Of a stretch of 64,000 nucleotides of DNA, positions 1 to 64,000 are shown in pieces. This DNA comes from Mucilaginibacter pallidiroseus (GTDB lineage Bacteria; Bacteroidota; Bacteroidia; Sphingobacteriales; Sphingobacteriaceae), in contig NZ_VOEJ01000003.1 in assembly GCF_007846085.1 (NCBI RefSeq), positions 1 to 64,000 of the forward strand. The letters run 5' to 3'. Position numbers and translations under genes: made by a program. Below the pieces are notes generated by a model. It was not told where the DNA came from and ran no database searches. It worked only from the letters and a program-made list of their open reading frames with translations. Every line of letters starts with the position of its first letter. Positions within the stretch are counted from its first letter, which is position 1.

Positions 1-175
1 ATTATTTTATTTTCTAATCTCTTTAAGAACTTCTTCGCTTCATCTCTCGAATCTGCTTTTATATCTTCAGCCGTTGCGGCTTCAAATCTTCAATCTTTTC
101 GCTCCTGAGAATTGCTCTCAGGCCTAACGTTTTAAAGTCCGTCGTTTCCGATTTCCTCTCCCCCGTTTCGGGTTG
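1..175 (-). other. Structured leader of an operon left of the window, probably rRNA
   Basis: This leftward-transcribed leader lies downstream of three tandem promoters. Read on the minus strand it holds a hairpin CCTGAGA-GCAAT-TCTCAGG (plus about 113-131), a second small hairpin AGCCG-CAA-CGGCT, and near the window edge a GTTCTTAAAGAG stretch resembling the boxA antiterminator that precedes 16S rRNA in Bacteroidota. An open minus frame of about 29 codons (ending in ...KKFLKRLENKI) also runs off the edge without a good start codon, so a protein gene cannot be excluded. I favour an rRNA leader by inference only; the RNA itself is not in the window. Confidence 0.45.
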
Positions 176-207
176 CAAAGGTAATAACCTTTTCTATTAT
201 TTCCAAA
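176..207 (-). promoter_or_regulatory. Strong leftward promoter P3 (innermost of three)
   Basis: On the minus strand the -7 box TACCTTTG (plus 176-183) follows a -33 TTTG (204-207) by 20 bp, a full match to the Bacteroidota sigma-A consensus TTTG-N19/20-TAnnTTTG. The start region reads CAACCCGAAACGGGG, with a small CCCG/CGGG hairpin. No gene in the window lies downstream, so it drives something left of position 1. Confidence 0.75.
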
Positions 208-278
208 CTTTATTTTTTTAAATTTTAAAGCTTGTTTTCTTTGTTTTTCCGCTTCCGAGTTACCTCATTTGCGGGTTG

Positions 279-309
279 CAAAGATGCAAATTTTAAAGCT
301 TTCTGTCAA
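279..309 (-). promoter_or_regulatory. Leftward promoter P2
   Basis: Minus-strand TTGACA (plus 304-309) and CATCTTTG (279-286) are separated by 20 bp. The -7 box has one mismatch to TAnnTTTG. The start-site sequence CTTTGCAACCCG is identical to that of the promoter at 176-207, which suggests the two are duplicated promoters of one operon. Confidence 0.7.
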
Positions 310-391
310 GTAAAATTTTCATTTTATTTTAACGTCTTCTTAACCTGCTATCTCTTCAAAAAACAACCTCTCTACGTTCTTGAGCGGGATA

Positions 392-424
392 CAAATGTAC
401 GGCTGTAAGTCCATTTGGCAAAAA
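392..424 (-). promoter_or_regulatory. Leftward promoter P1 (outermost)
   Basis: Minus-strand TTTTTG (plus 419-424) and a perfect TACATTTG (392-399) are separated by 19 bp. This is the third promoter in a 250-bp tandem set, all in the same direction. Such stacking is typical of rRNA operons (family knowledge); the target lies outside the window. Confidence 0.7.
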
Positions 425-640
425 GAATTTTAAAATAATTAAAACAATCTGTAACTATCTGTACTATAGCTCAAAATAGGTTGCTGATATTATCAAAGCG
501 TCTAACTACGGCACCTATTCTTGCTCTTCAAATATCAAAAACTATCCAAAAAACGCGTAAAACGCCTAAAAAATCGCATTTGCTAAAATTGAGACTCCTC
601 GAAAATCCACAGTTTTATTTTGTGTAAATTTGAAAAACAT

Positions 641-2020
641 ATGGATAACACTGCTTTTCCGCCTCATTTTTTAGACTCATTGGCCAACGAACCCGGGTTT
701 GACCGTCAAAATTTTGTTGATGCACACCATACATCTGAGCAAATAACATCAATAAGGCTTAATCCTTTTAAAATATCAGCTACTAAAACCGATCAACAAG
801 TGCCATGGTGCACAAATGGATTCTATTTAACTGCACGGCCTTCCTTTACATTTGACCCGCTTTTCCACGCGGGCGCTTACTATGTACAGGAAGCGTCATC
901 TATGTTTATTGATCACGTGATGAAAACTATCCGCACAGATATGGCCGAACCAGTTAAGGTGCTCGATCTGTGTGCCGCACCAGGCGGCAAAAGCACCCTG
1001 CTTAATTCGGCGCTACAAAGCAGTGATTTGCTGGTAGCAAACGAGATCATTAAAACGCGTGTACCTATATTAACAGATAACCTTAATAGGTGGGGAACTT
1101 CAAATGTTATTGTAACTAATAACGATCCCCGAGATTTTAAGAGCATCAACAGCTTTTTTGATATTGTTTTGGTTGATGCACCATGCTCCGGTTCGGGTAT
1201 GTTCCGTAAAGATCCGGCTGCGATGAATGAGTGGAGCGAAGGCAACGTAAACCTTTGCCACCAACGACAGGAACGGATCCTTGCCGATGTGTACCCTGCC
1301 TTAAAAGAAAACGGACACCTTATATATAGTACGTGCTCTTACTCGCACCAGGAGAATGAAGACATATTGGATTGGCTATGCAGCGAATTTGATCTTGAGA
1401 GCGTACGCATACCTATAAATAACGACTGGGGCATTGTTGAAAGCCAGTCGGACCAGCAAAAAGCGTGGGGTTACAGGTTCTATCCGGGTAAAGTTAAGGG
1501 TGAAGGTTTATTTGCGGCTTGCCTGCGCAAAAAGGTAAGCAGCGGCGGAATATCAAACTACAAAAACAATGGTCAGCAAAAACTACCTGCCAAAGAGATA
1601 GATATTATAAAGACATATATTAACAATGCCGATGACTTTTACCTGTTTAAAGTGAATGATGACTGGTTGGCTATAAACCGTGAACATAAGGAAAGCCTGA
1701 ATATGCTACACCGGCATCTATACATCAAGAAATCTGGTGTGCGGATTGGCAAACTTGCAGGGAAAGATTTGATACCCGATCATGAACTGGCGCAAAGCCT
1801 AATTGTTAATAAGGATGCTGTTTTATCAACGCCGTTAAACCATGAGCAGGCCATACAATATTTAAGGCGGGATGACATAGATATAAATATTGCCGGAAAA
1901 GGCTGGAGCCTGATGACTTTTGAGGGGCTTGCGCTTGGCTGGGCAAAACTGTTACCAAACCGTATTAACAATTACTACCCCAAGGAGATAAGGATAGTAT
2001 CTAAACCACCGGCAAACTAA
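641..2020 (+). CDS. RsmF/NOP2/Sun-family RNA m5C methyltransferase
   Basis: Transfers methyl from S-adenosylmethionine to C5 of a cytosine in RNA, most likely 16S rRNA, in the cytoplasm. The SAM site LDLCAAPGGKS is at about residues 108-118, VDAPCSGSG at 178 with release Cys182, and YSTCSYSHQENED with the catalytic Cys at about 232. The C-terminal 130 residues match the RsmF-type extension, and 459 aa is normal for the Bacteroidota form. I start at ATG 641; the frame is open from a TTG at 620, but a TAAATTTG -7 box at 625-632 lies just upstream of 641, implying a very short leader. It is a single gene convergent with the PfkB kinase gene. Exact target nucleotide is unknown. Confidence 0.88.
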   Translation: MDNTAFPPHFLDSLANEPGFDRQNFVDAHHTSEQITSIRLNPFKISATKTDQQVPWCTNGFYLTARPSFTFDPLFHAGAYYVQEASSMFIDHVMKTIRTDMAEPVKVLDLCAAPGGKSTLLNSALQSSDLLVANEIIKTRVPILTDNLNRWGTSNVIVTNNDPRDFKSINSFFDIVLVDAPCSGSGMFRKDPAAMNEWSEGNVNLCHQRQERILADVYPALKENGHLIYSTCSYSHQENEDILDWLCSEFDLESVRIPINNDWGIVESQSDQQKAWGYRFYPGKVKGEGLFAACLRKKVSSGGISNYKNNGQQKLPAKEIDIIKTYINNADDFYLFKVNDDWLAINREHKESLNMLHRHLYIKKSGVRIGKLAGKDLIPDHELAQSLIVNKDAVLSTPLNHEQAIQYLRRDDIDINIAGKGWSLMTFEGLALGWAKLLPNRINNYYPKEIRIVSKPPAN

Positions 2021-2033
2021 TTGCCATAGTAGT

Positions 2034-2066
2034 AAAGCCGCCTACATTTATTATATAGGCGGCTTT
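2034..2066. terminator. Bidirectional terminator between convergent genes
   Basis: An 11-bp stem AAAGCCGCCTA / TAGGCGGCTTT (2034-2044, 2056-2066) sits between the stop of the methyltransferase gene (2020) and the stop of the kinase gene (2073), with T/A-rich flanks suitable for both strands. Confidence 0.8.
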
Positions 2067-2072
2067 CTATTT

Positions 2073-2942
2073 CTATTTATTGTGAAGCATTGTCAGCACA
2101 TCAGCTTCGTTACCCTCAAACGGACCCGAGGCGCCAATTTTAATGCCAGCCATTGCAGCAGCATATTCCCCGGCTTCCTGGATACCCGCGCCTTTTACCC
2201 GTTTATATAAATACCCCGCCATATAGGTATCGCCGCAACCAGTTGCATCAACAATTGCTTCCGGCTTATATGCAGGTATAGTGTAAAATACATCATCGGC
2301 ATAAATAATCGACCCTTCACTACCAAGAGTGGCAACAACTTCTTTCACACCCCAATCGGCCAATACTTTTGCCCCTTCCCTGATATCAGCGATACCGGTA
2401 AGTACCTCAAGTTCGTGCTCGTTTACTTTTAAAATATCTATGTACTGCAACACCTCACGTTTATCGGCCCAGTCAATGGCATTCACTTTTTGATTAACTA
2501 CCTCACGCAGGTAACCCTGTGCATCAACAGCAACATTACCTTTTCCAAAAAGATATTTAATAAGTTCGGTAGATACGTCATCGGCAAGAAGCGCACCTAT
2601 ATGATATATTGTGGCTTCGATATCTTGCAGATCATTTACGGTAAAAGCATCTGCCTTTTGCAAAACACGTTGCGTGCGATGATTTTGGTCTTCGGCATAA
2701 ATGTTCTCGAAATATACCGAATGCTGGCTCGGCAACACTTTTACATCAATGCCTTTATCCTGCAAGTTGGTAACGCTTTGCATCTCGCTTTCCGCAAGTG
2801 CAGTAACCAGTTTATATTTTACCGGCAAATGCTGTATCGCGTTAGAAAAATAATAAGCCGTGCCGCCGGCCATATGTTTTTCTGCCCGGGATGTTACTAC
2901 CTTATCTAACGTAACGTGACCAATGCAACAAATATCGTACAT
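2073..2942 (-). CDS. PfkB-family carbohydrate (or nucleoside) kinase
   Basis: ATP-dependent cytosolic sugar kinase of the ribokinase/PfkB fold, 289 aa. The hallmark C-terminal signature DATGCGDTYMAGY begins at residue 232, with the catalytic base Asp238, and an N-terminal GGTAYYFS glycine motif helps bind substrate. The N terminus (MYDICCIGHVTLDKV) resembles the subgroup of short bacterial PfkB proteins whose substrate is rarely known; ribose, fructose or a nucleoside are possible and I cannot choose. It stands alone, convergent with the methyltransferase gene and separated from the histidine kinase gene upstream by 140 bp. Confidence 0.85.
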   Translation of the reverse strand: MYDICCIGHVTLDKVVTSRAEKHMAGGTAYYFSNAIQHLPVKYKLVTALAESEMQSVTNLQDKGIDVKVLPSQHSVYFENIYAEDQNHRTQRVLQKADAFTVNDLQDIEATIYHIGALLADDVSTELIKYLFGKGNVAVDAQGYLREVVNQKVNAIDWADKREVLQYIDILKVNEHELEVLTGIADIREGAKVLADWGVKEVVATLGSEGSIIYADDVFYTIPAYKPEAIVDATGCGDTYMAGYLYKRVKGAGIQEAGEYAAAMAGIKIGASGPFEGNEADVLTMLHNK

Positions 2943-3006
2943 GCAAAAAGTGTTTTAAAACCAAAGGTTGCTAAGGTAATAAACCTGCAGAAATTGTTTA
3001 TTAAAA

Positions 3007-3027
3007 CTTAATGTAACGATAATAAAA
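3007..3027. repeat. 21-bp repeat, copy 1 (inverted relative to 18016-18036)
   Basis: The intergenic stretch beginning CTTAATGTAACG (plus strand) is identical over 21 bp to the minus strand of 18016-18036, upstream of the phytate receptor operon. It carries one CTTAATG unit of the Pho-box-like motif described there. No plus-strand gene follows it here, so its role at this site is unclear. Confidence 0.7.
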
Positions 3028-3082
3028 ATGACAAAATGCAAGAAAGCTTTTACGGCTGGCAATAAAGGATTGAGGACGCGAA

Positions 3083-4177
3083 CTAATCCTTTTTAAAAGT
3101 GATGGTGAAAGTGGTGCCCTTGTTTACTTCGCTATGCGCTGATATTTGCCCGCCCAGATTAGTCACGTAGCTATGCACAAGATACAGGCCTATGCCTTTA
3201 CTATCATCATGATCATGAAAGGTTTGCTGTAGCCCGAAAAGTTTGTCGTGCACCTTGTCCATATCAAAGCCTATCCCGTTATCGCTAAAAGTAAGCTGGC
3301 AAACACCATCCTGGCAAACGGATGAGATATTTATTACCGGCGGATGGCCGGGCCGGGCATATTTAATAGAGTTGGATATCATATTTAAAAAAATACTATC
3401 CATATATACTTTATTGAAGGCAACACCGGGCGCACATTTAAAATTGGCATTTATCTGCGTACCCGAGTTTATAATTAGCGCACTTAAAGATCGCTTTACA
3501 GTTTCCAGGCTTTCTGCAAAACTTACTTGCATGGGGTTGTTATGGCTTGTACGCGCAGAGGCCATATCATCGAGGTAATTGTTAAGGGTATCTTTTAAAT
3601 CTTCGGTTGCCTGGCGCAGTACGTTAATAAACTCAACAGTATTCTTGTCTTCTATTTTGTTAACGTTTAGCATACCAAATATCATAAGCAAATTATTTAC
3701 CGGCGATCGCATATCATGAGATGCCCCGTAAGTAAGTTGCTTCAGTTCCCTGTTGATAACCGTAAGTTCTTTGATCAGGAGATTACGATCATGATCCTGC
3801 TTCTTTTTATGCGTTACATCTTTTGCAATAGCGTAAACTACTTTCTCCTCCTTAACAGGCATAGATGTCCAGGATAGCCAAACAATTTCCCCGTTTTTTT
3901 TAACGTACCTGTTTTCATAGTTAATAAGCGGTACATCATTAACTAATAACTGCCTGTTCACAGCAGTAAGCATTTTGTCTTCGCAGTAAATAAAGTCGCT
4001 TATGGGCCGGGCAAACAGCTCTTCTTCAGAATAGCCAAGTAACTTTGATACAGCCGGGTTTATACGACGGAAATAACCATCGTAACCGGCAATACACATC
4101 AAATCGGCTGTTACCTCAAAGAAGCGCTCCAGGCTGAACAAGTCCTTATCAAAATACTCTTGTAATACTGCAGACAT
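3083..4177 (-). CDS. PAS-domain sensor histidine kinase
   Basis: Autophosphorylating signal-transduction kinase, about 364 aa from the chosen start. A PAS domain occupies roughly residues 20-123 (FRRINPAVSKLLGYSEEEL; a PAC-like tail ends at VTHKKK). The phosphoacceptor His154 lies in GASHDMRSPVNN, followed by the ATPase N box NMISNSIKYA, G1 box DNGIGFD and G2 box KGIGLYLVHSYV. There are no membrane segments, so it is probably cytosolic. The frame is open to 4267, but the extra 30 residues are basic and unlike PAS N termini, so I start at ATG 4177. No response regulator gene is adjacent; the stimulus and partner are unknown. Confidence 0.85.
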   Translation of the reverse strand: MSAVLQEYFDKDLFSLERFFEVTADLMCIAGYDGYFRRINPAVSKLLGYSEEELFARPISDFIYCEDKMLTAVNRQLLVNDVPLINYENRYVKKNGEIVWLSWTSMPVKEEKVVYAIAKDVTHKKKQDHDRNLLIKELTVINRELKQLTYGASHDMRSPVNNLLMIFGMLNVNKIEDKNTVEFINVLRQATEDLKDTLNNYLDDMASARTSHNNPMQVSFAESLETVKRSLSALIINSGTQINANFKCAPGVAFNKVYMDSIFLNMISNSIKYARPGHPPVINISSVCQDGVCQLTFSDNGIGFDMDKVHDKLFGLQQTFHDHDDSKGIGLYLVHSYVTNLGGQISAHSEVNKGTTFTITFKKD

Positions 4178-4365
4178 GCGATTTATTTGCAAACGCCCTT
4201 GAAATTTTGCAACAGTGGTAATACTGCAAACGAGCGCTTTGATGTTTATACGGCGCGTATACAACAAATGTTCAGCTATTTATGACGATTTTTCATCATA
4301 ACAGTTGCGTTGTTACAAAAACATTAACGAAAAGCGCCTTTAAACGTCAATTGGCAAATTGCGTG

Positions 4366-4989
4366 CTAAAATGTGAGTGGACGCCCATAGTATAAACGTA
4401 ACACCATGTCCGAAAAAGAAAGCCTGAAGCCTTTTGGAAGTAATTTTTCGGCTTTTAATGCTATGTAGGCAGTATAGCGAATGCGCCATTTGGGATTGAT
4501 TAGCTTATTTTGCAGCTCGCGTATCATTGCTTTTTGATTATCAACGAGCGGGTTTTTCAAATACCGGGGCAATATGGATATCGCGGCGCTTTTAGTTACG
4601 ATATTGTCAGAGAATAGCTCTTTGTACAAGCGGTCAACTATTTTCTTTACAAATGGAAGCGTGTCCCGCTCTATCTGTGCATACTCTATCAAATGGTCAA
4701 CCACGAACTGCGGATTGGTTGATGATTTTGCCCTTTCAAAAATATGGTCCATTTGTTCCACAAAGTAGTCGCCCCACCTGTCTGTACCCTTTGCGAGTGC
4801 CTCAACCACTATAGGGAATGGCTGCAATTGTTTGTTAAACTGTACTTCGGCTACTTCCCGTTTAAAAGTTTCGGGATGGGTGTTTGCATATACTAACACA
4901 TCTGCAAAAAGCTTCTGCATGTCTTTTTCCGGCATTTTATCCCAAAAGGCCTTTATCCTATCTGCAAACAAAACCATGAAACCGTTCAT
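4366..4989 (-). CDS. Uncharacterised helical (HEAT-like) protein
   Basis: I do not recognise a named family. The roughly 207-residue product is almost all alpha-helical with no signal peptide or membrane segment. The C-terminal third (IVTKSAAISILPRYLKNP, then WRIRYTAYIALKAEKLLP) has the spacing of HEAT-like or armadillo-like helical pairs, suggesting a protein-binding scaffold. ATG 4989 is used as start; a TTG at 5016 would add nine residues (LIDKLFDKL) but lies in a T-rich region next to a terminator. It sits between the NHL lipoprotein and histidine kinase genes, same strand, apparently transcribed by itself. Confidence 0.6.
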   Translation of the reverse strand: MNGFMVLFADRIKAFWDKMPEKDMQKLFADVLVYANTHPETFKREVAEVQFNKQLQPFPIVVEALAKGTDRWGDYFVEQMDHIFERAKSSTNPQFVVDHLIEYAQIERDTLPFVKKIVDRLYKELFSDNIVTKSAAISILPRYLKNPLVDNQKAMIRELQNKLINPKWRIRYTAYIALKAEKLLPKGFRLSFSDMVLRLYYGRPLTF

Positions 4990-5035
4990 AAGCTTATCAA
5001 ATAACTTGTCAATCAAAAAACAATAGTAAACAAAA

Positions 5036-5062
5036 CAGGACTGTTATTTTCATAAAGTCCTG
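5036..5062 (-). terminator. Terminator of the NHL-repeat lipoprotein gene
   Basis: On the minus strand CAGGACT and AGTCCTG (plus 5056-5062 and 5036-5042) form a 7-bp stem followed by TTTTGTTT. It lies 60 bp after the NHL gene stop and just before the helical-protein gene. Confidence 0.6.
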
Positions 5063-5120
5063 CTGTGTTTAACCTAAAAATATTGCTTTTGTTTAGTAAT
5101 GCGCCATGATGTATGGCTGA

Positions 5121-6476
5121 TTACTTTACTTTACGTATCAAATTATTGCCAGCATCAGCAACGTAAACGTTTCCTTGTGCGTCAGCAGCAATGCCGCTTG
5201 GGTTGTTGAACAATGCTGTGCTGCCACTGCCATTTGTTGAACCATTAGTGCCTGATGTACCCGCCAATACCGTAAGTTGTTTTTGCGTATTTATTTTTAG
5301 GATGCGGCCATTTTTGTCTGTTATGTACAAGTTGCCTGCAGCGTCAAAAGATAATGAGGTTGGGGCCGCCACTACTGTTGTAGCACCAGGGCCACCTACG
5401 TAAACGTTTACCAAAAAGTCTGAAGTTATTTTACGTATCACGTTTGATCCGGCTTCGGCCACGTAGATATTACCGGCGGCATCAAGCGCAATGCCGCTTG
5501 GTTTATTAAAGTTGGCTTCGGTGCTAATACCATTTTTAAAACCTTGCGTGCGGCTCCCGGCAATAGTGCTAACAGCTCCGGTAGCAGTGGTTACCTTGCG
5601 GATAAGATTGTTACCCAAATCGGCCACATAAAGGTTAGCTCCGGAAGCATCTAAAGCTACAGCAGTAGGTGTATTAAAACTTGCTCCGGCACCGGTGCCA
5701 TCATTGTAATTAACGCTGCCGCTACCTGCAAGCGTACTTACAACGCCCGTTGCAGTTATCTTACGTATCAGATGGTTGCCCCTATCAGCTACATAAACAT
5801 TGCCGGCTGCATCAACAGCAAGGCCTGATGGTGAATAGAATTGTGCAGTTGCACCCGGACCATCCTGATAGCCCAAAACGCCGGTTCCTGCCAGGGTAGT
5901 TACAACACCTGCAGGGGTAATTTTACGAATACTCGAGTTTGAGGCATCCGCTACGTAAATATTGCCAGAAGCATCTGTAGCTACACCGGTTGGTGCGTTG
6001 AATGATGCTGCAGTACCTGTACCATTTGCAAAGCCGGCAGCTCCGTTTCCGGCAAAAGTACTTACCTGTGCAAAAACGCCTGATACATCCCCGCCGGTGG
6101 TGAATTTAATTGTATTGCCATAACCTGTACCGGCACTATTGGTGGCATAAGCACGCAAATAATAAACAGTATTGGGGCTTAGACCGGTTAAGGTATTGCT
6201 GAATATGTAAGAAACTACATTCTCAGTAGCCTTGGTATCCGCAATTGTTGGTTCCTGGTTGGTAGTGCTGTAGCAAACGCCATACGCCGAGTAGTTGGAT
6301 ACGCCAGAGGTAACAAAGCCGCCGGTGTAAGCCGTTGTGCCTTTATTATCGGTCACTACATCAACTGTTACCAGCGTGGGTATGGTTGTGGCCGTGTTTG
6401 TACCTTTTGTGCAGGCAGATATGCCCGCAACTACAATAAGCAATAGTAAATTAACGAGAGTAGAAATTTTTTTCAT
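5121..6476 (-). CDS. NHL-repeat beta-propeller lipoprotein with IPT/fibronectin-like N domain
   Basis: Envelope lipoprotein of 451 aa. The signal peptide ends in a lipobox (VAGISACTKG, Cys22). Residues about 35-130 form a beta-sandwich of the fibronectin-III kind (YSAYGVCYSTTNQEPT, then TVYYLRAYATNSAGTGYGN). Residues about 135-451 are five to six NHL repeats, each with the signature FNxPTGVAxDAxGNxYVADxxNxxIRKI, expected to close into a propeller that binds glycan or protein. There is no catalytic motif. Neighbouring genes do not indicate a pathway, and it has its own terminator downstream at 5036-5062. Confidence 0.85.
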   Translation of the reverse strand: MKKISTLVNLLLLIVVAGISACTKGTNTATTIPTLVTVDVVTDNKGTTAYTGGFVTSGVSNYSAYGVCYSTTNQEPTIADTKATENVVSYIFSNTLTGLSPNTVYYLRAYATNSAGTGYGNTIKFTTGGDVSGVFAQVSTFAGNGAAGFANGTGTAASFNAPTGVATDASGNIYVADASNSSIRKITPAGVVTTLAGTGVLGYQDGPGATAQFYSPSGLAVDAAGNVYVADRGNHLIRKITATGVVSTLAGSGSVNYNDGTGAGASFNTPTAVALDASGANLYVADLGNNLIRKVTTATGAVSTIAGSRTQGFKNGISTEANFNKPSGIALDAAGNIYVAEAGSNVIRKITSDFLVNVYVGGPGATTVVAAPTSLSFDAAGNLYITDKNGRILKINTQKQLTVLAGTSGTNGSTNGSGSTALFNNPSGIAADAQGNVYVADAGNNLIRKVK

Positions 6477-6604
6477 CTATTAGGGTATGGGCTTTACAGT
6501 TGTTACGCGTAAAAAACGCGATTTGAAACAACAAAGTATTACAAGTATCGGCAAAAAGTATGGTTGTGCCGATAAAGAGGATTCTTTTTAACAATCCAGC
6601 AAAA

Positions 6605-7378
6605 TTATTCACTTATTTCTATCCAAACAGGTCCGTGGTCGCTGGTTTTTTCCCATCCGCGTACTTCCCGGTTTACGCCAGCTGCAACGAGGCGTGCATC
6701 TAAAGCAGGGCTCAGCAAAAAGTGGTCAATCCGTAGGCCGGCATCGCGGCTGTACGCATTGCGAAAATAATCCCAGAATGTATAAATAGTTTGACCCGGG
6801 TATAGTTTGCGAAGTGCATCTGTCCAACCCTGGCTTACAAGCTCTTCAAAAGCAACGCGTGTTTCGGGCCGAAAAAGCGCATCATCAACCCAGCGCTCGG
6901 GGCGGTATACATCTAATTCGGTGGGTATTACATTGTAATCTCCGGCCAACACAACAGGCTTGCCAGATGCCAGCAATTTCGCTGCATATTTATTAAAGCG
7001 CTTAAACCAACTCAATTTATAATCGAATTTTGGACCCGGAGCAGGGTTGCCGTTTGGCAGGTAAAGGCAAACAACTGTAATACCATCTATCTCAGCAGCT
7101 ATCATGCGGCTTTGCAGATCCTCATCGTCGCCGGGTAAAATGCGATCAAGCTCGGTTATTTTCTTATTTCGGGCTAATATTGCAACACCATTCCAGCTTT
7201 TTTGCCCGTGCCATATAGCATTGTAACCCGCGTCGATGATAGCCTGCTCAGGAAACTTTTCCTGGGGCGCTTTTAGCTCCTGTAGGCAAACAATATCCGG
7301 AGTGGTTTCGGCAAGCCAGCGTAACAATACCGGCAGTCGGCCATTTACGCCATTAACGTTGTAGGTTGCAATTTTCAT
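6605..7378 (-). CDS. xth: Exodeoxyribonuclease III (AP endonuclease family)
   Basis: Mg2+-dependent exonuclease/AP endonuclease for base-excision repair, 257 aa, the usual length. Visible motifs of the endonuclease/exonuclease/phosphatase fold are ATYNVNGVNGR at the N terminus (metal-site Asn), CLQELKAP (metal-binding Glu), GDYNVIPTELDVY (catalytic Asp/Asn), RIDHFLLSP and the C-terminal SDHGPVWIEI (catalytic Asp-His). It is a cytosolic monomer by family knowledge. It appears monocistronic, between the SDR gene upstream and the NHL gene downstream. Confidence 0.93.
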   Translation of the reverse strand: MKIATYNVNGVNGRLPVLLRWLAETTPDIVCLQELKAPQEKFPEQAIIDAGYNAIWHGQKSWNGVAILARNKKITELDRILPGDDEDLQSRMIAAEIDGITVVCLYLPNGNPAPGPKFDYKLSWFKRFNKYAAKLLASGKPVVLAGDYNVIPTELDVYRPERWVDDALFRPETRVAFEELVSQGWTDALRKLYPGQTIYTFWDYFRNAYSRDAGLRIDHFLLSPALDARLVAAGVNREVRGWEKTSDHGPVWIEISE

Positions 7379-7497
7379 AAGCTTAAATATACAACTCCGA
7401 AGGTATTAAAATTTTAGCCTGCGATAAACAAGGAGTGCATAAATAACAAATGGCCGCACGTTAATGGTGCAGCCATTTACTTTAACATTTATATTGA

Positions 7498-8508
7498 TCA
7501 CGGTTGCCCTGCACCACCACCAGCGCCGTAAACCTGCCCAGTAGAAAAACTTGCATCATTGGCAGCAAGCTGTACATAGATAGATGCCAGTTCCACCGGT
7601 TGCCCCGGCCTGCCAAGCGGCGTTTGTCCGCCAAACTCCTTCAATTTTTCGGGCGTGGAACCACCGCTTACCTGCAGGGGTGTCCAAACAGGTCCGGGAG
7701 CTACGGCATTTACCCTGATACCTTTAGGGCCAAGTTGTTTGGCTAATGATTTTACATAGTTTGCCGTTGCTGCTTTAGTTATTGCGTAATCGAACAAATC
7801 CGGAGATGGGTCATAAGCTTGTACTGATGTTGTGCCGATGATTGAAGAACCAGCCGGCATATGCGGAAGCGCCGCCTTGATAGTCCAAAACGGTGCGTAA
7901 ATATTTGTTTTTATGGTAGCGTCAAAATCTTCGCTTGTAATGTCCATAACTGATGGCTTGGTTTGCTGCCTGGCAGCATTATTCACCAATATATCCAAAC
8001 CACCCAATTGCTTTACAGCTTCATCAACCATGCGCTTGCAAAAGGCTTCGTCGCGCAAATCACCGGGAATAGCAACAGCCTTACGGCCTTCAGCCTTTAT
8101 CAAAGCCACTACTTCGCGTGCGTCCGGCTCTTCTGTTGGGTAATAGTTTATGGCTACGTCGGCACCTTCCCGGGCGTAAGCAATAGCAGCTGCCCTGCCA
8201 ATGCCCGAGTCGCCGCCTGTAATTAAAGCTTTACGACCAGCTAACCTGCCTGATCCTTTATAACTTTTCTCTCCATGATCAGGCCGCGGGTTCATCTGGC
8301 TCACCAAGCCGGGCCACGCCTGTTTTTGATCTTTAAACGGCGGCTGCGGATATTTGGTAGTAGGGTTAGTAAGATCAGCCGACGCAAGAGGTGCCGGTCG
8401 GAGTGAATTGGTGTTACCCGCCAGTGCCGGAGATACTGCCGCTGCTGCTATCGTTGCACCCAAGCCGCCAATAATTTGCCGGCGTGTTAGTTTATGTTCT
8501 TCATTCAT
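7498..8508 (-). CDS. Tat-exported short-chain dehydrogenase/reductase
   Basis: NAD(P)H-dependent oxidoreductase of the SDR superfamily, 336 aa from ATG 8508. The N terminus has a twin-arginine signal (TRRQIIGGLGATIAAAAVSPALAG). Then follow MNPRPDHGEKSYKGSGRLAG, typical of the YghA-like SDR branch, the cofactor motif TGGDSGIG, NNAARQ, the active-site YAITK (Tyr-x3-Lys) and VNAVAPGPVWTPL. Substrate is unknown; related enzymes act on alcohols/aldehydes in stress. Export by Tat implies the cofactor is loaded before translocation. The frame is open to 8556, but those 16 residues would put hydrophobics before the Tat motif, so 8508 is preferred. Confidence 0.88.
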   Translation of the reverse strand: MNEEHKLTRRQIIGGLGATIAAAAVSPALAGNTNSLRPAPLASADLTNPTTKYPQPPFKDQKQAWPGLVSQMNPRPDHGEKSYKGSGRLAGRKALITGGDSGIGRAAAIAYAREGADVAINYYPTEEPDAREVVALIKAEGRKAVAIPGDLRDEAFCKRMVDEAVKQLGGLDILVNNAARQQTKPSVMDITSEDFDATIKTNIYAPFWTIKAALPHMPAGSSIIGTTSVQAYDPSPDLFDYAITKAATANYVKSLAKQLGPKGIRVNAVAPGPVWTPLQVSGGSTPEKLKEFGGQTPLGRPGQPVELASIYVQLAANDASFSTGQVYGAGGGAGQP

Positions 8509-8611
8509 GATATATGTGCATTTGTTTACATAGACAACTAATTGCACATACCACAAGTTTTAATTTATTTCTTTTTAAGAAAACTAATTGTTATTTAAAG
8601 TCAATTGTTTT

Positions 8612-8628
8612 TTGGCACGACTTTAGTA
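8612..8628 (+). promoter_or_regulatory. Sigma-54-like promoter
   Basis: TTGGCACG (8612-8619) is a perfect -24 element; after four bases comes TAGTA (8624-8628), a poor match to the -12 element TTGCA. Expected start of transcription is about 8638-8640. The -12 mismatch makes this uncertain. Confidence 0.4.
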
Positions 8629-8639
8629 AAGGTGATAGT

Positions 8640-8771
8640 ATGAAAGTAGCATACAAAAATCCAAAAGCATCAGTAAAGGTTTGCCCTGTAATAAACATTG
8701 TTACCAGGAAGGTTTTAGACTTGAAAGCCATTCATTTTGCTCTTACGCACATTCCAGGCATGATTGCCTGA
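8640..8771 (+). CDS. Possible 43-residue peptide, or the body of a small RNA
   Basis: An ATG at 8640 opens 43 codons (MKVAYKNPKASVKVCP...ending HIPGMIA) with an AAAGG seven bases upstream. The product is short and basic, with no signal peptide. It lies between a sigma-54-like promoter (8612-8628) and an intrinsic terminator (8802-8827), so the unit would be a transcript of about 190 nt. Transcription from that promoter would begin almost at the ATG, making the mRNA leaderless; a noncoding small RNA is therefore equally possible. I do not recognise the peptide. Confidence 0.35.
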   Translation: MKVAYKNPKASVKVCPVINIVTRKVLDLKAIHFALTHIPGMIA

Positions 8772-8801
8772 TCAACATATATACATCATCTACCTATTAA
8801 G

Positions 8802-8827
8802 AAGCTCCTGTTTGGGGCTTTTTTTTG
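8802..8827 (+). terminator. Intrinsic terminator of the small transcript
   Basis: Stem AAGCTCC / GGGGCTT (8802-8808, 8814-8820; one G-T pair), 5-base loop, then a run of nine T including the stem end. It is well formed and points rightwards. Confidence 0.75.
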
Positions 8828-8885
8828 TTTAAGCAGATTATAGTTGAAATAGTAATAACATTTACTTGCGCGTGGGCATAAATTA

Positions 8886-10088
8886 CTAATTTAAAGCATG
8901 TTCCGACATAACAGATGCTCGTCTACGTCGCTTTGTGGGCTTTTTGTTTCGCTTTCCCCACCAAATTAAAAAGCCTGTGATTGGCAAACTTGCGCATATA
9001 AAACTTGCAAAAAATGCAAGTAACTGTGTGGGCAAACCGTATATGCGACCTGTGTGGATGTCCTTATTGGAGTTGCGCCATTTTAATCCAAGCGGCTTTT
9101 TAGCGTGTTCCATTTTATCGAACAGTTTACCGGTGCGGGCGTCGTAATAATAATAACTCATGTTGCGCCAGCCATCCGTGCGGTTTTTTAAGTACACATA
9201 GGTCATTATTACGTTCTCTTTTTTATCAGGCAGGTTAAAACCAATCACCCGGTAATTATTAAAAACATTGGCCTGCATGCTATCAAATATCCGGTCGATA
9301 TTATTACCGGTAGTGTCAGCCGTACTTATAATCGGCGCCTTGCGTGTAAGTTCAACCTTTTTAGACGAACCAAAGGCCTGGTACAATCCTTTTTCCCACC
9401 ATTTAAATGACCATGTTAAACCGGTTATAGCTATAATAATGGCTATCGGCAATACATAAAAACCCAGGCTGTTGTGTAAATCATAGTTTACGCGTTTATA
9501 CCTGGCGCTCCACTTTACAGTAATGTTCTGCTTAAACTGGCGATAGTTTTTTGGAAGCCAAAGCAAAAACCCGGTAATCATCATCAGCAAAAACAGTAGG
9601 ATACAGCCGCCAACTACTACGCTACCTACAGGCTTTATTAATAACAACTGCCTGTGCAATTGCTCAACCACGTTGAAAAATTCATAACGGCTGTCAATAA
9701 CGCCCAACACCTGCCCGGTGTACTGGTTTATGTAAACATCGTTTTTGTACTTAAACTGGCTAAAGTAACTTAAGGTGAGATGTTTCTTGTCGTTTACTTT
9801 GAAGTTCGAAAACACATAACTGTCTTCCTTTCCCCCAATTTTAAATGAATTTATAGGCTGACTCTCTCCTACGGCATTTTGCGCAATTCTTAATAATTCA
9901 GAAACCGGCCTTGCAGGGCCGGTTCTTTTTACTTCAACCAAATCTTTATGAACAAGGTCAAAAAGTTCTTCGTCAAATACCTGTATGCAGCCTGTTATTG
10001 ATACAATTACTACAATAATACCTGTTACAAGGCCAACCCATAGGTGCAGCCAGGCGGCAACTTTTTTGACATTTTTCCAGATCATCAT
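8886..10088 (-). CDS. PepSY-associated TM (PiuB-like) inner-membrane protein
   Basis: Inner-membrane protein of 400 aa. The N-terminal helix (WLHLWVGLVTGIIVVIVSITGCIQVF) is the typical PepSY-TM start, with later helices around residues 160-185, 205-230 and 355-375, and periplasmic PepSY-like segments between (YINQYTGQVLGVID, YYYDARTGKLFDK). Family members accompany siderophore receptors and are thought to help release or reduce imported iron. The start codon overlaps the stop of the receptor gene by one base (TAATG), so the two are translationally coupled. A basic tail (KRNKKPTKRRRRAS) faces the cytoplasm. Confidence 0.85.
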   Translation of the reverse strand: MMIWKNVKKVAAWLHLWVGLVTGIIVVIVSITGCIQVFDEELFDLVHKDLVEVKRTGPARPVSELLRIAQNAVGESQPINSFKIGGKEDSYVFSNFKVNDKKHLTLSYFSQFKYKNDVYINQYTGQVLGVIDSRYEFFNVVEQLHRQLLLIKPVGSVVVGGCILLFLLMMITGFLLWLPKNYRQFKQNITVKWSARYKRVNYDLHNSLGFYVLPIAIIIAITGLTWSFKWWEKGLYQAFGSSKKVELTRKAPIISTADTTGNNIDRIFDSMQANVFNNYRVIGFNLPDKKENVIMTYVYLKNRTDGWRNMSYYYYDARTGKLFDKMEHAKKPLGLKWRNSNKDIHTGRIYGLPTQLLAFFASFICASLPITGFLIWWGKRNKKPTKRRRRASVMSEHALN

Positions 10089-12538
10089 TAAAACGAATAA
10101 TTCATGGTTAGCAAATAGTTGCGCGGCGTACCCGGAAACAAACGGATATAGTCGTAGCCACCTACCCAGTATTTTTTGCCTGTGAGGTTGTTAGCGTTAA
10201 ACTGCAACTGCATGCGGCCCACTGTGTAAAACATGGCGGCATCAAGCAATGTATAGTTCGGGATACTTTGTGCAAGATTAATAGACAGCGTGCGCCTGTC
10301 TACATAGTTGGCGCCTAAACCAATACCCAAACCTGACAAAGGCCCTTGAGCCAGGTTATACCTTGTCCATATGTTGGCCATGTTGCGCGGTGCATTTGGT
10401 TTTTGCGCGCCAATTTCGGCAGGTATTGTGCTCTCGGTAATTTTAGCATCATTGTATGCATAAGAGGCCAATATGCTCCAATTTGCAGATAGGCGACCGG
10501 TAATATCAAACTCGACACCTCGTGAACGTTCTTTACCTACAGGCCTTAACAAATCGGGCTGGCCGGCAACGTTGGCGTTATAGAGCGTATTACTTTGCTC
10601 TATTTGGTAAACCGATGTAGTAATTAAAAGCCTGTCGTTAAACCAGCTGCTTTTGGCGCCTGCCTCAACCATATTGCTTTTAACGGGATCAAAAGGGCCA
10701 CCTGCATTTGGGTTTGACAATGTAGCGGCCGTTTGCGGGTTGTAACCCATTACATAAGTACCGTAGACATTGATATTGTTTGTGGCCGAATAAACCAGGC
10801 CAAACCTGGGCAGCCACGCGCTTGAATGTGTTTTTACCTGGGTAGATGTAGCGTAATTGGCAAAATCTGTATAGTATTCATAACGTACGCCAATTAGTGC
10901 CTGCAATTTACCCAGCTTAAGCTGATCCTGTATATAACCGGCATTTAAGTAGTAATAAGCCGGCGACAGGTTAGTAGGCGCAAAGAAGGCTTTGCTATCA
11001 TCCTGCATGCGCTGCGAGTTGATGGAATTGTTTAAATCAAACGACGGCACGTTGGGTACCGGGTTGCCTTTTGAATCGCGCAGGTATTTAAGGCTGTCTT
11101 TGGCAACGTAATTTGCAATTGTACCCGTATTGGTTGCGTTGCGGTAGCCCGATGCCGTTAGCTGCGATGCACCAACAGGTGTTTTTTCGCTGCCGTAATC
11201 GTAACCGGCAACTATTTTATGTTCGATGGGCCCGGTGTTGCCTTTGTAATTAAAGTATCCGCTAAAATTGTCAATATAGCGTTTACGAGTACGTGCAAAT
11301 ATTTGCATAGCAACCAGGTTTGGTATATCGTTACCTAATTTATCTTTAGCGTACACATTTGCCCCGCGATGCTCATACAAACTTTCCTGGTAGCCGGTTT
11401 TTGAGTACGCAGCGTTGAAACTGAAATGATCGTTAAAATTATGATTTAAAGACAGGGTAACAATGTAGGTCTGCTCGTTCAGGTAATCGTTGCCCGTACT
11501 TAGTGATAGCGATTGCGGGGTTGAATAAAGATTGTTACCAATAACAGACTGCCCCCTATCCAACCGGCTTTTTGAGCTATTATAAACCATATCAAAGTTG
11601 ATATGCGTTTTAGGCGATGCAATAAAGGTTAATGAAGGTGCAACAATCACGTTTTTATCAAACTGCAAATCGCGGAAAGAGTTAGCGTCTTCGTAACCAA
11701 GGTTTAACCTGTAAAGCAATGTGCTGTCTTTATTGGCGGGGCCCGTGAAATCTGCAAGGCCCCTGAAAGTATTGAAGCTGCCCAGCGAAACACTTATCGA
11801 CTTGCGATTTTCATTCAAAGGTTTTTTAGTTACCCTGTTAACTACACCACCCGGGCTTGCATTGCCGTAAAGAGCCGATGACGGGCCTTTTAAGACCTCC
11901 ACCCGCTCCAGGTAATTGGTAAGCGGCTGTTTCCAGAAACCTGTGCTGCTGCGTAATCCGTTTACCAACTGGGTATTGCTCTGGCCATTCACCCTGAAAC
12001 CGCGTATAGTGAGGTCATCATAAAAAGAGAACTGCGATACCCCGCTGAAGTTTTTTACCACGTCGCCTAAGCGCACGGCACCCTGATCGGCCATTAGTTC
12101 TTTACTGGCATAAGATACCGACTGTGGCAAGTCCTTGATATCTGTTTCAGTTTTATTACCTATAAAGGTTGATTTGGTTTTGTAGGTTTTGGCTTTGCGA
12201 CCGGTGATTTCTACCATCTGCAACGAATTATCATTGATTGATAATATAAGGTTTACATTTGTTTTGCGCCCAGCCTCAACAGTGATTTTCTTACTTACTT
12301 TTTTGTAGCCAACATAGGTAGCATTGATGATATATTGCCCAGGCTCAATTTGCGACATGGCAAAGTTTCCGGCGCCATCAACAACAATACTTTTGCCTGC
12401 AGGCTCTAATAACAAAGTGGCATTAGCCAAAGGTTCGTTACCATCGCCTTTGATTGAGCCTTTGATGCCCCCGGCAGGCGACTGACCGAATGATAAATGG
12501 GAAAGGAATAAAAAGGTAATAAGTAAGTATCTGCTCAT
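10088..12538 (-). CDS. TonB-dependent siderophore receptor
   Basis: Outer-membrane ferric-siderophore importer, about 816 aa. Order: signal peptide (YLLITFLFLSHLSFGQ), a carboxypeptidase-like regulatory domain (GGIKGSIKGDGNEPLANATLLL, residues about 20-100), plug domain (DLPQSVSYASKELM, VERVEVLKGPSSALYGN at about 215) and a 22-strand barrel ending in the aromatic terminus NYSF. The plug segment DLPQSVSYASKELMADQ with GGVVNRVTKKP is typical of the FhuA/FpvA class. ATG 12538 is preferred over 12583 because the 15 extra residues precede the signal peptide and would overlap the promoter. Likely iron repressed through the palindromes at 12557-12610. Confidence 0.9.
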   Translation of the reverse strand: MSRYLLITFLFLSHLSFGQSPAGGIKGSIKGDGNEPLANATLLLEPAGKSIVVDGAGNFAMSQIEPGQYIINATYVGYKKVSKKITVEAGRKTNVNLILSINDNSLQMVEITGRKAKTYKTKSTFIGNKTETDIKDLPQSVSYASKELMADQGAVRLGDVVKNFSGVSQFSFYDDLTIRGFRVNGQSNTQLVNGLRSSTGFWKQPLTNYLERVEVLKGPSSALYGNASPGGVVNRVTKKPLNENRKSISVSLGSFNTFRGLADFTGPANKDSTLLYRLNLGYEDANSFRDLQFDKNVIVAPSLTFIASPKTHINFDMVYNSSKSRLDRGQSVIGNNLYSTPQSLSLSTGNDYLNEQTYIVTLSLNHNFNDHFSFNAAYSKTGYQESLYEHRGANVYAKDKLGNDIPNLVAMQIFARTRKRYIDNFSGYFNYKGNTGPIEHKIVAGYDYGSEKTPVGASQLTASGYRNATNTGTIANYVAKDSLKYLRDSKGNPVPNVPSFDLNNSINSQRMQDDSKAFFAPTNLSPAYYYLNAGYIQDQLKLGKLQALIGVRYEYYTDFANYATSTQVKTHSSAWLPRFGLVYSATNNINVYGTYVMGYNPQTAATLSNPNAGGPFDPVKSNMVEAGAKSSWFNDRLLITTSVYQIEQSNTLYNANVAGQPDLLRPVGKERSRGVEFDITGRLSANWSILASYAYNDAKITESTIPAEIGAQKPNAPRNMANIWTRYNLAQGPLSGLGIGLGANYVDRRTLSINLAQSIPNYTLLDAAMFYTVGRMQLQFNANNLTGKKYWVGGYDYIRLFPGTPRNYLLTMNYSF

Positions 12539-12553
12539 ACAACGAATTTTGCG

Positions 12554-12583
12554 CAAATTTAGAATTAATCTAAATAAATACAA
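12554..12583 (-). promoter_or_regulatory. Promoter of the siderophore receptor operon
   Basis: On the minus strand TTG (plus 12581-12583) and TAAATTTG (12554-12561) are separated by 19 bp, a full match to the Bacteroidota consensus. The start of transcription would be about 10 bases before ATG 12538. Confidence 0.8.
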
Positions 12584-12610
12584 GTCTTATTTAAAATCCT
12601 TCTAAATAAG
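12557..12610. promoter_or_regulatory. Two palindromes at the siderophore receptor promoter (metal-repressor operator candidates)
   Basis: ATTTAGA-ATTAA-TCTAAAT (12557-12575) is a perfect 7-5-7 inverted repeat lying between the -33 and -7 boxes. CTTATTTA-N9-TAAATAAG (12586-12610) is a perfect 8-9-8 repeat covering the -33 box. Position and AT-rich dyad form suit a Fur- or DtxR-type iron repressor (inference); which one cannot be told. Confidence 0.6.
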
Positions 12611-12617
12611 AAAATAA

Positions 12618-12645
12618 AAAGCCTTGGCAGTCATACCAAGGCTTT
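12618..12645 (-). terminator. Terminator of the phytate operon
   Basis: A 10-bp stem AAAGCCTTGG / CCAAGGCTTT (12618-12627, 12636-12645) followed on the minus strand by TTTTTATTTT, 20 bp after the phytase stop. Confidence 0.85.
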
Positions 12646-12664
12646 CATATCAAATAATTTTGCG

Positions 12665-13738
12665 CTAATCTTTAAGCTTAAGTGCTTTCCCCGCTATGTC
12701 TTCCCATCTATAATAATGGAAAGTGCGATCGGTACTCATTACCACAAAAAGGCCGTGCTTGAACGTATCATTCAATGGTACGTTAACCACGTCCGATCCA
12801 TCGCTCTCGCGGGCCGCAACGGGCACAATTTCAAGCAGTTTATGTTCAAATGGATTTGCCTTTGTACCCTCCCGGCTAAACAACTGGAAGCGGTTTGCAC
12901 CTTGGTCAGACACCAAAATATATCCTGTACTATCTGTCAGTTTGTAAATGGAAATTCCTTCGTGGTCAACCTTAAAGCCTGTCGTACCAAATAAGGCTAA
13001 TTGCTTATTTCCTTTTGACGGATCGGCGTAATACTGGCGCACGCCAAACTGCTCGTCCGAGTAATAGATGTAGCCTAATTCGTTGTCTACAGCAATAGAT
13101 TCAATTTCCTTTTTGCCGCTATACTCGCCAAATTTACGCACCAGCGTAGCTTTTACATGGCCGGTGCCGTCATCCTCAAGCAGATACTGCCACAGGTAGC
13201 CGCCTGTTTTAGGGCCGTTTTTGCGACCTGCAATTGCATACATTTTGCCATCTTTTGCTGTGTATATCGAAATGCCCATGAGGTCGCGGTACTCAGGGCC
13301 TGTTTCGCCAACAAAAATCTCAATGCCGCCATTGTCCACAGGTTTCATGTCGGGCACCGAAAATATGCGCAGCTTATGCGTCATCCGTTCGCTGGCTACG
13401 GCAATATCTGTAGGTTTGCCATTCAACATTAAACCATACGCCAGGTCAACATTATTCGGGCGCTTTAGGTTATGCACCACCTTGTCCTGCACAATTTTAC
13501 CGTTCAAATCAAAAACATAAAGCGCGCCGTCGGCATCCTTGTCAGTTCCAATCACTAAACTTTTTGCAGGGTCGGTTTTGTTTACCCAAATGGCGGGGTC
13601 ATCACTATCATGTGCAACAGGCTCGGTAATTACGGCGGGTTTTACATCAGTAGGTAACGGCCCTTGCTGGCCGCAAGCCGTGCTCAATAAAACGATTGCA
13701 ACTACTGGCAGCGTATATAAAAGGTTACGTTTTTTCAT
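12665..13738 (-). CDS. Beta-propeller 3-phytase lipoprotein
   Basis: Hydrolyses phosphate from phytate (inositol hexakisphosphate) in a Ca2+-dependent manner; beta-propeller phytase family. The 357-residue product has a lipobox (VLLSTACGQQ), so it is an envelope lipoprotein. Family motifs: DSDDPAIWVNKTDPAKS, IGTDKDADGALYVFDLNG, RPNNVDLAYG, YYSDEQFGVRQYYADP, KVDHEGISIY and SDQGANRFQLFSREG, which carry the acidic Ca/phosphate ligands. ATG 13738 directly precedes the signal peptide; the longer frame to 13768 would overlap the upstream gene. It is the last gene of a three-gene operon, four bases after the beta-helix lipoprotein stop. Confidence 0.92.
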   Translation of the reverse strand: MKKRNLLYTLPVVAIVLLSTACGQQGPLPTDVKPAVITEPVAHDSDDPAIWVNKTDPAKSLVIGTDKDADGALYVFDLNGKIVQDKVVHNLKRPNNVDLAYGLMLNGKPTDIAVASERMTHKLRIFSVPDMKPVDNGGIEIFVGETGPEYRDLMGISIYTAKDGKMYAIAGRKNGPKTGGYLWQYLLEDDGTGHVKATLVRKFGEYSGKKEIESIAVDNELGYIYYSDEQFGVRQYYADPSKGNKQLALFGTTGFKVDHEGISIYKLTDSTGYILVSDQGANRFQLFSREGTKANPFEHKLLEIVPVAARESDGSDVVNVPLNDTFKHGLFVVMSTDRTFHYYRWEDIAGKALKLKD

Positions 13739-13742
13739 GCAA

Positions 13743-15008
13743 TTACAGTTTTGTACCATATGCACCAACGTATGTAGCCGGCTCGGGCGATACGTAAGTT
13801 AAACCATTGCTAAGCGTAATACCGGCTTTATGGTGGCGGGTAAAGCTTGTTGTACCTTTGCCTAATGCAGGCGAATTACCTTGCAAGTGAAAATCCCATG
13901 CGATATTAAAATCAGCGCTGGCAACAGGGTTGTTAAGCGGGAAGTTAACAAATTTAGGGTCGTTTTCTCCTGCTTTTGTGCCCCTTACATCATGACCGCC
14001 ACCTTCTACAACATCATTTTTACCAACCTGAAACTGATCAACCGTTGCCTGGTCAAAACCGTAGTACCAGTTGTAATCATTTTTTGAACGGTTATCTTCC
14101 AATTTCTTAGGGTCGTGCTTTATGCCAAAGCGCGTGTTTGTAAATAAGTTATTGTAAGTATCGGCACGCACGGTAGCTTCCAACCAAACAGAACCGCCTT
14201 TTGCAGTTGGCCTTCTCCAGCCCGTATTGATCATTGTATTGTTGTACGAAATGATGTAAGCCTGCGGCGTACGGTCGCCCGCATTTGATAGCTTAAGCGC
14301 GTTGGTGTTGGTAGCGTAAATAAGATTGTAGGCAACATCAGCCAAACAACCCGATTTAAAGTTCATGGCCTCGCCGCCGCTAACGCCGGTTGTGTAAAAT
14401 AGGTTGTTGGCAAAAATAATCTTGCCACCTTCAATATAAGTACAATCCTCCTGGAAGTTACGGATGGTACTGTGCTGAACTATCAGTTTACCATTTACGT
14501 TTGAAAACCAAAGTGCCGGCAGGTTTTCGCCAGCGGTAGCCTTATACAAGCCCATTTTTACCGATGTAGATGCATCCGATGTGGTTGCACCTCCGTATTC
14601 AAGTACTGTATAATCAAGTACAAGTTCGGCGCAGGTTGGTGCGGCTAATATGCCGCCCCAAAGCTTACCAAATTTATTTTCGGCAGTGCGGTAGGCATCA
14701 CTCACAGTAAACTTAACGGGGTTGTCAATAGTACCTAACGAATACAGGTTGCCTTTAACCACAATCTCGGGTTTGGCAGTGACATCCATTAATACTGTAA
14801 CACCTTCTTCGATGGTAAGTGATTTACCTTCAGGAATAATAATGTCGCCCTTTATTTCATGCACGCTGCCCTTGGTCCACACACCGGAAACCTCGCCAAT
14901 GGCAGATCCGCTTGTGGGTGTTGTATCAACATCAATGTTTGCTTTTTCGCAGCCGGCAAAAACTGTTGCCGATAGTATTATTGCTGCTATAGTTTGCTTA
15001 AACTTCAT
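13743..15008 (-). CDS. Right-handed beta-helix lipoprotein of the phytate operon
   Basis: I know no specific function. The 421-aa product has a lipobox (ILSATVFAGCEKAN) and a body of short beta-strand repeats (VKGNLYSLGTIDNPVKF, KLIVQHSTIRNFQED, KIIFANNLFYTTG, AYIISYNNTMINTGW) of the parallel beta-helix type seen in pectate-lyase-like folds, without an obvious lyase active site. It lies between the TonB receptor and phytase genes with gaps of 30 and 4 bases, so it probably acts with them at the cell surface, perhaps as the ligand-binding lipoprotein in place of a SusD. Confidence 0.8.
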   Translation of the reverse strand: MKFKQTIAAIILSATVFAGCEKANIDVDTTPTSGSAIGEVSGVWTKGSVHEIKGDIIIPEGKSLTIEEGVTVLMDVTAKPEIVVKGNLYSLGTIDNPVKFTVSDAYRTAENKFGKLWGGILAAPTCAELVLDYTVLEYGGATTSDASTSVKMGLYKATAGENLPALWFSNVNGKLIVQHSTIRNFQEDCTYIEGGKIIFANNLFYTTGVSGGEAMNFKSGCLADVAYNLIYATNTNALKLSNAGDRTPQAYIISYNNTMINTGWRRPTAKGGSVWLEATVRADTYNNLFTNTRFGIKHDPKKLEDNRSKNDYNWYYGFDQATVDQFQVGKNDVVEGGGHDVRGTKAGENDPKFVNFPLNNPVASADFNIAWDFHLQGNSPALGKGTTSFTRHHKAGITLSNGLTYVSPEPATYVGAYGTKL

Positions 15009-15038
15009 TTTGTTATGTTGTAATGTTGTTTGTATGTC

Positions 15039-17822
15039 TTAGTTAAATTTATATCGCAGGCCTATCAGATAGCTTTGGCCATAATAATCGCTGCGGATAA
15101 GGGTTTGTCCGTTTGATACCAATTGCTCTTTAATGTCATCGTTAGCGCTGTTGGTGCCTTTTATGTATAACTTCGATGGCGTGTTAAGGATGTTGTTAGC
15201 CTTTACAAATACACTTATGCCGTTTTTAAATCTTTTCTCGGCAGATGCGTCCATCTGCACAAAACCTTTTTGCCACAGATCGTTATTAAGGAATTGTGAT
15301 ACAGTATTGATACGTTCGCCAGTGTATGCACCAGCAACCTGTGCATCCCAGCCATGCTTGGTATCCTTATAAAGCAAGGAAATATTACCGATGTGAGCCG
15401 ACTGGCCATACAATGGGCGGCTTTGGTTAACTAAATAAGCTTCCTGATCGCCGGTGGTTGCATTGATTCGTCTGGCAGTTTTAGGCGTTGTAATGCGCGA
15501 GTGTGTATAGGTATAATTTGCCTTCACGCCTATTTTACTAAAGAACTTGATATAATCTATCTCGGCACCATAGTTATGCGCCGTACCAAAATTGCCCGGT
15601 GTATAATAAATATCCTGGCCACGCACTGCATCCGGCTGGAAGGTGTATTCGATAGGGTTTTTGATTCGTTTATAAAAACCGCCTACCAATAGTTGCTCTG
15701 ATGCACCCGGGAAAAGCTCGTAACGCAAATCGTAATTGTCGGCTAAGGCGCGTTTCAAATCGGGGTTACCACGCTCTTCATATTCCTCGTTAACTATTTT
15801 GCTTGGTACTATCTCGTAAAAGCCTGGTCGGTTAACCGCTTTGTAATATGATGCATGTAATTGTGCCTTATCAGTTAGGTGGTACTTTAAAGTTGCGCTT
15901 GGTAATACATCGGTATATACCTGGCTGCCTGTTGGTCTTGATTCGCCCTGCGGAAACAACAGGTTATAACCCTGGTTGGTATGCTCAACCCTGGCACCAC
16001 CAATCAACTCCAACTTATCTGCAGTAAATTTAAACATACCGTAACCGGCACCTATTTTCTCAGATGCATCGTACGTTAACGAGTTGGCTACCCCACCTTG
16101 CGGGTTACTCACAGTAAGGTTTAAATCGCTGTAGCTTTGAAAATCCACACCGTAGCGTGGTGCTGTTCCGTCGGCCTTAAGTGGTGCAAAAAGGTTGTAC
16201 TTGTTAAAGAAACCGGCTCGTTCTTTATCGCGGTATAAACCACCGGCCATAAAATCAATTTTGTTAGCACCTGATTTAATTGAGTATGTTAAATCTAAAT
16301 AACCTGCCTTGTCCTCATCAGTGTTACGCTCCCAACGGCGTTCAACCGGGTTGGTATTAACTAACGACAAGCGGGTATCCTGCCCGTTTGTGCGCAACCC
16401 GTTAACGCTTATGTTGGTATTATCCGGCACTTCGTTACGTGCCGATGAATACACGCCAGACCATTGCACCTTAAATTTATCATCAAAAAATTTGTGATCG
16501 CCATGCAACGTGGTATTGTATATCTGCTGTTCGGTTAAGCGGGCACGGGTGCTGTAAACCAATTCGGCATTGTTGCCGCCGCTTGCTGTATAAATATTGT
16601 TGTAAGTGGTAGTTACCTGGTCGCGCAGTTGCTGATTCTTCAGGTCAACATACACATTGTACAAGCTTATCTTGTTGTTCTTGTCAAACACATAATCAAT
16701 TTTTCCATGTAAGCCCAGGCGCTTTTGCTGCTCAGAATATTCGCGATAGCTTTTGCTGGTGATTTTGGCGAAGGCATCCGTACCGTCTACAGCTGAATTA
16801 TAAAATGTGCTATTGCTACCGCGGTAAGTGTTTTGATAGCTACCGGCTACTATAACGCCTAATTTGCTGTCAAAAAAACGCTGACCAATTGATATGCTTC
16901 CGATAGCGTTAGGAGCAGGTTTTTTGGATGTGTATTGTAGGGTTCCTTTGGCAAAGTCGGCCTGCGTTGCATTATAGTTACGGCCATTGATCTCATAGGG
17001 CGACTTATGACTTATGCCTGATGCGTCGTAACTGGTAAAGTTACGGTCGAAAAATAATTGGCTGTAACCGGTAGCGATATTGGCATTGATCTGGAAATGA
17101 TCTGGTGCGTTTTTCATTACCATATTTACCGCACCGCCAATAGCATCGCCCTCAAGGTTTGGCGTAAGTGTTTTATAAACCTCAAGCCTGTCCAATAGGT
17201 CAGACGGGAACAGATCTAATGGTACATAACGGTATTTATTATCAGGACTGGGAATTTTCACACCGTTCACAAGCGTGTAATTATAGCGTTTATCCATACC
17301 GCGCAGAATGGCGTACTGGCCATCACCGTTGCTGTTACGCTCGATAGAAACGCCGGAAACACGTTGCATTACGTTAGCCACAGTTAAGTCCGGAGATACT
17401 TCTATGGATTTGCCTGATACGATATTCATCACCTGTGTAGCATTTTGTTCGATACGGCGTGCATCGCGGTCATTTGAGCCTGATGCGGTTGCCCTGACAG
17501 TTACTTCACCTAAATCTTTCCCGGCCGATTCCATGTAGAATTTAACATGTGGGTTATCTTCTTTTAAAACAGTCACATCCCGAGTGATGGTTTTATAAGT
17601 GATATAAGATACGCGAAGTGTTACCTGCCCTACCTTAAGGCCTTTTAATTCGAATGATCCGTCTAAACCGGTGCTGGTTGCCTGGCCTGTGTTTGAAGAG
17701 ATGGTGGCACCAACCAGGGGCTCGCCGCTTTGTTTATCATATACGTGCCCCTTGATATGTGCAGCACTTAGGGTTGCTGCAGTTAACATGAGGGGTATTA
17801 ATACTTGTAAAAGTTTTTTCAT
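15039..17822 (-). CDS. TonB-dependent receptor of the phytate operon
   Basis: Outer-membrane active transporter, about 927 aa from ATG 17822. Order: signal peptide (LLQVLIPLMLTAATLSAA), carboxypeptidase-like regulatory domain (IKGHVYDKQSGEPLVGATIS, to about residue 100), plug (VANVMQRVSGVSIERN; ILRGMDKRYNYTLVNGVKIPSP; LEVYKTLTPNLEGDAIGGAVNM) and barrel ending in GLRYKFN. The plug signature is that of the class often annotated as TonB-dependent receptors without a SusD partner. Linkage to a phytase implies import of phytate or lower inositol phosphates (inference). A Pho-box-like repeat lies about 210 bp upstream. Confidence 0.9.
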   Translation of the reverse strand: MKKLLQVLIPLMLTAATLSAAHIKGHVYDKQSGEPLVGATISSNTGQATSTGLDGSFELKGLKVGQVTLRVSYITYKTITRDVTVLKEDNPHVKFYMESAGKDLGEVTVRATASGSNDRDARRIEQNATQVMNIVSGKSIEVSPDLTVANVMQRVSGVSIERNSNGDGQYAILRGMDKRYNYTLVNGVKIPSPDNKYRYVPLDLFPSDLLDRLEVYKTLTPNLEGDAIGGAVNMVMKNAPDHFQINANIATGYSQLFFDRNFTSYDASGISHKSPYEINGRNYNATQADFAKGTLQYTSKKPAPNAIGSISIGQRFFDSKLGVIVAGSYQNTYRGSNSTFYNSAVDGTDAFAKITSKSYREYSEQQKRLGLHGKIDYVFDKNNKISLYNVYVDLKNQQLRDQVTTTYNNIYTASGGNNAELVYSTRARLTEQQIYNTTLHGDHKFFDDKFKVQWSGVYSSARNEVPDNTNISVNGLRTNGQDTRLSLVNTNPVERRWERNTDEDKAGYLDLTYSIKSGANKIDFMAGGLYRDKERAGFFNKYNLFAPLKADGTAPRYGVDFQSYSDLNLTVSNPQGGVANSLTYDASEKIGAGYGMFKFTADKLELIGGARVEHTNQGYNLLFPQGESRPTGSQVYTDVLPSATLKYHLTDKAQLHASYYKAVNRPGFYEIVPSKIVNEEYEERGNPDLKRALADNYDLRYELFPGASEQLLVGGFYKRIKNPIEYTFQPDAVRGQDIYYTPGNFGTAHNYGAEIDYIKFFSKIGVKANYTYTHSRITTPKTARRINATTGDQEAYLVNQSRPLYGQSAHIGNISLLYKDTKHGWDAQVAGAYTGERINTVSQFLNNDLWQKGFVQMDASAEKRFKNGISVFVKANNILNTPSKLYIKGTNSANDDIKEQLVSNGQTLIRSDYYGQSYLIGLRYKFN

Positions 17823-18015
17823 TGCTTTTAATGGGTTGCGTTGTGTCAATAGTTTTTGTTCGACACTGCAAAGGTGTAACGCCCCGTGTAACGAATGAAA
17901 TTTTAACAGTTACATAAAAGCAACAGCGTTACGTACAGCATATACACAAAAGCAACATTAATACACAATACACTTATTTACAGATATTTAATGAGTTAAA
18001 AAAGCGCCGTTATGC

Positions 18016-18036
18016 TTTTATTATCGTTACATTAAG
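18016..18036. repeat. 21-bp repeat, copy 2 (inverted relative to 3007-3027)
   Basis: The minus strand here is identical over 21 bp to plus 3007-3027. It overlaps one half (CTTAATGT) of the Pho-box-like motif 18029-18047 and extends 13 bases beyond it, so the identity is not explained by the motif alone. Confidence 0.7.
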
Positions 18037-18047
18037 ATAATGTTAAG
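18029..18047 (-). promoter_or_regulatory. Pho-box-like direct repeat upstream of the phytate receptor operon
   Basis: Minus strand CTTAACATTATCTTAATGT: two CTTAAnn units starting 11 bp apart (7-bp unit, 4-bp spacer). It aligns base for base with the motifs at 19751-19769 and 27686-27704. The 11-bp period is that of PhoB/PhoP boxes (e.g. TTAACA-N5-TTAACA in Bacillus). Binding by a PhoB is inference. Confidence 0.5.
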
Positions 18048-18094
18048 GACTGTTTTAAGCGCCTATCGTTAACTAAAAAACATTGTCAGTAACG

Positions 18095-19708
18095 TTATAA
18101 CGACTGTATAAACGCGGTGAGATTGTCGCCTTGAGCGATGTTTAGTTTTTTACGAAGCCTGTATCGCGACACCCGAAGGCTGTCTGTAGAGATACCTAAC
18201 AGGGTTGCAATGTCTGAAGAATCAAGGTTGATGCGCAACAAAGCAATCAATCGCATATCAGCCGAAGTAAGTTCATTGCTATATTGCCTGATGTTCTCGT
18301 AGAATTTCTGGTGTACCTGCTCAAACGCTGTTGTAAATTCTTTCCAGTTTTGTTCATGGTTAAAGCTCTCGTTTATCTGCATGATGATTTGCTGCATCTG
18401 CTTTTTTTGGTCACGCTTGTCTTCTTTAACCATGGCTTGCAATGTACTGCGCAGGTTCTCGAGTAACTGGTTATTACGGATCAGGTTGAGCGTATGGGTA
18501 GATAGTTCGCTGCTTTTCACCTCAAGCTGCCTGCGCAGGTTATCTTCTTCCAGGTGCTTGTTTTTCAGCTCGAGCTGGGTAAACTCATGCTCGGCGGCTT
18601 GCTGCCTGGCCAGGGCCTGCTGATCTTTAATTTTCAAACGCTGCCTGCTAAATATTACTATCACTAATACGGCAAGCAAAATAGCCACCACAAATACAGC
18701 AATACCAACAATTCTGTTGACCTTTCGTATGTTGTTAAGGTGTGTTATCTCATCACTTTTCTTATCCATATCATACAGCACTTGTAAAAAGGCTGTTTGC
18801 TCCATCCCTTCCTTAGAATATACCTCTAATGAAAAACGACGGCTTAGCTCTGCATAATGATAGGCACTGTCCATGCGCTCCATTAGCGCAAAAGCCTGGC
18901 CCATATCTTTGGTGCATGATGCCATTTGATATGTGTTATCAGTTTGCTTAGCCATTGCCATTGCCCGCCTGGTGTAAACAAGGCTGCTATCATAGCGTTG
19001 GGTTTTGCGATAGATATCGCCAAGATTATTTATCACCTCTATGCTGGCAACCTTATCACCAGCATCATTATAAAGTTTAAGTGCGTTTGTGAAGTTTACC
19101 CCTGCCGAGTCGTACTTTGCCAAATCCTCATACACGCTGCCCAAGTTCTCGTAAATTTTAGCTGCCCCTTTAATGTGCCCGGCCTTCCGGTAGTTTCCTA
19201 ACGCAGCATTCTGGTAATACAAGGCGCTGTCGTAACGTTTTGCCTTTTCATACAAATGGCCGATGTTGCCCATTATTTCTGCACGGCCTTCCAGGTTACC
19301 GGTTTCATTGTAAATGGAAAGTGCTTTAAGGTAAAGCCCCATTGACTTTTGGGTTTGCTTGTTATAATAATAAAGTACGCCAAGCTCGCCCATGTTCGCA
19401 GCAATTAAATTTTTATTGGGCTGCGCTGCCAATTGCTTTTCTGCACGGAGATAAAATTCAAGTGCCTGCGCATAGTGCCCCTGATTATAACATACTTTGC
19501 CCATTTGCTGCAAGCACAAGCCCTGTGTAAGCACATCATTCTTATCTAAAGCTACATTATATAACTTACGCAAAGCAGTAAGTGCCGAATCGGGGTGTTG
19601 CTGTGTAAGCTTACGAAGATCGTTTGACAGTTTTGGTTGGGCATAACAGGTCATAAACGCCTGCGCAGTAAATATCAGAGAAAATAAAAGGGTAACTTTT
19701 TTACGCAT
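18095..19708 (-). CDS. TPR-repeat membrane regulator with C-terminal helix-turn-helix
   Basis: Membrane-anchored transcription regulator of about 537 aa. Order: signal peptide (VTLLFSLIFTAQAFMTCYA), six to seven TPR repeats (e.g. ALEFYLRAEKQLAAQ, AENMGELGVLYYYNKQ-like units, residues about 50-300), a membrane helix (IVGIAVFVVAILLAVLVIVI), a long coiled coil rich in Gln/Glu, and a LuxR-like helix-turn-helix at the end (IDSSDIATLLGISTDSLRVSRYRLRKKL). Such proteins commonly control a neighbouring TonB receptor; here the phytate receptor operon starts 270 bp downstream on the same strand. ATG 19708 sits directly before the signal peptide. A Pho-box-like repeat lies 43 bp upstream. Confidence 0.85.
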   Translation of the reverse strand: MRKKVTLLFSLIFTAQAFMTCYAQPKLSNDLRKLTQQHPDSALTALRKLYNVALDKNDVLTQGLCLQQMGKVCYNQGHYAQALEFYLRAEKQLAAQPNKNLIAANMGELGVLYYYNKQTQKSMGLYLKALSIYNETGNLEGRAEIMGNIGHLYEKAKRYDSALYYQNAALGNYRKAGHIKGAAKIYENLGSVYEDLAKYDSAGVNFTNALKLYNDAGDKVASIEVINNLGDIYRKTQRYDSSLVYTRRAMAMAKQTDNTYQMASCTKDMGQAFALMERMDSAYHYAELSRRFSLEVYSKEGMEQTAFLQVLYDMDKKSDEITHLNNIRKVNRIVGIAVFVVAILLAVLVIVIFSRQRLKIKDQQALARQQAAEHEFTQLELKNKHLEEDNLRRQLEVKSSELSTHTLNLIRNNQLLENLRSTLQAMVKEDKRDQKKQMQQIIMQINESFNHEQNWKEFTTAFEQVHQKFYENIRQYSNELTSADMRLIALLRINLDSSDIATLLGISTDSLRVSRYRLRKKLNIAQGDNLTAFIQSL

Positions 19709-19750
19709 TAACTGCCATTGCTTGTATAGCAATTCAAATTAACGATTACA

Positions 19751-19769
19751 ATGTTAAGTATATGTTAAG
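19751..19769 (-). promoter_or_regulatory. Pho-box-like direct repeat upstream of the TPR regulator
   Basis: Minus strand CTTAACATATACTTAACAT: a perfect 8-bp direct repeat at 11-bp period, containing TTAACA-N5-TTAACA. It ends 43 bp before ATG 19708, with a near-consensus -7 box (TTAATTTG) in between. It is the best of the four matches in the window. Confidence 0.55.
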
Positions 19770-19829
19770 CAATGGTCTACAGCTAAGTTTGCTTTCTGCT
19801 ATTGCTGATACTTGTATTAGCTTAACGCT

Positions 19830-20384
19830 TCATCGAACCTTAAGCGCTGCCCGAAACGCACGCCCGGCGTAATATGACTGTGCGCCGTTATGATAAACAA
19901 AAACGGTATTGTAACGCCTGTCGGCAAATATGGCACCGCCAAGTTTCCGTATTTCAACCGCGGTGGCCAGCCAGCTCGATGTTTTTAAATCAAACTTTCC
20001 TAATTGCTGCAGGTATCGGTACTGTTCCTCATTTAAAAGCTGCACCCCCATTTCTTCAGCCATATCAACGGCAGTATTTTCAGGGCGGTTGTCCTTTCTT
20101 GACTCCCACCCTTCCCTGTCATAGCAAGTGCTGCGGCGGCCTGCGGGAGTTTCGGCCGAGCAATCGAAAAATGTGTATTCGTCTGTTTTATCATCAAAAG
20201 CAACCACATCAGGTTCGCCGCCGGTAATTTCCATTTCGTTGAGCGACCATTGCTTCTCTTCATTGTCTTTTAGCCTCGTTTCAACATCTGCCCAATCCAA
20301 GCCGGGATGCCTGTCCATATTTTTAAGGAAACGGTTTTTTAAAATCTCCAACAGATCCTGACTTTGAGTTGCTGATAATTTCAT
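19830..20384 (-). CDS. DUF4256 family protein
   Basis: Soluble protein of 184 aa that I assign to DUF4256 on overall pattern (LLEILKNRFLKNMDRHPGLDW, EMEITGGEPDVVAFDDKT, FFDCSAETPAGRRSTCYDREG, LDLKTSSWLATPxxIR-like ending and VYHNGAQSYYAGRAFR). Function is unknown; no signal peptide, no membrane segment. ATG 20384 gives the usual family length; the frame is open to 20489 but the added residues are a hydrophobic run overlapping the preceding gene. It follows the 97-residue gene by about 70 bp on the same strand, possibly one transcript. Confidence 0.75.
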   Translation of the reverse strand: MKLSATQSQDLLEILKNRFLKNMDRHPGLDWADVETRLKDNEEKQWSLNEMEITGGEPDVVAFDDKTDEYTFFDCSAETPAGRRSTCYDREGWESRKDNRPENTAVDMAEEMGVQLLNEEQYRYLQQLGKFDLKTSSWLATAVEIRKLGGAIFADRRYNTVFVYHNGAQSYYAGRAFRAALKVR

Positions 20385-20452
20385 ACTGATGTTAATGTAA
20401 GATTGATATTTATTTGCCTTGCCACTGCGACGATCCATTTGTAATAACAGCA

Positions 20453-20746
20453 TTATTGCTGTAAAAAGTGCAGCACCAATTGTTCCCACTCTTCATCTAA
20501 TGACACAGCCGGGCGCGCTTTACTTGCCCGCCTGTACCAATAATCGGCGTTCCAGGTATCACCTTCCTTTCGGTGCAGGTAGGCGTGTACCCATGCAGAT
20601 GGTTGGTCGGTTAGCTGATCTATCAGATCATGTGCCTGTTGCCAGTTGCCTTTACCATCATACCAAAGGCTTTTCAATTGAACCGAAAAGGCACTATCTG
20701 GTTGTGCTGACTGCATGGTTGCTTTAAAATCGGGTAATGTTTTCAT
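20453..20746 (-). CDS. Small conserved hypothetical protein (97 aa)
   Basis: Short soluble protein with the pattern WQQAHDLIDQ, AWVHAYLHRKEGDTWNADYWYRRA, which I recognise as a conserved family of about 95 residues found in several bacterial phyla, without known function. It is Trp/His rich. It starts just after the terminator of the upstream hydrolase gene and is followed by the DUF4256 gene. Confidence 0.7.
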   Translation of the reverse strand: MKTLPDFKATMQSAQPDSAFSVQLKSLWYDGKGNWQQAHDLIDQLTDQPSAWVHAYLHRKEGDTWNADYWYRRASKARPAVSLDEEWEQLVLHFLQQ

Positions 20747-20777
20747 AGCCTCGGTTGTGTTTGTGCAAAATACAAAA

Positions 20778-20805
20778 AGCCGCTTTACTTTCGTAAAACG
20801 GCTTC
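20778..20805 (-). terminator. Terminator of the SusCD-hydrolase operon
   Basis: On the minus strand AAGCCGTTTTA / TAAAGCGGCTT (one internal mismatch) with a CGAAAG loop, followed by TTTTTGT. It lies 25 bp beyond the hydrolase stop (20830). Confidence 0.8.
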
Positions 20806-20829
20806 AGTAAGGCCTTTAAAATTTTGCCA

Positions 20830-21921
20830 TTACTTAGCAACTGTTACGGTACTTATAGCACTGCCTACTTCATGGCCTGCTGATTTTTTGAAATCAAAGC
20901 CAAATAATTGGGCAATGGTTTGTGCCAGTTGCTTATGGTAGGTTACGGTTGCTGTTTTTACTTCGCCGGTTGGCGGGGTATCCGGGCCGATAACGGCAAA
21001 CCAGGTTTGCTCAGCACCCTTTACATCGGCACCATGGTTGCGCCAGCCATCGCTTTCGCCGCGGCCATGGTCGCAGGTAATTAAGAGGGTTGTTTTATCT
21101 TTATAAAATGGATCGGCCTGTACCATGTTCCATAAGTTCATTATAAAGCCATCTTCCTGTTTTGCGCGTGCCAGGTAATCTTTATAGTTGCCCTCGTGAG
21201 CCATATCATCCGTTTCATCAAAGGCCATATACAGCACGCGTGGTTTGTATTGCTTTATATATTCCTTGCTAAACTCGTAAGTAATAAAGTCTGACCGGGT
21301 AGAGTCGCCTATATATTTGGGCGTGCTGTGCTGCAACTCGTTCAGGTACTTCAATCGAGGGTTTGCATCTGCATTTTTAAGCTCGGCATAACCCGAATAT
21401 ACCGGCAAGCCTGATCTACCAACATTTAAAATCTGAGGAAACCTTTCCCATGATGAAAAGGCAATCACCTTACCTTCAAAACCTTTTTGCTTGTTTATAA
21501 ACTCCAGCACATTCATGTTTGGGTTAACAATAGGGTCATTGGTATTCATCCGCACATCGGGGAAGCCGGTAAATATTTCGTTATAGCCAGGGTACGAAAA
21601 GCGGTATTGATTGGCCAGCTCATCTTTATTCCCTAAATCGCGGTTACCGTAAAGCTGCCCTTTTTTGGCTACTACATTCCATAAAAACGGGAACAGCATT
21701 TCGCGTCGTGCTGTTGCCGTAGCGGCCCAGTACTTCTTCCTCACATCATCTTTATCGCTGGTATATTTTGAATTTACCAGGCCCGAGTCGGCCCCTCTGA
21801 AAACTTCCTGCCAGCGCATACCGTCAAGCGTTACAATGATGAGGTTTTTGGTTTGGCGGTTTTGGGCGGTAACTGTTAAAGCACTTGCAGCCAAAACCAG
21901 TACAGCAAATAATTTTTTCAT
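20830..21921 (-). CDS. Exported alkaline-phosphatase-superfamily hydrolase (phosphodiesterase or phosphonate-ester hydrolase)
   Basis: Periplasmic two-metal hydrolase, 363 aa, with a signal peptide (FAVLVLAASALTVTAQ). Metal ligands typical of the nucleotide pyrophosphatase/phosphonoacetate hydrolase branch are visible: Asp33 (VTLDGMRW), a nucleophile segment SYPGYNE (Ser109), Asp238 and His242 (DETDDMAHE), Asp284-His285 (CDHGRG) and a late His (TYHKQLAQT). The substrate is not evident; context with SusC/SusD and phosphonate catabolism suggests it frees a phosphonate from an ester or glycan (inference). It follows SusD by 62 bp, but a strong terminator-like hairpin stands between them (21934-21967). 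Confidence 0.8.
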   Translation of the reverse strand: MKKLFAVLVLAASALTVTAQNRQTKNLIIVTLDGMRWQEVFRGADSGLVNSKYTSDKDDVRKKYWAATATARREMLFPFLWNVVAKKGQLYGNRDLGNKDELANQYRFSYPGYNEIFTGFPDVRMNTNDPIVNPNMNVLEFINKQKGFEGKVIAFSSWERFPQILNVGRSGLPVYSGYAELKNADANPRLKYLNELQHSTPKYIGDSTRSDFITYEFSKEYIKQYKPRVLYMAFDETDDMAHEGNYKDYLARAKQEDGFIMNLWNMVQADPFYKDKTTLLITCDHGRGESDGWRNHGADVKGAEQTWFAVIGPDTPPTGEVKTATVTYHKQLAQTIAQLFGFDFKKSAGHEVGSAISTVTVAK

Positions 21922-21933
21922 AAAAAGTATATT

Positions 21934-21967
21934 AAAAAAGCATGGCCGTTATTGCTAACGGCCATGC
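21934..21967 (-). terminator. Intercistronic terminator/attenuator after SusD
   Basis: A perfect 12-bp stem GCATGGCCGTTA / TAACGGCCATGC (21940-21951, 21956-21967), 4-base loop, followed on the minus strand by six T (21934-21939), only 18 bp upstream of the hydrolase ATG. It should lower, not abolish, expression of the hydrolase relative to SusCD, or protect the SusCD mRNA 3' end. Confidence 0.8.
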
Positions 21968-21983
21968 TTGTAAAACAGGTGAA

Positions 21984-23585
21984 TTATTTTAGTATCCACA
22001 TGATACCATTAATATCGTCGTTACCACCAAACTGGCTATCGAGCGCTTTTTGATAGTTTGCCGAATTGGCCGTACGCTCTGATGATGGATACTGGAAACG
22101 TGTTGCTATACGTGTACCGTTACCTGTGCCGGGGCCGGTAGTAAACGTTGGCACACCGGTACGGCGATAAGTAAAGTAAGATTCCAGACCAGAGTGGCGG
22201 AACAGCGCCAGGTATCTTTGCTGCAAAATTTTGGTTAAACCAGCGCCATCCGCAGTGTATTTTACTGTGGCCTGGTTGTAATACGTTGCAAAGTTAGCCG
22301 CAATGCTGTAGGTATCGTAATTACCTGCAACAGATACGCTTGTTGAACCAGGGCGGTAGAAGTAGGCCGTAAATGAGCCTGTTTCTGGGATACCGTATGA
22401 TTGCATTGACGCTTTTATACCGTTTTGGTAATAGGTCTCGGCACTTGCGCCGCTTGCCCAGCCGCGGTTTAAGCCTTCGGCGATGTTAAACATCATTTCA
22501 GGAAAACCAATTTGTATAGCAGGCTCGCCTGTGTAGGTCGAGTAGAAATGCTTGCGGTTAAGGAACGAGTAACGCTGTAAACCGGCATTGTTATACATTA
22601 CGCTCAAATCCAAACCCGGGTCGGCGCCTACAAATGATGCAAAATCAGTAGGGCTTTGCTTTTGCTCATCAACCAGATAACGCGAAGGCTCAGCAGTTAC
22701 AAACACGCGCGGGTCCTTTAAGCTGGTAAGCAAACCAACATAAGTTGCAGACATGTTTTTACGTGACCCGCTCTGGCCAAAGTTATTCGGGTTTTGCGGG
22801 TAGTAATTATTTGGCTCACGGAAAACGTATTGCAGGTTATCGGCGTTGCTACTCATCAATGGATACTTTGATGGAGATGCCAGGATGGCCGCAAAGCGCG
22901 AAACTACTTTAAGGTCGGTATCAGCAGTTTTTTTGCTTAAGGCAACTAATAAACGCAGTTGCAAAGCATTAACTGCCTTTTGCCATTTGGTAAGGTCGTT
23001 AGCAAAATAGATATCGTTTTTAAGGGTAGCGCCTTCGCCGCTTCCAAAGTTGCCTGGGTTAGCTATTAACTGCCCTAAATCATCATTAGCGCTATCCAGC
23101 CATTGTAGTGATTGCAGCATTACGGCCTTTTGCGAATCATAAGCTGGGTTTAACTTGTCCAGCCCCTGCAACGCCTCGGTCATCGGGATGTCGCCCATTT
23201 CAAGGCTCATCTTGCTAAATAAGTACGCCTTAAAAAACTTACCGAGCGCCTCGTACGGGTTTATGGCAGCACCACCTGTAGCGGCAGCTTGCTTTTCCAT
23301 CTCCTGCACGTTTTTTAATATGGTATAATAGTTATCGCCGGCACCCAGGTCATAACGGTTGTTACCGTAATAATCGTAGTTATAAAGGTAGTATTGTGCG
23401 TATATCTCCTTTTGGCCATCGGGTGTTTCGGCAATGCTGTTTAGCACACCATTAAAAAGCAATGAGGCCGGTACCGAGTTCGGCACGTTTTGGTTTTGGG
23501 TAAGCTCGTCAAAGCTCTTTTTACAACCCGTTACTGATAACAGCAACGCTGCAGGCAGTATATATTTTTTTAATATCGTTTTCAT
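21984..23585 (-). CDS. SusD-like outer-membrane lipoprotein (SusD-like 2 type)
   Basis: Surface ligand-binding lipoprotein that caps the partner SusC, 533 aa. Lipobox LLLSVTGCKKSF, then DELTQNQNVPNSVPASLLFNG, the characteristic start of the SusD-like 2 group, which often handles ligands other than starch. Helical TPR-like segments follow (LGKFFKAYLFSKMSLEMGDIPMTEAL; KWQKAVNALQLRLLVALSKK). It lies 25 bp downstream of SusC. Context argues for a phosphonate-containing ligand (inference). Confidence 0.9.
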   Translation of the reverse strand: MKTILKKYILPAALLLSVTGCKKSFDELTQNQNVPNSVPASLLFNGVLNSIAETPDGQKEIYAQYYLYNYDYYGNNRYDLGAGDNYYTILKNVQEMEKQAAATGGAAINPYEALGKFFKAYLFSKMSLEMGDIPMTEALQGLDKLNPAYDSQKAVMLQSLQWLDSANDDLGQLIANPGNFGSGEGATLKNDIYFANDLTKWQKAVNALQLRLLVALSKKTADTDLKVVSRFAAILASPSKYPLMSSNADNLQYVFREPNNYYPQNPNNFGQSGSRKNMSATYVGLLTSLKDPRVFVTAEPSRYLVDEQKQSPTDFASFVGADPGLDLSVMYNNAGLQRYSFLNRKHFYSTYTGEPAIQIGFPEMMFNIAEGLNRGWASGASAETYYQNGIKASMQSYGIPETGSFTAYFYRPGSTSVSVAGNYDTYSIAANFATYYNQATVKYTADGAGLTKILQQRYLALFRHSGLESYFTYRRTGVPTFTTGPGTGNGTRIATRFQYPSSERTANSANYQKALDSQFGGNDDINGIMWILK

Positions 23586-23610
23586 TTTTTACTGATGATC
23601 AGTGTTTTGC

Positions 23611-26600
23611 TTAGAATGATACATTAAGGTTTAAACCGTAGCTACGTACCGTTGGCGATTGCAGGCCTGTTGAGCCGGATGCATAGTTGTACTGGTCAAG
23701 GTCAACATCCTTAAAGCGTTTGTCTTTATAGAAGTAAAGCAGGTTACGGCCATATAACGATACCGATGCTTTTTGGATAAAGGTTCTGGCTAACATGGTT
23801 TTAGGAAAATCGAAACCAATGGTAACCTCACGCAACTTCGAGTATGTTTTGCTCATTAAGTTGGCTTCGTCCACATTGTAATATGAGCTTACGTAACCCT
23901 GTACAAATGATGTAGCCGTATTTGGCGCATATTGCAATTGGTTGTAGTTAAGCACTGCACCTGTTTTTGAATCGTAGTTGATAGACTGCCCGTTTGAAAT
24001 AACAACACCTTCGCCTACGTAGCTGCCATTGTAACCTGTTTTGCCAAAGTTTGACCAATCCTGGAAACGTGCTGCACCAAGTGCGCCTTCGGCAGTTTCT
24101 GCATTAGCGCCGCCACGCATGGTTTTGTTGTGCATGTAATCAACAATAACACCACCAACCGAGCCATCAAACTGGAACGAGAAGCTTAGGTTTTTATACC
24201 TGAATTTGTTATAGATACTCCATGAATAGTTTGAGTTCATGTTACCCAGGAACTGGGCTACCGGGCTCGAAAGCGGTTTACCGGCCGCATCATTTATGAT
24301 CTGGCCATCAGGTGTGCGTACAAATGCCGATCCGTATAATTTGTCTGTACGATCGCCTGCTTTAAAGAAGGTTTGGTAAGTATCCTGGCCTGCAGGCAAC
24401 TCTTTATAAATCTCTTTGAAAGTTGATATGTTTGCCAACACATCCCAGCTAAAGCCGCCCATGTTTTTGATAGGCGTACCCATGATAGAGCCTTCGTAAC
24501 CTGTCTTTTTGGTTTTTAAAGCGTTTAGGTACTCAACAGTGTAACCTGTAGCACTTGATATAACGTTGGGCAAAATGCGCGGACCATCGATATATTGGAA
24601 CGCGGTACCTGAGAAGCCCAAACGGTTCGCCAGGAATTTAATATCAAAACCTTCCTCGTAGTTTACGCGGGTTGATGTTTTAATACCGTTTTGGTACAAA
24701 TAATCTGTAGCGTAACCTGCCGTTTGGCTGTTATAAGGTTTACTTGTAGAGAATGAAGTATTTAAAGAATAATCAGGGCCGTTGTACGGAGATGTGTAGG
24801 TAGAGCCATAACCCAGCGGATTATTAAATAATGATGCACCTGTGCCGCCACCGTAAACAGTGATTGAGCTAAACGGAGCCGGGCCGATAGTTGTTGATGT
24901 AGCATCAGAACGAATGTTTGAGTATGATGCCCTGCCTTTTAAGAAAGTAATAAACTCAGGCATTTTTATATAATCAGACACTACGGTAGCTACCGATACG
25001 CTTGGATAGAAATAGGTTGTAGGCACCTGAAAAGCGGACGATTTATCGATACGGCCGGTGCTTGAGATGGTTGCATATTTACCAAAGCTGGCGTCTAATG
25101 AATAATACGCACTTAATACGCGCATATCCGAGCTGAAGCTGGTTGCCTGCACCGGGTTCATCGAGTTACTGAATGAGTACACACCCGGTACGTTCAAATA
25201 ATCTGTCGATGCCCAGTTTGAGTTGTAGCTTAAGTTACGCATGTTTCCACCTACGGTACCCGATAAGTTCAGAAACTTTTTAACGGTATAATCGTAGTTG
25301 ATCATCAACTCCGTATTGTTGTCAAAAAGGTTGCGGCGGTCTTCGCGGTAGTCGCCAAGGTTACCTTCACGTCCGTAAGGGTGTGCCGAATAAGGCATTT
25401 TTTCGGTGCGAAGGATATTGTAGGTATTGATAGCCGAACGCAAAGTAGCATTTAGGTTATTATTGATTTTGTAGTTAGCAGAAAGATAGCCGTATGTATC
25501 ATTTTTGTAATGACCGCGGGTCCACTCTTTTACCATAAACCATGGGTTGTGGTAACGGGTATACTCTGCAAATTGCTGTTGTATACCTACTTTACCTGGC
25601 TGCCAAATGGCTTTAATATCCGGTGCGTTAACATCCCAATCGGCACCTGTCCATATAGCCAGGTTGTATATTAAGCTGTTAGGGCCGTAGCTTACATCCG
25701 GGAAATTATCTGTTGTTTGGCGGTTAAAGCTCACGTTACCTTCAAACTTCCAGCGCGGGTTAGGGCTAAATGCAGCGTAGATATTAGCATTGGCAATATC
25801 AAGGTACTGCTCAGGTATGTAGCTATTTTGGTGCTGCTGCGATGCCGAGAAGCGTACGTTGTAGTTATCGCCATTGGCACTTAATGCAACGTTATTGTTG
25901 GTTTGGTAACCCGTGCGCAAAAAGTTGTTAAGGTTATTTGCGCCACGAGCGGTGTAAGGAGTAGCCTGACGAACGCCGTTGATAATAGGGCTATCGTATT
26001 GCTCAATTAGCTGGCCATTAAAATATGGACCCCAAACGTCATAATCGGCATCCACACCACCCGGTGCACCACCTTTACCGTCAACAAATTTATAGTAGGT
26101 ATTCTCGCCTGCGCCGTATGATTTTTGCACACGCGGGAAAGCAAGGAAACCGCTATTAATAACGGTACTGCTGTTAATATCAACCGTTAAACCTTTTTTG
26201 TTCTTGTTGCCTTTTTTAGTGGTTATTAATATAGCGCCATATGATGCACGGTTACCATAAAGTGCCGCAGCGGCAGGGCCCTTTAATACTGTGTAAGTTT
26301 CAATATCATCCGGGCTGATGTTGTAGGTGTCCGTATTGATAGGGAAACCATCTACCACGTATAAAGATATCTGGTTACCACGTATCCTTACGCTTGGCGC
26401 ACCCAGCAACTCTGCAGAGGGGCCAACTGATAAACCGGCTACTTTACCGATAAGGCCTGTAACCGGGTTAGGGTCGCGGGCTACGGTAAGGTCTTCGCCG
26501 GTTACGGTTGATACTGCGTAACCTACGCGGCGGGTTTCTTTCTTAACACCCAAGGCAGTCACTACCACTTCGTTAAGTGTTTTGCTGTCGCCTTTTAAAT

Positions 26601-26889
26601 TAACCACCATGGTATTGCCGGTACCAACAGTTGCTTCTTGCTGGGCAAAACCTAAAAATTTAAACGTCAAAACCTGGCCGGGGCTGGCATTGATAATAAA
26701 CCTTCCGTACACATCTGTAGTTGTGCCCTGGTTAGTTCCCTTAACCATAACACTTACGCCTGGCAGCGGCTGTCTGGTTTCATCATTTACTGTACCCGTA
26801 ATTTTTGTTTGAGCAAACAAAAAGAGGGGCGTAAGGCTACACACGAGTAAAAGTGCAAGCTTCTTTAAATTAGGGTAAAAGTGTTTCAT
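23611..26889 (-). CDS. SusC/RagA TonB-linked outer-membrane transporter
   Basis: TonB-energised outer-membrane importer, 1092 aa. Order: signal peptide (LALLLVCSLTPLFLFAQ), carboxypeptidase-like regulatory domain (ITGTVNDETRQPLPGVSVMVKG, to about residue 105), plug (EVVVTALGVKKE; VAGLSVGPSAELLGAPSVRIRGN; YVVDGFPI; VLKGPAAAALYGNRASYGAILITTKKG) and barrel to the C-terminal LNLNVSF. It heads an operon with SusD and an alkaline-phosphatase-superfamily hydrolase. A TACTTTTG -7 box (26932-26939) and a pair of GTTTA-N7-TAAAC sites lie upstream. Those sites recur at the transporter and phosphonatase genes, which links this importer to phosphonate use. Confidence 0.93.
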   Translation of the reverse strand: MKHFYPNLKKLALLLVCSLTPLFLFAQTKITGTVNDETRQPLPGVSVMVKGTNQGTTTDVYGRFIINASPGQVLTFKFLGFAQQEATVGTGNTMVVNLKGDSKTLNEVVVTALGVKKETRRVGYAVSTVTGEDLTVARDPNPVTGLIGKVAGLSVGPSAELLGAPSVRIRGNQISLYVVDGFPINTDTYNISPDDIETYTVLKGPAAAALYGNRASYGAILITTKKGNKNKKGLTVDINSSTVINSGFLAFPRVQKSYGAGENTYYKFVDGKGGAPGGVDADYDVWGPYFNGQLIEQYDSPIINGVRQATPYTARGANNLNNFLRTGYQTNNNVALSANGDNYNVRFSASQQHQNSYIPEQYLDIANANIYAAFSPNPRWKFEGNVSFNRQTTDNFPDVSYGPNSLIYNLAIWTGADWDVNAPDIKAIWQPGKVGIQQQFAEYTRYHNPWFMVKEWTRGHYKNDTYGYLSANYKINNNLNATLRSAINTYNILRTEKMPYSAHPYGREGNLGDYREDRRNLFDNNTELMINYDYTVKKFLNLSGTVGGNMRNLSYNSNWASTDYLNVPGVYSFSNSMNPVQATSFSSDMRVLSAYYSLDASFGKYATISSTGRIDKSSAFQVPTTYFYPSVSVATVVSDYIKMPEFITFLKGRASYSNIRSDATSTTIGPAPFSSITVYGGGTGASLFNNPLGYGSTYTSPYNGPDYSLNTSFSTSKPYNSQTAGYATDYLYQNGIKTSTRVNYEEGFDIKFLANRLGFSGTAFQYIDGPRILPNVISSATGYTVEYLNALKTKKTGYEGSIMGTPIKNMGGFSWDVLANISTFKEIYKELPAGQDTYQTFFKAGDRTDKLYGSAFVRTPDGQIINDAAGKPLSSPVAQFLGNMNSNYSWSIYNKFRYKNLSFSFQFDGSVGGVIVDYMHNKTMRGGANAETAEGALGAARFQDWSNFGKTGYNGSYVGEGVVISNGQSINYDSKTGAVLNYNQLQYAPNTATSFVQGYVSSYYNVDEANLMSKTYSKLREVTIGFDFPKTMLARTFIQKASVSLYGRNLLYFYKDKRFKDVDLDQYNYASGSTGLQSPTVRSYGLNLNVSF

Positions 26890-26931
26890 CTGCTTTTAAA
26901 TCTTGTTTGTTTAGTTTGATTTTATCAGCAG

Positions 26932-26939
26932 CAAAAGTA
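26932..26939 (-). promoter_or_regulatory. -7 box of the SusCD-hydrolase operon
   Basis: Minus-strand TACTTTTG matches TAnnTTTG perfectly and lies 43 bp before the SusC ATG. No good -33 TTG is seen 19-21 bp upstream, where operator 26946-26962 lies instead, so an activator may be needed. Confidence 0.55.
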
Positions 26940-26945
26940 AATTGT

Positions 26946-26982
26946 GTTTATTATTACTAAACTAAGTTTATATTAATTAAAC
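26946..26982. promoter_or_regulatory. Tandem GTTTA-N7-TAAAC operators at the SusC promoter
   Basis: Two 17-bp dyads: GTTTA-TTATTAC-TAAAC (26946-26962) and GTTTA-TATTAAT-TAAAC (26966-26982; extended to AAGTTTA/TAAACTT, 26964-26984). Their centres are 20 bp apart, that is, on the same face of the helix. Spacing and sequence are the same as at 28413-28449. Confidence 0.75.
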
Positions 26983-27067
26983 TTTAAAACAGATAGGGAG
27001 AAAGGTTAAGCACCACGAGCACTAATAACACTAACAACACAAAGCCGTTAAATTAAATTAACAATGC

Positions 27068-27655
27068 TTACAGTGTAGTTTTTTGTGACTGCAAATGGCT
27101 TATAGACTTTTGCTTAAGTTCCTGGATATTGATAACCGGGATGTTTTCAAGCTTTGCTTCGTCATCCCAATGCCTAAAACGAATTATCAGATCTTTATCG
27201 GGATTAGCCTCAAATGTGGCAGCCTCTACTACAGACATTACGCCACCCTGAAAGTTGAGCGTAGCCCTGCTTGCAGGAGACAGCTTAGCAAAGTAATCGG
27301 GATATTTAAAGGTAAGGTAACGCTTGGCTACTACGTGGCTTTGTACAAGGCTTGCAACACGAGCCGAATAACCAAGGTTAAGGAGATAGTCGGCGCCCAG
27401 TTTTTCATGCTCAACATTACCCATACCATCCATGCTTTCGGCTTCGCCCTGTGCGGCGCATAAATGGCCTATATCGTGGAAAAAGGCAGCAAGTACTACT
27501 TCGTCGTCATAGCCCTCAGCCTGGGCTAAAGCAGCGGCCTGCGCCATGTGCTCAAGCTGAGACACGGGCTCGCCAATGTAATCTTCATCTCCGTGCAGCT
27601 CATATAAAGCAAACACCTTTTCGGTAATTTCCTGCGGGCTTAGTTTGGGGGGCAT
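27068..27655 (-). CDS. phnZ: PhnZ-like HD-domain phosphonate oxygenase
   Basis: Predicted mixed-valent di-iron oxygenase cleaving the C-P bond of a 1-hydroxyphosphonate; PhnZ turns (R)-1-hydroxy-2-aminoethylphosphonate into glycine and phosphate. Cytosolic, 195 aa, the family length. The diagnostic segment YIGEPVSQLEHMAQ carries Tyr26 and Glu29 (Tyr24/Glu27 of PhnZ), Gln33 and His36; iron ligands are His60-Asp61 (FFHDIGHL), His64, His83 (VEHEKLGADYL), His107 (SHVVAKRYL) and a late Asp (FRHWDDEAK). No PhnY-type dioxygenase gene is nearby to make the usual substrate. It has its own promoter with a Pho-box-like repeat, divergent from the XRE-cupin gene. Confidence 0.85.
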   Translation of the reverse strand: MPPKLSPQEITEKVFALYELHGDEDYIGEPVSQLEHMAQAAALAQAEGYDDEVVLAAFFHDIGHLCAAQGEAESMDGMGNVEHEKLGADYLLNLGYSARVASLVQSHVVAKRYLTFKYPDYFAKLSPASRATLNFQGGVMSVVEAATFEANPDKDLIIRFRHWDDEAKLENIPVINIQELKQKSISHLQSQKTTL

Positions 27656-27685
27656 AACAAACTTTTCAGCAAAAGAAGGGGCACA

Positions 27686-27704
27686 ACATTAAGTTATCAT
27701 TAAG
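27686..27704 (-). promoter_or_regulatory. Pho-box-like direct repeat upstream of the PhnZ-like gene
   Basis: Minus strand CTTAATGATAACTTAATGT: an exact 7-bp direct repeat CTTAATG with a 4-bp spacer, ending 30 bp before ATG 27655, a good activator position. A near -7 box (TTCTTTTG) follows. Confidence 0.55.
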
Positions 27705-27803
27705 CCTCTATCATATAATTTATCGCGGCGTTTTTTGTGAGCGTATTTGTGATAGTTTGATTTAATGTATAATTTTCGGCCATACAACCAGTTATAATGA
27801 TTG

Positions 27804-28391
27804 ATGGAAGACGATATACTTATACAGATAAGCAACCGTATTAAAGAGCGACGTCGCGAAAAAAACATTACTGTACAGGAACTTGCCAGCCAGGCAAATG
27901 TAAGTAAAGGCCTTATTTCGCAGATCGAAAACAGCCGTACTATCCCCTCTCTGATTGTATTGATCGATATTATTCGCGCACTCGACATAGACCTGAATGT
28001 ATTTTTTCAGGATATTAAAAGCCGTGAACGCAACTTCCCGCTTATTATTAAACGGAAAGATGAGTACGAACGCTTTGAAAAAGAAGACACTGAAGGATTT
28101 CATTATAGCCGTATTTTTACCCAGCTTATTAAAAATTCCACTATTGACATCGTAATCCTTGAGCTTGAACCAAATGCCAGGCGCCCGCTTGTGCAAACAG
28201 AGGCCTATGAGTATAAGTACATCATTAGCGGAGAGATTGAATATTTATTTGGCGATGATAGCACCCACACGCTTTACCAGGGCGACAGCATGCTTTTTGA
28301 TGGGCGCATTTCCCACACTCCCCGCAATGTAGGCAAAGGGAATGCAACTATGCTGGTCATCTATTTCTTTGAAGAGAAGCAGAACAATTAA
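27804..28391 (+). CDS. XRE-family regulator with C-terminal cupin sensor
   Basis: Cytosolic transcription regulator, 195 aa. A helix-turn-helix occupies about residues 6-60 (RIKERRREKNITVQELASQANVSKGLISQIENSRTIPS) and a cupin effector domain about 105-185 (LELEPNARRPLVQTEAYEYKYIISGEIEYLFGDD, YQGDSMLFDGRISHTPRNVG). It lies between the PhnZ-like gene (divergent) and the transporter operon (same strand), so it is the natural candidate to bind the GTTTA-N7-TAAAC sites and sense a phosphonate or breakdown product (inference). Its own promoter region shows no clear copy of that site. ATG 27804 is used; a TTG is directly in front. Confidence 0.88.
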   Translation: MEDDILIQISNRIKERRREKNITVQELASQANVSKGLISQIENSRTIPSLIVLIDIIRALDIDLNVFFQDIKSRERNFPLIIKRKDEYERFEKEDTEGFHYSRIFTQLIKNSTIDIVILELEPNARRPLVQTEAYEYKYIISGEIEYLFGDDSTHTLYQGDSMLFDGRISHTPRNVGKGNATMLVIYFFEEKQNN

Positions 28392-28397
28392 ACATAA

Positions 28398-28416
28398 GTT
28401 AACATACCCTTAGTTT
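28398..28416 (+). promoter_or_regulatory. Weak Pho-box-like repeat upstream of the transporter operon
   Basis: Plus strand GTTAACATACCCTTAGTTT has the first unit TTAACAT intact and a degenerate second unit 11 bp on. It overlaps the first GTTTA-N7-TAAAC site by four bases. On its own this would not be convincing. Confidence 0.3.
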
Positions 28417-28450
28417 ATAATTAATAAACATAGTTTATAATTGCTAAACA
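28411..28450. promoter_or_regulatory. Tandem GTTTA-N7-TAAAC operators upstream of the transporter operon
   Basis: Two 20-bp direct repeats with 18/20 identity (TAGTTTATAATTAATAAACA and TAGTTTATAATTGCTAAACA), each containing one dyad: 28413-28429 and 28433-28449, centres 20 bp apart. The arrangement is the same as at the SusC promoter. Confidence 0.78.
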
Positions 28451-28499
28451 TCTTTCAGATGATTGCATACTATGTGTATTATTTTTAAGCGCGATAATC

Positions 28500-29810
28500 A
28501 TGTTGCTGTTAAATAGGCTAAGGCCTTTTGCAGCCAAGCTGCCCTATCCTGTTATATCTGTATTAGCAGGGCTAGCAGCTTTCGGAGCTTATACCTCTAT
28601 GTATGCCTTTCGCAGGGCTTTTGCCGCCGGTACTTTTGCCGGGCAGCAATATCTGCATGTAGATTATAAAGCATGGTTGGTTATAGCCCAGGTGTTGGGC
28701 TATATGTTAAGCAAATTTTACGGCATCCGTTTTATTGCAGAGGTTAAGGCCCAAAACCGCGGGCGATATGTTTTAATGCTGGTTGGCATATCCTGGCTTG
28801 CCTTACTGGCTTTCGCTTTTATTCCGGCTCCTTATAATATTGTTTGCCTGTTTGTAAACGGCTTTCCGCTTGGCATGATCTGGGGATTGGTGTTCGGCTA
28901 CCTTGAAGGCCGCCGGGCTACAGAGTTTATGGCTGCTGTGTTGTCTATAAGTCTTATTTTCGCTTCGGGCTTTGTAAAAACTGTAGGCCGTACCCTGCTT
29001 ACCAGCTTTCATGTAAACGAGTTTTTGATGCCATTTGCAACGGGGGCAATATTTGTTTTGCCCTTGATATTATTTGTACTATGCCTTGAAGCCCTGCCTC
29101 CACCAACAGCGCAAGACAAGCAGCAGCGTACCGAACGCCGTAGCATGCCCCCGCATGAGCGCCGGGCATTTATAATACGGTTTTTACCGGGCATTATACT
29201 TACCGTAATAGTATACCTGATGCTAACCATTATGCGCGACGTAAGGGACAACTTCGAGGTGGAAATTTGGCACGGGCTGGGCATAAAGAACAATGCAATT
29301 TTTACCAGCATAGATAGTATTATTTCTTTAATTGTATTGGCTGGCATGGGCCTACTTATCCTTGTAAAAAACAACTTAAAAGCTTTCGGTATCATTCACC
29401 TTTTTATCATAGGCGGATGTATTTTGGCCGGCGTTGCAACATTGCTCTTTAATGCCAAAACCATTGAACCAATTACGTGGATGACACTTGCGGGCCTTGG
29501 CTTATATGCCGGTTATGTACCTTACAATGCTATATTTTTTGAAAGGATGATAGCTTCTTTCCAATGCAAAAGCAATGTCGGCTTTATTATGTATGTAGCA
29601 GATGCCATTGGCTACCTTGGCAGCATAAGCGTATTATTGGTTAAAGAGTTAGGCAACCCAGGCGTTAGCTGGGATGTATTTTTTAAAGACGGCTTATTAA
29701 TTCTGTCCGTTGTGGGCAGCATAAGCGCTACATTTTCATTAATATACTTTTGGCAAAGCGCACGCCGTAGCCGCGTGCAGGCCAAACCTTTAAAGTTTTC
29801 AGCAATATGA
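28500..29810 (+). CDS. DUF5690 family MFS-like transporter
   Basis: Inner-membrane carrier of 436 aa with about 12 helices (e.g. VISVLAGLAAFGAYTSMYAF, YVLMLVGISWLALLAFAFIP, FLMPFATGAIFVLPLILFVL, IIHLFIIGGCILAGVATLLF). It matches the DUF5690 group of MFS-type proteins, which are found with phosphonate genes. The start AYTSMYAFRRAFAAG resembles the organophosphate:phosphate antiporter opening, so phosphonate uptake across the inner membrane is plausible (inference). Its stop overlaps the start of the FAD oxidoreductase gene by four bases (ATGA), giving a coupled two-gene operon behind the operator pair at 28411-28450. Confidence 0.85.
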   Translation: MLLLNRLRPFAAKLPYPVISVLAGLAAFGAYTSMYAFRRAFAAGTFAGQQYLHVDYKAWLVIAQVLGYMLSKFYGIRFIAEVKAQNRGRYVLMLVGISWLALLAFAFIPAPYNIVCLFVNGFPLGMIWGLVFGYLEGRRATEFMAAVLSISLIFASGFVKTVGRTLLTSFHVNEFLMPFATGAIFVLPLILFVLCLEALPPPTAQDKQQRTERRSMPPHERRAFIIRFLPGIILTVIVYLMLTIMRDVRDNFEVEIWHGLGIKNNAIFTSIDSIISLIVLAGMGLLILVKNNLKAFGIIHLFIIGGCILAGVATLLFNAKTIEPITWMTLAGLGLYAGYVPYNAIFFERMIASFQCKSNVGFIMYVADAIGYLGSISVLLVKELGNPGVSWDVFFKDGLLILSVVGSISATFSLIYFWQSARRSRVQAKPLKFSAI

Positions 29811-30934
29811 GTAACAGATCTGCCATAGTGATTGGCGCAGGTATAGTTGGCCTTGCAACGGCACGAGCATTGGCTACACGCGGCGTTAAAGTAACCGTTT
29901 TTGAACGTAACGAGCGCGCGGTAGGTGCATCCATTCGTAACTTTGGTATGGTATGGCCGATAGGGCAACCAACCGGGCCTTTGTTCGACAGGGCGATGCT
30001 ATCAAGAAGTATTTGGAAACAAATTTGCACCGAAGCAAACATCTGGCATGATGAGGTTGGCTCATTACACCTAGCGTATCAGGATGACGAAGTGGAGGTG
30101 ATGCAGCAATATGCTGATGTTAATAGCAGCCTGCGCGACTGTTCATTACTTACTCCGCAACAGGCATTGTTAAAATCTGAGGCGGTTAACCCCAATGGCT
30201 TAAAAGGCGCTTTGTGGAGTGGTACCGAAATGATTGTTGAGGCGCGCGAGGCCATAGGCCATGTGGCCGCCTACTTAGTCGAAAAACACGGCGTAACGTT
30301 TAATTGGAACACGGCCATAAGCGAAGTGAAAGGCAATACGGTAACCTCCGGACAACGCAGCTGGCAGGCCGATGAAGTATTTGTTTGCAGCGGCACCGAG
30401 TTTGAAACTTTATACCCGGAGCTTTTTGCAGCCGCCCCCCTCACAAAATGCAAATTGCAAATGATGCGCATGGCCGCCCAGCCCAATAACTGGCGCATTG
30501 GCCCTTCGCTTTGTGGTAGCTTATCAATGGTGCACTACCCCGGCTTTCAATCGGCAGCATCATTACCCGCACTACGTAAACGGTACGAAGAACAATACGC
30601 CGAGTATTTAAAATGGGGGATCCATGTGATGGTTTCGCAAAACCATTTGGGAGAATTAACCGTGGGCGACTCGCACGAGTATGGCCTGGTGCATGACCCA
30701 TTTGATAAGGAGTTTATCAATACCATGATTGTAGATTACTTAAAAACTTTCACCGCACTTAAGGATACCCGGATCATACAAACCTGGAACGGCATCTACC
30801 CAAAGCTAACTAACGGCAAAACGGAGTTGATTTTGGAACCCGAACCCGGCGTTACCATCATTAACGGGCTTGGCGGTAACGGCATGACTCTATCGTTTGG
30901 GCTCTGCGAGGAACTGATAGCAGCAAAATATTAA
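29807..30934 (+). CDS. TIGR03364-type FAD-dependent amine oxidoreductase
   Basis: Flavoenzyme of the glycine/D-amino-acid oxidase (DAO) fold, 375 aa, cytosolic. The dinucleotide motif is VIGAGIVGLATARAL at the N terminus, followed by GASIRNFGMVWPIGQPTGP, the signature of the TIGR03364 group that recurs with phosphonate genes. The C-terminal NGLGGNGMTLSFGLCEEL closes the FAD site. Expected role: oxidative deamination of an (N-substituted) aminoethylphosphonate to phosphonoacetaldehyde, feeding the phosphonatase-like hydrolase encoded next to it on the other strand (inference from family context). Coupled to the transporter gene by a 4-bp overlap. Confidence 0.88.
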   Translation: MSNRSAIVIGAGIVGLATARALATRGVKVTVFERNERAVGASIRNFGMVWPIGQPTGPLFDRAMLSRSIWKQICTEANIWHDEVGSLHLAYQDDEVEVMQQYADVNSSLRDCSLLTPQQALLKSEAVNPNGLKGALWSGTEMIVEAREAIGHVAAYLVEKHGVTFNWNTAISEVKGNTVTSGQRSWQADEVFVCSGTEFETLYPELFAAAPLTKCKLQMMRMAAQPNNWRIGPSLCGSLSMVHYPGFQSAASLPALRKRYEEQYAEYLKWGIHVMVSQNHLGELTVGDSHEYGLVHDPFDKEFINTMIVDYLKTFTALKDTRIIQTWNGIYPKLTNGKTELILEPEPGVTIINGLGGNGMTLSFGLCEELIAAKY

Positions 30935-30940
30935 GCCAAA

Positions 30941-30976
30941 AAAACGGCGGAACCATTTTTATAGTTCCGCCGTTTT
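30941..30976. terminator. Bidirectional terminator between FAD oxidoreductase and phosphonatase genes
   Basis: A 13-bp perfect stem AAAACGGCGGAAC / GTTCCGCCGTTTT (30941-30953, 30964-30976) between two converging genes (stops at 30934 and 30994). Confidence 0.9.
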
Positions 30977-30993
30977 GTATTTATGCAGAGCAA

Positions 30994-31668
30994 TTAAATA
31001 AGCTCCAACAGTTCCTGCAAATTATTGATTATGTGATCTGGGTTTGCTGCCTGTAATTGGTCAAACGTGTGGGCGCCTGTGGTGATACCTATGCTCATGG
31101 CACAGCCCGCGTTTTTACCTTCTTCAATATCTATTACCGAGTCGCCAACTTTAACAATTTGAATTGGCTCGACATTAAACTTATTGGCAGCCATCAAAAT
31201 CATATCAGGCGCGGGGCGGCCGTTGCTTACATCGCTTGCAGTAATCAATTCATCATACTCCCGGCCTTTTTGCCAGCCCAGTTTATCAACTATAGTTTTG
31301 GCAACACGCCCGCTGTAGCCGGTGTTTAACACAACTGCGATGCCTTTCTGCTTAAGTGCAGTAAATGTCGCCAAAGCACCTGGTTGAGGTGCTATCTCGC
31401 TATTGCTATAAGCATGATCTAATCCTGTAGCAAAATCGGCAAAGATGGTTAAAGCAACCTGCTCATCCGTAACATCGGCTTTTTTTAATAATATACTTTT
31501 TATGGCCTGAAGCTTTTCCATACCTGCACCAACTTCAAGTACATCGTTAAGTGAAACGCTATACCCGGCGTTTAATATTGCCTTATGCAACGTTTTATAA
31601 ACTATGTTCTGCTCATCTATTGTTGTTCCCGCCATATCGAAAACAACCATCTTTATTAAAATAGCCAT
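30994..31668 (-). CDS. Phosphonatase-like HAD hydrolase (PhnX-like)
   Basis: HAD-superfamily hydrolase of 224 aa in the TIGR03351/PhnX-like group; PhnX cleaves phosphonoacetaldehyde to acetaldehyde and phosphate through a Schiff-base Lys. Visible: nucleophile Asp11 in VVFDMAGTTIDE, cap-domain VGAGMEKLQAIKS with Lys52 at the place of the catalytic Lys53 of PhnX, LNTGYSG (motif II) and VKVGDSVIDIEEGKNAG (motifs III-IV). Cytosolic. It is monocistronic, convergent with the FAD oxidoreductase gene, and its -7 box lies within a perfect operator palindrome (31678-31696). Confidence 0.85.
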   Translation of the reverse strand: MAILIKMVVFDMAGTTIDEQNIVYKTLHKAILNAGYSVSLNDVLEVGAGMEKLQAIKSILLKKADVTDEQVALTIFADFATGLDHAYSNSEIAPQPGALATFTALKQKGIAVVLNTGYSGRVAKTIVDKLGWQKGREYDELITASDVSNGRPAPDMILMAANKFNVEPIQIVKVGDSVIDIEEGKNAGCAMSIGITTGAHTFDQLQAANPDHIINNLQELLELI

Positions 31669-31677
31669 TGTAAAATT

Positions 31678-31696
31678 TGTTTAGCAAAACTAAACA
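31678..31696 (-). promoter_or_regulatory. Single GTTTA-N7-TAAAC operator overlapping the phosphonatase -7 box
   Basis: TGTTTAGCAAAACTAAACA is a perfect 7-5-7 palindrome. Read on the minus strand it contains TAGTTTTG, a full match to the -7 consensus TAnnTTTG, so a bound protein would block RNA polymerase. It lies 9 bp before the ATG at 31668. The core GTTTA-N7-TAAAC is the same as at 26946-26982 and 28413-28449. Confidence 0.72.
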
Positions 31697-31862
31697 TAAT
31701 TTAATTATCGAGCCATTAACTGAGTGTTATGAAAACTTTATAAAGCATTTATTTTGAAAAAATAGTACCTGTTCATCGAACTATCAAAGGTCTTTTGACA
31801 AACTGTAAACAAGTCAGTTAACTGCAACCAAATAATTTGATTTAGTTTTACAGCACTACATT

Positions 31863-33065
31863 ATGGCAAAGAAACCTATCGGCAAATACGTTATCTATAT
31901 TCTTGGCTTATTGGCAGCCCTTGGGCCGTTTTCAATTGACATGTATTTGCCTGGTTTTAAAGTTATAGCGGCTGATCTTAAAACCTCTCCGTCCGAAGTT
32001 TCGCTAACACTGTCCAGCTATTTTATTGGTATATCGGCAGGGCAACTTTTATACGGGCCTTTGCTTGACAAATTTGGGCGGAAGAAGCCATTGTACTTTG
32101 GTGTGTTTATTTACCTGGCAGCCTGTGTTGGATGTTATTTTTCTACCGATATTAACCAACTTATAATTTTCCGCTTTATACAGGCAATTGGCAGCTGCGC
32201 AACTGCAGTGGCATCAGTAGCTTTGGTTAGAGATTTGTTTGAGGCTGATGAACGCGCAAAAGGTTTTGCTTCCATCATGTTGGTTATAGCCCTTTCGCCT
32301 ATGTTGGCGCCAACAATCGGCGGCTATCTCATAACTATAGCCGGCTGGCACACCGTATTCATATTTCTGGCAGTAATGGCCGTGCTCATACTTACCCTGT
32401 CGTACTTTTTTATACCCGAAGTTTACGTACCCGACCCGCAATATTCACTTAAACCCGGCCCAATCTTAAGCAACTTTTTATTGGTATTAAAAGAGCCGCA
32501 GTTTGTTATTTATGCATCGGTATCGGCTTTGATATTTTCCGGGCTATTTGTTTATGTGGCATCGTCGCCTATTATTTTTATGGAGTTGTACGGCGTTAGC
32601 GAAACCACCTACGGATGGATATTTGCAGGCTTATCTGTCGCCTTTATAGGATCAAGCCAGGTTAATTCTTATATATTAAGATGGTACTCCAGTCAAAAAA
32701 TCATCAACTACGCCATGGGGCTTTGCCTTTTAAGCAGCCTGATATTTTTGGTTTTTGCCTTAATGGGGATGCTGAACCTGACAAACACCCTTGTTTTCCT
32801 GGCTTTGTTCCTTGCAGGGCTTGGCTTTATTAACCCAAATGCTTCTGCCCTTTCACTCGAGCCTTTTAGCAAAAATGCAGGTAGCGCTTCTGCATTAATG
32901 GGGGCTTTACAAATGGGTTTGGGGGCTTTGGTTTCGGCCGTTGCAAGCTCCTTTCCGGCCGGCTCAGTATTGCCTATGCCGCTGGCAATGGCCGTAGCAT
33001 CGGTAATTGCAGCTGTTATATTGGCTGCAACTAAACAGCCAAACAAAAGAACCAGCAATTTATAA
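31863..33065 (+). CDS. Bcr/CflA-type multidrug efflux MFS transporter
   Basis: Inner-membrane proton antiporter, 400 aa with 12 predicted helices. Family signatures: LGPFSIDMYLPGFKVIAADL at the first helix, SYFIGISAGQLLYGPLLDKFGRKKPL (motif A in loop 2-3) and RFIQAIGSCATAVASVALVRDLF (drug:H+ antiporter-1 motif). Substrate unknown. It is read alone from the 194-bp region shared with the phosphonatase gene, which is divergent, and lacks the GTTTA-N7-TAAAC site in its immediate upstream, so I do not count it in that regulon. Confidence 0.9.
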   Translation: MAKKPIGKYVIYILGLLAALGPFSIDMYLPGFKVIAADLKTSPSEVSLTLSSYFIGISAGQLLYGPLLDKFGRKKPLYFGVFIYLAACVGCYFSTDINQLIIFRFIQAIGSCATAVASVALVRDLFEADERAKGFASIMLVIALSPMLAPTIGGYLITIAGWHTVFIFLAVMAVLILTLSYFFIPEVYVPDPQYSLKPGPILSNFLLVLKEPQFVIYASVSALIFSGLFVYVASSPIIFMELYGVSETTYGWIFAGLSVAFIGSSQVNSYILRWYSSQKIINYAMGLCLLSSLIFLVFALMGMLNLTNTLVFLALFLAGLGFINPNASALSLEPFSKNAGSASALMGALQMGLGALVSAVASSFPAGSVLPMPLAMAVASVIAAVILAATKQPNKRTSNL

Positions 33066-33191
33066 GGCCTTGGCCATTCGTACTTTATCATAATCCAATT
33101 ACAATGTGCTTTTTATTGCATTACGTTCGTCCAACGGCATTCCTTATCATATAATGATGTAAATTTGATAAGCTCAAAATTGTGATACCTG

Positions 33192-34793
33192 ATGAAGAAG
33201 TGTTTGTTGCTGGCTTTAACTTGTGTTTTACTATCCGTTGTTACCGTTGCATCGCCTTCACCAGATAGCCTGCTAAATGTACTTAAAAGCGAGATAGCTA
33301 AAAAAGCGGCATATGACTCTAAAAAAGAAAATCATATTACAACGCTTATACAGCAATTAAACAAGCAGCCATCATCCAATTTAAGGCAGCGTTACGATAT
33401 CACCTTATCACTCTTTGAAAGCTACAAGGACTACCGTTTTGAGCCTACATATAAATATGCTAAACAGCTTGTTTACCTGAGCACCCGCCTTAACGATAAA
33501 AAATTAATTGCTGCAAACAAGCTACGCATGGGTATGACCATGATTGCATCAGGCATGTTTAAGGAGACGTTTGATTGCCTGCGTGAGATAAACCCCGCCT
33601 TGCTGGATAACGACTTAAAGAAAAACTATTACATCCTGAGTTCATGGGCGTGGTCAGACTTGTCAAAATACAACGCCGATAGATACTATACGCCCGAAAA
33701 CCTTGATCGGAAATACCAATATCTTGATTCGGCGATAGCGCTGACTGAAAAAAACTCATTTGAACAACTGATTTTGTTAGCGCAGCAAAATCCAAGATCA
33801 GGGTCGCAACCTGTACAATATTATCTGGAGCTGCAAAAACGGCTGCTTACAAGGCACGAGGAAGCTATGGTTGTTACCGGCCTAAGCCGCTATAAAACAG
33901 GTGCCGAAAAAATTAAGTTGCTTGCCACAGCTGCAATAGATGATGTTCAATCGTCTACTTATCGTGCACAGGCCATGCTGGATCTCGGCAATACCCTTTA
34001 TGAACAAGGCAATGTTGACGATGCTTACTACTTTCTACAACAGGCCATGATCCAGGCCGATAAGTTTGGAAGCCGTATGCAGCGCTACCAGGTAGCCAGG
34101 CTGTTGCCAATGGTTGCTCAAAAACGCGATCAGGTTATAAAGCAAGGCAGGCAACGCTTTATAGTTGTTATCGGCGTCATATCAATTGTAGCAATTATTG
34201 CCGGGCTTGTAGGCTTTATCATATTTGTACAATTAAAAAAGGTACGCGCTGCCGATGTGATTATACGTGAAAAGAACGACTTGCTGGCTAAGCAAAATAT
34301 CCAGCTTTTTGAGGATGGCAAAATCAAGGAAGAATACATAGGTTTCTTTTTCAGCGAATTATCCAGGCACATCTTAAAGCTTGACCGCCTTAAGAATAAC
34401 GCGCACAGGAAGATAAAGTCGGGCAGTATAGAAGAGGCATTGCAGCAATTAGAAAAGGTTGATGTACAAGGCGAACGCAGGCAGCTATTTGCCACATTTG
34501 ATAAAGTGTTTCTTAAACTTTTTCCTGATTTTATAAGCGTGGTAAACTCCATGCTGCAGCCCGAAAACCAATTAAAACCCAAAGCGGATGGTACCCTTAC
34601 CACGCAACTGCGCATTTTGGCCCTCATGCGTCTTGGTATCAATAATAACGAGACCATAGCGCTTATCCTCGAGTCGACCGTCAATACCGTTTACACCTAC
34701 CGCATTCGCCTTAAATCTAAGGCAAACGTACCGCCCGACAGCTTTGAGCAGCGTATTATGGGCATCCAAATTGCCCAAAACCTGTTGGCTTAA
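33192..34793 (+). CDS. DUF6377 TPR/HTH membrane regulator
   Basis: Membrane-anchored regulator of 533 aa. Order: signal peptide (CLLLALTCVLLSVVTVASPS), TPR-like helical sensor in the periplasm to about residue 315, one membrane helix (FIVVIGVISIVAIIAGLVGFIIFVQL), a cytosolic coiled coil (KNDLLAKQNIQLFEDGKIKEEYIGFFF) and a C-terminal helix-turn-helix (LALMRLGINNNETIALILESTVNTVYTYRIRLKSKA). Proteins of this type sit next to SusC/SusD pairs and control them, as here, where the SusC gene starts 286 bp downstream. A TAAATTTG -7 box is at 33160-33167. Confidence 0.87.
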   Translation: MKKCLLLALTCVLLSVVTVASPSPDSLLNVLKSEIAKKAAYDSKKENHITTLIQQLNKQPSSNLRQRYDITLSLFESYKDYRFEPTYKYAKQLVYLSTRLNDKKLIAANKLRMGMTMIASGMFKETFDCLREINPALLDNDLKKNYYILSSWAWSDLSKYNADRYYTPENLDRKYQYLDSAIALTEKNSFEQLILLAQQNPRSGSQPVQYYLELQKRLLTRHEEAMVVTGLSRYKTGAEKIKLLATAAIDDVQSSTYRAQAMLDLGNTLYEQGNVDDAYYFLQQAMIQADKFGSRMQRYQVARLLPMVAQKRDQVIKQGRQRFIVVIGVISIVAIIAGLVGFIIFVQLKKVRAADVIIREKNDLLAKQNIQLFEDGKIKEEYIGFFFSELSRHILKLDRLKNNAHRKIKSGSIEEALQQLEKVDVQGERRQLFATFDKVFLKLFPDFISVVNSMLQPENQLKPKADGTLTTQLRILALMRLGINNNETIALILESTVNTVYTYRIRLKSKANVPPDSFEQRIMGIQIAQNLLA

Positions 34794-34842
34794 GCAAGAT
34801 TTTTGCTGAACATATTTTTGTAAACACCTCTTTTACAACGTC

Positions 34843-34873
34843 TTGATTTTATAAATGTCAAGATTTTTGACAC
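34843..34873. promoter_or_regulatory. Overlapping inverted repeats in the SusC upstream region
   Basis: TGTCAA-GATTT-TTGACA (34856-34861, 34867-34872) is a perfect 6-5-6 dyad and shares its TCAAGA with an upstream TCTTGA, giving a second, wider dyad. These lie about 210 bp before the SusC ATG and could bind the DUF6377 regulator. The rest of the 286-bp gap holds no recognisable gene or clear promoter. Confidence 0.4.
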
Positions 34874-35079
34874 GGGCATTGCTTGTACGTGTATTTAAAA
34901 AGTCTTAGGGTGTAACTTCGTCATACACCATTTATAAAGCGGGCTCCGCCCCGTACATTACCTAACTTCCGAATGAAAAAAATTGTTGCCTGCGATGCAG
35001 CGCCTCCGTGAGCGTGTGCATTATGCTGCCCGGTAAATTAATCCCGGAGAAACTACTTTTTAACCAATTAACCAATTTT

Positions 35080-38067
35080 ATGGAAAGAAAACTTTTACTT
35101 TTTACAAGCATCTTTGTGCTTTTAATTGCCTTTGCCATACCGGCAAGCGCACAAAACCGGACAATTACCGGTAAAGTTACCGAGGAGGGCGGCACCACGC
35201 CCATGGCCGCTGTTAGCGTTGTTGTTACAGGATCTGCCATAGGCACTACTACAGATGCCGATGGTAAATACACTTTGAGCGTGCCTGCAAGTGCAAAGAG
35301 CCTCACTTTTAGCTTCATTGGATATTCTTCTAAGGAAGTCAACATCAACGGTGCCTCCACCATCAACACCAGCCTTACCACATCCAGCAACTCGTTGCAA
35401 GAGGTTGTGGTTGTGAGCGTTGGTTACGGCACGCTTGACAAACGTGAAGTATCAAGTGCTATAACCCACGTATCAGGCAAGGATCTTTTGCCGGTATCGG
35501 CTAACAATCCGCTAATGTCTTTACAAGGCAAAGTGGCCGGGTTAAGTATCACGAATACGGCCAGCGGCGATCCAAACTCATCACCAAGTATACAGTTACG
35601 CGGCGCATCATCGCGTAATGCAGGGCTTGGTCCGCTATACGTGGTAAACGGTGTTCCTGGTGGTAACATTGATAACATTAACCAAAATGATATAGAAAGT
35701 ATAGACGTGCTTAAAGGCGGCGCTGCATCAGCTATATACGGTACACGCGGCAGCAACGGTGTTATCATCATCACTACCAAAAAAGGAACCTCACAATCGC
35801 GCCTGTTTTATGATGGCTACGCCAGCTGGGACTATGTAACCAACAGATTGCAAAGCCTGTCGCCGGAGGAATTTGTTGAAAAACGCGTTCAAAACAAACA
35901 GGGACAGGATTACGGTGCGCGCACAAACTGGCTTAAAGAGGTAACACGTTCCCCGGCTTTTAGTCAGAAACATACTTTGCAACTTTCAGGCGGCTCGGGC
36001 AAAACCAACTATTTTGCCTCTGCAGATTACCGTAACGCCGATGGTATCGACCTGCGTGCACATAAAAAAGAATACGGTACCAGGATAAGCATCAACCACA
36101 CTACAGATGATAATTTCCTGGTAGCTACGCTTAACGTTGCGCCGCGTTATATGTACGCCAACAATTCCGATCAGGGCAATTTTAACAACGCCCTTACCCT
36201 AAACCCAACCTACCCTATTTACAACGAAACGGGGGCTTTCAACTACCTTAACACAGGCTTTTTCTCAAACAACCCGGTGGAGAATGCTACAGTGATCAAA
36301 TCTGAAGCTGAGATCAAAGAGCTCGACATCAGCGGATCATTAAAGGCCAACATCCTTAAAAATTTCAGCACAACCATCACCGTGTCTGAAATTAGCCGTT
36401 CGGCACGTAATATGGATTTCAGGCCATCAACCCTATCATCAATCGTACAATCAAACAGGGTTACACAAACCAACTATGCAAGGCAGGAACAGCAGGAAAA
36501 TGATCAGAAAAACGTGGAATGGATAGGCAACTATTCATTAGACCTGAATAAAAACCATTTCAAAGTATTGGGTGGCTATTCATACTCGCTGTATAACTAC
36601 AAACAGTTTGCGGCTCAAAACTACGACTTCCCTTTTGACACCTACCTGTGGAACAATCTTGGCTCGGGCCTTTACAATGGTGGCGCTGCCGGCCAGGGCC
36701 AATCTGCCGTTGGTTCAACCCAAAACGGATCGACATTAATCGCATTCTTTGGCAGAGTTAACTATGACTTTGATAACAAGTACATCCTTACAGGTAGCTT
36801 GCGCCATGAGGGATCATCAAAGTTTGGTGCCAATAACAAGTGGGGTAACTTCCCGGCGGTATCAGGTGCCTGGAGAGTATCAGAAGAAAACTTCATCAAA
36901 AACAGCGCGCCATGGATCAACGATCTGAAATTAAGGGCTGATTACGGTATAACAGGTAACCAGGACTTTGGTAACTACCTGTCGTTATTGCTTTACGGCG
37001 GTGCCGGGTACTTTCCATTCAATGGCGTTCAGTACCAGGTTTACGGGCCATCATCTAACGTTAACCCTGACCTTAGCTGGGAACGTGCATACAACTTCAA
37101 CGCCGGTGTTGATTTCAGCTTGTTCAATAGCCGCTTAAGTGGCTCGGTGGATTACTACATCCGTACCAACAAGGATTTACTTGGTTACTATAATGTACCG
37201 TTACCGCCAAACCCGCAGTCGCAAACGTTTACTAACGTGGGTACAATGCGCAATCAGGGCGTGGAAGTAACTCTGTCAGGCGTTGTAGTTAAAGGTGCTA
37301 ATTTCAGCTACAATGTAAGCACGGCCCTTTCGTACAACCGTAATAAGTTTATTTCATTCTCTAATGACCTGTACCAGGGCGCTACCTTTCAGGACGTAGC
37401 AGGATTATCAGCTCCGGGGTCCCCAGGTAACGTACAACGTATTGAAGAAGGTCACAGTATTGGCGAATTTTATACGCTTAAATCGGCCGGTGTTAATGAT
37501 GCTGGCGCGTTGTTGGTGTATAAAAAAGACGGCACAGTGGTACCTGCAAACCAGGCATCGAATGATGATAAACAATACGTTGGCAACGGCTTACCAAAAC
37601 TGAATGTTTCATTAACTAATAGCATCCGATACAAACGCTTCGACTTGAATATATACCTGCGCGGTGCATTCGGATATAAACTATTCAATACCCCGGCATT
37701 TTATATTGGTACGCCATCGAGCCAGGCAGATGCAAACGTGCTTAAATCGGCCTTTGATAGCAAAAGCAAATACTCGAAGCTAACCAGCAACTCAACTACA
37801 TCTATCGCGTCAGATTATTTCCTGGAGAACGGCTCATTTGTAAAAATCGACAACGTATCTATGGGCTATTCACTGCCGCTTAAAACAAAGTATTTGAAAC
37901 AGGTTCGTTTTTATGCAGCCGGCAGAAACCTGCACACGTTTACAAGCTATACAGGCGGCGACCCCGATCTGGTACAGGTTAACGGCCTTACGCCGGGTGT
38001 AAACACCTCATTAAATTATTATCCGTCAACCCTGCAAGTTATAGTGGGCCTGCAAGCAACATTTTAA
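35080..38067 (+). CDS. SusC/RagA TonB-linked outer-membrane transporter
   Basis: TonB-dependent importer of 995 aa from ATG 35080; the frame opens at 35008 but the extra 24 residues precede the signal peptide. Order: signal (LLLFTSIFVLLIAFAIPASAQ), carboxypeptidase-like regulatory domain (ITGKVTEEGGTTPMAAVSVVV), plug (QEVVVVSVGYGTLDKREVSSA; VAGLSITNTASGDPNSSPSIQLRGA; YVVNGVPGGN; VLKGGAASAIYGTRGSNGVIIITTKKG), barrel ending IVGLQATF. It is paired with a SusD gene 10 bp downstream and with no enzyme gene, so the ligand cannot be inferred. Confidence 0.92.
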   Translation: MERKLLLFTSIFVLLIAFAIPASAQNRTITGKVTEEGGTTPMAAVSVVVTGSAIGTTTDADGKYTLSVPASAKSLTFSFIGYSSKEVNINGASTINTSLTTSSNSLQEVVVVSVGYGTLDKREVSSAITHVSGKDLLPVSANNPLMSLQGKVAGLSITNTASGDPNSSPSIQLRGASSRNAGLGPLYVVNGVPGGNIDNINQNDIESIDVLKGGAASAIYGTRGSNGVIIITTKKGTSQSRLFYDGYASWDYVTNRLQSLSPEEFVEKRVQNKQGQDYGARTNWLKEVTRSPAFSQKHTLQLSGGSGKTNYFASADYRNADGIDLRAHKKEYGTRISINHTTDDNFLVATLNVAPRYMYANNSDQGNFNNALTLNPTYPIYNETGAFNYLNTGFFSNNPVENATVIKSEAEIKELDISGSLKANILKNFSTTITVSEISRSARNMDFRPSTLSSIVQSNRVTQTNYARQEQQENDQKNVEWIGNYSLDLNKNHFKVLGGYSYSLYNYKQFAAQNYDFPFDTYLWNNLGSGLYNGGAAGQGQSAVGSTQNGSTLIAFFGRVNYDFDNKYILTGSLRHEGSSKFGANNKWGNFPAVSGAWRVSEENFIKNSAPWINDLKLRADYGITGNQDFGNYLSLLLYGGAGYFPFNGVQYQVYGPSSNVNPDLSWERAYNFNAGVDFSLFNSRLSGSVDYYIRTNKDLLGYYNVPLPPNPQSQTFTNVGTMRNQGVEVTLSGVVVKGANFSYNVSTALSYNRNKFISFSNDLYQGATFQDVAGLSAPGSPGNVQRIEEGHSIGEFYTLKSAGVNDAGALLVYKKDGTVVPANQASNDDKQYVGNGLPKLNVSLTNSIRYKRFDLNIYLRGAFGYKLFNTPAFYIGTPSSQADANVLKSAFDSKSKYSKLTSNSTTSIASDYFLENGSFVKIDNVSMGYSLPLKTKYLKQVRFYAAGRNLHTFTSYTGGDPDLVQVNGLTPGVNTSLNYYPSTLQVIVGLQATF

Positions 38068-38077
38068 TTTATAAAAC

Positions 38078-39808
38078 ATGAAAAGATATAAACTATATAT
38101 AAGCACCTTATTCTTTACTGCAACACTTGCAGGCAGCTGCACCAAGCTTGATGAGAAGGTGTACGACCAGGTGGATGCATCGGGTTTCCTTACCCGCCGC
38201 GATGATGTGATAAGGGATTTTTTACGCCCATTTGAACATGGCTACTGGAGCATACAAGGCAATGATTATTATGCAGCCGGCGAAGATTGCACAGATGAGT
38301 TTGGTACCTATAACCGCCAGGGCGACTGGCAGGACGGCGGATACTACCAACGTATGCACTACCATACCTGGACACCGCAGGATGGATTTACCAGCGGCGT
38401 ATGGACCAATCTGTACCAGGGTATTGTGCTATCTACAAACTCGCTGCAGGATATGGAAAGCATACAGGATCCTGCCAAACTAAATGTTACGCCGGAAGAG
38501 CTGGCTGATTTTAAATCGGAGCTGCGGACCTTAAGGGCATGGTTTTACCTAAGAGCGCTTGATTTTTACCGCAATATTGAGATTATTACCGATGTAAAGA
38601 ACTCCACGCAAGGTAAACCACAATCTACACCGCAAGAGACCTTCGCATTTATAGAGAAAGAGCTTACCGATGCCATACCAGGATTGCCAACGCGCGACCA
38701 GTTAGGCGCTAAAGGTATAGGCCGCTGGACAAAAGCCGGTGCGGCAGCATTGCTGGCAAGGCTTTATTTAAATGCCAAGGTTTACACCGGCGTTGAAAAA
38801 TTTACCGAGGCCGAAGCTGTTTGTCGTGATATCATCAGCGGTAAATATGGTGGCTACGCACTTGACACGCGCTGGGACGCACCGTTTGACTATACCAACA
38901 CGTCATTAAACTCTGAGGTGATATACGGTTTCCCGGGAACGCTTGCGCGTACGCACTGGCAGTATGATGGCGGTATGTTTTTCAATGGGATGACTTATGA
39001 TGCCGCACCGCTTTACATGGGCTTTACAGATTTTGGCCAGGCAAACCCACGCTTTGCATTACAGCCCGGCCGTGATGTTGACAGCGTAGAATACACGCAC
39101 CAATTAGGTAAACCGTTTGTGAAATTTCAGCGATACCCCGACGATCTGAGATTGAAAAAGTATCGTAACCTTGGCAATAGCCAGCGCGAGGGTATGTTCT
39201 TATATGGTTATCTGCCATTTACACGCACCGTTAATGGCCAGCCGCGTGCAGATACCGTTAGGGGCAACAAGGGCCCATACGCGCTGTTTATACGTGACCA
39301 GGTTGGCCAGTTCCTGGGTGCGAAGCCGGGAACAAGAATTGCAGACAAGGAATCGAACATGAATCATGCAGATCATAACTCGGGCGTGTTCCTGATTAAG
39401 TACCCAATTTATCCAACTCCCGATGCTAATCGCATCACATCAGCCTATGCAGAGGTGCGCTTATCTGAAATTTACTACACCCTTGCCGAGTGCCAATACC
39501 GCAAAGGCGACAAAGCCGGCGCAGCATCAACACTAAACCAGGTACGCAGGCGCAACTACCCTGACGGATCTGCAAGTTTGTACAGAACCGATGGCAGCCA
39601 GCTAACAGATCAGGAAATGCTTGATGAGTGGGGACGTGAATTTATTGGCGAGAACCGCCGCAGAACGGATCTTATACGCTGGGGCGTTTTTAATACCGGC
39701 ACCTGGTGGGATAAAAAACCTGATGGCGATAGCCACACCGAGATTTTCCCTATAGGCAGGGACATTTTAAACGTTAACCCGCAGCTAAAGCAAAACCCGG
39801 GTTATTAA
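38078..39808 (+). CDS. RagB/SusD family nutrient-binding lipoprotein
   Basis: Outer-membrane lipoprotein partner of the SusC encoded just upstream, 576 aa. Lipobox ATLAGSCTKLDEK, then VYDQVDASGFLTRRDDVIRDFLRPFEHGYW; TPR-like helices (ELRTLRAWFYLRALDFYRNIEII; AGAAALLARLYLNAKVY) and the usual SusD C-terminal module (LSEIYYTLAECQYRKGDKAGAASTLNQVRRRNYP; WGREFIGENRRRTDLIRWGVF; LNVNPQLKQNPGY). The FPIGRDILNVNPQLKQNPGY end is the standard SusD close. The terminator at 39827-39860 ends the operon. Confidence 0.92.
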   Translation: MKRYKLYISTLFFTATLAGSCTKLDEKVYDQVDASGFLTRRDDVIRDFLRPFEHGYWSIQGNDYYAAGEDCTDEFGTYNRQGDWQDGGYYQRMHYHTWTPQDGFTSGVWTNLYQGIVLSTNSLQDMESIQDPAKLNVTPEELADFKSELRTLRAWFYLRALDFYRNIEIITDVKNSTQGKPQSTPQETFAFIEKELTDAIPGLPTRDQLGAKGIGRWTKAGAAALLARLYLNAKVYTGVEKFTEAEAVCRDIISGKYGGYALDTRWDAPFDYTNTSLNSEVIYGFPGTLARTHWQYDGGMFFNGMTYDAAPLYMGFTDFGQANPRFALQPGRDVDSVEYTHQLGKPFVKFQRYPDDLRLKKYRNLGNSQREGMFLYGYLPFTRTVNGQPRADTVRGNKGPYALFIRDQVGQFLGAKPGTRIADKESNMNHADHNSGVFLIKYPIYPTPDANRITSAYAEVRLSEIYYTLAECQYRKGDKAGAASTLNQVRRRNYPDGSASLYRTDGSQLTDQEMLDEWGREFIGENRRRTDLIRWGVFNTGTWWDKKPDGDSHTEIFPIGRDILNVNPQLKQNPGY

Positions 39809-39826
39809 TAATAACCATAAAACAAG

Positions 39827-39860
39827 AGCGGCGTTCTATTTGAACGCCGCTTCTTTTTTT
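39827..39860 (+). terminator. Terminator of the DUF6377-linked SusCD operon
   Basis: A 10-bp perfect stem AGCGGCGTTC / GAACGCCGCT (39827-39836, 39842-39851), 5-base loop, then TCTTTTTTT. It sits 18 bp after the SusD stop. Confidence 0.9.
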
Positions 39861-39913
39861 GTACAAATTGTTACCAAATCACTCTAATTATCGTGCTAAA
39901 AGGAAACTCAAAT

Positions 39914-41113
39914 TTAATTGCCCGGCTTATTAATTAAGCTAAGGCGCGCATACAGCTCGGCAATACAAGCCTCATCTAAGAGCCATTTAGGCTTACTTAT
40001 TTCATCAGGCTTGGTAGTCCAGCTATGGGTGGTGTAACCATATTTATCGCGGGTATTTTGCCACGCGTAGTTCAGGTCTTTTTCAATAGCTGCAAGGTAT
40101 TTGTAGTTGCCATCTACTTTATATAAAGCCTCGTAACCTCTAAATAGTACGGTTACAAACCAAGGTAAATCAATGTGCAGTGTCAAATTTTTATCATGCG
40201 CTACGCTGCTAAAGTGTTTGTAGCTATCGGCAGCCAATTGCTGTGCCTGCTGCAGGTATTGTTTATCGTTGGTAAACTTGTACAGCAATACGGCGGCCTC
40301 TATAAGCGAGCCTGTGTTATACGTCCAAAAAGTGCGGTTTAGTTTACCGCCTGGCTTTACGTCGTTAGCAATAACACCTGTCGAATCGCGCAGGGTTGTG
40401 TACATCCAGTTGTAAAACTTTTTACCCTGGTTTAAGTAGTAAACGTCTTTACTGCCCTCATAAATTTTAAGCGCTGTAAGCGTAGCCATGCCGTTTGTAC
40501 AGGCAGGTTTTTGATCGTTATGGCCCTCTAACCACATTACGCCGCCGCCCATATCTTCGTTCCAGCCGCTTTCAATAAACTTAAAAACCTCCTTTGAGCG
40601 CAGCAGGTAAAGCGGGTTTTTGGTATTGAAATATGATTCCATGTAATCGATACCAACCAAGCCGTTGTCATCGTAATAGCGGTCAGATTTTTCTAGCTTT
40701 ACGGGGTATGCCTGGTAGCCTGCCGGTTTACGTACCTCATCCCTATACTGTTCAACGCCCGTTACCAGGCTATCCTGAAACTTTTTGTATTTGCCTTTTA
40801 AAGCAGGCACCTTCATCAACACATTGGTTGCCGAAAACATACCTGAAAAGGGCCACAAAAAACTTACAGGTTTTTCGCCAACGTTGCCGCCCTGCATATA
40901 GGTAAGGCTATCCTTTTTGTTGGATGGAAAATTTTCTGAGAACAAACCTTTGTATGCCGGCACCCGGTAATTTTTCCAGATGCTGCTGTACATAGTTTCG
41001 GCACGTTTTAAGTATTCGGTCGACTGAACTTTTTGGGCATTTGCATTTGTTGTTGCTGCAAACACGGCAGCCAGCACAAATGCCGAAATAGTTTCCGTTT
41101 TAAATAACTTCAT
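39914..41113 (-). CDS. GH76 alpha-1,6-mannanase (second copy)
   Basis: Endo-alpha-1,6-mannanase that cuts the backbone of yeast-type mannan; 399 aa with a cleavable signal peptide (ISAFVLAAVFAATTNANAQ), so probably periplasmic. The family catalytic Asp pair is in DRYYDDNGLVGIDYME, with DMGGGVMWLEGHNDQKPACTNGMATL and NTGSLIEAAVLLYKFT around the (alpha/alpha)6 core. ATG 41113 directly precedes the signal peptide; the longer frame to 41167 would overlap the GH92 gene. It is the last gene of the mannan operon, 17 bp after the GH92 stop. Confidence 0.9.
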   Translation of the reverse strand: MKLFKTETISAFVLAAVFAATTNANAQKVQSTEYLKRAETMYSSIWKNYRVPAYKGLFSENFPSNKKDSLTYMQGGNVGEKPVSFLWPFSGMFSATNVLMKVPALKGKYKKFQDSLVTGVEQYRDEVRKPAGYQAYPVKLEKSDRYYDDNGLVGIDYMESYFNTKNPLYLLRSKEVFKFIESGWNEDMGGGVMWLEGHNDQKPACTNGMATLTALKIYEGSKDVYYLNQGKKFYNWMYTTLRDSTGVIANDVKPGGKLNRTFWTYNTGSLIEAAVLLYKFTNDKQYLQQAQQLAADSYKHFSSVAHDKNLTLHIDLPWFVTVLFRGYEALYKVDGNYKYLAAIEKDLNYAWQNTRDKYGYTTHSWTTKPDEISKPKWLLDEACIAELYARLSLINKPGN

Positions 41114-41130
41114 AGCTTTTATATAAATGC

Positions 41131-43497
41131 TTATTGGGCCGATGGCGGAGGCACTTTTGTACCCCAATTGGTATTTGGCTTATTGCCCATTGTAAACGAT
41201 AGCTTGCCGCCTTTCATCAACTCATCGCGGTAAAGCCAGCAGTTGTTTAGCGGTTGGCCTTTAAAAGTTGCCGATTGTACATAGATATTCTCACCGCCGT
41301 TGTTTCTAGTTTCGATGGTTAATGTTTTACCATCGCCAAGCGTAATAGTTGCCTTATCAAACAAAGGGCTTCCCAGCTGAATAATTGGTCTTAAATCGGT
41401 AAATCCTTTAACATCAAACAAGCCCAATGCGTTTATGACATACCACGAGCCAAGCTGCCCCTGGTCCTCGTCCTGCCCATATCCATATCCATGAATAGGA
41501 TCGGTACCGTAAAAGTCGCGCCCTATCAGCCTTGTCCATTTTTGTGTAAGCCAAGGCTTACCCGAAAAGTTGAACATCCAGCTAATGTGCAGGTTGGGTT
41601 GGTTACCATGATTGTAAATAGAGTTGATGCCGGCAAAAGCGTCGATAGTTTTACCGCCACCAAAGCCAAGCTTTTCTGACACAGTGAAAATACTGTCGAG
41701 CCTTTTGTTAAAATTATCTCGCCCAATAGCATTTACTAAACCTGCCGGGTTTTGTGGCACGTAGAAAGTGTATTGAATAGCATTACCTTCCTGAAAACCG
41801 CGCCATGGCTGGTATGGGTCAAACTTATCTATAAAGCTGCCGTTGGCACGCTTTGGCTGCATCAGTTTATTCTTCGGGTTGAAGATGTAGCGCCATCCGT
41901 TTGACAGTTTTATCAACTGCTGATAATCGGCCGTTTTGCCCATTGCTTTTGCCATTTGCGCAGCTGCAAATGCGCTGTAGCTATACTCCAAAGTGTGCGA
42001 ACCAGCAAAGTTTGAGCCTGTCGAGTCGGTTACAAAGTCGCGGCCTGTTTGGTCAAAAAATGGCACATAGCCGTAATCAACAAATGCTTTTGTATCTAAC
42101 TTACCTGCACCTACCGGCCTGTTTTTATAATTAAGCTCGTTTGCTTTAACAGCCTGGTAAGCCAAGTCGATATCATAATTGCGGATGCCCGTATTGTATG
42201 CACCGGCAATTGAGAGGCCCACAAAGTTGGTACCCACCCCAGATACGTATTCGCTATTGGCAACGCCATCGCTAAACCAGCCTTTGTCTTTATAAATTTG
42301 TAATTGCGTATTCACAAAACTGCCGTACCATTCCGGGTACGATAGTGCCCATAGCTGGGTTAAGTTCCAAAACCCACCCCAAATGGCATCTGTGTTAATA
42401 AATTCTGCCTTTAGCTTGCTATCCGTTTGCGAAGGCAGCCGGCCTGTTTGCCCGCCATGCTTAGGGTAATCGCCATTTACATCGCTTGCAATACCCCTGC
42501 CCAAAAGCGCGTGGAAAAGCCCTGTGTAAAACTTGGTTTTATCTTGTTCATTAGTGCCTTCTACAGATATTTTAGCCAGCTGCTGTTCCCAAACCTGTTG
42601 CGCATTGGCTTTGGCCTCATCAAAAGATAAGCCGGTAGCCTCGGCCATATAGTTTGCCTTTGCATTGGCTGTTGATGTATACGACAAGCCTGTTTTAACT
42701 TCTACTACCTCGTTATTTGTTGTTTGATAATTTAGTACCAGGCCGGCTCCTTTGCCTGTTGCCTGGCTCATGTTTTGTTTTACATTGCCAGCGTTAAAAG
42801 CATCAACATTTGCGGGTTTTTTACTCAGCTCACCGTAGAAATACATGTTAACTTTACCCTGCGGATCATAAATGTTCACGTATTTTGGATAGGTACTTAC
42901 AAAGCCTTCAAAGTGCGTATCATCAATCATCTTTATTGATGCATCGGTTACATCGCTACTTTCGCCTTGTTTATTGCCGATATCAAGAATAATATGCGAC
43001 GATGCATTTGCCGGGAACGTATAACGCTGAAAGCCCACGCGCTTAGTTGCCGTAAGCTCGGCCGTAATACCGTAATCATCAAGCAAAACCTTGTAGTAAC
43101 CTGGTTGTGCAACCTGGTTCTTCCTGTCGAATTTTGAGCGGTAGCCATTATTCGGGCCTTCCAATTCGCCCGGAATAACTTTTAACGGACCGTTGGTGGG
43201 CATGTAGCTTACGCCCCCCACCTGCCATTCGTGGAAATGCACAAAGCCTTCTATCGAGTTTTGGCGGGTATCATAACCAACGGCTTCCCAGCCCGATGCG
43301 TTGCCAAAGTGCCCGTTTGTTGACGGTGCAAGCTTAGCCATACCGTAAGGCACTGCAGCCGGCGTATAAAAAAACCAACGACTATGTGCCGTGCCAATAT
43401 TAGGGTCGACATATTTTGAAACCTGCCCGCGTTTAACACTGCAGCCGGCCAGCGTGGCAGCCAGTACTACAGCGCTTAAACTTAAATTAATTTTCAT
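41131..43497 (-). CDS. GH92 alpha-mannosidase lipoprotein
   Basis: Ca2+-dependent exo-alpha-mannosidase (usually alpha-1,2, also 1,3) removing mannan side chains; 788 aa. Lipobox LAATLAGCSVKRG. Family signatures: YVDPNIGTAHS and YTPAAVPYGMAKLAPSTNGHFGNASG near the N terminus, NTDAIWGGFWNLTQLWALSYPEWY, EGNAIQYTFYVPQN and the catalytic GYGYGQDEDQGQLGSWYVINALGLFDV. In the operon it follows GH76 (lipoprotein) after a 42-bp gap with a GC-rich hairpin (43511-43535). Confidence 0.94.
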   Translation of the reverse strand: MKINLSLSAVVLAATLAGCSVKRGQVSKYVDPNIGTAHSRWFFYTPAAVPYGMAKLAPSTNGHFGNASGWEAVGYDTRQNSIEGFVHFHEWQVGGVSYMPTNGPLKVIPGELEGPNNGYRSKFDRKNQVAQPGYYKVLLDDYGITAELTATKRVGFQRYTFPANASSHIILDIGNKQGESSDVTDASIKMIDDTHFEGFVSTYPKYVNIYDPQGKVNMYFYGELSKKPANVDAFNAGNVKQNMSQATGKGAGLVLNYQTTNNEVVEVKTGLSYTSTANAKANYMAEATGLSFDEAKANAQQVWEQQLAKISVEGTNEQDKTKFYTGLFHALLGRGIASDVNGDYPKHGGQTGRLPSQTDSKLKAEFINTDAIWGGFWNLTQLWALSYPEWYGSFVNTQLQIYKDKGWFSDGVANSEYVSGVGTNFVGLSIAGAYNTGIRNYDIDLAYQAVKANELNYKNRPVGAGKLDTKAFVDYGYVPFFDQTGRDFVTDSTGSNFAGSHTLEYSYSAFAAAQMAKAMGKTADYQQLIKLSNGWRYIFNPKNKLMQPKRANGSFIDKFDPYQPWRGFQEGNAIQYTFYVPQNPAGLVNAIGRDNFNKRLDSIFTVSEKLGFGGGKTIDAFAGINSIYNHGNQPNLHISWMFNFSGKPWLTQKWTRLIGRDFYGTDPIHGYGYGQDEDQGQLGSWYVINALGLFDVKGFTDLRPIIQLGSPLFDKATITLGDGKTLTIETRNNGGENIYVQSATFKGQPLNNCWLYRDELMKGGKLSFTMGNKPNTNWGTKVPPPSAQ

Positions 43498-43510
43498 GTA
43501 GATGTTATAT

Positions 43511-43535
43511 AACGGCGGCCATGCGGCCGCCGGTT
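43511..43535 (-). terminator. GC-rich intercistronic hairpin between GH76 and GH92 genes
   Basis: CGGCGGCC-ATGC-GGCCGCCG (43513-43532) forms an 8-bp stem with a 4-base loop. There is no long T run, so it is more likely an mRNA-processing or stability element than a terminator. Confidence 0.5.
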
Positions 43536-43538
43536 AAT

Positions 43539-44762
43539 TTATTTTTCGTATTTGGCCATCATAGCCTGTACGCGCTGCATCCAGGCCTGGTCAACACCCT
43601 CAATTTCGGGTGCACGGTTTGAACCATTAAAGGCGGCAAAAAAGTAATAAGCATGTGAGTCGGCGTTACGGGTTGCCTTATTCAGCGCATCAATATTATT
43701 GCGTGCATAGGTAAGCCATTTTTCATCCTTATCCTGCTCATAAAGCCTTATCATGCCCTGCGATCCCCAACCGCACCATGCAGGGTTAATACGTGTCTGG
43801 GTTGGGTCGGTATTAAATATATAGCCTTTGTATTGCGCGTTCCATAATACTGCATTCATGGCGTTGCCAATTGCCTGCGCCTTGGCCAGGTATGATGCAT
43901 CATTCATAGCTTTTCCTAAAAGGATATCTGCTTCTAGCATTACGGCATTATCGTATGTGAATTTTTCATAATGCTTTGTGCCTGCACCGGGGCCGTCAAT
44001 TTTCCAGATGTACAAGCCGCTTGCCGAGTCATACATTACCGCGCGTAACCAATCATTAGTTTTAACAGCCCAGTCACGGTAAATGGTTTCGCCGGTTATG
44101 ATATACAGCTTAGCAAATAATTGCATGGCAACTCCGTTGGATTGTGTTGGCTTATCGGGTTTAGCAGTATTCCACCAAAAGCCGCCGCCGTATGTGCCAT
44201 CCCACATGCCGCTGTTTATCAACCAATCGGCGCAAGCCCTGGCTTTCGCCAAATATGCGGCTTTATCTGCACCTGTAGTAATCTCATACGCTTCCAGGTA
44301 AACCATACCTGTTAAGCCGTTATCATCTATATATTTATCGCCCCCGGCACCCGTGCCGTTCAGGTTTACAGATGCAAAGTAACCACCACGTGGGTCGGCT
44401 TTGTCCCAAAAGCCTTCCATAAATTTAAACGTGTTGTTCATGTACGGTAAAACAGATGCATCACCGGCTGCTGCCAAAGCAGCATCCGCGTATATCTGGC
44501 TTACGTTATACCATTCAAAACACGAGTTTGACAGGGTTGTGGTGTTAGCCCTGTAGCTAAAGCTCGATGTTAAAAGGTTACTTGTAACAAAGCTGCGGGT
44601 TTCTTTAGCCAGTTCAAGGTAGCTTTTGGCGTTTACCGGTGGTACTACAGGAGGCGTTGTGCCACCGCTGCCACCGCCGCCGGGCGTAACGCCGTTATCT
44701 TTACTGCACGACGCTGTAATTACCATTGCAGCAGCCATTAACCCAAATATTGCTTTTTTCAT
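43539..44762 (-). CDS. GH76 alpha-1,6-mannanase lipoprotein
   Basis: Endo-alpha-1,6-mannanase, 407 aa. The lipobox (AAMVITASCSKDNG), followed by acidic/Lys residues and a Gly/Pro linker (GGGGSGGTTPPVVPP), suggests display on the cell surface, where it would make the first cuts for import by SusCD. The catalytic Asp pair lies in DKYIDDNGLTGMVYLEAYE; other conserved segments are GGGFWWNTAKPDKPTQSNGVAMQ and KFTYDNAVMLEADILLG. It pairs with the second GH76 gene at 39914-41113, presumably for periplasmic processing. Confidence 0.92.
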   Translation of the reverse strand: MKKAIFGLMAAAMVITASCSKDNGVTPGGGGSGGTTPPVVPPVNAKSYLELAKETRSFVTSNLLTSSFSYRANTTTLSNSCFEWYNVSQIYADAALAAAGDASVLPYMNNTFKFMEGFWDKADPRGGYFASVNLNGTGAGGDKYIDDNGLTGMVYLEAYEITTGADKAAYLAKARACADWLINSGMWDGTYGGGFWWNTAKPDKPTQSNGVAMQLFAKLYIITGETIYRDWAVKTNDWLRAVMYDSASGLYIWKIDGPGAGTKHYEKFTYDNAVMLEADILLGKAMNDASYLAKAQAIGNAMNAVLWNAQYKGYIFNTDPTQTRINPAWCGWGSQGMIRLYEQDKDEKWLTYARNNIDALNKATRNADSHAYYFFAAFNGSNRAPEIEGVDQAWMQRVQAMMAKYEK

Positions 44763-44783
44763 GATGATGATTATTTAAATAGT

Positions 44784-44805
44784 ACCCGCAGCAAAAGCCG
44801 CGGGT
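44784..44805 (-). terminator. Intercistronic hairpin between SusE-like and GH76 genes
   Basis: ACCCGC-A-GC-AAAA-GC-C-GCGGGT forms a 6+2-bp stem with one mismatch in the 58-bp gap. No T run; probably an mRNA processing or stability element. Confidence 0.4.
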
Positions 44806-44820
44806 GCCTGTACAACTGTT

Positions 44821-45939
44821 TTATAAAACAGTTACTTTATGTGTATAAGCATTAGGCTGTAACATTACATCAACCTTCACATTTTTCCTGTCGGCAGATG
44901 GGTCAAACTTGTAAGTGTTATCCCATTGCGAGTTTACCACCGGCACCAGGTAAAAGTATGATGCAGGCTTACCTGCAGGCTGATCGTTATTTTGATTAAC
45001 GCTGCCCACATACTCGTTACCCGCCACAGTGTGGATGATGAACTTGTAACGCTCATCACGTCCCCATGAAAACTGGTAAAACTCAACCGCCACTTTTGGT
45101 GCCTCAAATACCCCATTACCAATGTAGCTTAGCGTACCTATCTCGGTACCATAAGCAGACATGTACAAACCAATTGAACGGATCTCAACAGATTTTGCGG
45201 TAGCTGATGTAAAGTCGAAGTTTAAACGATATGGTTTCTCGCTACCGCTTACCGTAGTTGGTGCAGTACCTTCTTTAATTATACCGTTGTCGATGTAGTA
45301 TTTTTTACCACCTTCGGTATTTTTATCGGTAAGGATATAATCGCCGGTTTTTAAAGCGGTGTAAATTTCAAAAACACCTTCTTCGGTTTTCTTTAACTTG
45401 ATAGCCTTGCTCAGGTCGGTACCGCCCTCGGTAGCAGAGCCTGTTAAGTAAAGCTCGGCAGGGTTTTCTGCGAAACCGGCCGGGCGCTCCAACTGCATGG
45501 CGTGCGATGTTGTAGACGTTTTGGCATTGGTACCCTTAGAAGCAATTACGGTCCATTTTAATTTACCGGTGCTTGATGCCGCAATCCCAGCTGCATTACC
45601 AATTTTGTTAAGATCCTTGTGTGATATGGTCACCTGGGTTTGCGTACCGGCCCCGTCTGACAATACTTTGTAAACAGGTTTGCTAAAGTCGCCGCCCTCT
45701 TTGTCAAAGGCTACTTCATAAAGTATCAAGCCACCATCTGCCGTGGTTGCTGCATCCCATTTAAACAGCACATTGGCATTGGTTGTAGGCTCAAGCTTTA
45801 CAGCTACGTTATCGTTAGGCGTAGCCAAAGTGCCTACAGGCGTAAGGTTAAGGTCTAACGGGTGCTCATCTTTTTTGCAGGATACTGCTGCAATTGCAGC
45901 CAGCAGCATTACACCTGTCAGCTTCATTATCTTTCTCAT
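44821..45939 (-). CDS. SusE/SusF-like outer-membrane lipoprotein
   Basis: Surface glycan-binding lipoprotein of 372 aa. The lipobox IAAVSCKKDEHP is followed directly by Lys-Lys-Asp-Glu, which fits the Bacteroidota surface-export signal. The N domain (LTPVGTLATPNDNVAVKLEPTTNANVLFKWDAA) matches the SusE-type Ig-like domain, then carbohydrate-binding modules (ELYLTGSATEGG, YKFIIHTVAGNEYVGSVNQNN). It lies 22 bp after SusD in the mannan operon and presumably holds mannan oligosaccharides near the SusCD complex. Confidence 0.88.
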   Translation of the reverse strand: MRKIMKLTGVMLLAAIAAVSCKKDEHPLDLNLTPVGTLATPNDNVAVKLEPTTNANVLFKWDAATTADGGLILYEVAFDKEGGDFSKPVYKVLSDGAGTQTQVTISHKDLNKIGNAAGIAASSTGKLKWTVIASKGTNAKTSTTSHAMQLERPAGFAENPAELYLTGSATEGGTDLSKAIKLKKTEEGVFEIYTALKTGDYILTDKNTEGGKKYYIDNGIIKEGTAPTTVSGSEKPYRLNFDFTSATAKSVEIRSIGLYMSAYGTEIGTLSYIGNGVFEAPKVAVEFYQFSWGRDERYKFIIHTVAGNEYVGSVNQNNDQPAGKPASYFYLVPVVNSQWDNTYKFDPSADRKNVKVDVMLQPNAYTHKVTVL

Positions 45940-45960
45940 ATTTTTAATGGTTATTATGGT

Positions 45961-47592
45961 TTAATTGGTGTAGCCCGGGTTTTGAGTCAGGTTTTTATTC
46001 AAATCAACATCACGAGCAGGTATAGCCCACAGGTAATCTCTTGACGGATTAAACTTGCGTTGCTGCACCCTGATGTAACCATTATCTGTGTTCTGATCTG
46101 TAGAGAACTTGGCACCGTGGATAAATCCGTTCATGGTTACCTCGGCTATTCTCCATCTCCTGATGTCATCTACACGCAGGCCTTCCATAGCAAGTTCCAC
46201 GCGGCGCTCACGACGGATAATGTTTGTCATATCGCCGTTACCCGGGTAGTTTAAAGCACCTGCTTCGTTGAAACCGGCACGTGAACGCAGTGCGCCAATG
46301 GTTTTAGCCCAAACGGTTGCATCCATCTGGCCAAGGCTTTGTTTAGCTTCCGCGTAATCCAATAACACTTCGGCATAGCGTATCAGATGCAGGTTATTGC
46401 CTGATACAAAATTTGCCAGTGCACTTGGGTCATAATACTTTCTCCAGTAATATGCTGTTGCAGATGCTGCCTGCGAGCCTGCACTGTACTCATCCAAACC
46501 CGGCTGAACAGGGTCTGAACCTGGCCTGATATAGATAGTTTTGGTTGAGTTATTTGCATTAACCCAGGTATATCGGTCATACACTATAGTTGCAGTTAAA
46601 CGCGGGTCGCGGTTTACATAAGGGTTAGCCTCGTTATAACCTGAGCCCGACTCCCTGATGCCTTTACCGTTAAGCATAATGTAATCATCAACAAGCTCCT
46701 GAGTTGGTGCCATATTGCTTACGCGGCCACCTACGGTGCGTGGTGCAAAATCCCAGAAGTTTTGCCATGTGCGCAAGGTTGGTACATATTGCAATGACAG
46801 GATGCTTTCTTTGGTGTTTTTATTAACGTTAGGATCGCTGAACAATGCGCTGTAGCTTGTTTCCAAACCATAGCTGCCATTAGCACCCTGGTCGTTCATC
46901 AGTTTTTCGCAAATCGTTGCCACATCGGCCATACGGTCGCCCTGGTAAAGGAGTACCCTCGCCTCAAGCGCCAATGCAGCACCTTTGGTAATACGCCCAT
47001 TCTCTGAAGCAGGGATAGCATCTTTGGAAGGCAATACGGCAGCAATAGCTTCCAGTTCGCTCACAACAAATTTTATTACATCGGCCTTTGGTGAACGTGC
47101 AATAACTTGTGCGTCTTCAGGCGACAAATCGCGGTCAACAAGTGGTACGTCGCCATACCATTTGGCTAAATTGAAGTGTTCAAACGCACGTATAAAACGG
47201 GTTTCGGCAACAAGGCGAGCTTTTACTTCAGCTGGCAACGTCGTGTTTTTGTCAATGTTAGCCAAGAAGATGTTGCACGATTTAATGGCCGAGTAATAGT
47301 TGCTCCAGTCGCCGCCAAATTTGCCTGTTTGCGAATTTGCATTACCGCTGGCAATAATGTTAAGGTCGCCCGATGGTGAGTAAGCATTATCGGATATCGC
47401 TTCGGCATCAAAGTACAAACCGCTGTTGTAAATTAAGCTGTAGTTATTGTATAGGGCATTGTAAACGTTTGCGTCTACCTGCCAAAAGGTAAGATCAGAG
47501 AACCGGTCTGTTGGTGCAATATCAAGTTTTTTACAACCCGATGCCGCTACAACCGCAACAGATACGATTAAAAGCTTTTTTATAAATTTCAT
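45961..47592 (-). CDS. RagB/SusD lipoprotein of the mannan operon
   Basis: Ligand-binding outer-membrane lipoprotein, 543 aa. Lipobox VVAASGCKKLDIAP, followed by TDRFSDLTFWQVDANVYNALYNNY. TPR-like helical core (RFIRAFEHFNLAKWYGDVPLVDRDLSPEDA; GAALALEARVLLYQGDRMADV) and C-terminal module (LHLIRYAEVLLDYAEAKQSLG; IRRERRVELAMEGLRVDDIRRWRIAEV; DVDLNKNLTQNPGYTN). It follows SusC by 27 bp and is predicted to bind mannan oligosaccharides. Confidence 0.93.
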   Translation of the reverse strand: MKFIKKLLIVSVAVVAASGCKKLDIAPTDRFSDLTFWQVDANVYNALYNNYSLIYNSGLYFDAEAISDNAYSPSGDLNIIASGNANSQTGKFGGDWSNYYSAIKSCNIFLANIDKNTTLPAEVKARLVAETRFIRAFEHFNLAKWYGDVPLVDRDLSPEDAQVIARSPKADVIKFVVSELEAIAAVLPSKDAIPASENGRITKGAALALEARVLLYQGDRMADVATICEKLMNDQGANGSYGLETSYSALFSDPNVNKNTKESILSLQYVPTLRTWQNFWDFAPRTVGGRVSNMAPTQELVDDYIMLNGKGIRESGSGYNEANPYVNRDPRLTATIVYDRYTWVNANNSTKTIYIRPGSDPVQPGLDEYSAGSQAASATAYYWRKYYDPSALANFVSGNNLHLIRYAEVLLDYAEAKQSLGQMDATVWAKTIGALRSRAGFNEAGALNYPGNGDMTNIIRRERRVELAMEGLRVDDIRRWRIAEVTMNGFIHGAKFSTDQNTDNGYIRVQQRKFNPSRDYLWAIPARDVDLNKNLTQNPGYTN

Positions 47593-47619
47593 TTTATTAT
47601 TTTTAAGATGATCTGTTTA

Positions 47620-50600
47620 TTAGAATGTTATGTCGAGGCCTGCTCCATAAAATACCGGCAGCGGGTATTGCCTTGCGCTGTTTGATGCCGAACCCGGGTT
47701 AAGGTTGTTGCCAAACTCGGTAGTTTCCGGATCGATAAATTTCAGTTTGCTTAATGTTGCTAAGTTTTGGCCGATAAGCGATAATCTTAACCTTTGGATA
47801 CCCAGTTTTTGAGTTACTGCTTTACTGAAGCTGTAACCAATGTTTACGTTTTTAAGGCGTATGTAGGCAGCATTGTACTTGTAAAGGTCAGACCCGGTGC
47901 GCCAGTTGTTGGTATTTGACGGCGAACCGATGTTAGCCAATATTGGGTAACGGGCATCCGGATTGGTTGGCGACCAGATATCACTTTGATGATCATAAAC
48001 AGTAGCACCATAACCATAGTGGAAAGGCTCAACCAACTCACCGCGTAAAAACGCGTCACGCTTGCCAACACCCTGTACGAAGAGCGATAAATCAAACCCT
48101 TTGTATGATGCACGGTAGGTAAAACCAAATGTGTAGCGTGGGAAAGGATTACCTAAAATGGTTTTATCTTTCTCATCTAAGATACCATCGCCGTTGCGGT
48201 CTTTAAATTTAAGGTCGCCCGGCTGTACGCCGCTATTGGCGAATTTTGGTGAGCTATCAATATCCTGCTGGTTCTGGAAAAAACCATTGGTTTCGTAACC
48301 GTAGTATTGCGTAATTGGCTGGCCAACTCTTCTTATCAACTGAAATACATCCTGGTTATAAATGTTTTCTGTTGCGTCGCCGGTAAGCTTTAATAGTTTA
48401 TTTTGGTTATCAGCAACGTTTACACTAAAGCTTTGGCTCAGGTTTTCGCCGCGTAGGTTGTATGTTAATGAAACTTCCCAACCGGTGTTACGCACTTTTG
48501 CTACGTTATAATCTGGCGAGCCTGCGCCAAAAATCAAAGGTACATCGGCGCGCGCTGCAAGGATATCGCTTCTTGTTTCGCGGAAGTAATCTAAAGTAGC
48601 AACCAATTTGTCGCCAAATAAACCGGCATCTAAACCAACATTTAGTTTTGCAGCCTTTTCCCATGTAATATCGCGATTAGCAATATTGGTACCTGCACCA
48701 CCTACTATGTTGTTACCAAAGCCATAAGCATTGGCATAGTTAAAGTAAGTAGTTTGATACTGGTAATTACCTACGTTTTGGTTACCCACAACACCGTATG
48801 ATGCTCTTAGCTTTAACGTGCTCAAAGAGTTACGCAAAGACTCCATAAATGATTCCTGGGTAACGATCCAACCTGCACTTACTGACGGGAAGAAGCTGCC
48901 CCTGTTACCTGCTGCAAATTTTGACGATGCATCCTGGCGGAACAAAGCTTCCAACAGGTACCTGTCTTTGTATGAATAATTTACACGACCGAACAATGAT
49001 AACAAGCTGGTAGAGTTAACAGCTATACTGTTGTTGGAGTTTTGGGTGTCAACAATAGTACCTGTAGTGGGCGTACCCAACAACGGGTCTGTTAACGTCT
49101 TCTGCAACTGGAAACCACGCTGATTGTAGGTTTCGCTCGACCCGCCTATTTGTACCTTAAAGGTGTGATCGTTGATCTTTTTGTTATATTCTGCAGAAAG
49201 CTTTGTATTTGTCAGGAACGATTTGCTGTTACCATCTAATACGGTAAGGTCGTTACCGTAAACACCTGCCGGCAAATAATTTACCTGCGTACGGCGGAAA
49301 AAGGTACCGTTATTTTGTATGGTACCGCCAAACTCGCCAACCAATTTTAAATCTTTGGTTACGCTAAGCTGGCCGTTAAATGCACCAAATATCTCGTCGT
49401 TATCTGCTTGGTTAAAGCCACCTTTTTCAAGCACGCCGTACTCGTTGTATTGCGATGCAACAGGATTGGTAAGGTAGTTGCCATCAGCATCTTTCCAGTT
49501 GTAGTTATGCGGCACGCGGTTGGCATCGGCAAAAATGTTATTGTCGCCAACGCTGTTTGTTTTGTTGCGTGTTTTGGTGTAGTTTAAAATAACGTTAGTT
49601 CTGAACTTACCTATTACCGATGTTTGGTTTAACCTCAGGTTATATTTCTGATAACCGAAATCTGCACCCGAGCCACCATTACCAATTAAGTTGCTGCCCT
49701 GGTTTTGGTAACCTGCAGAAATGTAATAAGAGTTGGTTTCGCCACCACCTGTAATGCTCAGGTTATGTGATTGCAAAGGAGCTGTTTTAAGCAGGTGCTC
49801 GATATCCCAGGTACCGTTACCGGCATCTTTCAACGCCTGGATCTGATCCGGAGAATAAGCTGCAGGCAGGCCCGAATTTACTAGCGATTGATTTTTGTAG
49901 TAAGCATTATCCCATGCGTCAACTTTGTGCACCAACACTTTTGCATCTTGTATGCCGTAGCTGCCGTTGTAGTTAACCGTCGGCTTGGCATTAAACCTGC
50001 CACCTTTAGTAGTAACCAAAATAACGCCGTTTGCCGCACGCGAACCGTAAATAGCTGCCGAACCGGCATCTTTTAGTACAGAAACGCTTGCAATATCATT
50101 AGGGTTAATAGTGTTTAAGTTACCACCTACTATACCATCAATAACCACAAGCGGCGTATTGTCGCCCAGTGTACCTACACCACGAATGTTAACGGTAACG
50201 TCGCTACCCGGGTTTAGGTTAGATTGCTGGATAATTAAGTTTGGCGACTCGCCCTGTAAAGCCTGGTAAGTGTTTAGTACAGGTTTGTTCTCAATGTTTT
50301 TTGAACTGATTGTACCTACAGCACCCGTAACGTTTATACGTTTTTGCGTGCCGTAACCTACTACCACAACTTCGCTTAGGCTGGTGTTGTTGGCTTTAAG
50401 GCTTACGTTGATCTCGGTTTTGCCGGCAACAGGAATTTCCTGTTTTGCATAGCCAATGAACGAGAACGTTAAACTGCGGCCGGTGTAAGCATCGGGCACA
50501 TTTAATTTGTAGCGGCCGTTAACGTCGGTAATAGTACCAATTGTGGTACCTGCAATGCTCACGTTTACGCCTGGTAATGGCTGATTGTTTTCATCAAGTA

Positions 50601-50769
50601 CCCTACCGCTAATGCTGATGTCTAAAGCGTTTTTAATGTACAGGCGGTTACCAGTAACTGTTGCATGTGCAGCAGTATTAAATACAGCTACGCCAAGCAT
50701 GCCAGCTACCAGCGATCTGCTGTAGAGCCACTTTAGTTTTCTTAGTTTGTGTAATAGTTTTAATCTCAT
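47620..50769 (-). CDS. SusC/RagA TonB-linked transporter of the mannan operon
   Basis: Outer-membrane importer, 1049 aa. The basic N terminus (RLKLLHKLRKLKWLYSRS) precedes a signal hydrophobic stretch (LVAGMLGVAVFNTAAHA). Then the carboxypeptidase-like regulatory domain (ISGRVLDENNQPLPGVNVSIAG), plug (SEVVVVGYGTQKRINVTGAVG; DVTVNIRGVGTLGDNTPLVVIDGI; VSVLKDAGSAAIYGSRAANGVILVTTKGG) and barrel to LDITF. By context it imports mannan-derived oligosaccharides cut by the surface GH76 enzyme. It is preceded by the sugar porter gene with a 58-bp gap, probably the same transcript or a second promoter. Confidence 0.93.
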   Translation of the reverse strand: MRLKLLHKLRKLKWLYSRSLVAGMLGVAVFNTAAHATVTGNRLYIKNALDISISGRVLDENNQPLPGVNVSIAGTTIGTITDVNGRYKLNVPDAYTGRSLTFSFIGYAKQEIPVAGKTEINVSLKANNTSLSEVVVVGYGTQKRINVTGAVGTISSKNIENKPVLNTYQALQGESPNLIIQQSNLNPGSDVTVNIRGVGTLGDNTPLVVIDGIVGGNLNTINPNDIASVSVLKDAGSAAIYGSRAANGVILVTTKGGRFNAKPTVNYNGSYGIQDAKVLVHKVDAWDNAYYKNQSLVNSGLPAAYSPDQIQALKDAGNGTWDIEHLLKTAPLQSHNLSITGGGETNSYYISAGYQNQGSNLIGNGGSGADFGYQKYNLRLNQTSVIGKFRTNVILNYTKTRNKTNSVGDNNIFADANRVPHNYNWKDADGNYLTNPVASQYNEYGVLEKGGFNQADNDEIFGAFNGQLSVTKDLKLVGEFGGTIQNNGTFFRRTQVNYLPAGVYGNDLTVLDGNSKSFLTNTKLSAEYNKKINDHTFKVQIGGSSETYNQRGFQLQKTLTDPLLGTPTTGTIVDTQNSNNSIAVNSTSLLSLFGRVNYSYKDRYLLEALFRQDASSKFAAGNRGSFFPSVSAGWIVTQESFMESLRNSLSTLKLRASYGVVGNQNVGNYQYQTTYFNYANAYGFGNNIVGGAGTNIANRDITWEKAAKLNVGLDAGLFGDKLVATLDYFRETRSDILAARADVPLIFGAGSPDYNVAKVRNTGWEVSLTYNLRGENLSQSFSVNVADNQNKLLKLTGDATENIYNQDVFQLIRRVGQPITQYYGYETNGFFQNQQDIDSSPKFANSGVQPGDLKFKDRNGDGILDEKDKTILGNPFPRYTFGFTYRASYKGFDLSLFVQGVGKRDAFLRGELVEPFHYGYGATVYDHQSDIWSPTNPDARYPILANIGSPSNTNNWRTGSDLYKYNAAYIRLKNVNIGYSFSKAVTQKLGIQRLRLSLIGQNLATLSKLKFIDPETTEFGNNLNPGSASNSARQYPLPVFYGAGLDITF

Positions 50770-50827
50770 AACTACGGTTTTGTTGGTTTATATGTATTGG
50801 TTTTATTGTTTGCCTAAGCGCTCTTCA

Positions 50828-52243
50828 CTACGCTTTGGCTTTGTAATTTTCTTTCCAGTAATTTTCAATGTTCTCGAGCGACATGCCCTTGGTTTCGGGT
50901 ATCAGTTTCCAGGTGAGCCACAAGGCCGGCGAACAGCAAATGGCAAACAGCCAAAACGTCCATGATGAGCCAAGCCCTTCCAGCATAACGGGCGTAAGCT
51001 GGCCAACTAAAAAGTTGCCTATCCATAATGAAAGGGTTGCAAGCGCCATGGCCTTGCCGCGCACAGCGTTAGGAAATATTTCGCCCACTATTACCCAGCA
51101 AACCGGGCCAAATGAGAAGGCAAAGCAGGCTATGAAGGCTAATATGAAAATGAGGATCCACGGGCCGGATGTAATGCCAAGTGCAAACAATGCGCCTATG
51201 ATAACCAGCGAAATTACTGCCCCGCCTACGCCGGCAAACAACAGTGGCTTACGCCCCCATTTATCAATAGTAAAAATGGCTACGAACGTAAACACCACGT
51301 TTACCAAGCCAATGGTTACCTGCCCGCCAAGCGCACTGTTTAGTGTAAAACCGGCTTGCTCCAATATCCTGGGGCCATAATAAATCACGGCATTTATACC
51401 ACATACCTGCGACAGGAACGGCAGCAGCAAACCTATCCACAACGCTTTGCGGTAAGCGGGTTTAAACAATTCGTTTATCGATGCATCTTCACTTTCATCC
51501 TGTGCTTTAAAGGCGGTTATCTCACTTTCGGCCGCTGTTGCGCCGTCAATCTTTGTGAGGATGGCTTTGGCTTTTTGCTCATCACCTTTAAGTAAGAGCC
51601 ACCTTGGCGACTCGGGCACTAAAAATAAACTTACCAAGAACACAGCGGCCGGGATTGCACCAAGGCCAAGCATGGCACGCCATACCTGTGCCGAAAATAT
51701 GGTGTTCATGGTGCCGCTGCCATAACTATCGGCAGCATGATTTGCCAGGTACGCGTTCGAAAAATAAGCCAGTACAATACCAATGGTTAATGCCAGTTGG
51801 TACAATGACACCATCATGCCGCGGTAGCGCGATGGCGAAAACTCTGATATGTACAGCGGCGATACCATTGATGCAACGCCGATACCAAGCCCGCCAACAA
51901 GACGAAAAACAATAAGCACCGTGAACGACTCCGACAACATACAGCCAAGCGCCGATGCAAGGAACAGCACGGCCGAAAGAATCAATACTATCTTGCGGCC
52001 ATATTTATCGCTAAGCTTGCCGGATATACTTACGCCTATAATGCACCCCAAAAGTGCGCAGCTTACAAACCAGCCCTCGCTAACGGCATCCAGCTTAAAA
52101 TCATTTTTCACAAGGCTTACTGTGCCGGAAATTACGGCGGTATCAAAGCCGAATAAAAAGCCACCCAGTGCCGCTACTATGCACACCAAGTACAGGTAAG
52201 TGGCGCTCTGTTTAGTTTGATTTTGGGTTATCGTATCAATCAT
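50828..52243 (-). CDS. Sugar porter family MFS transporter (proton symporter)
   Basis: Inner-membrane monosaccharide:H+ symporter of 471 aa with 12 helices. Signatures: GFLFGFDTAVISG in helix 1, GKLSDKYGRK (loop 2-3), SPLYISEFSPSRYRGMMVSLYQ, PESPRWLLLKGDE after helix 6, CGINAVIYYGPRIL in helix 7, DKWGRKPLL and the C-terminal PETKGMSLENIE. Substrate by context is mannose (inference); close relatives carry xylose, glucose or arabinose. It lies five bases downstream of the isomerase gene, so the two are co-transcribed. Confidence 0.93.
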   Translation of the reverse strand: MIDTITQNQTKQSATYLYLVCIVAALGGFLFGFDTAVISGTVSLVKNDFKLDAVSEGWFVSCALLGCIIGVSISGKLSDKYGRKIVLILSAVLFLASALGCMLSESFTVLIVFRLVGGLGIGVASMVSPLYISEFSPSRYRGMMVSLYQLALTIGIVLAYFSNAYLANHAADSYGSGTMNTIFSAQVWRAMLGLGAIPAAVFLVSLFLVPESPRWLLLKGDEQKAKAILTKIDGATAAESEITAFKAQDESEDASINELFKPAYRKALWIGLLLPFLSQVCGINAVIYYGPRILEQAGFTLNSALGGQVTIGLVNVVFTFVAIFTIDKWGRKPLLFAGVGGAVISLVIIGALFALGITSGPWILIFILAFIACFAFSFGPVCWVIVGEIFPNAVRGKAMALATLSLWIGNFLVGQLTPVMLEGLGSSWTFWLFAICCSPALWLTWKLIPETKGMSLENIENYWKENYKAKA

Positions 52244-52248
52244 TTCGC

Positions 52249-54054
52249 TTATTTTAAAAATGCTTTAATAACCCGGGCACGGCTTTTTCCAAGATTGGTG
52301 AGTGTGTACGAACCTGCAGCGGCAGGTATCACAAAGGTTTCGGCATAGGCGTATTTATTTACTGTGCCGTCGGCTGTTTCAAGGCTTACGGCCTGTCCTT
52401 CAACCAGCATCATTACGTGGCAGCAATTGTTGGTATCTAAACTGATCTGCTTATCAAACTCTAAGCGGTGTACATCATAAAAGTGATCGGCATGGGTGGG
52501 CACATGTATAATTTGCCAATCATCTCCCTGCTCAATTACCGATTGTTTAGAGATCAGCTCAGTCTGCACCTTTTCGCCTTTGCGGTTAAAGTCGAGGTTT
52601 TTAAAGGCGTGCTCAATATTTATGGGGCGGGGTTTACCGTCAAGGTCGAGCCTTACCCAATCGTACATTTTAAATGTGAATATGTAGGGCGTAGCACTTA
52701 TTTCAAGTACCAGGTTGCCCGCACCTGCGCTGTGTACGGTACCGTTAGGAATTAAAAACAGGTCGTGCTTTTGCGCGGCATGCGCCTGTACAAATCGCTC
52801 AATATCAATTTCCTTGCTATTCTCTTGGCTGTCTTCAAGTGTTGATTTAAATACGGCAGGCTCTATACTTTCTTGGAAACCGAGGTACACTTTTGCATCC
52901 TGTTCGGAATCCAATATGTAATAGGTTTCATCCTGGGTTATGTTCTCGCCGAAATTCTCCTGGATATAATTTAAGCGGGGATGACATTGTATAGATAAGT
53001 TTCCACCATCGTAAGTGTCCAAAAAGTCGAAGCGGATCGGGAACTCGTCGCCAAACGTGGCAGCATGCTTACCAAGCACCTGCTCACTATTATGAAACAT
53101 CAGGGTATCAAATGAAACCTCGAGCAGGTTGCTGTCACTTTCGAACACCAAGCCGTTCTCCGGTACGATCAATTCAAAGGACCATGCGTAGTTAACTACG
53201 TCGGTATTTAAGTTTTTAATACGTTCCTTAATCCATTGGCCACCCCATGCACCCGGCTCAAACCATGGCCTTACGCGTATAACCGACTGGCTTATTTTAT
53301 TTAAACCATCAGCCAAATCGCTTTTGTACATCCAGTTAATGGTATCAGGCCATTGGCCGTCTGCTACAGCAGTTATGCTGTCAAGAATTGCCTTTTTATG
53401 CTCGTTTAACAGCGCCCAGTCAACAAAATAAAAGCGCTTGTACATTTTAAAATGCTCAGTCAGTTCGGCAGCACCCAGGTTGTTGATAGACCCTGCCCTC
53501 AATCTAAACTGTAATTCGTTTTTAGGCAGGTCGATGTATAATATAGCTGCGTCCCAATTTGCAAGGGCAGCACCCGTACCAATTAAAATATTAACACGCT
53601 TCGCGTTGTCCGGCGATGTAGCCTTAAGCTCTGCTTCGCAATAAAGGTCGGCCAGTTTTAAAGTACACTTGGTTCCCCAAACAGCTTCCTCTTCACCCAA
53701 AAAAGGCGCAATCAACGTGTCAATATCTGCCGATGATTTTAAAAAATCTTCTGTATCTATCCAGTTGGCTTCAATACCTTCTTCAGCAAGGCAATTGTTA
53801 ATACCAGCTTTAATTCTATCCCAAAACACACCAACATATCCATCAATAACCACCGTTTTTTGCCCAATGATCCATCTGGTAAGCGACTCGTAGCCGTTGA
53901 ATATCTTACCATCACCGAGCTGGCAAACCGGGTAAATGTTGTAGCCCCCGTCAACATCAGGATGTTGCGGCAGCTGAGCCGGCATTAAATATTGTGCGGT
54001 TTTACGTAAAGCTTTTTGCGTATCTGTAGGGTTGATTTTTAAATCAGAATTCAT
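52249..54054 (-). CDS. manA: Class I mannose-6-phosphate isomerase with N-terminal kinase-like domain
   Basis: Converts mannose 6-phosphate to fructose 6-phosphate, 601 aa. The C-terminal ~350 residues are the type I isomerase: RVRPWFEPGAWGGQWIKERI, SIQCHPRLNYIQENFG (zinc ligand), LFLIPNGTVHSAGAGNLVLEIS (Zn ligand His) and the end domain VMMLVEGQAVSLETADG. The N-terminal ~200 residues (QKTVVIDGYVGVFWDRIKAGI; WIDTEDFLKSSADIDTLI; NILIGTGAALANWDAAILYIDLPKNE) look like a P-loop nucleotide kinase in which the Walker A lysine is lost. It is the first gene of the mannan operon, divergent from the GntR gene. Confidence 0.85.
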   Translation of the reverse strand: MNSDLKINPTDTQKALRKTAQYLMPAQLPQHPDVDGGYNIYPVCQLGDGKIFNGYESLTRWIIGQKTVVIDGYVGVFWDRIKAGINNCLAEEGIEANWIDTEDFLKSSADIDTLIAPFLGEEEAVWGTKCTLKLADLYCEAELKATSPDNAKRVNILIGTGAALANWDAAILYIDLPKNELQFRLRAGSINNLGAAELTEHFKMYKRFYFVDWALLNEHKKAILDSITAVADGQWPDTINWMYKSDLADGLNKISQSVIRVRPWFEPGAWGGQWIKERIKNLNTDVVNYAWSFELIVPENGLVFESDSNLLEVSFDTLMFHNSEQVLGKHAATFGDEFPIRFDFLDTYDGGNLSIQCHPRLNYIQENFGENITQDETYYILDSEQDAKVYLGFQESIEPAVFKSTLEDSQENSKEIDIERFVQAHAAQKHDLFLIPNGTVHSAGAGNLVLEISATPYIFTFKMYDWVRLDLDGKPRPINIEHAFKNLDFNRKGEKVQTELISKQSVIEQGDDWQIIHVPTHADHFYDVHRLEFDKQISLDTNNCCHVMMLVEGQAVSLETADGTVNKYAYAETFVIPAAAGSYTLTNLGKSRARVIKAFLK

Positions 54055-54151
54055 CTTTTTAAATAATGCGTATACATATAGTTAATGCAATCGGCCTAGG
54101 GCCAAAAAACATCAGGAAAAGCAAAAATTATAACTGGTTTATTATGAAGTA

Positions 54152-54165
54152 ATGTACAAACATAT
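54152..54165. promoter_or_regulatory. GntR operator candidate over the -7 box of the mannan operon
   Basis: ATGTACAAACATAT. On the minus strand it contains TATGTTTG, a perfect -7 box (plus 54157-54164), with a TTTG -33 18 bp upstream. It matches the site 54260-54273 at 13 of 14 positions, so a repressor bound here would shut the operon promoter. Confidence 0.6.
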
Positions 54166-54259
54166 AAAATAAATTAAATATGCAAATAAGTTTGAAAAAC
54201 TATTTTATGCGATGATATGTGTGTAAGTAACACTAAGTAGCGCGCAAAACAATCTGTTT

Positions 54260-54273
54260 ATGTACATACATAT
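54260..54273. promoter_or_regulatory. GntR operator candidate at the GntR promoter
   Basis: ATGTACATACATAT, with TATGTACATA as a palindromic core, abuts the TTTG -33 element (54273-54276) of the GntR gene; a TATAATTG -7-like box follows 18 bp on. It suggests autoregulation. Between the two operators the 251-bp region holds only AT-rich sequence, with another GTATACATAT at about 54070-54080. Confidence 0.55.
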
Positions 54274-54305
54274 TTGATTTTTATACAAAATTGTTATAAT
54301 TGCAT

Positions 54306-55046
54306 ATGAGTTTGAAGATGCGCTACAATATCGACCATAAGAGCCCCGTACCACTCCATGCCCAGGCAGAACAAATGCTAAGGGAGTTAATCACCGAAGA
54401 AGAGTACCAAAACGGGAAGAACATCCCCAATGAGGTTGATTTAGCTAAGATGCTGGCCATATCACGCACAACCCTGCGCATGGCTATCAATAAGCTGGTA
54501 TTTGAGGGGTTATTGGTTCGAAAGAAAAGAGCGGGCACCAAGGTTGCTACCGGCGCGGTAAGTTCAAAGTCGAACAACTGGCTGAGCTTTTCGCAGGAGA
54601 TGAAACTGCGCGGTATTCCCATCAAAAACTTTGAACTGCACGTGAGCTGGGAAACACCAGACATAAGCCTTGCCCATTTTTTTGATATAAAGCAAGATAA
54701 GCCTGTTTTGAAAATGAAAAGGGTACGCGGACGCCCGGAAGAACCTTTCGTGGTGTTTGAGTCTTATTTCCACCCGAGGGTAGGCCTTACGCTTGATGAC
54801 GACTTTAAAAGGCCGCTTTACGAATTACTTGAGCAGGAACATTCGGTTATTGCTACGCTATCTAAAGAAGAGATAAGCGCCATTTCGGCAAGCAAGGAAA
54901 TTGCGGAAAAGCTGCGTGTACCTGTAGGCAGCCCAATTCTGTTTCGTAAACGCTTTGTATTTGATCAGGGTGAGCGCCCTATAGAATTTAACGTAGGCTA
55001 TTACAAAGCTGATAGCTTTGTGTACACTGTTGAAAGCCGCAGGTAA
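54306..55046 (+). CDS. GntR-family regulator with UTRA sensor domain
   Basis: Sugar-phosphate-responsive repressor of the HutC/GntR subfamily, 246 aa from ATG 54306. Winged helix at residues about 8-70 (VPLHAQAEQMLRELI, NEVDLAKMLAISRTTLRMAINKLVFEGLLVRKKRAGTKV) and UTRA effector domain about 90-240 (FFDIKQDKPVLKMKRVRGRPEEPFVVFESYFHP; LRVPVGSPILFRKRFVFDQGERPIEFNVGYYKAD). It is divergent from the mannan operon and shares a 251-bp regulatory region with it. Effector is probably mannose 6-phosphate or a mannose derivative (inference). Confidence 0.9.
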   Translation: MSLKMRYNIDHKSPVPLHAQAEQMLRELITEEEYQNGKNIPNEVDLAKMLAISRTTLRMAINKLVFEGLLVRKKRAGTKVATGAVSSKSNNWLSFSQEMKLRGIPIKNFELHVSWETPDISLAHFFDIKQDKPVLKMKRVRGRPEEPFVVFESYFHPRVGLTLDDDFKRPLYELLEQEHSVIATLSKEEISAISASKEIAEKLRVPVGSPILFRKRFVFDQGERPIEFNVGYYKADSFVYTVESRR

Positions 55047-55080
55047 TAACGGCCAACATAACCATCTCTCCCTTACATAA

Positions 55081-55126
55081 ACATACCACCGGCAAATGCG
55101 TCAAACACGACTAACCGGTGGTATGT
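55081..55126. terminator. Terminator between convergent GntR and phosphatase genes
   Basis: ACATACCACCGG (55081-55092) and CCGGTGGTATGT (55115-55126) form a 12-bp stem with a 22-base loop, between stops at 55046 and 55169. There is no strong T run on either side. Confidence 0.55.
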
Positions 55127-55168
55127 ATAACGTTTGAAGCAGGCATTAGCGCCGCAACTGCTTATTCG

Positions 55169-56164
55169 CTATTTACTTTTATTGGGTATAGTAAGTTTCT
55201 TTAACACCTTGCCATTCCTGTCAATCGCTTGCATGAGTAATTTATCGGGCGTTAATGAGAAAGTTAAGAAGCCTTGTATCGGTGCAAAAAAATCAACAGG
55301 GCCGCGTGGCTTCAATTGTTCATTGGCCTCCGAACCGGCACCAGATATAAAATGATAGGTAAACTTGCCCGGCGGATGGTAGTACTGCAAATGATGCTCA
55401 TGCCCGGAGATGTACACGTTAACCTTATATTTCTCCAAAACACTCTCCAGCGCATAGCGCATTTCCGGTTTGTTTAAGGCCCGGTTACCTGCCGTGTAAA
55501 GCGGATGATGGCCAATTACAATTTTCCATTTGATGCTTGAGCTGGTATCGCTCAAAACTTTTTCCAGCCATTGCTTTTGTTTGGTACTGTCCTGCTTAAT
55601 CAATTCATCGCGGTAGCTGCTGTTGTATGAGCTTGGCTCAAGCGGGTTGGTATCAATAAATACCAGCAGCGCTTCGGCGTTGGGGCCTACCTTTTGCTTC
55701 ATGGAATAATAGCGGGAGGGCATATTCCACCTGCCGCTTACCTGCGAATAGTCGACTTCGGCTTGTGGGTTTTGGTGGTAGTCATGATTACCCAACACCA
55801 CATACCAGGGGCGGTGCAGCGGGTACTGGTAAAACACATTTTCGAAAGATAAGTTCCAAAGCGGATCGTGAACGCTTGCCACGCCGTCGGGGTAAATGTT
55901 ATCTCCTGTGGATACGATAAACGATGCGTTGATGCCTGTTACCGCCTTGGCAAGGGTAGCAGCCATATCTTTTTGAAAATACTCGCCGCCACGGCCAAAA
56001 TCACCAACTACGGCAAACTCCAAAGCGCCGTCTATCGACTCCTGGTCTTTTATAAACCCGCCTCGATAGCCTTTAATATATTCGGCCTGGTAATCTTTGG
56101 TTTGGGCAAATGTGCACATTACAAACAACTGCGCCAGCAGCAAAAGGGTGTACTTCATCTTCAT
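55169..56164 (-). CDS. Exported metallophosphoesterase (purple-acid-phosphatase-like)
   Basis: Two-metal phosphatase of the calcineurin superfamily, about 331 aa, with a signal peptide (YTLLLLAQLFVMCTFAQ). Metal ligands: AVVGDFGRGG (Asp), STGDNIYPDG (Asp), VLGNHDYHQN (Asn-His), VIGHHPLYTAG (His) and SGHEHHLQYY (His-x-His), the pattern of tartrate-resistant acid phosphatases. It likely removes phosphate from organic esters in the periplasm. It is the last gene of the ECF-FecR-SusCD operon; a GC-rich hairpin (56183-56203) lies between it and SusD. The start at 56164 (MKMKYT) is preferred to 56182. Confidence 0.88.
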   Translation of the reverse strand: MKMKYTLLLLAQLFVMCTFAQTKDYQAEYIKGYRGGFIKDQESIDGALEFAVVGDFGRGGEYFQKDMAATLAKAVTGINASFIVSTGDNIYPDGVASVHDPLWNLSFENVFYQYPLHRPWYVVLGNHDYHQNPQAEVDYSQVSGRWNMPSRYYSMKQKVGPNAEALLVFIDTNPLEPSSYNSSYRDELIKQDSTKQKQWLEKVLSDTSSSIKWKIVIGHHPLYTAGNRALNKPEMRYALESVLEKYKVNVYISGHEHHLQYYHPPGKFTYHFISGAGSEANEQLKPRGPVDFFAPIQGFLTFSLTPDKLLMQAIDRNGKVLKKLTIPNKSK

Positions 56165-56182
56165 AGCATCTAAAATAGGCAA

Positions 56183-56203
56183 TGCCCGGCTTGCGGCCGG
56201 GCA
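56183..56203 (-). terminator. GC-rich intercistronic hairpin between SusD and phosphatase genes
   Basis: TGCCCGGC-TTGCG-GCCGGGCA, 8-bp perfect stem, with only a weak T run after it on the minus strand. It takes the same place as the hairpin at 21934-21967. Confidence 0.5.
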
Positions 56204-56226
56204 ATTGCAAATAACTCAATAATTTA

Positions 56227-57822
56227 TTAATAACCGGGGTTTTGTACCAGGCTTGGGTTTAAAGCACGTTCGCTGGTTGGTACCGGGTAAATACGCTTGT
56301 TTGTTTCGGCGTTGGTTTTAAAGCCCCATGCGCTTTCAAACTTACCAAAACGTATCAAGTCGTTACGTCTCCAGCCTTCCCAGGCAAACTCACGGCCACG
56401 CTCATCAAGTAATTGGTCAAGCGTTACGCCTGACACAAGCGGTGCTTTTGCGCGGGCGCGTATCTTGTTAACCAAAACATCGGCAGTTTGCAGTTCGCCA
56501 TTAACAGCGGTTGGTGCGGCACCGCGTAAAATAGCTTCGGCCTTCATCATCATAACATCGGCAAGCCTTAATACCGGCATATCATTACCCTGGTAACGGG
56601 TGCTTGGGTTGGAGTTTTTATCCGGGTAAAATTTAATTGAACGCACGCCTTTTGCTTTGCCCAACTCATCATTACCCACATCCATGGTTGCTGGTTTTAC
56701 CAGTGTCATTTCGGGCGTAAAGTCCAATTGATAATCAACCGCTGCACTACCGTCTGCTCCTGTGTATGATGCGTCAACACCCTTTTTGGTTGACTTGATG
56801 ATAATTGGAGAACCGTTGTTTTCAAACTGTTTACCTGCCAACCATTGGGTATTACGCACATCATTTGTAAGCGTAAATTTTGCATAAAAGTCTTTTATGG
56901 TACTTAATGCTATACTCGGACGAAACGGAATGGCATATTTATTTTGCACCGCGGTATGTAAACCAAAACGGGTAAAATGGTTACCCTCCGCCACGTTAGG
57001 ATCATAAGGTACGGCAAATATGGTTTCTTTTATTTGCGGGCCGTTCTCGGGTGCAAACAAGGTCATGTAATCGGCGTCTAACGAGTAAATGGTGCGGGCC
57101 CTGGTTAACACACTATCTGCCATGGCAACAGTTTCGGTAAACTTAGCCGAACCTGTGTAGTACTGCGCGTTCAGATAAAGTTTTTCCAACAGTGCAAACG
57201 CCATCCATTTGGTTGGGCGGCCGTAAGTAATTTGCCCTGCCGACGCACTTAGGTTTGGAATAGCCTCTTTCAACTCTTTCTCTATAAAAGCAAAAACCTC
57301 GGCCCTTGGCGCGGTGGCCGGCTGGCCAACAACCGGGAAACTTGATATGATAGGGATATTGCCATACAGATCCATCATGAAGTAATAGTAAAGGGCACGC
57401 ATGGCCCGCATTTCGGCAATGGTGGTTTTGGCCGTTGCGTTGCTTGCATTTGCCTCAAAAAGGCTTATTAAGCGGTTACAAGTATTGATGCCACCAAAAC
57501 CCCACTCCCAGTTTGATTTAACGTTGGGATGATCTGGCCCCCAAGTGTGCATGTGCAGAAAGCGGTACTGACCGCCATCGTCATAATTACCATCACGCGC
57601 CGGGATGATGGCCTCATCTGTCGACAGCTCCTGCATGCGCCAGTAATCAACTGCGTAAATAGAGCGTAGCTGCGTGTAAACGGGGCCGGTTGCGGCAATG
57701 TAACTATCCGGGTTGTTAGGGAAATTATCGGGCGTAAGCTCCGACTCGACATTTACACCAAGTTTTGTACAGCCAACTACCGCTACCGATAGGATTGCTG
57801 CTATTATTGATATTTTTTTCAT
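56227..57822 (-). CDS. RagB/SusD lipoprotein of the ECF-controlled operon
   Basis: Ligand-binding outer-membrane lipoprotein, 531 aa. Lipobox LSVAVVGCTKLGVNV, then ESELTPDNFPNNPDSYIAATGPVY. TPR-like core (TIAEMRAMRALYYYFMMDLYGNIPII; AFALLEKLYLNAQYYTGSAKF) and C-terminal module (VLRLADVMMMKAEAILRG; LLDERGREFAWEGWRRNDLIRFGKF; PVPTSERALNPSLVQNPGY). It is 13 bp after SusC. Ligand unknown; the adjacent phosphatase suggests a phosphorylated compound. Confidence 0.93.
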   Translation of the reverse strand: MKKISIIAAILSVAVVGCTKLGVNVESELTPDNFPNNPDSYIAATGPVYTQLRSIYAVDYWRMQELSTDEAIIPARDGNYDDGGQYRFLHMHTWGPDHPNVKSNWEWGFGGINTCNRLISLFEANASNATAKTTIAEMRAMRALYYYFMMDLYGNIPIISSFPVVGQPATAPRAEVFAFIEKELKEAIPNLSASAGQITYGRPTKWMAFALLEKLYLNAQYYTGSAKFTETVAMADSVLTRARTIYSLDADYMTLFAPENGPQIKETIFAVPYDPNVAEGNHFTRFGLHTAVQNKYAIPFRPSIALSTIKDFYAKFTLTNDVRNTQWLAGKQFENNGSPIIIKSTKKGVDASYTGADGSAAVDYQLDFTPEMTLVKPATMDVGNDELGKAKGVRSIKFYPDKNSNPSTRYQGNDMPVLRLADVMMMKAEAILRGAAPTAVNGELQTADVLVNKIRARAKAPLVSGVTLDQLLDERGREFAWEGWRRNDLIRFGKFESAWGFKTNAETNKRIYPVPTSERALNPSLVQNPGY

Positions 57823-57835
57823 GGTTTATTACAGG

Positions 57836-60800
57836 TTAAAAGGTAACACTCAGGCCAAGTAGGTACGAGCGTGTTTTGGGGTAAAAATTGTTGTTATCAA
57901 TACCGGGAGTAAGGCCGCCCATGTTCATCTCCGGGTCCACACCGCGGTATTTGGTAATAATGAAAAGGTTGTTACCGGTTGCATAAATCCTTAAGCTGTT
58001 AATCACTTTGTTTTTTACCGGGATGGTGTAGCCCAAAGTGGCATTATCTAAACGCAGGTACGAGCCGCTTTCCAGGTAACGGTCAGACAGGAGGTAGGCA
58101 TTATTATCCGTAGCTGCTTCGCCCAACGTAAACCTTGGTATGTTTACGTTTACGGCATCCTGCGGGCTGTTTAAATTGGCAAGCGTAGCATTCAATATTT
58201 TGTTGCCATATACACCACGTACAAAAAAGCTCAGATCGATATTTCTATACGTGAAGGTATTGTTCCAGCCGTAAAGCAATTTTGGCTGGGCATTGCCGGC
58301 TATCACAAAATCTTGTGATGATGGTGCGGTGGTTAACGAGCCGTCGGCTTTAACAATTTGTGTTACACCCGCAGCATTTTTGCCGCCGTAATGCCAGATA
58401 TTGAACGTACCGATAGGGTAACCTTCTTTAATAATTTGTGATGAGTTGGCCGATTGCCCTTTACCGCCCAGGTAAGCTGTGTACTGGTAAGGCAATGAGA
58501 ATAAGCTGCTTGATAATGATTCAACTGTATTTTTATTGTGAGAGAAGTTTAAGGTGGTTGTCCATTTAAACTGACCTCTTAACGGCCTGGCTGTAAGCAA
58601 AACCTCGATACCCTTGTTGCGTATCTTACCGGCATTAGCGGTAAGCGAATTAACAAAGTATTGCGTGGTTGATACACCATAATCGTAAATCAAATCCGAT
58701 GTTTTTTTGTCATAAACATCTACCGAACCGCTAAGCAAGCTGTGGAACAAAGTAAAATCGATGCCGATATTGGCAACGTTTGTGCGCTCCCATTTCAAAT
58801 CGGGATTAGCGTTTTGGTAAGGACCAATAGAGTTGACGTAATTACCGTTATAGTAAAATTTAGATGTGGTTGATGTGCGGTAAAGCAACAGACGCGTAAA
58901 GGCGTTAAAGCCCTGGCTGTTACCGGAGCTACCGTAACCGGCACGTAGCTTAAGATCGTTCACAAAATTTACATCCTTCATAAATTCTTCCTCGCTGATG
59001 TTCCAGCCGGCAGACACCGCAGGGAAAGTACCCCATTGGTTATTTAAACCAAACGCCGATGAACCATCACGACGAACTGTTGCCTGGAAAAGATATTTAT
59101 GGTTGAACTGATATTGCGCCCTGCCGTAAAAAGATATCAGCCTTAAGGTTGATATAGGTGGCAATTGGTCGTAAGCTACTACAGAACCTGCAGGTGCATT
59201 ACCCAAACCAAGGTTGTTGTACGTTAAAGCATCGGTAACAAAGTTTCGGTTTGATGTACTAAAACCATCGTTAAGACGATCTTCCTGCCATGAGTAACCA
59301 GCAAGTAATTTCACATCGTGCTTGCCAAAGGTTTTATCATAGTTAAAGAAGGTTTCGAGGATCTTTTTGGTGTTGGCGAAAGTGTTTCTTAAACCGTAGC
59401 CATTGTAACCCTGCGCCAGTCCCGAGAACCTGTTATAATACGTGTTATTGTTTGTTTGCTCATCCTGGTATGATAGGCTTAAGGTGTATTTTAAACCCGG
59501 TAAAAGTTTGGCTTCGGCAAGTGCGTTACCTAAAAAGGTTTTTACCTTTTTGTCGATGGCGTTGTTGTCAATCAACGATACCGGGTTTAGGTAGTTACGT
59601 GTGCGCGAAAAATTTTCGGTATAGGTTCCATCCGGCTGCTTAACACTTACTGTTGGCAGGTAGGTAAGCATGTTCAGGTAAACCAAATCAGATATATTGC
59701 TGCTTGATGTGATGCTGTTTACTGCCGATACGTTTAAGCGAAGCTTATCTTCAAAATATTTCTGGTCTACATTGGCGCGCAACACCATGCGCTCAAGGCC
59801 TGTTGTTTTGATGATACCTTCGTTCTTAAAATAGTTCATGCTGGCGCTATAAGCAGTGGTGCCCGAATTACCAGATAATGAAAGGTTGTGATTTTGCGAT
59901 ATGGCTGTTTGCTGTAACTCCTTTTGCCAATTGGTATTGGCACCGTTATCGTCAGCAGGGTTTAAGCTGCGGTTACTTTCGGCAAGGTAGGCGCGTAACT
60001 GGTCGCCGGTTAATACATCAATCTGGTTTGATACCTTTTCTGCAGCACCGTAAACATTATAGCTTAGCCTTGACTGGCCCGCCTTTGCCCTGCGTGTGGT
60101 GATCATAATTACACCATTTGCTGCTCTTGAACCGTAAATAGCTGTGGATGATGCATCTTTTAGCACGTCCATTGACATGATATCATCTGGTGCAACAAGA
60201 TCAATAGATGCGCCCGGCACACCGTCAATAACATAAAACGGTTCCTGCGCGCCGCTGCGTAAAGTTGACGGGCCACGTAGTATAACAGTACCCACATCAT
60301 TAGGGTTACCGCTACGCGTAATGTTTAAACCGGCTACTTTACCCTGCAGCAATTGCGCCGGCGTGCTTACCACACCACGGTTAAAATCTTCCTGGTTAAG
60401 GGATGATACGGCACCTGTTAAATCGGCCTTGCGGGTAGTGCCATAACCCGTTACTACCACCTGCGAAAGTGAAGTTGAACTTTCCGATAGCGAAACGGAC
60501 AAGGATATCTTATTACCTGCCGATGCCTGGTAACCCGTAAGCGTTTTGGTGATGTAACCAATATAGGTAAACGTAAAGCTATACGTGCCGCCCGTTTGCA
60601 GGTTAGCCATGTTAAATACACCGTTTACATCTGTAATGGTATTTAGTGACTTACCTGTTGCAGCATTTTGGGCTTTAACAGTTACACCGGCCATTGGCGT
60701 ACCTAAAGTATCTTTTACAATACCGGTTGCCGAGGGTGTGCCTTGCGCATGCGCCGCCGTTACAGACAGCATAATGCAACAAATAGCTATTGCTACCTGC

Positions 60801-60838
60801 AAGCACCTCATGAAATGATTTTTGTAAATTTTAAGCAT
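57836..60838 (-). CDS. SusC/RagA TonB-linked transporter of the ECF-controlled operon
   Basis: Outer-membrane importer, 1000 aa. Signal peptide (LQVAIAICCIMLSVTAAHAQ), carboxypeptidase-like regulatory domain (ATGIVKDTLGTPMAGVTVKAQ, to about residue 120), plug (LSQVVVTGYGTTRKADLTGAVS; VAGLNITRSGNPNDVGTVILRGP; YVIDGVPGAS; VLKDASSTAIYGSRAANGVIMITTRRA) and barrel ending LLGLSVTF. Although it follows FecR and ECF sigma genes, no STN signalling domain is seen between signal peptide and regulatory domain. Gap to the FecR gene is 28 bp. Confidence 0.93.
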   Translation of the reverse strand: MLKIYKNHFMRCLQVAIAICCIMLSVTAAHAQGTPSATGIVKDTLGTPMAGVTVKAQNAATGKSLNTITDVNGVFNMANLQTGGTYSFTFTYIGYITKTLTGYQASAGNKISLSVSLSESSTSLSQVVVTGYGTTRKADLTGAVSSLNQEDFNRGVVSTPAQLLQGKVAGLNITRSGNPNDVGTVILRGPSTLRSGAQEPFYVIDGVPGASIDLVAPDDIMSMDVLKDASSTAIYGSRAANGVIMITTRRAKAGQSRLSYNVYGAAEKVSNQIDVLTGDQLRAYLAESNRSLNPADDNGANTNWQKELQQTAISQNHNLSLSGNSGTTAYSASMNYFKNEGIIKTTGLERMVLRANVDQKYFEDKLRLNVSAVNSITSSSNISDLVYLNMLTYLPTVSVKQPDGTYTENFSRTRNYLNPVSLIDNNAIDKKVKTFLGNALAEAKLLPGLKYTLSLSYQDEQTNNNTYYNRFSGLAQGYNGYGLRNTFANTKKILETFFNYDKTFGKHDVKLLAGYSWQEDRLNDGFSTSNRNFVTDALTYNNLGLGNAPAGSVVAYDQLPPISTLRLISFYGRAQYQFNHKYLFQATVRRDGSSAFGLNNQWGTFPAVSAGWNISEEEFMKDVNFVNDLKLRAGYGSSGNSQGFNAFTRLLLYRTSTTSKFYYNGNYVNSIGPYQNANPDLKWERTNVANIGIDFTLFHSLLSGSVDVYDKKTSDLIYDYGVSTTQYFVNSLTANAGKIRNKGIEVLLTARPLRGQFKWTTTLNFSHNKNTVESLSSSLFSLPYQYTAYLGGKGQSANSSQIIKEGYPIGTFNIWHYGGKNAAGVTQIVKADGSLTTAPSSQDFVIAGNAQPKLLYGWNNTFTYRNIDLSFFVRGVYGNKILNATLANLNSPQDAVNVNIPRFTLGEAATDNNAYLLSDRYLESGSYLRLDNATLGYTIPVKNKVINSLRIYATGNNLFIITKYRGVDPEMNMGGLTPGIDNNNFYPKTRSYLLGLSVTF

Positions 60839-60866
60839 AGTGTGGGTTTTGTTTTTTTACTGACTT

Positions 60867-61910
60867 TTAGGGTTTGGTGATAGTGTAGGTACTATCTGTT
60901 AGGGTGTATTTAAGATTGTTTAATGACATGATGGTGCCAAGCACATTGCCTATAGAATCATGACGGGTATTAAACTCGCCGGTGAAATAGTATTTCTTGA
61001 GATTGGCTTTGGCCTGTATATGCACGCCGTACACTTCCTGCAATTTTTGCATCACGGCCGGTAACTGTTGGTTTGAAAACTTTACATCATCGCCGTTTAC
61101 GGTAGTAGTGCCTTTTACCATAGCCAGGGTAGATACGGCAAAGTTTGATACCCTTGCCATCAGCTTTTCTTCGTCGAAAACAAGTTCCTTACCTGGCAGC
61201 AGCAAAATATTGGTGGGGTGCGAGCTGGCATGCTGCCAAACCTTAACCTTACCGCTAAGCAGGCGTACTTTAAAAACCTTTGTACCAGGCCATGCCGTTA
61301 CGGTAAAAACAGTACCCAGGGCGGTAGTTGCTAATGGGCCGCCATAAACGGTAAATGGGCGTGCTTTATCTTTAGCTACAAAAAATTTTGCTTTCCCTTT
61401 TAAGTACATATTTCTTAAAGGCCGTTTAAAAGGTAGCTGGTATTTGATACTGGCTTTGGCCGAAAGCACCACCGTTGAGCCATCATCCAGCTTGATGTTC
61501 TTTTGCGCTGATGAAGTGTTTGTTATAGTTTTCCAATCGGCAGAATCAACAGTTTTGTTGATGGCTACCTGTTGATGCACATTGCCCACGGGAGTTTTGG
61601 CATCAAAAAGTAACAGAAAGCCAACAGCCAGGCAAAAAATCGCAGCTGCACCCATAAGTACCCTGTTACGCAACTTGATGACCCTTACAAGCGGTGTATC
61701 ATCTACCTGCTTTAGGATGTTGCCCAACATACGGTCGGTACGCTCTTCAAGCGGCTGGCTGTACTTTGCAAAGTTTTTCCAATCGTCGTCAGCTAAGTAC
61801 CGCTCCAGCTCGTCCGGGTTTTCTTTAAAAAACTGGTAAACCTGTTCAGCCTCTTCGCTGGTGCACTGGCGATTAAAAAACTTTGCAATAAGTTGAGCTG
61901 TAGGCTGCAT
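60867..61910 (-). CDS. FecR-family anti-sigma factor
   Basis: Inner-membrane anti-sigma factor that holds the ECF sigma factor until an outer-membrane signal arrives, 347 aa. Order: cytosolic sigma-binding domain (residues 1-80, RQCTSEEAEQVYQFFKENPDELERYL), membrane helix (VLMGAAAIFCLAVGFLLLF, about 84-102), periplasmic FecR domain (NIKLDDGSTVVLSAKASIKYQLPF; KFFVAKDKARPFTVYGGPLATTALGTVFTV) and C-terminal DUF4974 (VKFSNQQLPAVMQKLQEVYGVHIQA; FTGEFNTRHDSIGNVLGTIMSLNNLKY). It lies 40 bp downstream of the sigma gene. Confidence 0.93.
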   Translation of the reverse strand: MQPTAQLIAKFFNRQCTSEEAEQVYQFFKENPDELERYLADDDWKNFAKYSQPLEERTDRMLGNILKQVDDTPLVRVIKLRNRVLMGAAAIFCLAVGFLLLFDAKTPVGNVHQQVAINKTVDSADWKTITNTSSAQKNIKLDDGSTVVLSAKASIKYQLPFKRPLRNMYLKGKAKFFVAKDKARPFTVYGGPLATTALGTVFTVTAWPGTKVFKVRLLSGKVKVWQHASSHPTNILLLPGKELVFDEEKLMARVSNFAVSTLAMVKGTTTVNGDDVKFSNQQLPAVMQKLQEVYGVHIQAKANLKKYYFTGEFNTRHDSIGNVLGTIMSLNNLKYTLTDSTYTITKP

Positions 61911-61950
61911 ATACCTACAATACGGCTAACTGTTAAGCAGCCCCCAATGC

Positions 61951-62508
61951 TTAATAATTATTTAACATAGCATCTAACAAGGAAAGAAAAGAAACTGTCG
62001 CTATAGCCGATTTGCGCAATTGTTTTATGGCAAGGCTGATATGATTTTCCACAGTTTTTGAAGAAAGGGATAGCATTTCTGCAATCTCTGCATTGGTAAG
62101 ATGGTTAAAGCGGCTAAGCTTAAAAACCATTTTGCGCATAGGCGGCAAAAGCTCAATTGCCTTATTTACCTGGGTTAATGTATCGCGGTCGGCAATCCGG
62201 TCACTATTATCAGCAGTGATAGTTTGCTCGAGCTGGTTGATGTAATTATTCCGCACCGCATCTTTACGCAACTCATCTATCAATATGGTTCGTGCTATTC
62301 TGAATAACTGTACGTCAATTGGAAATTGTTCGGAAATATTAAGCCTGCTGTTCCATAGTTTTATGAAGGTAAGCTGCACAACTTCCTCGGCAATGTATGA
62401 TGATGATGACTTGCTTACCAGGTAGGCATACAGTTTTGCATGGTATTGAAAGTACACCATTTTAAAGGTTGTTAAACAACCTTCTTTAATTGCAACCAGG
62501 TTTTCCAT
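61951..62508 (-). CDS. ECF RNA polymerase sigma factor
   Basis: Extracytoplasmic-function sigma factor, 185 aa. Region 2 (FQYHAKLYAYLVSKSSSSYIAEEVVQLTFIKLWNSR; DVQLFRIARTILIDELRK) and region 4 (LLPPMRKMVFKLSRFNHLTNAEIAEMLSLSSKTVENHISLAIKQLRK) are both present, in the FecI-like Bacteroidota form. ATG 62508 is used; a TTG three codons earlier is less likely. It is the first gene of a five-gene unit: sigma, FecR, SusC, SusD, metallophosphatase. It presumably directs transcription of the SusC operon from a promoter I cannot identify. Confidence 0.92.
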   Translation of the reverse strand: MENLVAIKEGCLTTFKMVYFQYHAKLYAYLVSKSSSSYIAEEVVQLTFIKLWNSRLNISEQFPIDVQLFRIARTILIDELRKDAVRNNYINQLEQTITADNSDRIADRDTLTQVNKAIELLPPMRKMVFKLSRFNHLTNAEIAEMLSLSSKTVENHISLAIKQLRKSAIATVSFLSLLDAMLNNY

Positions 62509-62691
62509 GTGTCGCAAAGATTTGCCTTTGGTGTTACTTTACCTTTGTATGCGCGTTAGCTTATTGTTAATTATTATGCGCGGGCAAATACATCTTCTTA
62601 AATTAAGCCAGGCAAGTTACTTCCTATAGGCACAAAAACCTTGGCTTTCGGCTATCTACGCTTGTTACACTAAAAATTAATGGTACTGATT

Positions 62692-63234
62692 TTAGCGTTC
62701 ATGCTTTGTCCATACCAGTTTGCTAACGTCGTACCCTAAGCTTTGGGCTTGTTTTAAGTAATCAGTAACTACAGCCGGTGGCATAGTTTTTTCGCGCGAC
62801 AATAGCCATAGATATTTTAAATTGTTTCCGGCAATCATAGCATACTTATAGTCCTTATCAATCGCAATTACATTGTAACCAGCATAAAATGGCCCAAAGA
62901 ATGAAACTTTCAAACGTGCGAGATCGGTGCCTTTAACAAACTTAGCTTTACCAACACTTTGTTTCCACTCCTTTTTAACGTAATCATAACCTCGATTGTC
63001 AACACGTATATCGCCATTGGGCTTAAGCGAATAATTAGCGGTTACATTGCTTAAATTCTTTTCGAATTTAAAATCCATCCGGCATATCTCGTACCACTTA
63101 CCCAGGTAGCGCTCTTTATAAAAAGGCTGTACCGCATTAGCCCCTTTCGGGATTGAAGCACATGATGACAGACCAACAATTAGGGCAGCGGCACCTATAC
63201 CAGCAAGGCCTATTTGCCATTTTTGTATTTTCAT
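62692..63234 (-). CDS. Bacterial lipocalin (Blc-like) lipoprotein
   Basis: Outer-membrane lipoprotein binding fatty acids or lysophospholipids, 180 aa. Lipobox AALIVGLSSCASIPKG (Cys25). The lipocalin GxW signature is in RYLGKWYEICRMDFKFEKNLSNV, followed by YSLKPNGDIRVDNRGYD, AKFVKGTDLARLKVSFFGPF, YNVIAIDKDYKYAMIAGNN and LWLLSREKTMP, which match the E. coli Blc order. It is probably monocistronic, 132 bp after the alpha/beta hydrolase stop. The 183-bp gap towards the sigma gene holds no gene I recognise. Confidence 0.92.
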   Translation of the reverse strand: MKIQKWQIGLAGIGAAALIVGLSSCASIPKGANAVQPFYKERYLGKWYEICRMDFKFEKNLSNVTANYSLKPNGDIRVDNRGYDYVKKEWKQSVGKAKFVKGTDLARLKVSFFGPFYAGYNVIAIDKDYKYAMIAGNNLKYLWLLSREKTMPPAVVTDYLKQAQSLGYDVSKLVWTKHER

Positions 63235-63302
63235 TATTGAGCAACCTGCTGCGGCAAATTTTGTTTCTGCTTATTCAATAATCATCGGTAAATTACATAC
63301 AT

Positions 63303-63349
63303 AAAAATGCCATCACTAACATTCCTAAATTGTTAACGATGGCATTTTT
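63303..63349 (-). terminator. Terminator of the alpha/beta hydrolase gene
   Basis: AAAAATGCCATC (63303-63314) and GATGGCATTTTT (63338-63349) form a 12-bp perfect stem with a 23-base loop and T-rich ends, 18 bp after the hydrolase stop (63367). Confidence 0.7.
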
Positions 63350-63366
63350 GTAACTTATATCTTAAA

Positions 63367-64000
63367 TTATTTACCTTCAGCGGCGGCTTCAATAACTGCT
63401 GCAACCGCTTTAGGCTGTGTAAGGTACAAGGTATGGCCACCTGTTATATGCGTTACTTTAGCTTTTGAGCGTGCAAACATTGTATCTTCAAGGCCCATGT
63501 TTACTACCTCATCATTTGATGGTTTTATCGCGTAAACTGGTTTATTTTTCCATGCAGTGATAGTTACTTTGTCAGTAAAAGCTTTAACAGTTAGTGGAAT
63601 TTGTGAATCATACATAAAATCAGCTTTTTCTTTGGTTTCGCCTTTGGCAAACGTCTCCCAGAAAGTTTCTTTTGCTAAGTAAACGTTACCTTTTGCGTCG
63701 GGAGGTAAAATACCTTTGGGCTGGTCTTTAACCCTTTGCACAAGGTCAAGCGTCGATTCCCCTTCATCAGGTATAAATGCAGCTACATACACCAGGCTTT
63801 TTACATTGTCTGCAGACCCGGCCTGTGTTATAACCGTACCGCCCCAGGAATGTCCTACCAATACAACAGGGCCCTTTTGGCGTTCTAAAGCGTTAGTGGT
63901 TGCCGTTACATCATCGGCTAACGAGCTTGTTGGATTTTGCACAAGCGTAATATTGTAACCATCTTTTACCAGTATTTTATAAACAGGCTCCCAACCAGAC
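63367..64000 (-). CDS. Alpha/beta hydrolase, partial (5' end beyond the window)
   Basis: Serine hydrolase of the alpha/beta fold; about 210 residues are visible and the N terminus is cut by the right window edge. The frame is open beyond an apparent start at 63942 (a GTG), giving SGWEPVYKILVKDGYNITLV before QNPTSSL, the usual continuation after the N-terminal LVHGAFADxS motif of this family. Nucleophile Ser in LVGHSWGGTV, acid Asp probably in KPSNDEVV, catalytic His in ITGGHTLYLTQP. This subgroup is often annotated as an esterase/hydrolase of unknown substrate. Confidence 0.85.
   Translation of the reverse strand, partial: SGWEPVYKILVKDGYNITLVQNPTSSLADDVTATTNALERQKGPVVLVGHSWGGTVITQAGSADNVKSLVYVAAFIPDEGESTLDLVQRVKDQPKGILPPDAKGNVYLAKETFWETFAKGETKEKADFMYDSQIPLTVKAFTDKVTITAWKNKPVYAIKPSNDEVVNMGLEDTMFARSKAKVTHITGGHTLYLTQPKAVAAVIEAAAEGK

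Follow-up and report, generated by a model that had tools for sequence, protein, structure and literature searches.

The SusC–SusD–hydrolase operon at 20830–26889 (minus strand) of the 64-kb stretch of Mucilaginibacter pallidiroseus DNA analysed here (the window) very likely belongs to a phosphonate regulon. It lies next to genes for the use of 2-aminoethylphosphonate (AEP)-type compounds and shares with them a tandem operator that is unique in the genome. We consider it probable, with some reserve, that the operon serves this regulon as its arm in the outer membrane and periplasm. SusCD would capture and import a molecule carrying an ester-linked aminophosphonate, and the secreted two-metal serine hydrolase would cleave the P–O ester in the periplasm, freeing AEP-like compounds that a DUF5690 protein would take over the inner membrane. 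A TIGR03364 oxidase would then form phosphonoacetaldehyde, from which a PhnX-like HAD hydrolase would free phosphate by breaking the C–P bond; in a separate route, a PhnZ-type HD oxygenase would act on 1-hydroxy compounds and break their C–P bond. The sequence GTTTA-N7-TAAAC would switch the two operons together with the HAD gene.

A preliminary description of the operon had assigned its three genes to SusC, SusD and a hydrolase, and profile matches and a fold model confirmed the assignment; the three reading frames also lay at the positions given there. The SusC-like TonB-dependent transporter (23611–26889, minus strand) scored 431 bits against TIGR04056 (cut-off 368), and the SusD-like lipoprotein (21984–23585, minus strand) scored 205 bits against the Pfam model PF12771. 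The SusD profile also matched solved SusD homologues (3mx3, E 4e-104), and the lipobox residue Cys21 was unchanged in 54/54 aligned SusDs. The genes are separated by 25 bp, so that the pair has the composition of a SusCD importer, a SusC/RagA protein adjacent to a SusD lipoprotein. The third gene (20830–21921, minus strand) encodes the hydrolase of 363 amino acids, the start of which resembles a signal peptide. The 62-bp gap between susD and the hydrolase gene contains a perfect hairpin of 14 bp and, after it, a T run (21938–21969, minus strand), a probable attenuator. Of 24 sister loci, all except L025 had a stable fold of changed sequence in the same gap, and the spacers in L013 and L019 were long. 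Read-through would probably yield the hydrolase at a lower level than SusCD.

The neighbouring genes had been described as phosphonate genes, and this also held. On the plus strand, the gene of the DUF5690 membrane protein (28500–29810), a probable inner-membrane transporter, is followed by that of a FAD oxidoreductase (29807–30934), predicted to convert aminophosphonates into phosphonoacetaldehyde. The oxidoreductase scored 437.7 bits against TIGR03364 (cut-off 285.1), which places it with PbfD; A. baumannii PbfD1 carries the same family annotation. The gene of the PhnX-like HAD hydrolase (30994–31668, minus strand) matched TIGR03351 with 226.4 bits (cut-off 218.9). Phosphonatase PhnX proper was rejected as its identity, with only 112 bits against a TIGR01422 cut-off of 220. 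The HD oxygenase (27068–27655, minus strand) was slightly under the cut-off of TIGR03276 (206.4 against 214.6 bits), and nine residues that we take to be equivalent to those of PhnZ (Y26, E29, H36, H60, D61, H64, H83, H107 and D164) were unchanged in 64/64 sequences. No hydroxylase for the HD enzyme was found among the phosphonate genes of the window; two PhyH-family genes (63 and 45 bits) were located at other places in the genome. Between the HD and DUF5690 genes, a regulator with an XRE helix-turn-helix and a cupin domain is encoded (27801–28391, plus strand). In the accessible sections of the respective papers, PbfD is described as active on N-methyl-AEP and AEP (PMC10590968) and PhnZ as handling 1-hydroxy compounds (PMC10574752).

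A search with the hydrolase, with one genome per species, gave 208 relatives. Linkage was evaluated in the best 80 of these, all found with the hydrolase, so that the rates are conditional on its presence. The closest relatives among them were from Mucilaginibacter and Pedobacter. In the 23 closest loci (L002–L024, 64–81% identity), the FAD, DUF5690 and HD genes lay within 11 kb in 22, and the remaining locus was truncated by its contig end. In many Chitinophagaceae-type loci (48–57% identity), the phosphonate genes were positioned 3' of the hydrolase gene and co-directional with it, not divergent and upstream; the gene order was therefore reshuffled and the association kept. Among the 60 loci whose flanks reached 9 and 8.5 kb or more, 42 had both SusD and phosphonate genes, two had phosphonate genes alone and 16 had neither, while SusD without phosphonate genes did not occur (0/60). 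In 37 of these 42, susD ended within 400 bp of the hydrolase gene. Each trait (SusD and phosphonate linkage) required six changes on a tree of 101 hydrolases; in independent pairs the two changed in the same direction in 4.8 of six on average and never in opposite directions, at a p of 0.0625, which is above 0.05. In four loci (L038, L043, L050 and L054), the hydrolase gene adjoined PhnA and PhnW genes in place of the FAD pathway, and in L050 the PhnA, phosphonoacetaldehyde dehydrogenase, PhnW and PbfA genes scored above the model cut-offs. AEP-type compounds are the common denominator of both locus types.

In three loci without phosphonate genes (L032, L064 and L071), relatives of the hydrolase adjoin a TonB receptor and a polygalacturonase-like gene. 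Unlinked members of the hydrolase family also occur, some of them next to other phosphorus-type genes. Therefore, the hydrolase could still be a general phosphoesterase. SusCD would then import ordinary phosphodiesters or phosphomonoesters, such as lipid head groups and polymers, from which the hydrolase would release phosphate, and the phosphonate genes would be co-regulated partners in a single phosphorus-starvation response. A phytase, a TonB receptor and a polygalacturonase-like gene lie close by in the window (12665–17849), as such phosphorus scavenging might lead one to expect. The lack of any locus with SusD near the hydrolase but without phosphonate genes speaks against it, and we consider general scavenging unlikely.

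The regulon itself was delineated by the operator. The window contains six copies of the palindrome GTTTA-N7-TAAAC, where 0.27 would be expected, and 0/100 shuffles reached this number. One tandem pair (26946–26982) is situated 56 bp ahead of the susC start codon and another (28413–28449) 50 bp ahead of the DUF5690 start codon, and a single copy (31679–31695) is situated 10 bp ahead of the HAD start codon. A further single site at 40261, inside a GH76 gene, was taken as chance. In the 4.25-Mb genome, tandem pairs with the 20-bp period were present exactly twice, even with two mismatches allowed, namely ahead of susC and ahead of the DUF5690–FAD operon. A reversed control pattern gave no tandem pair genome-wide, and single sites numbered 19 against 9 for the control. 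The tandem form was absent from the other phosphatase and phytase genes in the genome-wide scan, a restriction that general phosphorus scavenging does not predict. The protein that binds the operator, and thereby switches both operons and the HAD gene, would most likely be the XRE-cupin protein encoded between the operons.

The operator was also present in sister loci. It preceded susC in 23/23 and a phosphonate gene in 22/23 of the Sphingobacteriaceae-type loci L002–L025 (the exception being L020); L025 and L128 are one sequence, counted once in these tallies. The corresponding values were 6/7 and 13/20 in clusters without the hydrolase, and 3/29 and 1/42 in the Chitinophagaceae-type loci L026–L081. 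In 807 kb of sequence from L002–L025 and L089–L104, 109 real sites were counted, compared with 0–7 for five altered patterns. Judged from these sequences, the switch belongs to Sphingobacteriaceae, and Chitinophagaceae must therefore use another or a diverged one. Among the unlinked hydrolase genes L109–L127, the operator was found at 1 of 18 testable genes, as well as at L117 at its contig start; distant hydrolase genes unlinked to the FAD gene had it upstream in G086 and G056.

In 29/29 cases among the matches listed, exact pairs in the order shared a contig with the FAD gene and lay close to it. Pairs away from the locus served as a prediction, for which 11 stretches were fetched among the matches listed, and in 8 of the 11 the pair stood at fitting genes. 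In G003, the order was XRE-cupin, HD, pair, susC, susD and propeller-phosphoesterase, on a contig different from that of the FAD operon of this genome. In G092, the pair lay between a PhnA gene (74% identity) and a divergent ECF sigma–FecR–SusC–SusD operon, and in G109 and G049 ahead of similar sigma-led SusCD operons, with a HAD relative also nearby in G049; sigma, FecR, SusC and SusD were confirmed by Pfam in G092 and partly in G109 and G049. The pair preceded susC/susD relatives in G149, HAD relatives in G034 and G044, and DUF5690 in G061. The other three stretches were weak or negative (G133, beside XRE-cupin, G066 and G009). Among these three, there was no phosphonate, HAD or SusCD gene at the site in L180. 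In L171, a propeller-phosphoesterase-like gene (27% identity) preceded the site and no listed gene lay ahead of it, and in L173, the site was flanked by the end of the XRE-cupin gene on one side and a gene for a mechanosensitive channel on the other.

These results bear on the question of whether an ordinary glycan locus merely lies beside the phosphonate genes by chance. The window does contain other SusCD pairs, one of which adjoins a GH76 gene. For the operon studied here, such a coincidence is barely credible and was ruled out by the linkage, conserved despite the changed gene order, and by the operator, which is common to the susC and phosphonate promoters and is also present on the unlinked susCD operon of G003. 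In addition, no glycoside hydrolase family was matched across 20830–31668 by Pfam or NCBIfam, as had been stated for the operon. The earlier proposal that SusCD and the hydrolase are part of a phosphonate system was thus well supported.

Approaching the clusters from the oxidase indicated which of their parts are exchanged. Among 151 genomes of the order, the hydrolase was found in 39, TIGR03364 in 62 and DUF5690 in 78. Where TIGR03364 scored above 390 bits, the hydrolase was within 13 kb in 21/37 genomes and missing in 16/37; in the lower-scoring genomes it was near on the same contig in 0/25. Twenty clusters were examined, comprising the 16 high-scoring ones without the hydrolase and four of the lower class, several of them extended. 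Close susC–susD relatives (46–82% identity) were within reach in seven. Here, susD was followed by a propeller-phosphoesterase and a GDPD in three clusters (G021, G120 and G017), by a GDPD alone in two (G122 and G056) and by another SusCD in G055, and G134 had no cutter at this position. The hydrolase is present in G066 and G118, where a GDPD comes after it; L034 contained a fusion of PhoA and GDPD_2. A phospholipase C (TIGR03396; 818 and 813 bits against 580 in the two tested) adjoined the FAD gene in 10/16 clusters without the hydrolase against 2/21 with it, a near-exclusion with a Fisher value of 0.001 that ignores kinship. In the window's genome, the phospholipase C was on another contig, among the matches listed. 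As the cutters after susD or beside the FAD gene differ, SusCD and the phosphonate enzymes are the constant part of the system and the ester cutter the variable one. The substitutes belong to phosphoesterase families (GDPD, PF04185), which general phosphorus scavenging could also explain.

It is also conceivable that too little AEP, or another small phosphonate, passes the porins and that SusCD therefore takes it up free or in a weak complex, the hydrolase being a side activity. The downstream enzymes require only a free aminophosphonate, and the SusCD phosphonate clusters G134 and G055 have no cutter directly 3' of susD. Still, we regard this as very unlikely, since the majority of sister loci encode a secreted phosphoesterase, of varying type, directly 3' of susD, as one would expect of a system whose function includes cutting.

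The hydrolase had no NCBIfam match at E 0.001, and its Pfam matches were below threshold (PF01676, 22.1 against 24.3; PF01663, 21.2 against 23). Its structure was modelled on an alignment of 74 of the 101 hydrolases, including the window's own. The model (mean pLDDT 94.1) has the alkaline phosphatase superfamily fold with the two-metal ligand set. In VIA-align comparisons, PafA ranked top (Z 29.7, rmsd 3.1 Å, 297 residues), followed by SPAP, Xac NPP (Z 26.4), NPP1 and the alkaline sphingomyelinase ENPP7 (25.9), with the B. caryophylli phosphonate monoester hydrolase (PMH; Z 25.0) and ENPP6 (24.9) at lower ranks. The structure prediction thus supported the superfamily named in the preliminary description but did not separate monoesterase from diesterase, as fold ranks cannot tell the two apart. 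The residues D33, S109, H242, D284, H285 and H296 were unchanged in 72/72 phosphonate-linked and 15/15 unlinked relatives, and D238 was kept in 71/72 and 15/15, respectively, in an alignment from which length and stop filters had removed L023, L052 and L123; the active-site residues given previously were correct, with H296 as an addition. By analogy, Ser109 would be the nucleophile.

That the closest fold is the monoesterase PafA favours general phosphorus scavenging; the absence of the PafA lysine from the hydrolase argues against it. The stretch KVIGIALKDRGGIL of the hydrolase aligned without gaps with K151–L165 of PafA, represented by PafA proteins from relatives, and in this motif, read by eye, the position of the active-site Lys was occupied by Trp158 in 74/74 hydrolases. 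The PafA Arg position was Val in 38/74, Arg in 18/74 (the window's included) and Ala in 9/74. The Lys of PafA has a role in monoester binding, and its replacement by Trp158 hints at a diester-type or bulky monoester substrate. Since profile–profile alignment was weak (PafA: first 42 residues only, probability 32%; PhnA: 1%; NPP: 92%, over a gappy stretch), the Lys/Trp comparison depends on the by-eye motif. PafA was rejected as the identity of the hydrolase, with no NF042991 match and Trp158 in the K-x-R Lys position, and so was PhnA, with no TIGR02335 match (NCBIfam, E 0.001). A formylglycine-type PMH or sulfatase, the nucleophile signature of which is C/S-x-P-x-R, was likewise rejected: the hydrolase has S109-Y-P-G-Y, with Tyr at position 113 in 70/74 and Arg in 4/74. 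A phosphonate ester as the SusCD ligand, as originally suggested, is supported only indirectly, by the other phosphoester cutters after susD, the phospholipase C beside the oxidase and the change from Lys to an invariant Trp.

The nearest precedent is the phosphate utilisation system (Pus) of Flavobacterium, which is the same kind of system. According to the available part of its description, all six forms of PusCD co-localise with phosphomonoesterases, phosphodiesterases and phosphonate-degrading enzymes (Lidbury et al. 2020, PMC8115612), a combination that also suits general phosphorus scavenging. As in PUSI and PUSII, SusCD here stands beside phosphoesterases and phosphonate enzymes and not carbohydrate enzymes, a likeness in gene content, and the PhoA and GDPD_2 domains of L034 are the set given there for PhoA1 of PUSII. 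In contrast to Pus, the hydrolase is of another family, a dedicated operator is shared with the phosphonate operon alone and accompanied by an XRE-cupin regulator gene, the enzymes are of AEP type, and the range comprises Sphingobacteriaceae and Chitinophagaceae. Described AEP clusters (PbfD, PhnX, PhnWYA, PbfA and PhnZ; PMC10590968, PMC10574752, PMC12366243) contain cytoplasmic enzymes of the same families, whereas their accessible sections mention neither an importer in the outer membrane nor a secreted ester hydrolase as belonging to the clusters, and the word TonB is absent from PMC10590968 and PMC12366243. PafA, NPP, ENPP6/ENPP7 and PMH share the fold and two-metal site with the hydrolase but differ in sequence (13–18% identity in structural rows), in its S-Y-P-G at the nucleophile and, for PafA, in the Lys. 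Literature searches, in which subscription journals were sparsely covered, found nothing joining phosphonate, SusD and 2-aminoethylphosphonate, and nothing on DUF5690. As far as this literature goes, a form dedicated to AEP that has an operator and a regulator gene of its own is new, as are the family of the hydrolase, the interchange of cutters and the occurrence in both Sphingobacteriaceae and Chitinophagaceae.

Known enzyme routes begin at free AEP, whereas a large share of biological phosphonate is surface-bound. Most bacterial phosphonate capacity goes to tailoring cell surfaces, as stated in the available part of PMC6697681. A more specific source would be the phosphonoglycans or phosphonolipids on the surface of protists in soil, amoebae among them, a speculation to which we assign a low probability. 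It is raised by the pairing of an oxidase for AEP-type amines with an oxygenase of PhnZ type, the expected substrate of which is 1-hydroxy-AEP, in a locus with no adjacent hydroxylase gene; in the lipophosphonoglycan of Acanthamoeba, AEP and 1-OH-AEP are the two reported aminophosphonates, at about 10% by weight (PMC3964302, accessible sections). SusCD would then import fragments of lipophosphonoglycan or GIPL, and the serine hydrolase, or elsewhere GDPD, propeller-phosphoesterase or phospholipase C, would strip off the aminophosphonates. If this were true, the system would do for phosphonate esters what a polysaccharide utilisation locus does for glycans, under an operator and a regulator of its own.

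Irrespective of the source, SusCD and a cutter under the operator of the C–P enzymes would give soil Bacteroidota a concrete, genetically separable route to bound phosphonate. An uncharacterised hydrolase family gains an expected substrate class, and the operator motif finds further parts of the regulon. Because an importer, a binding lid and a phosphorus-ester cutter share a DNA switch with aminophosphonate genes, our results suggest that this soil bacterium feeds on phosphonates that are still bound to larger molecules, e.g. lipids or glycans.

The DUF5690 gene (PF18943; 28500–29810 in the window) had counterparts in 78 of the 151 genomes of the order and, where seen in this analysis, was mostly accompanied by phosphonate genes. 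A literature search found no mention of DUF5690, which is a candidate phosphonate transporter family. The PhnX-like HAD genes were of two distinct types, approximately 36% identical (window 30994–31668 versus 2780–3451 in L002; L numbers denote stretches from relatives' genomes), which substituted for one another in otherwise equal clusters. In many relatives (L089–L098), a TIGR03396 'phosphocholine-specific' phospholipase C directly adjoined the aminophosphonate oxidase, downstream of this FAD gene. Since it was the immediate oxidase neighbour, its true head-group preference may extend to phosphonolipids.

A second secreted alkaline-phosphatase-superfamily hydrolase (PF01663) recurred next to phosphonate clusters (L021, 12007–13257; L093, 13503–14738; L090, L015 and L138). 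Upstream of the locus, L034 (2193–4103) and L037 carried a PhoA–GDPD_2 fusion, with the same domain set as reported for PhoA1 of the F. johnsoniae phosphate utilisation system PUSII (PMC8115612).

On the minus strand of the window (12665–17849), a beta-propeller phytase (PF02333), a candidate polygalacturonase-like lipoprotein and a TonB receptor formed a second cluster of phosphorus type, reminiscent of Flavobacterium PUSIII/IV. Relatives of the latter two were also located in L022, after the region of the first hydrolase (the one at 20830–21921 in the window). In L032, L064 and L071, the hydrolase relatives adjoined a TonB receptor and polygalacturonase-like pair, with SusCD and phosphonate genes absent within reach, which suggests a different phosphorus setting for the hydrolase family.

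Adjoining the phosphonate locus was a distinct SusCD locus (window 33192–41167), probably for mannan, which also encodes a DUF6377 regulator and a GH76 enzyme. The tandem operator (a GTTTA-N7-TAAAC palindrome pair with a 20-bp period) preceded ECF sigma–FecR–SusC–SusD operons with SusCD of another type in L177, L174 and L179; in L177 the operon and the PhnA gene were divergently oriented. The same phosphonate regulon may have taken in a second lineage of SusCD.
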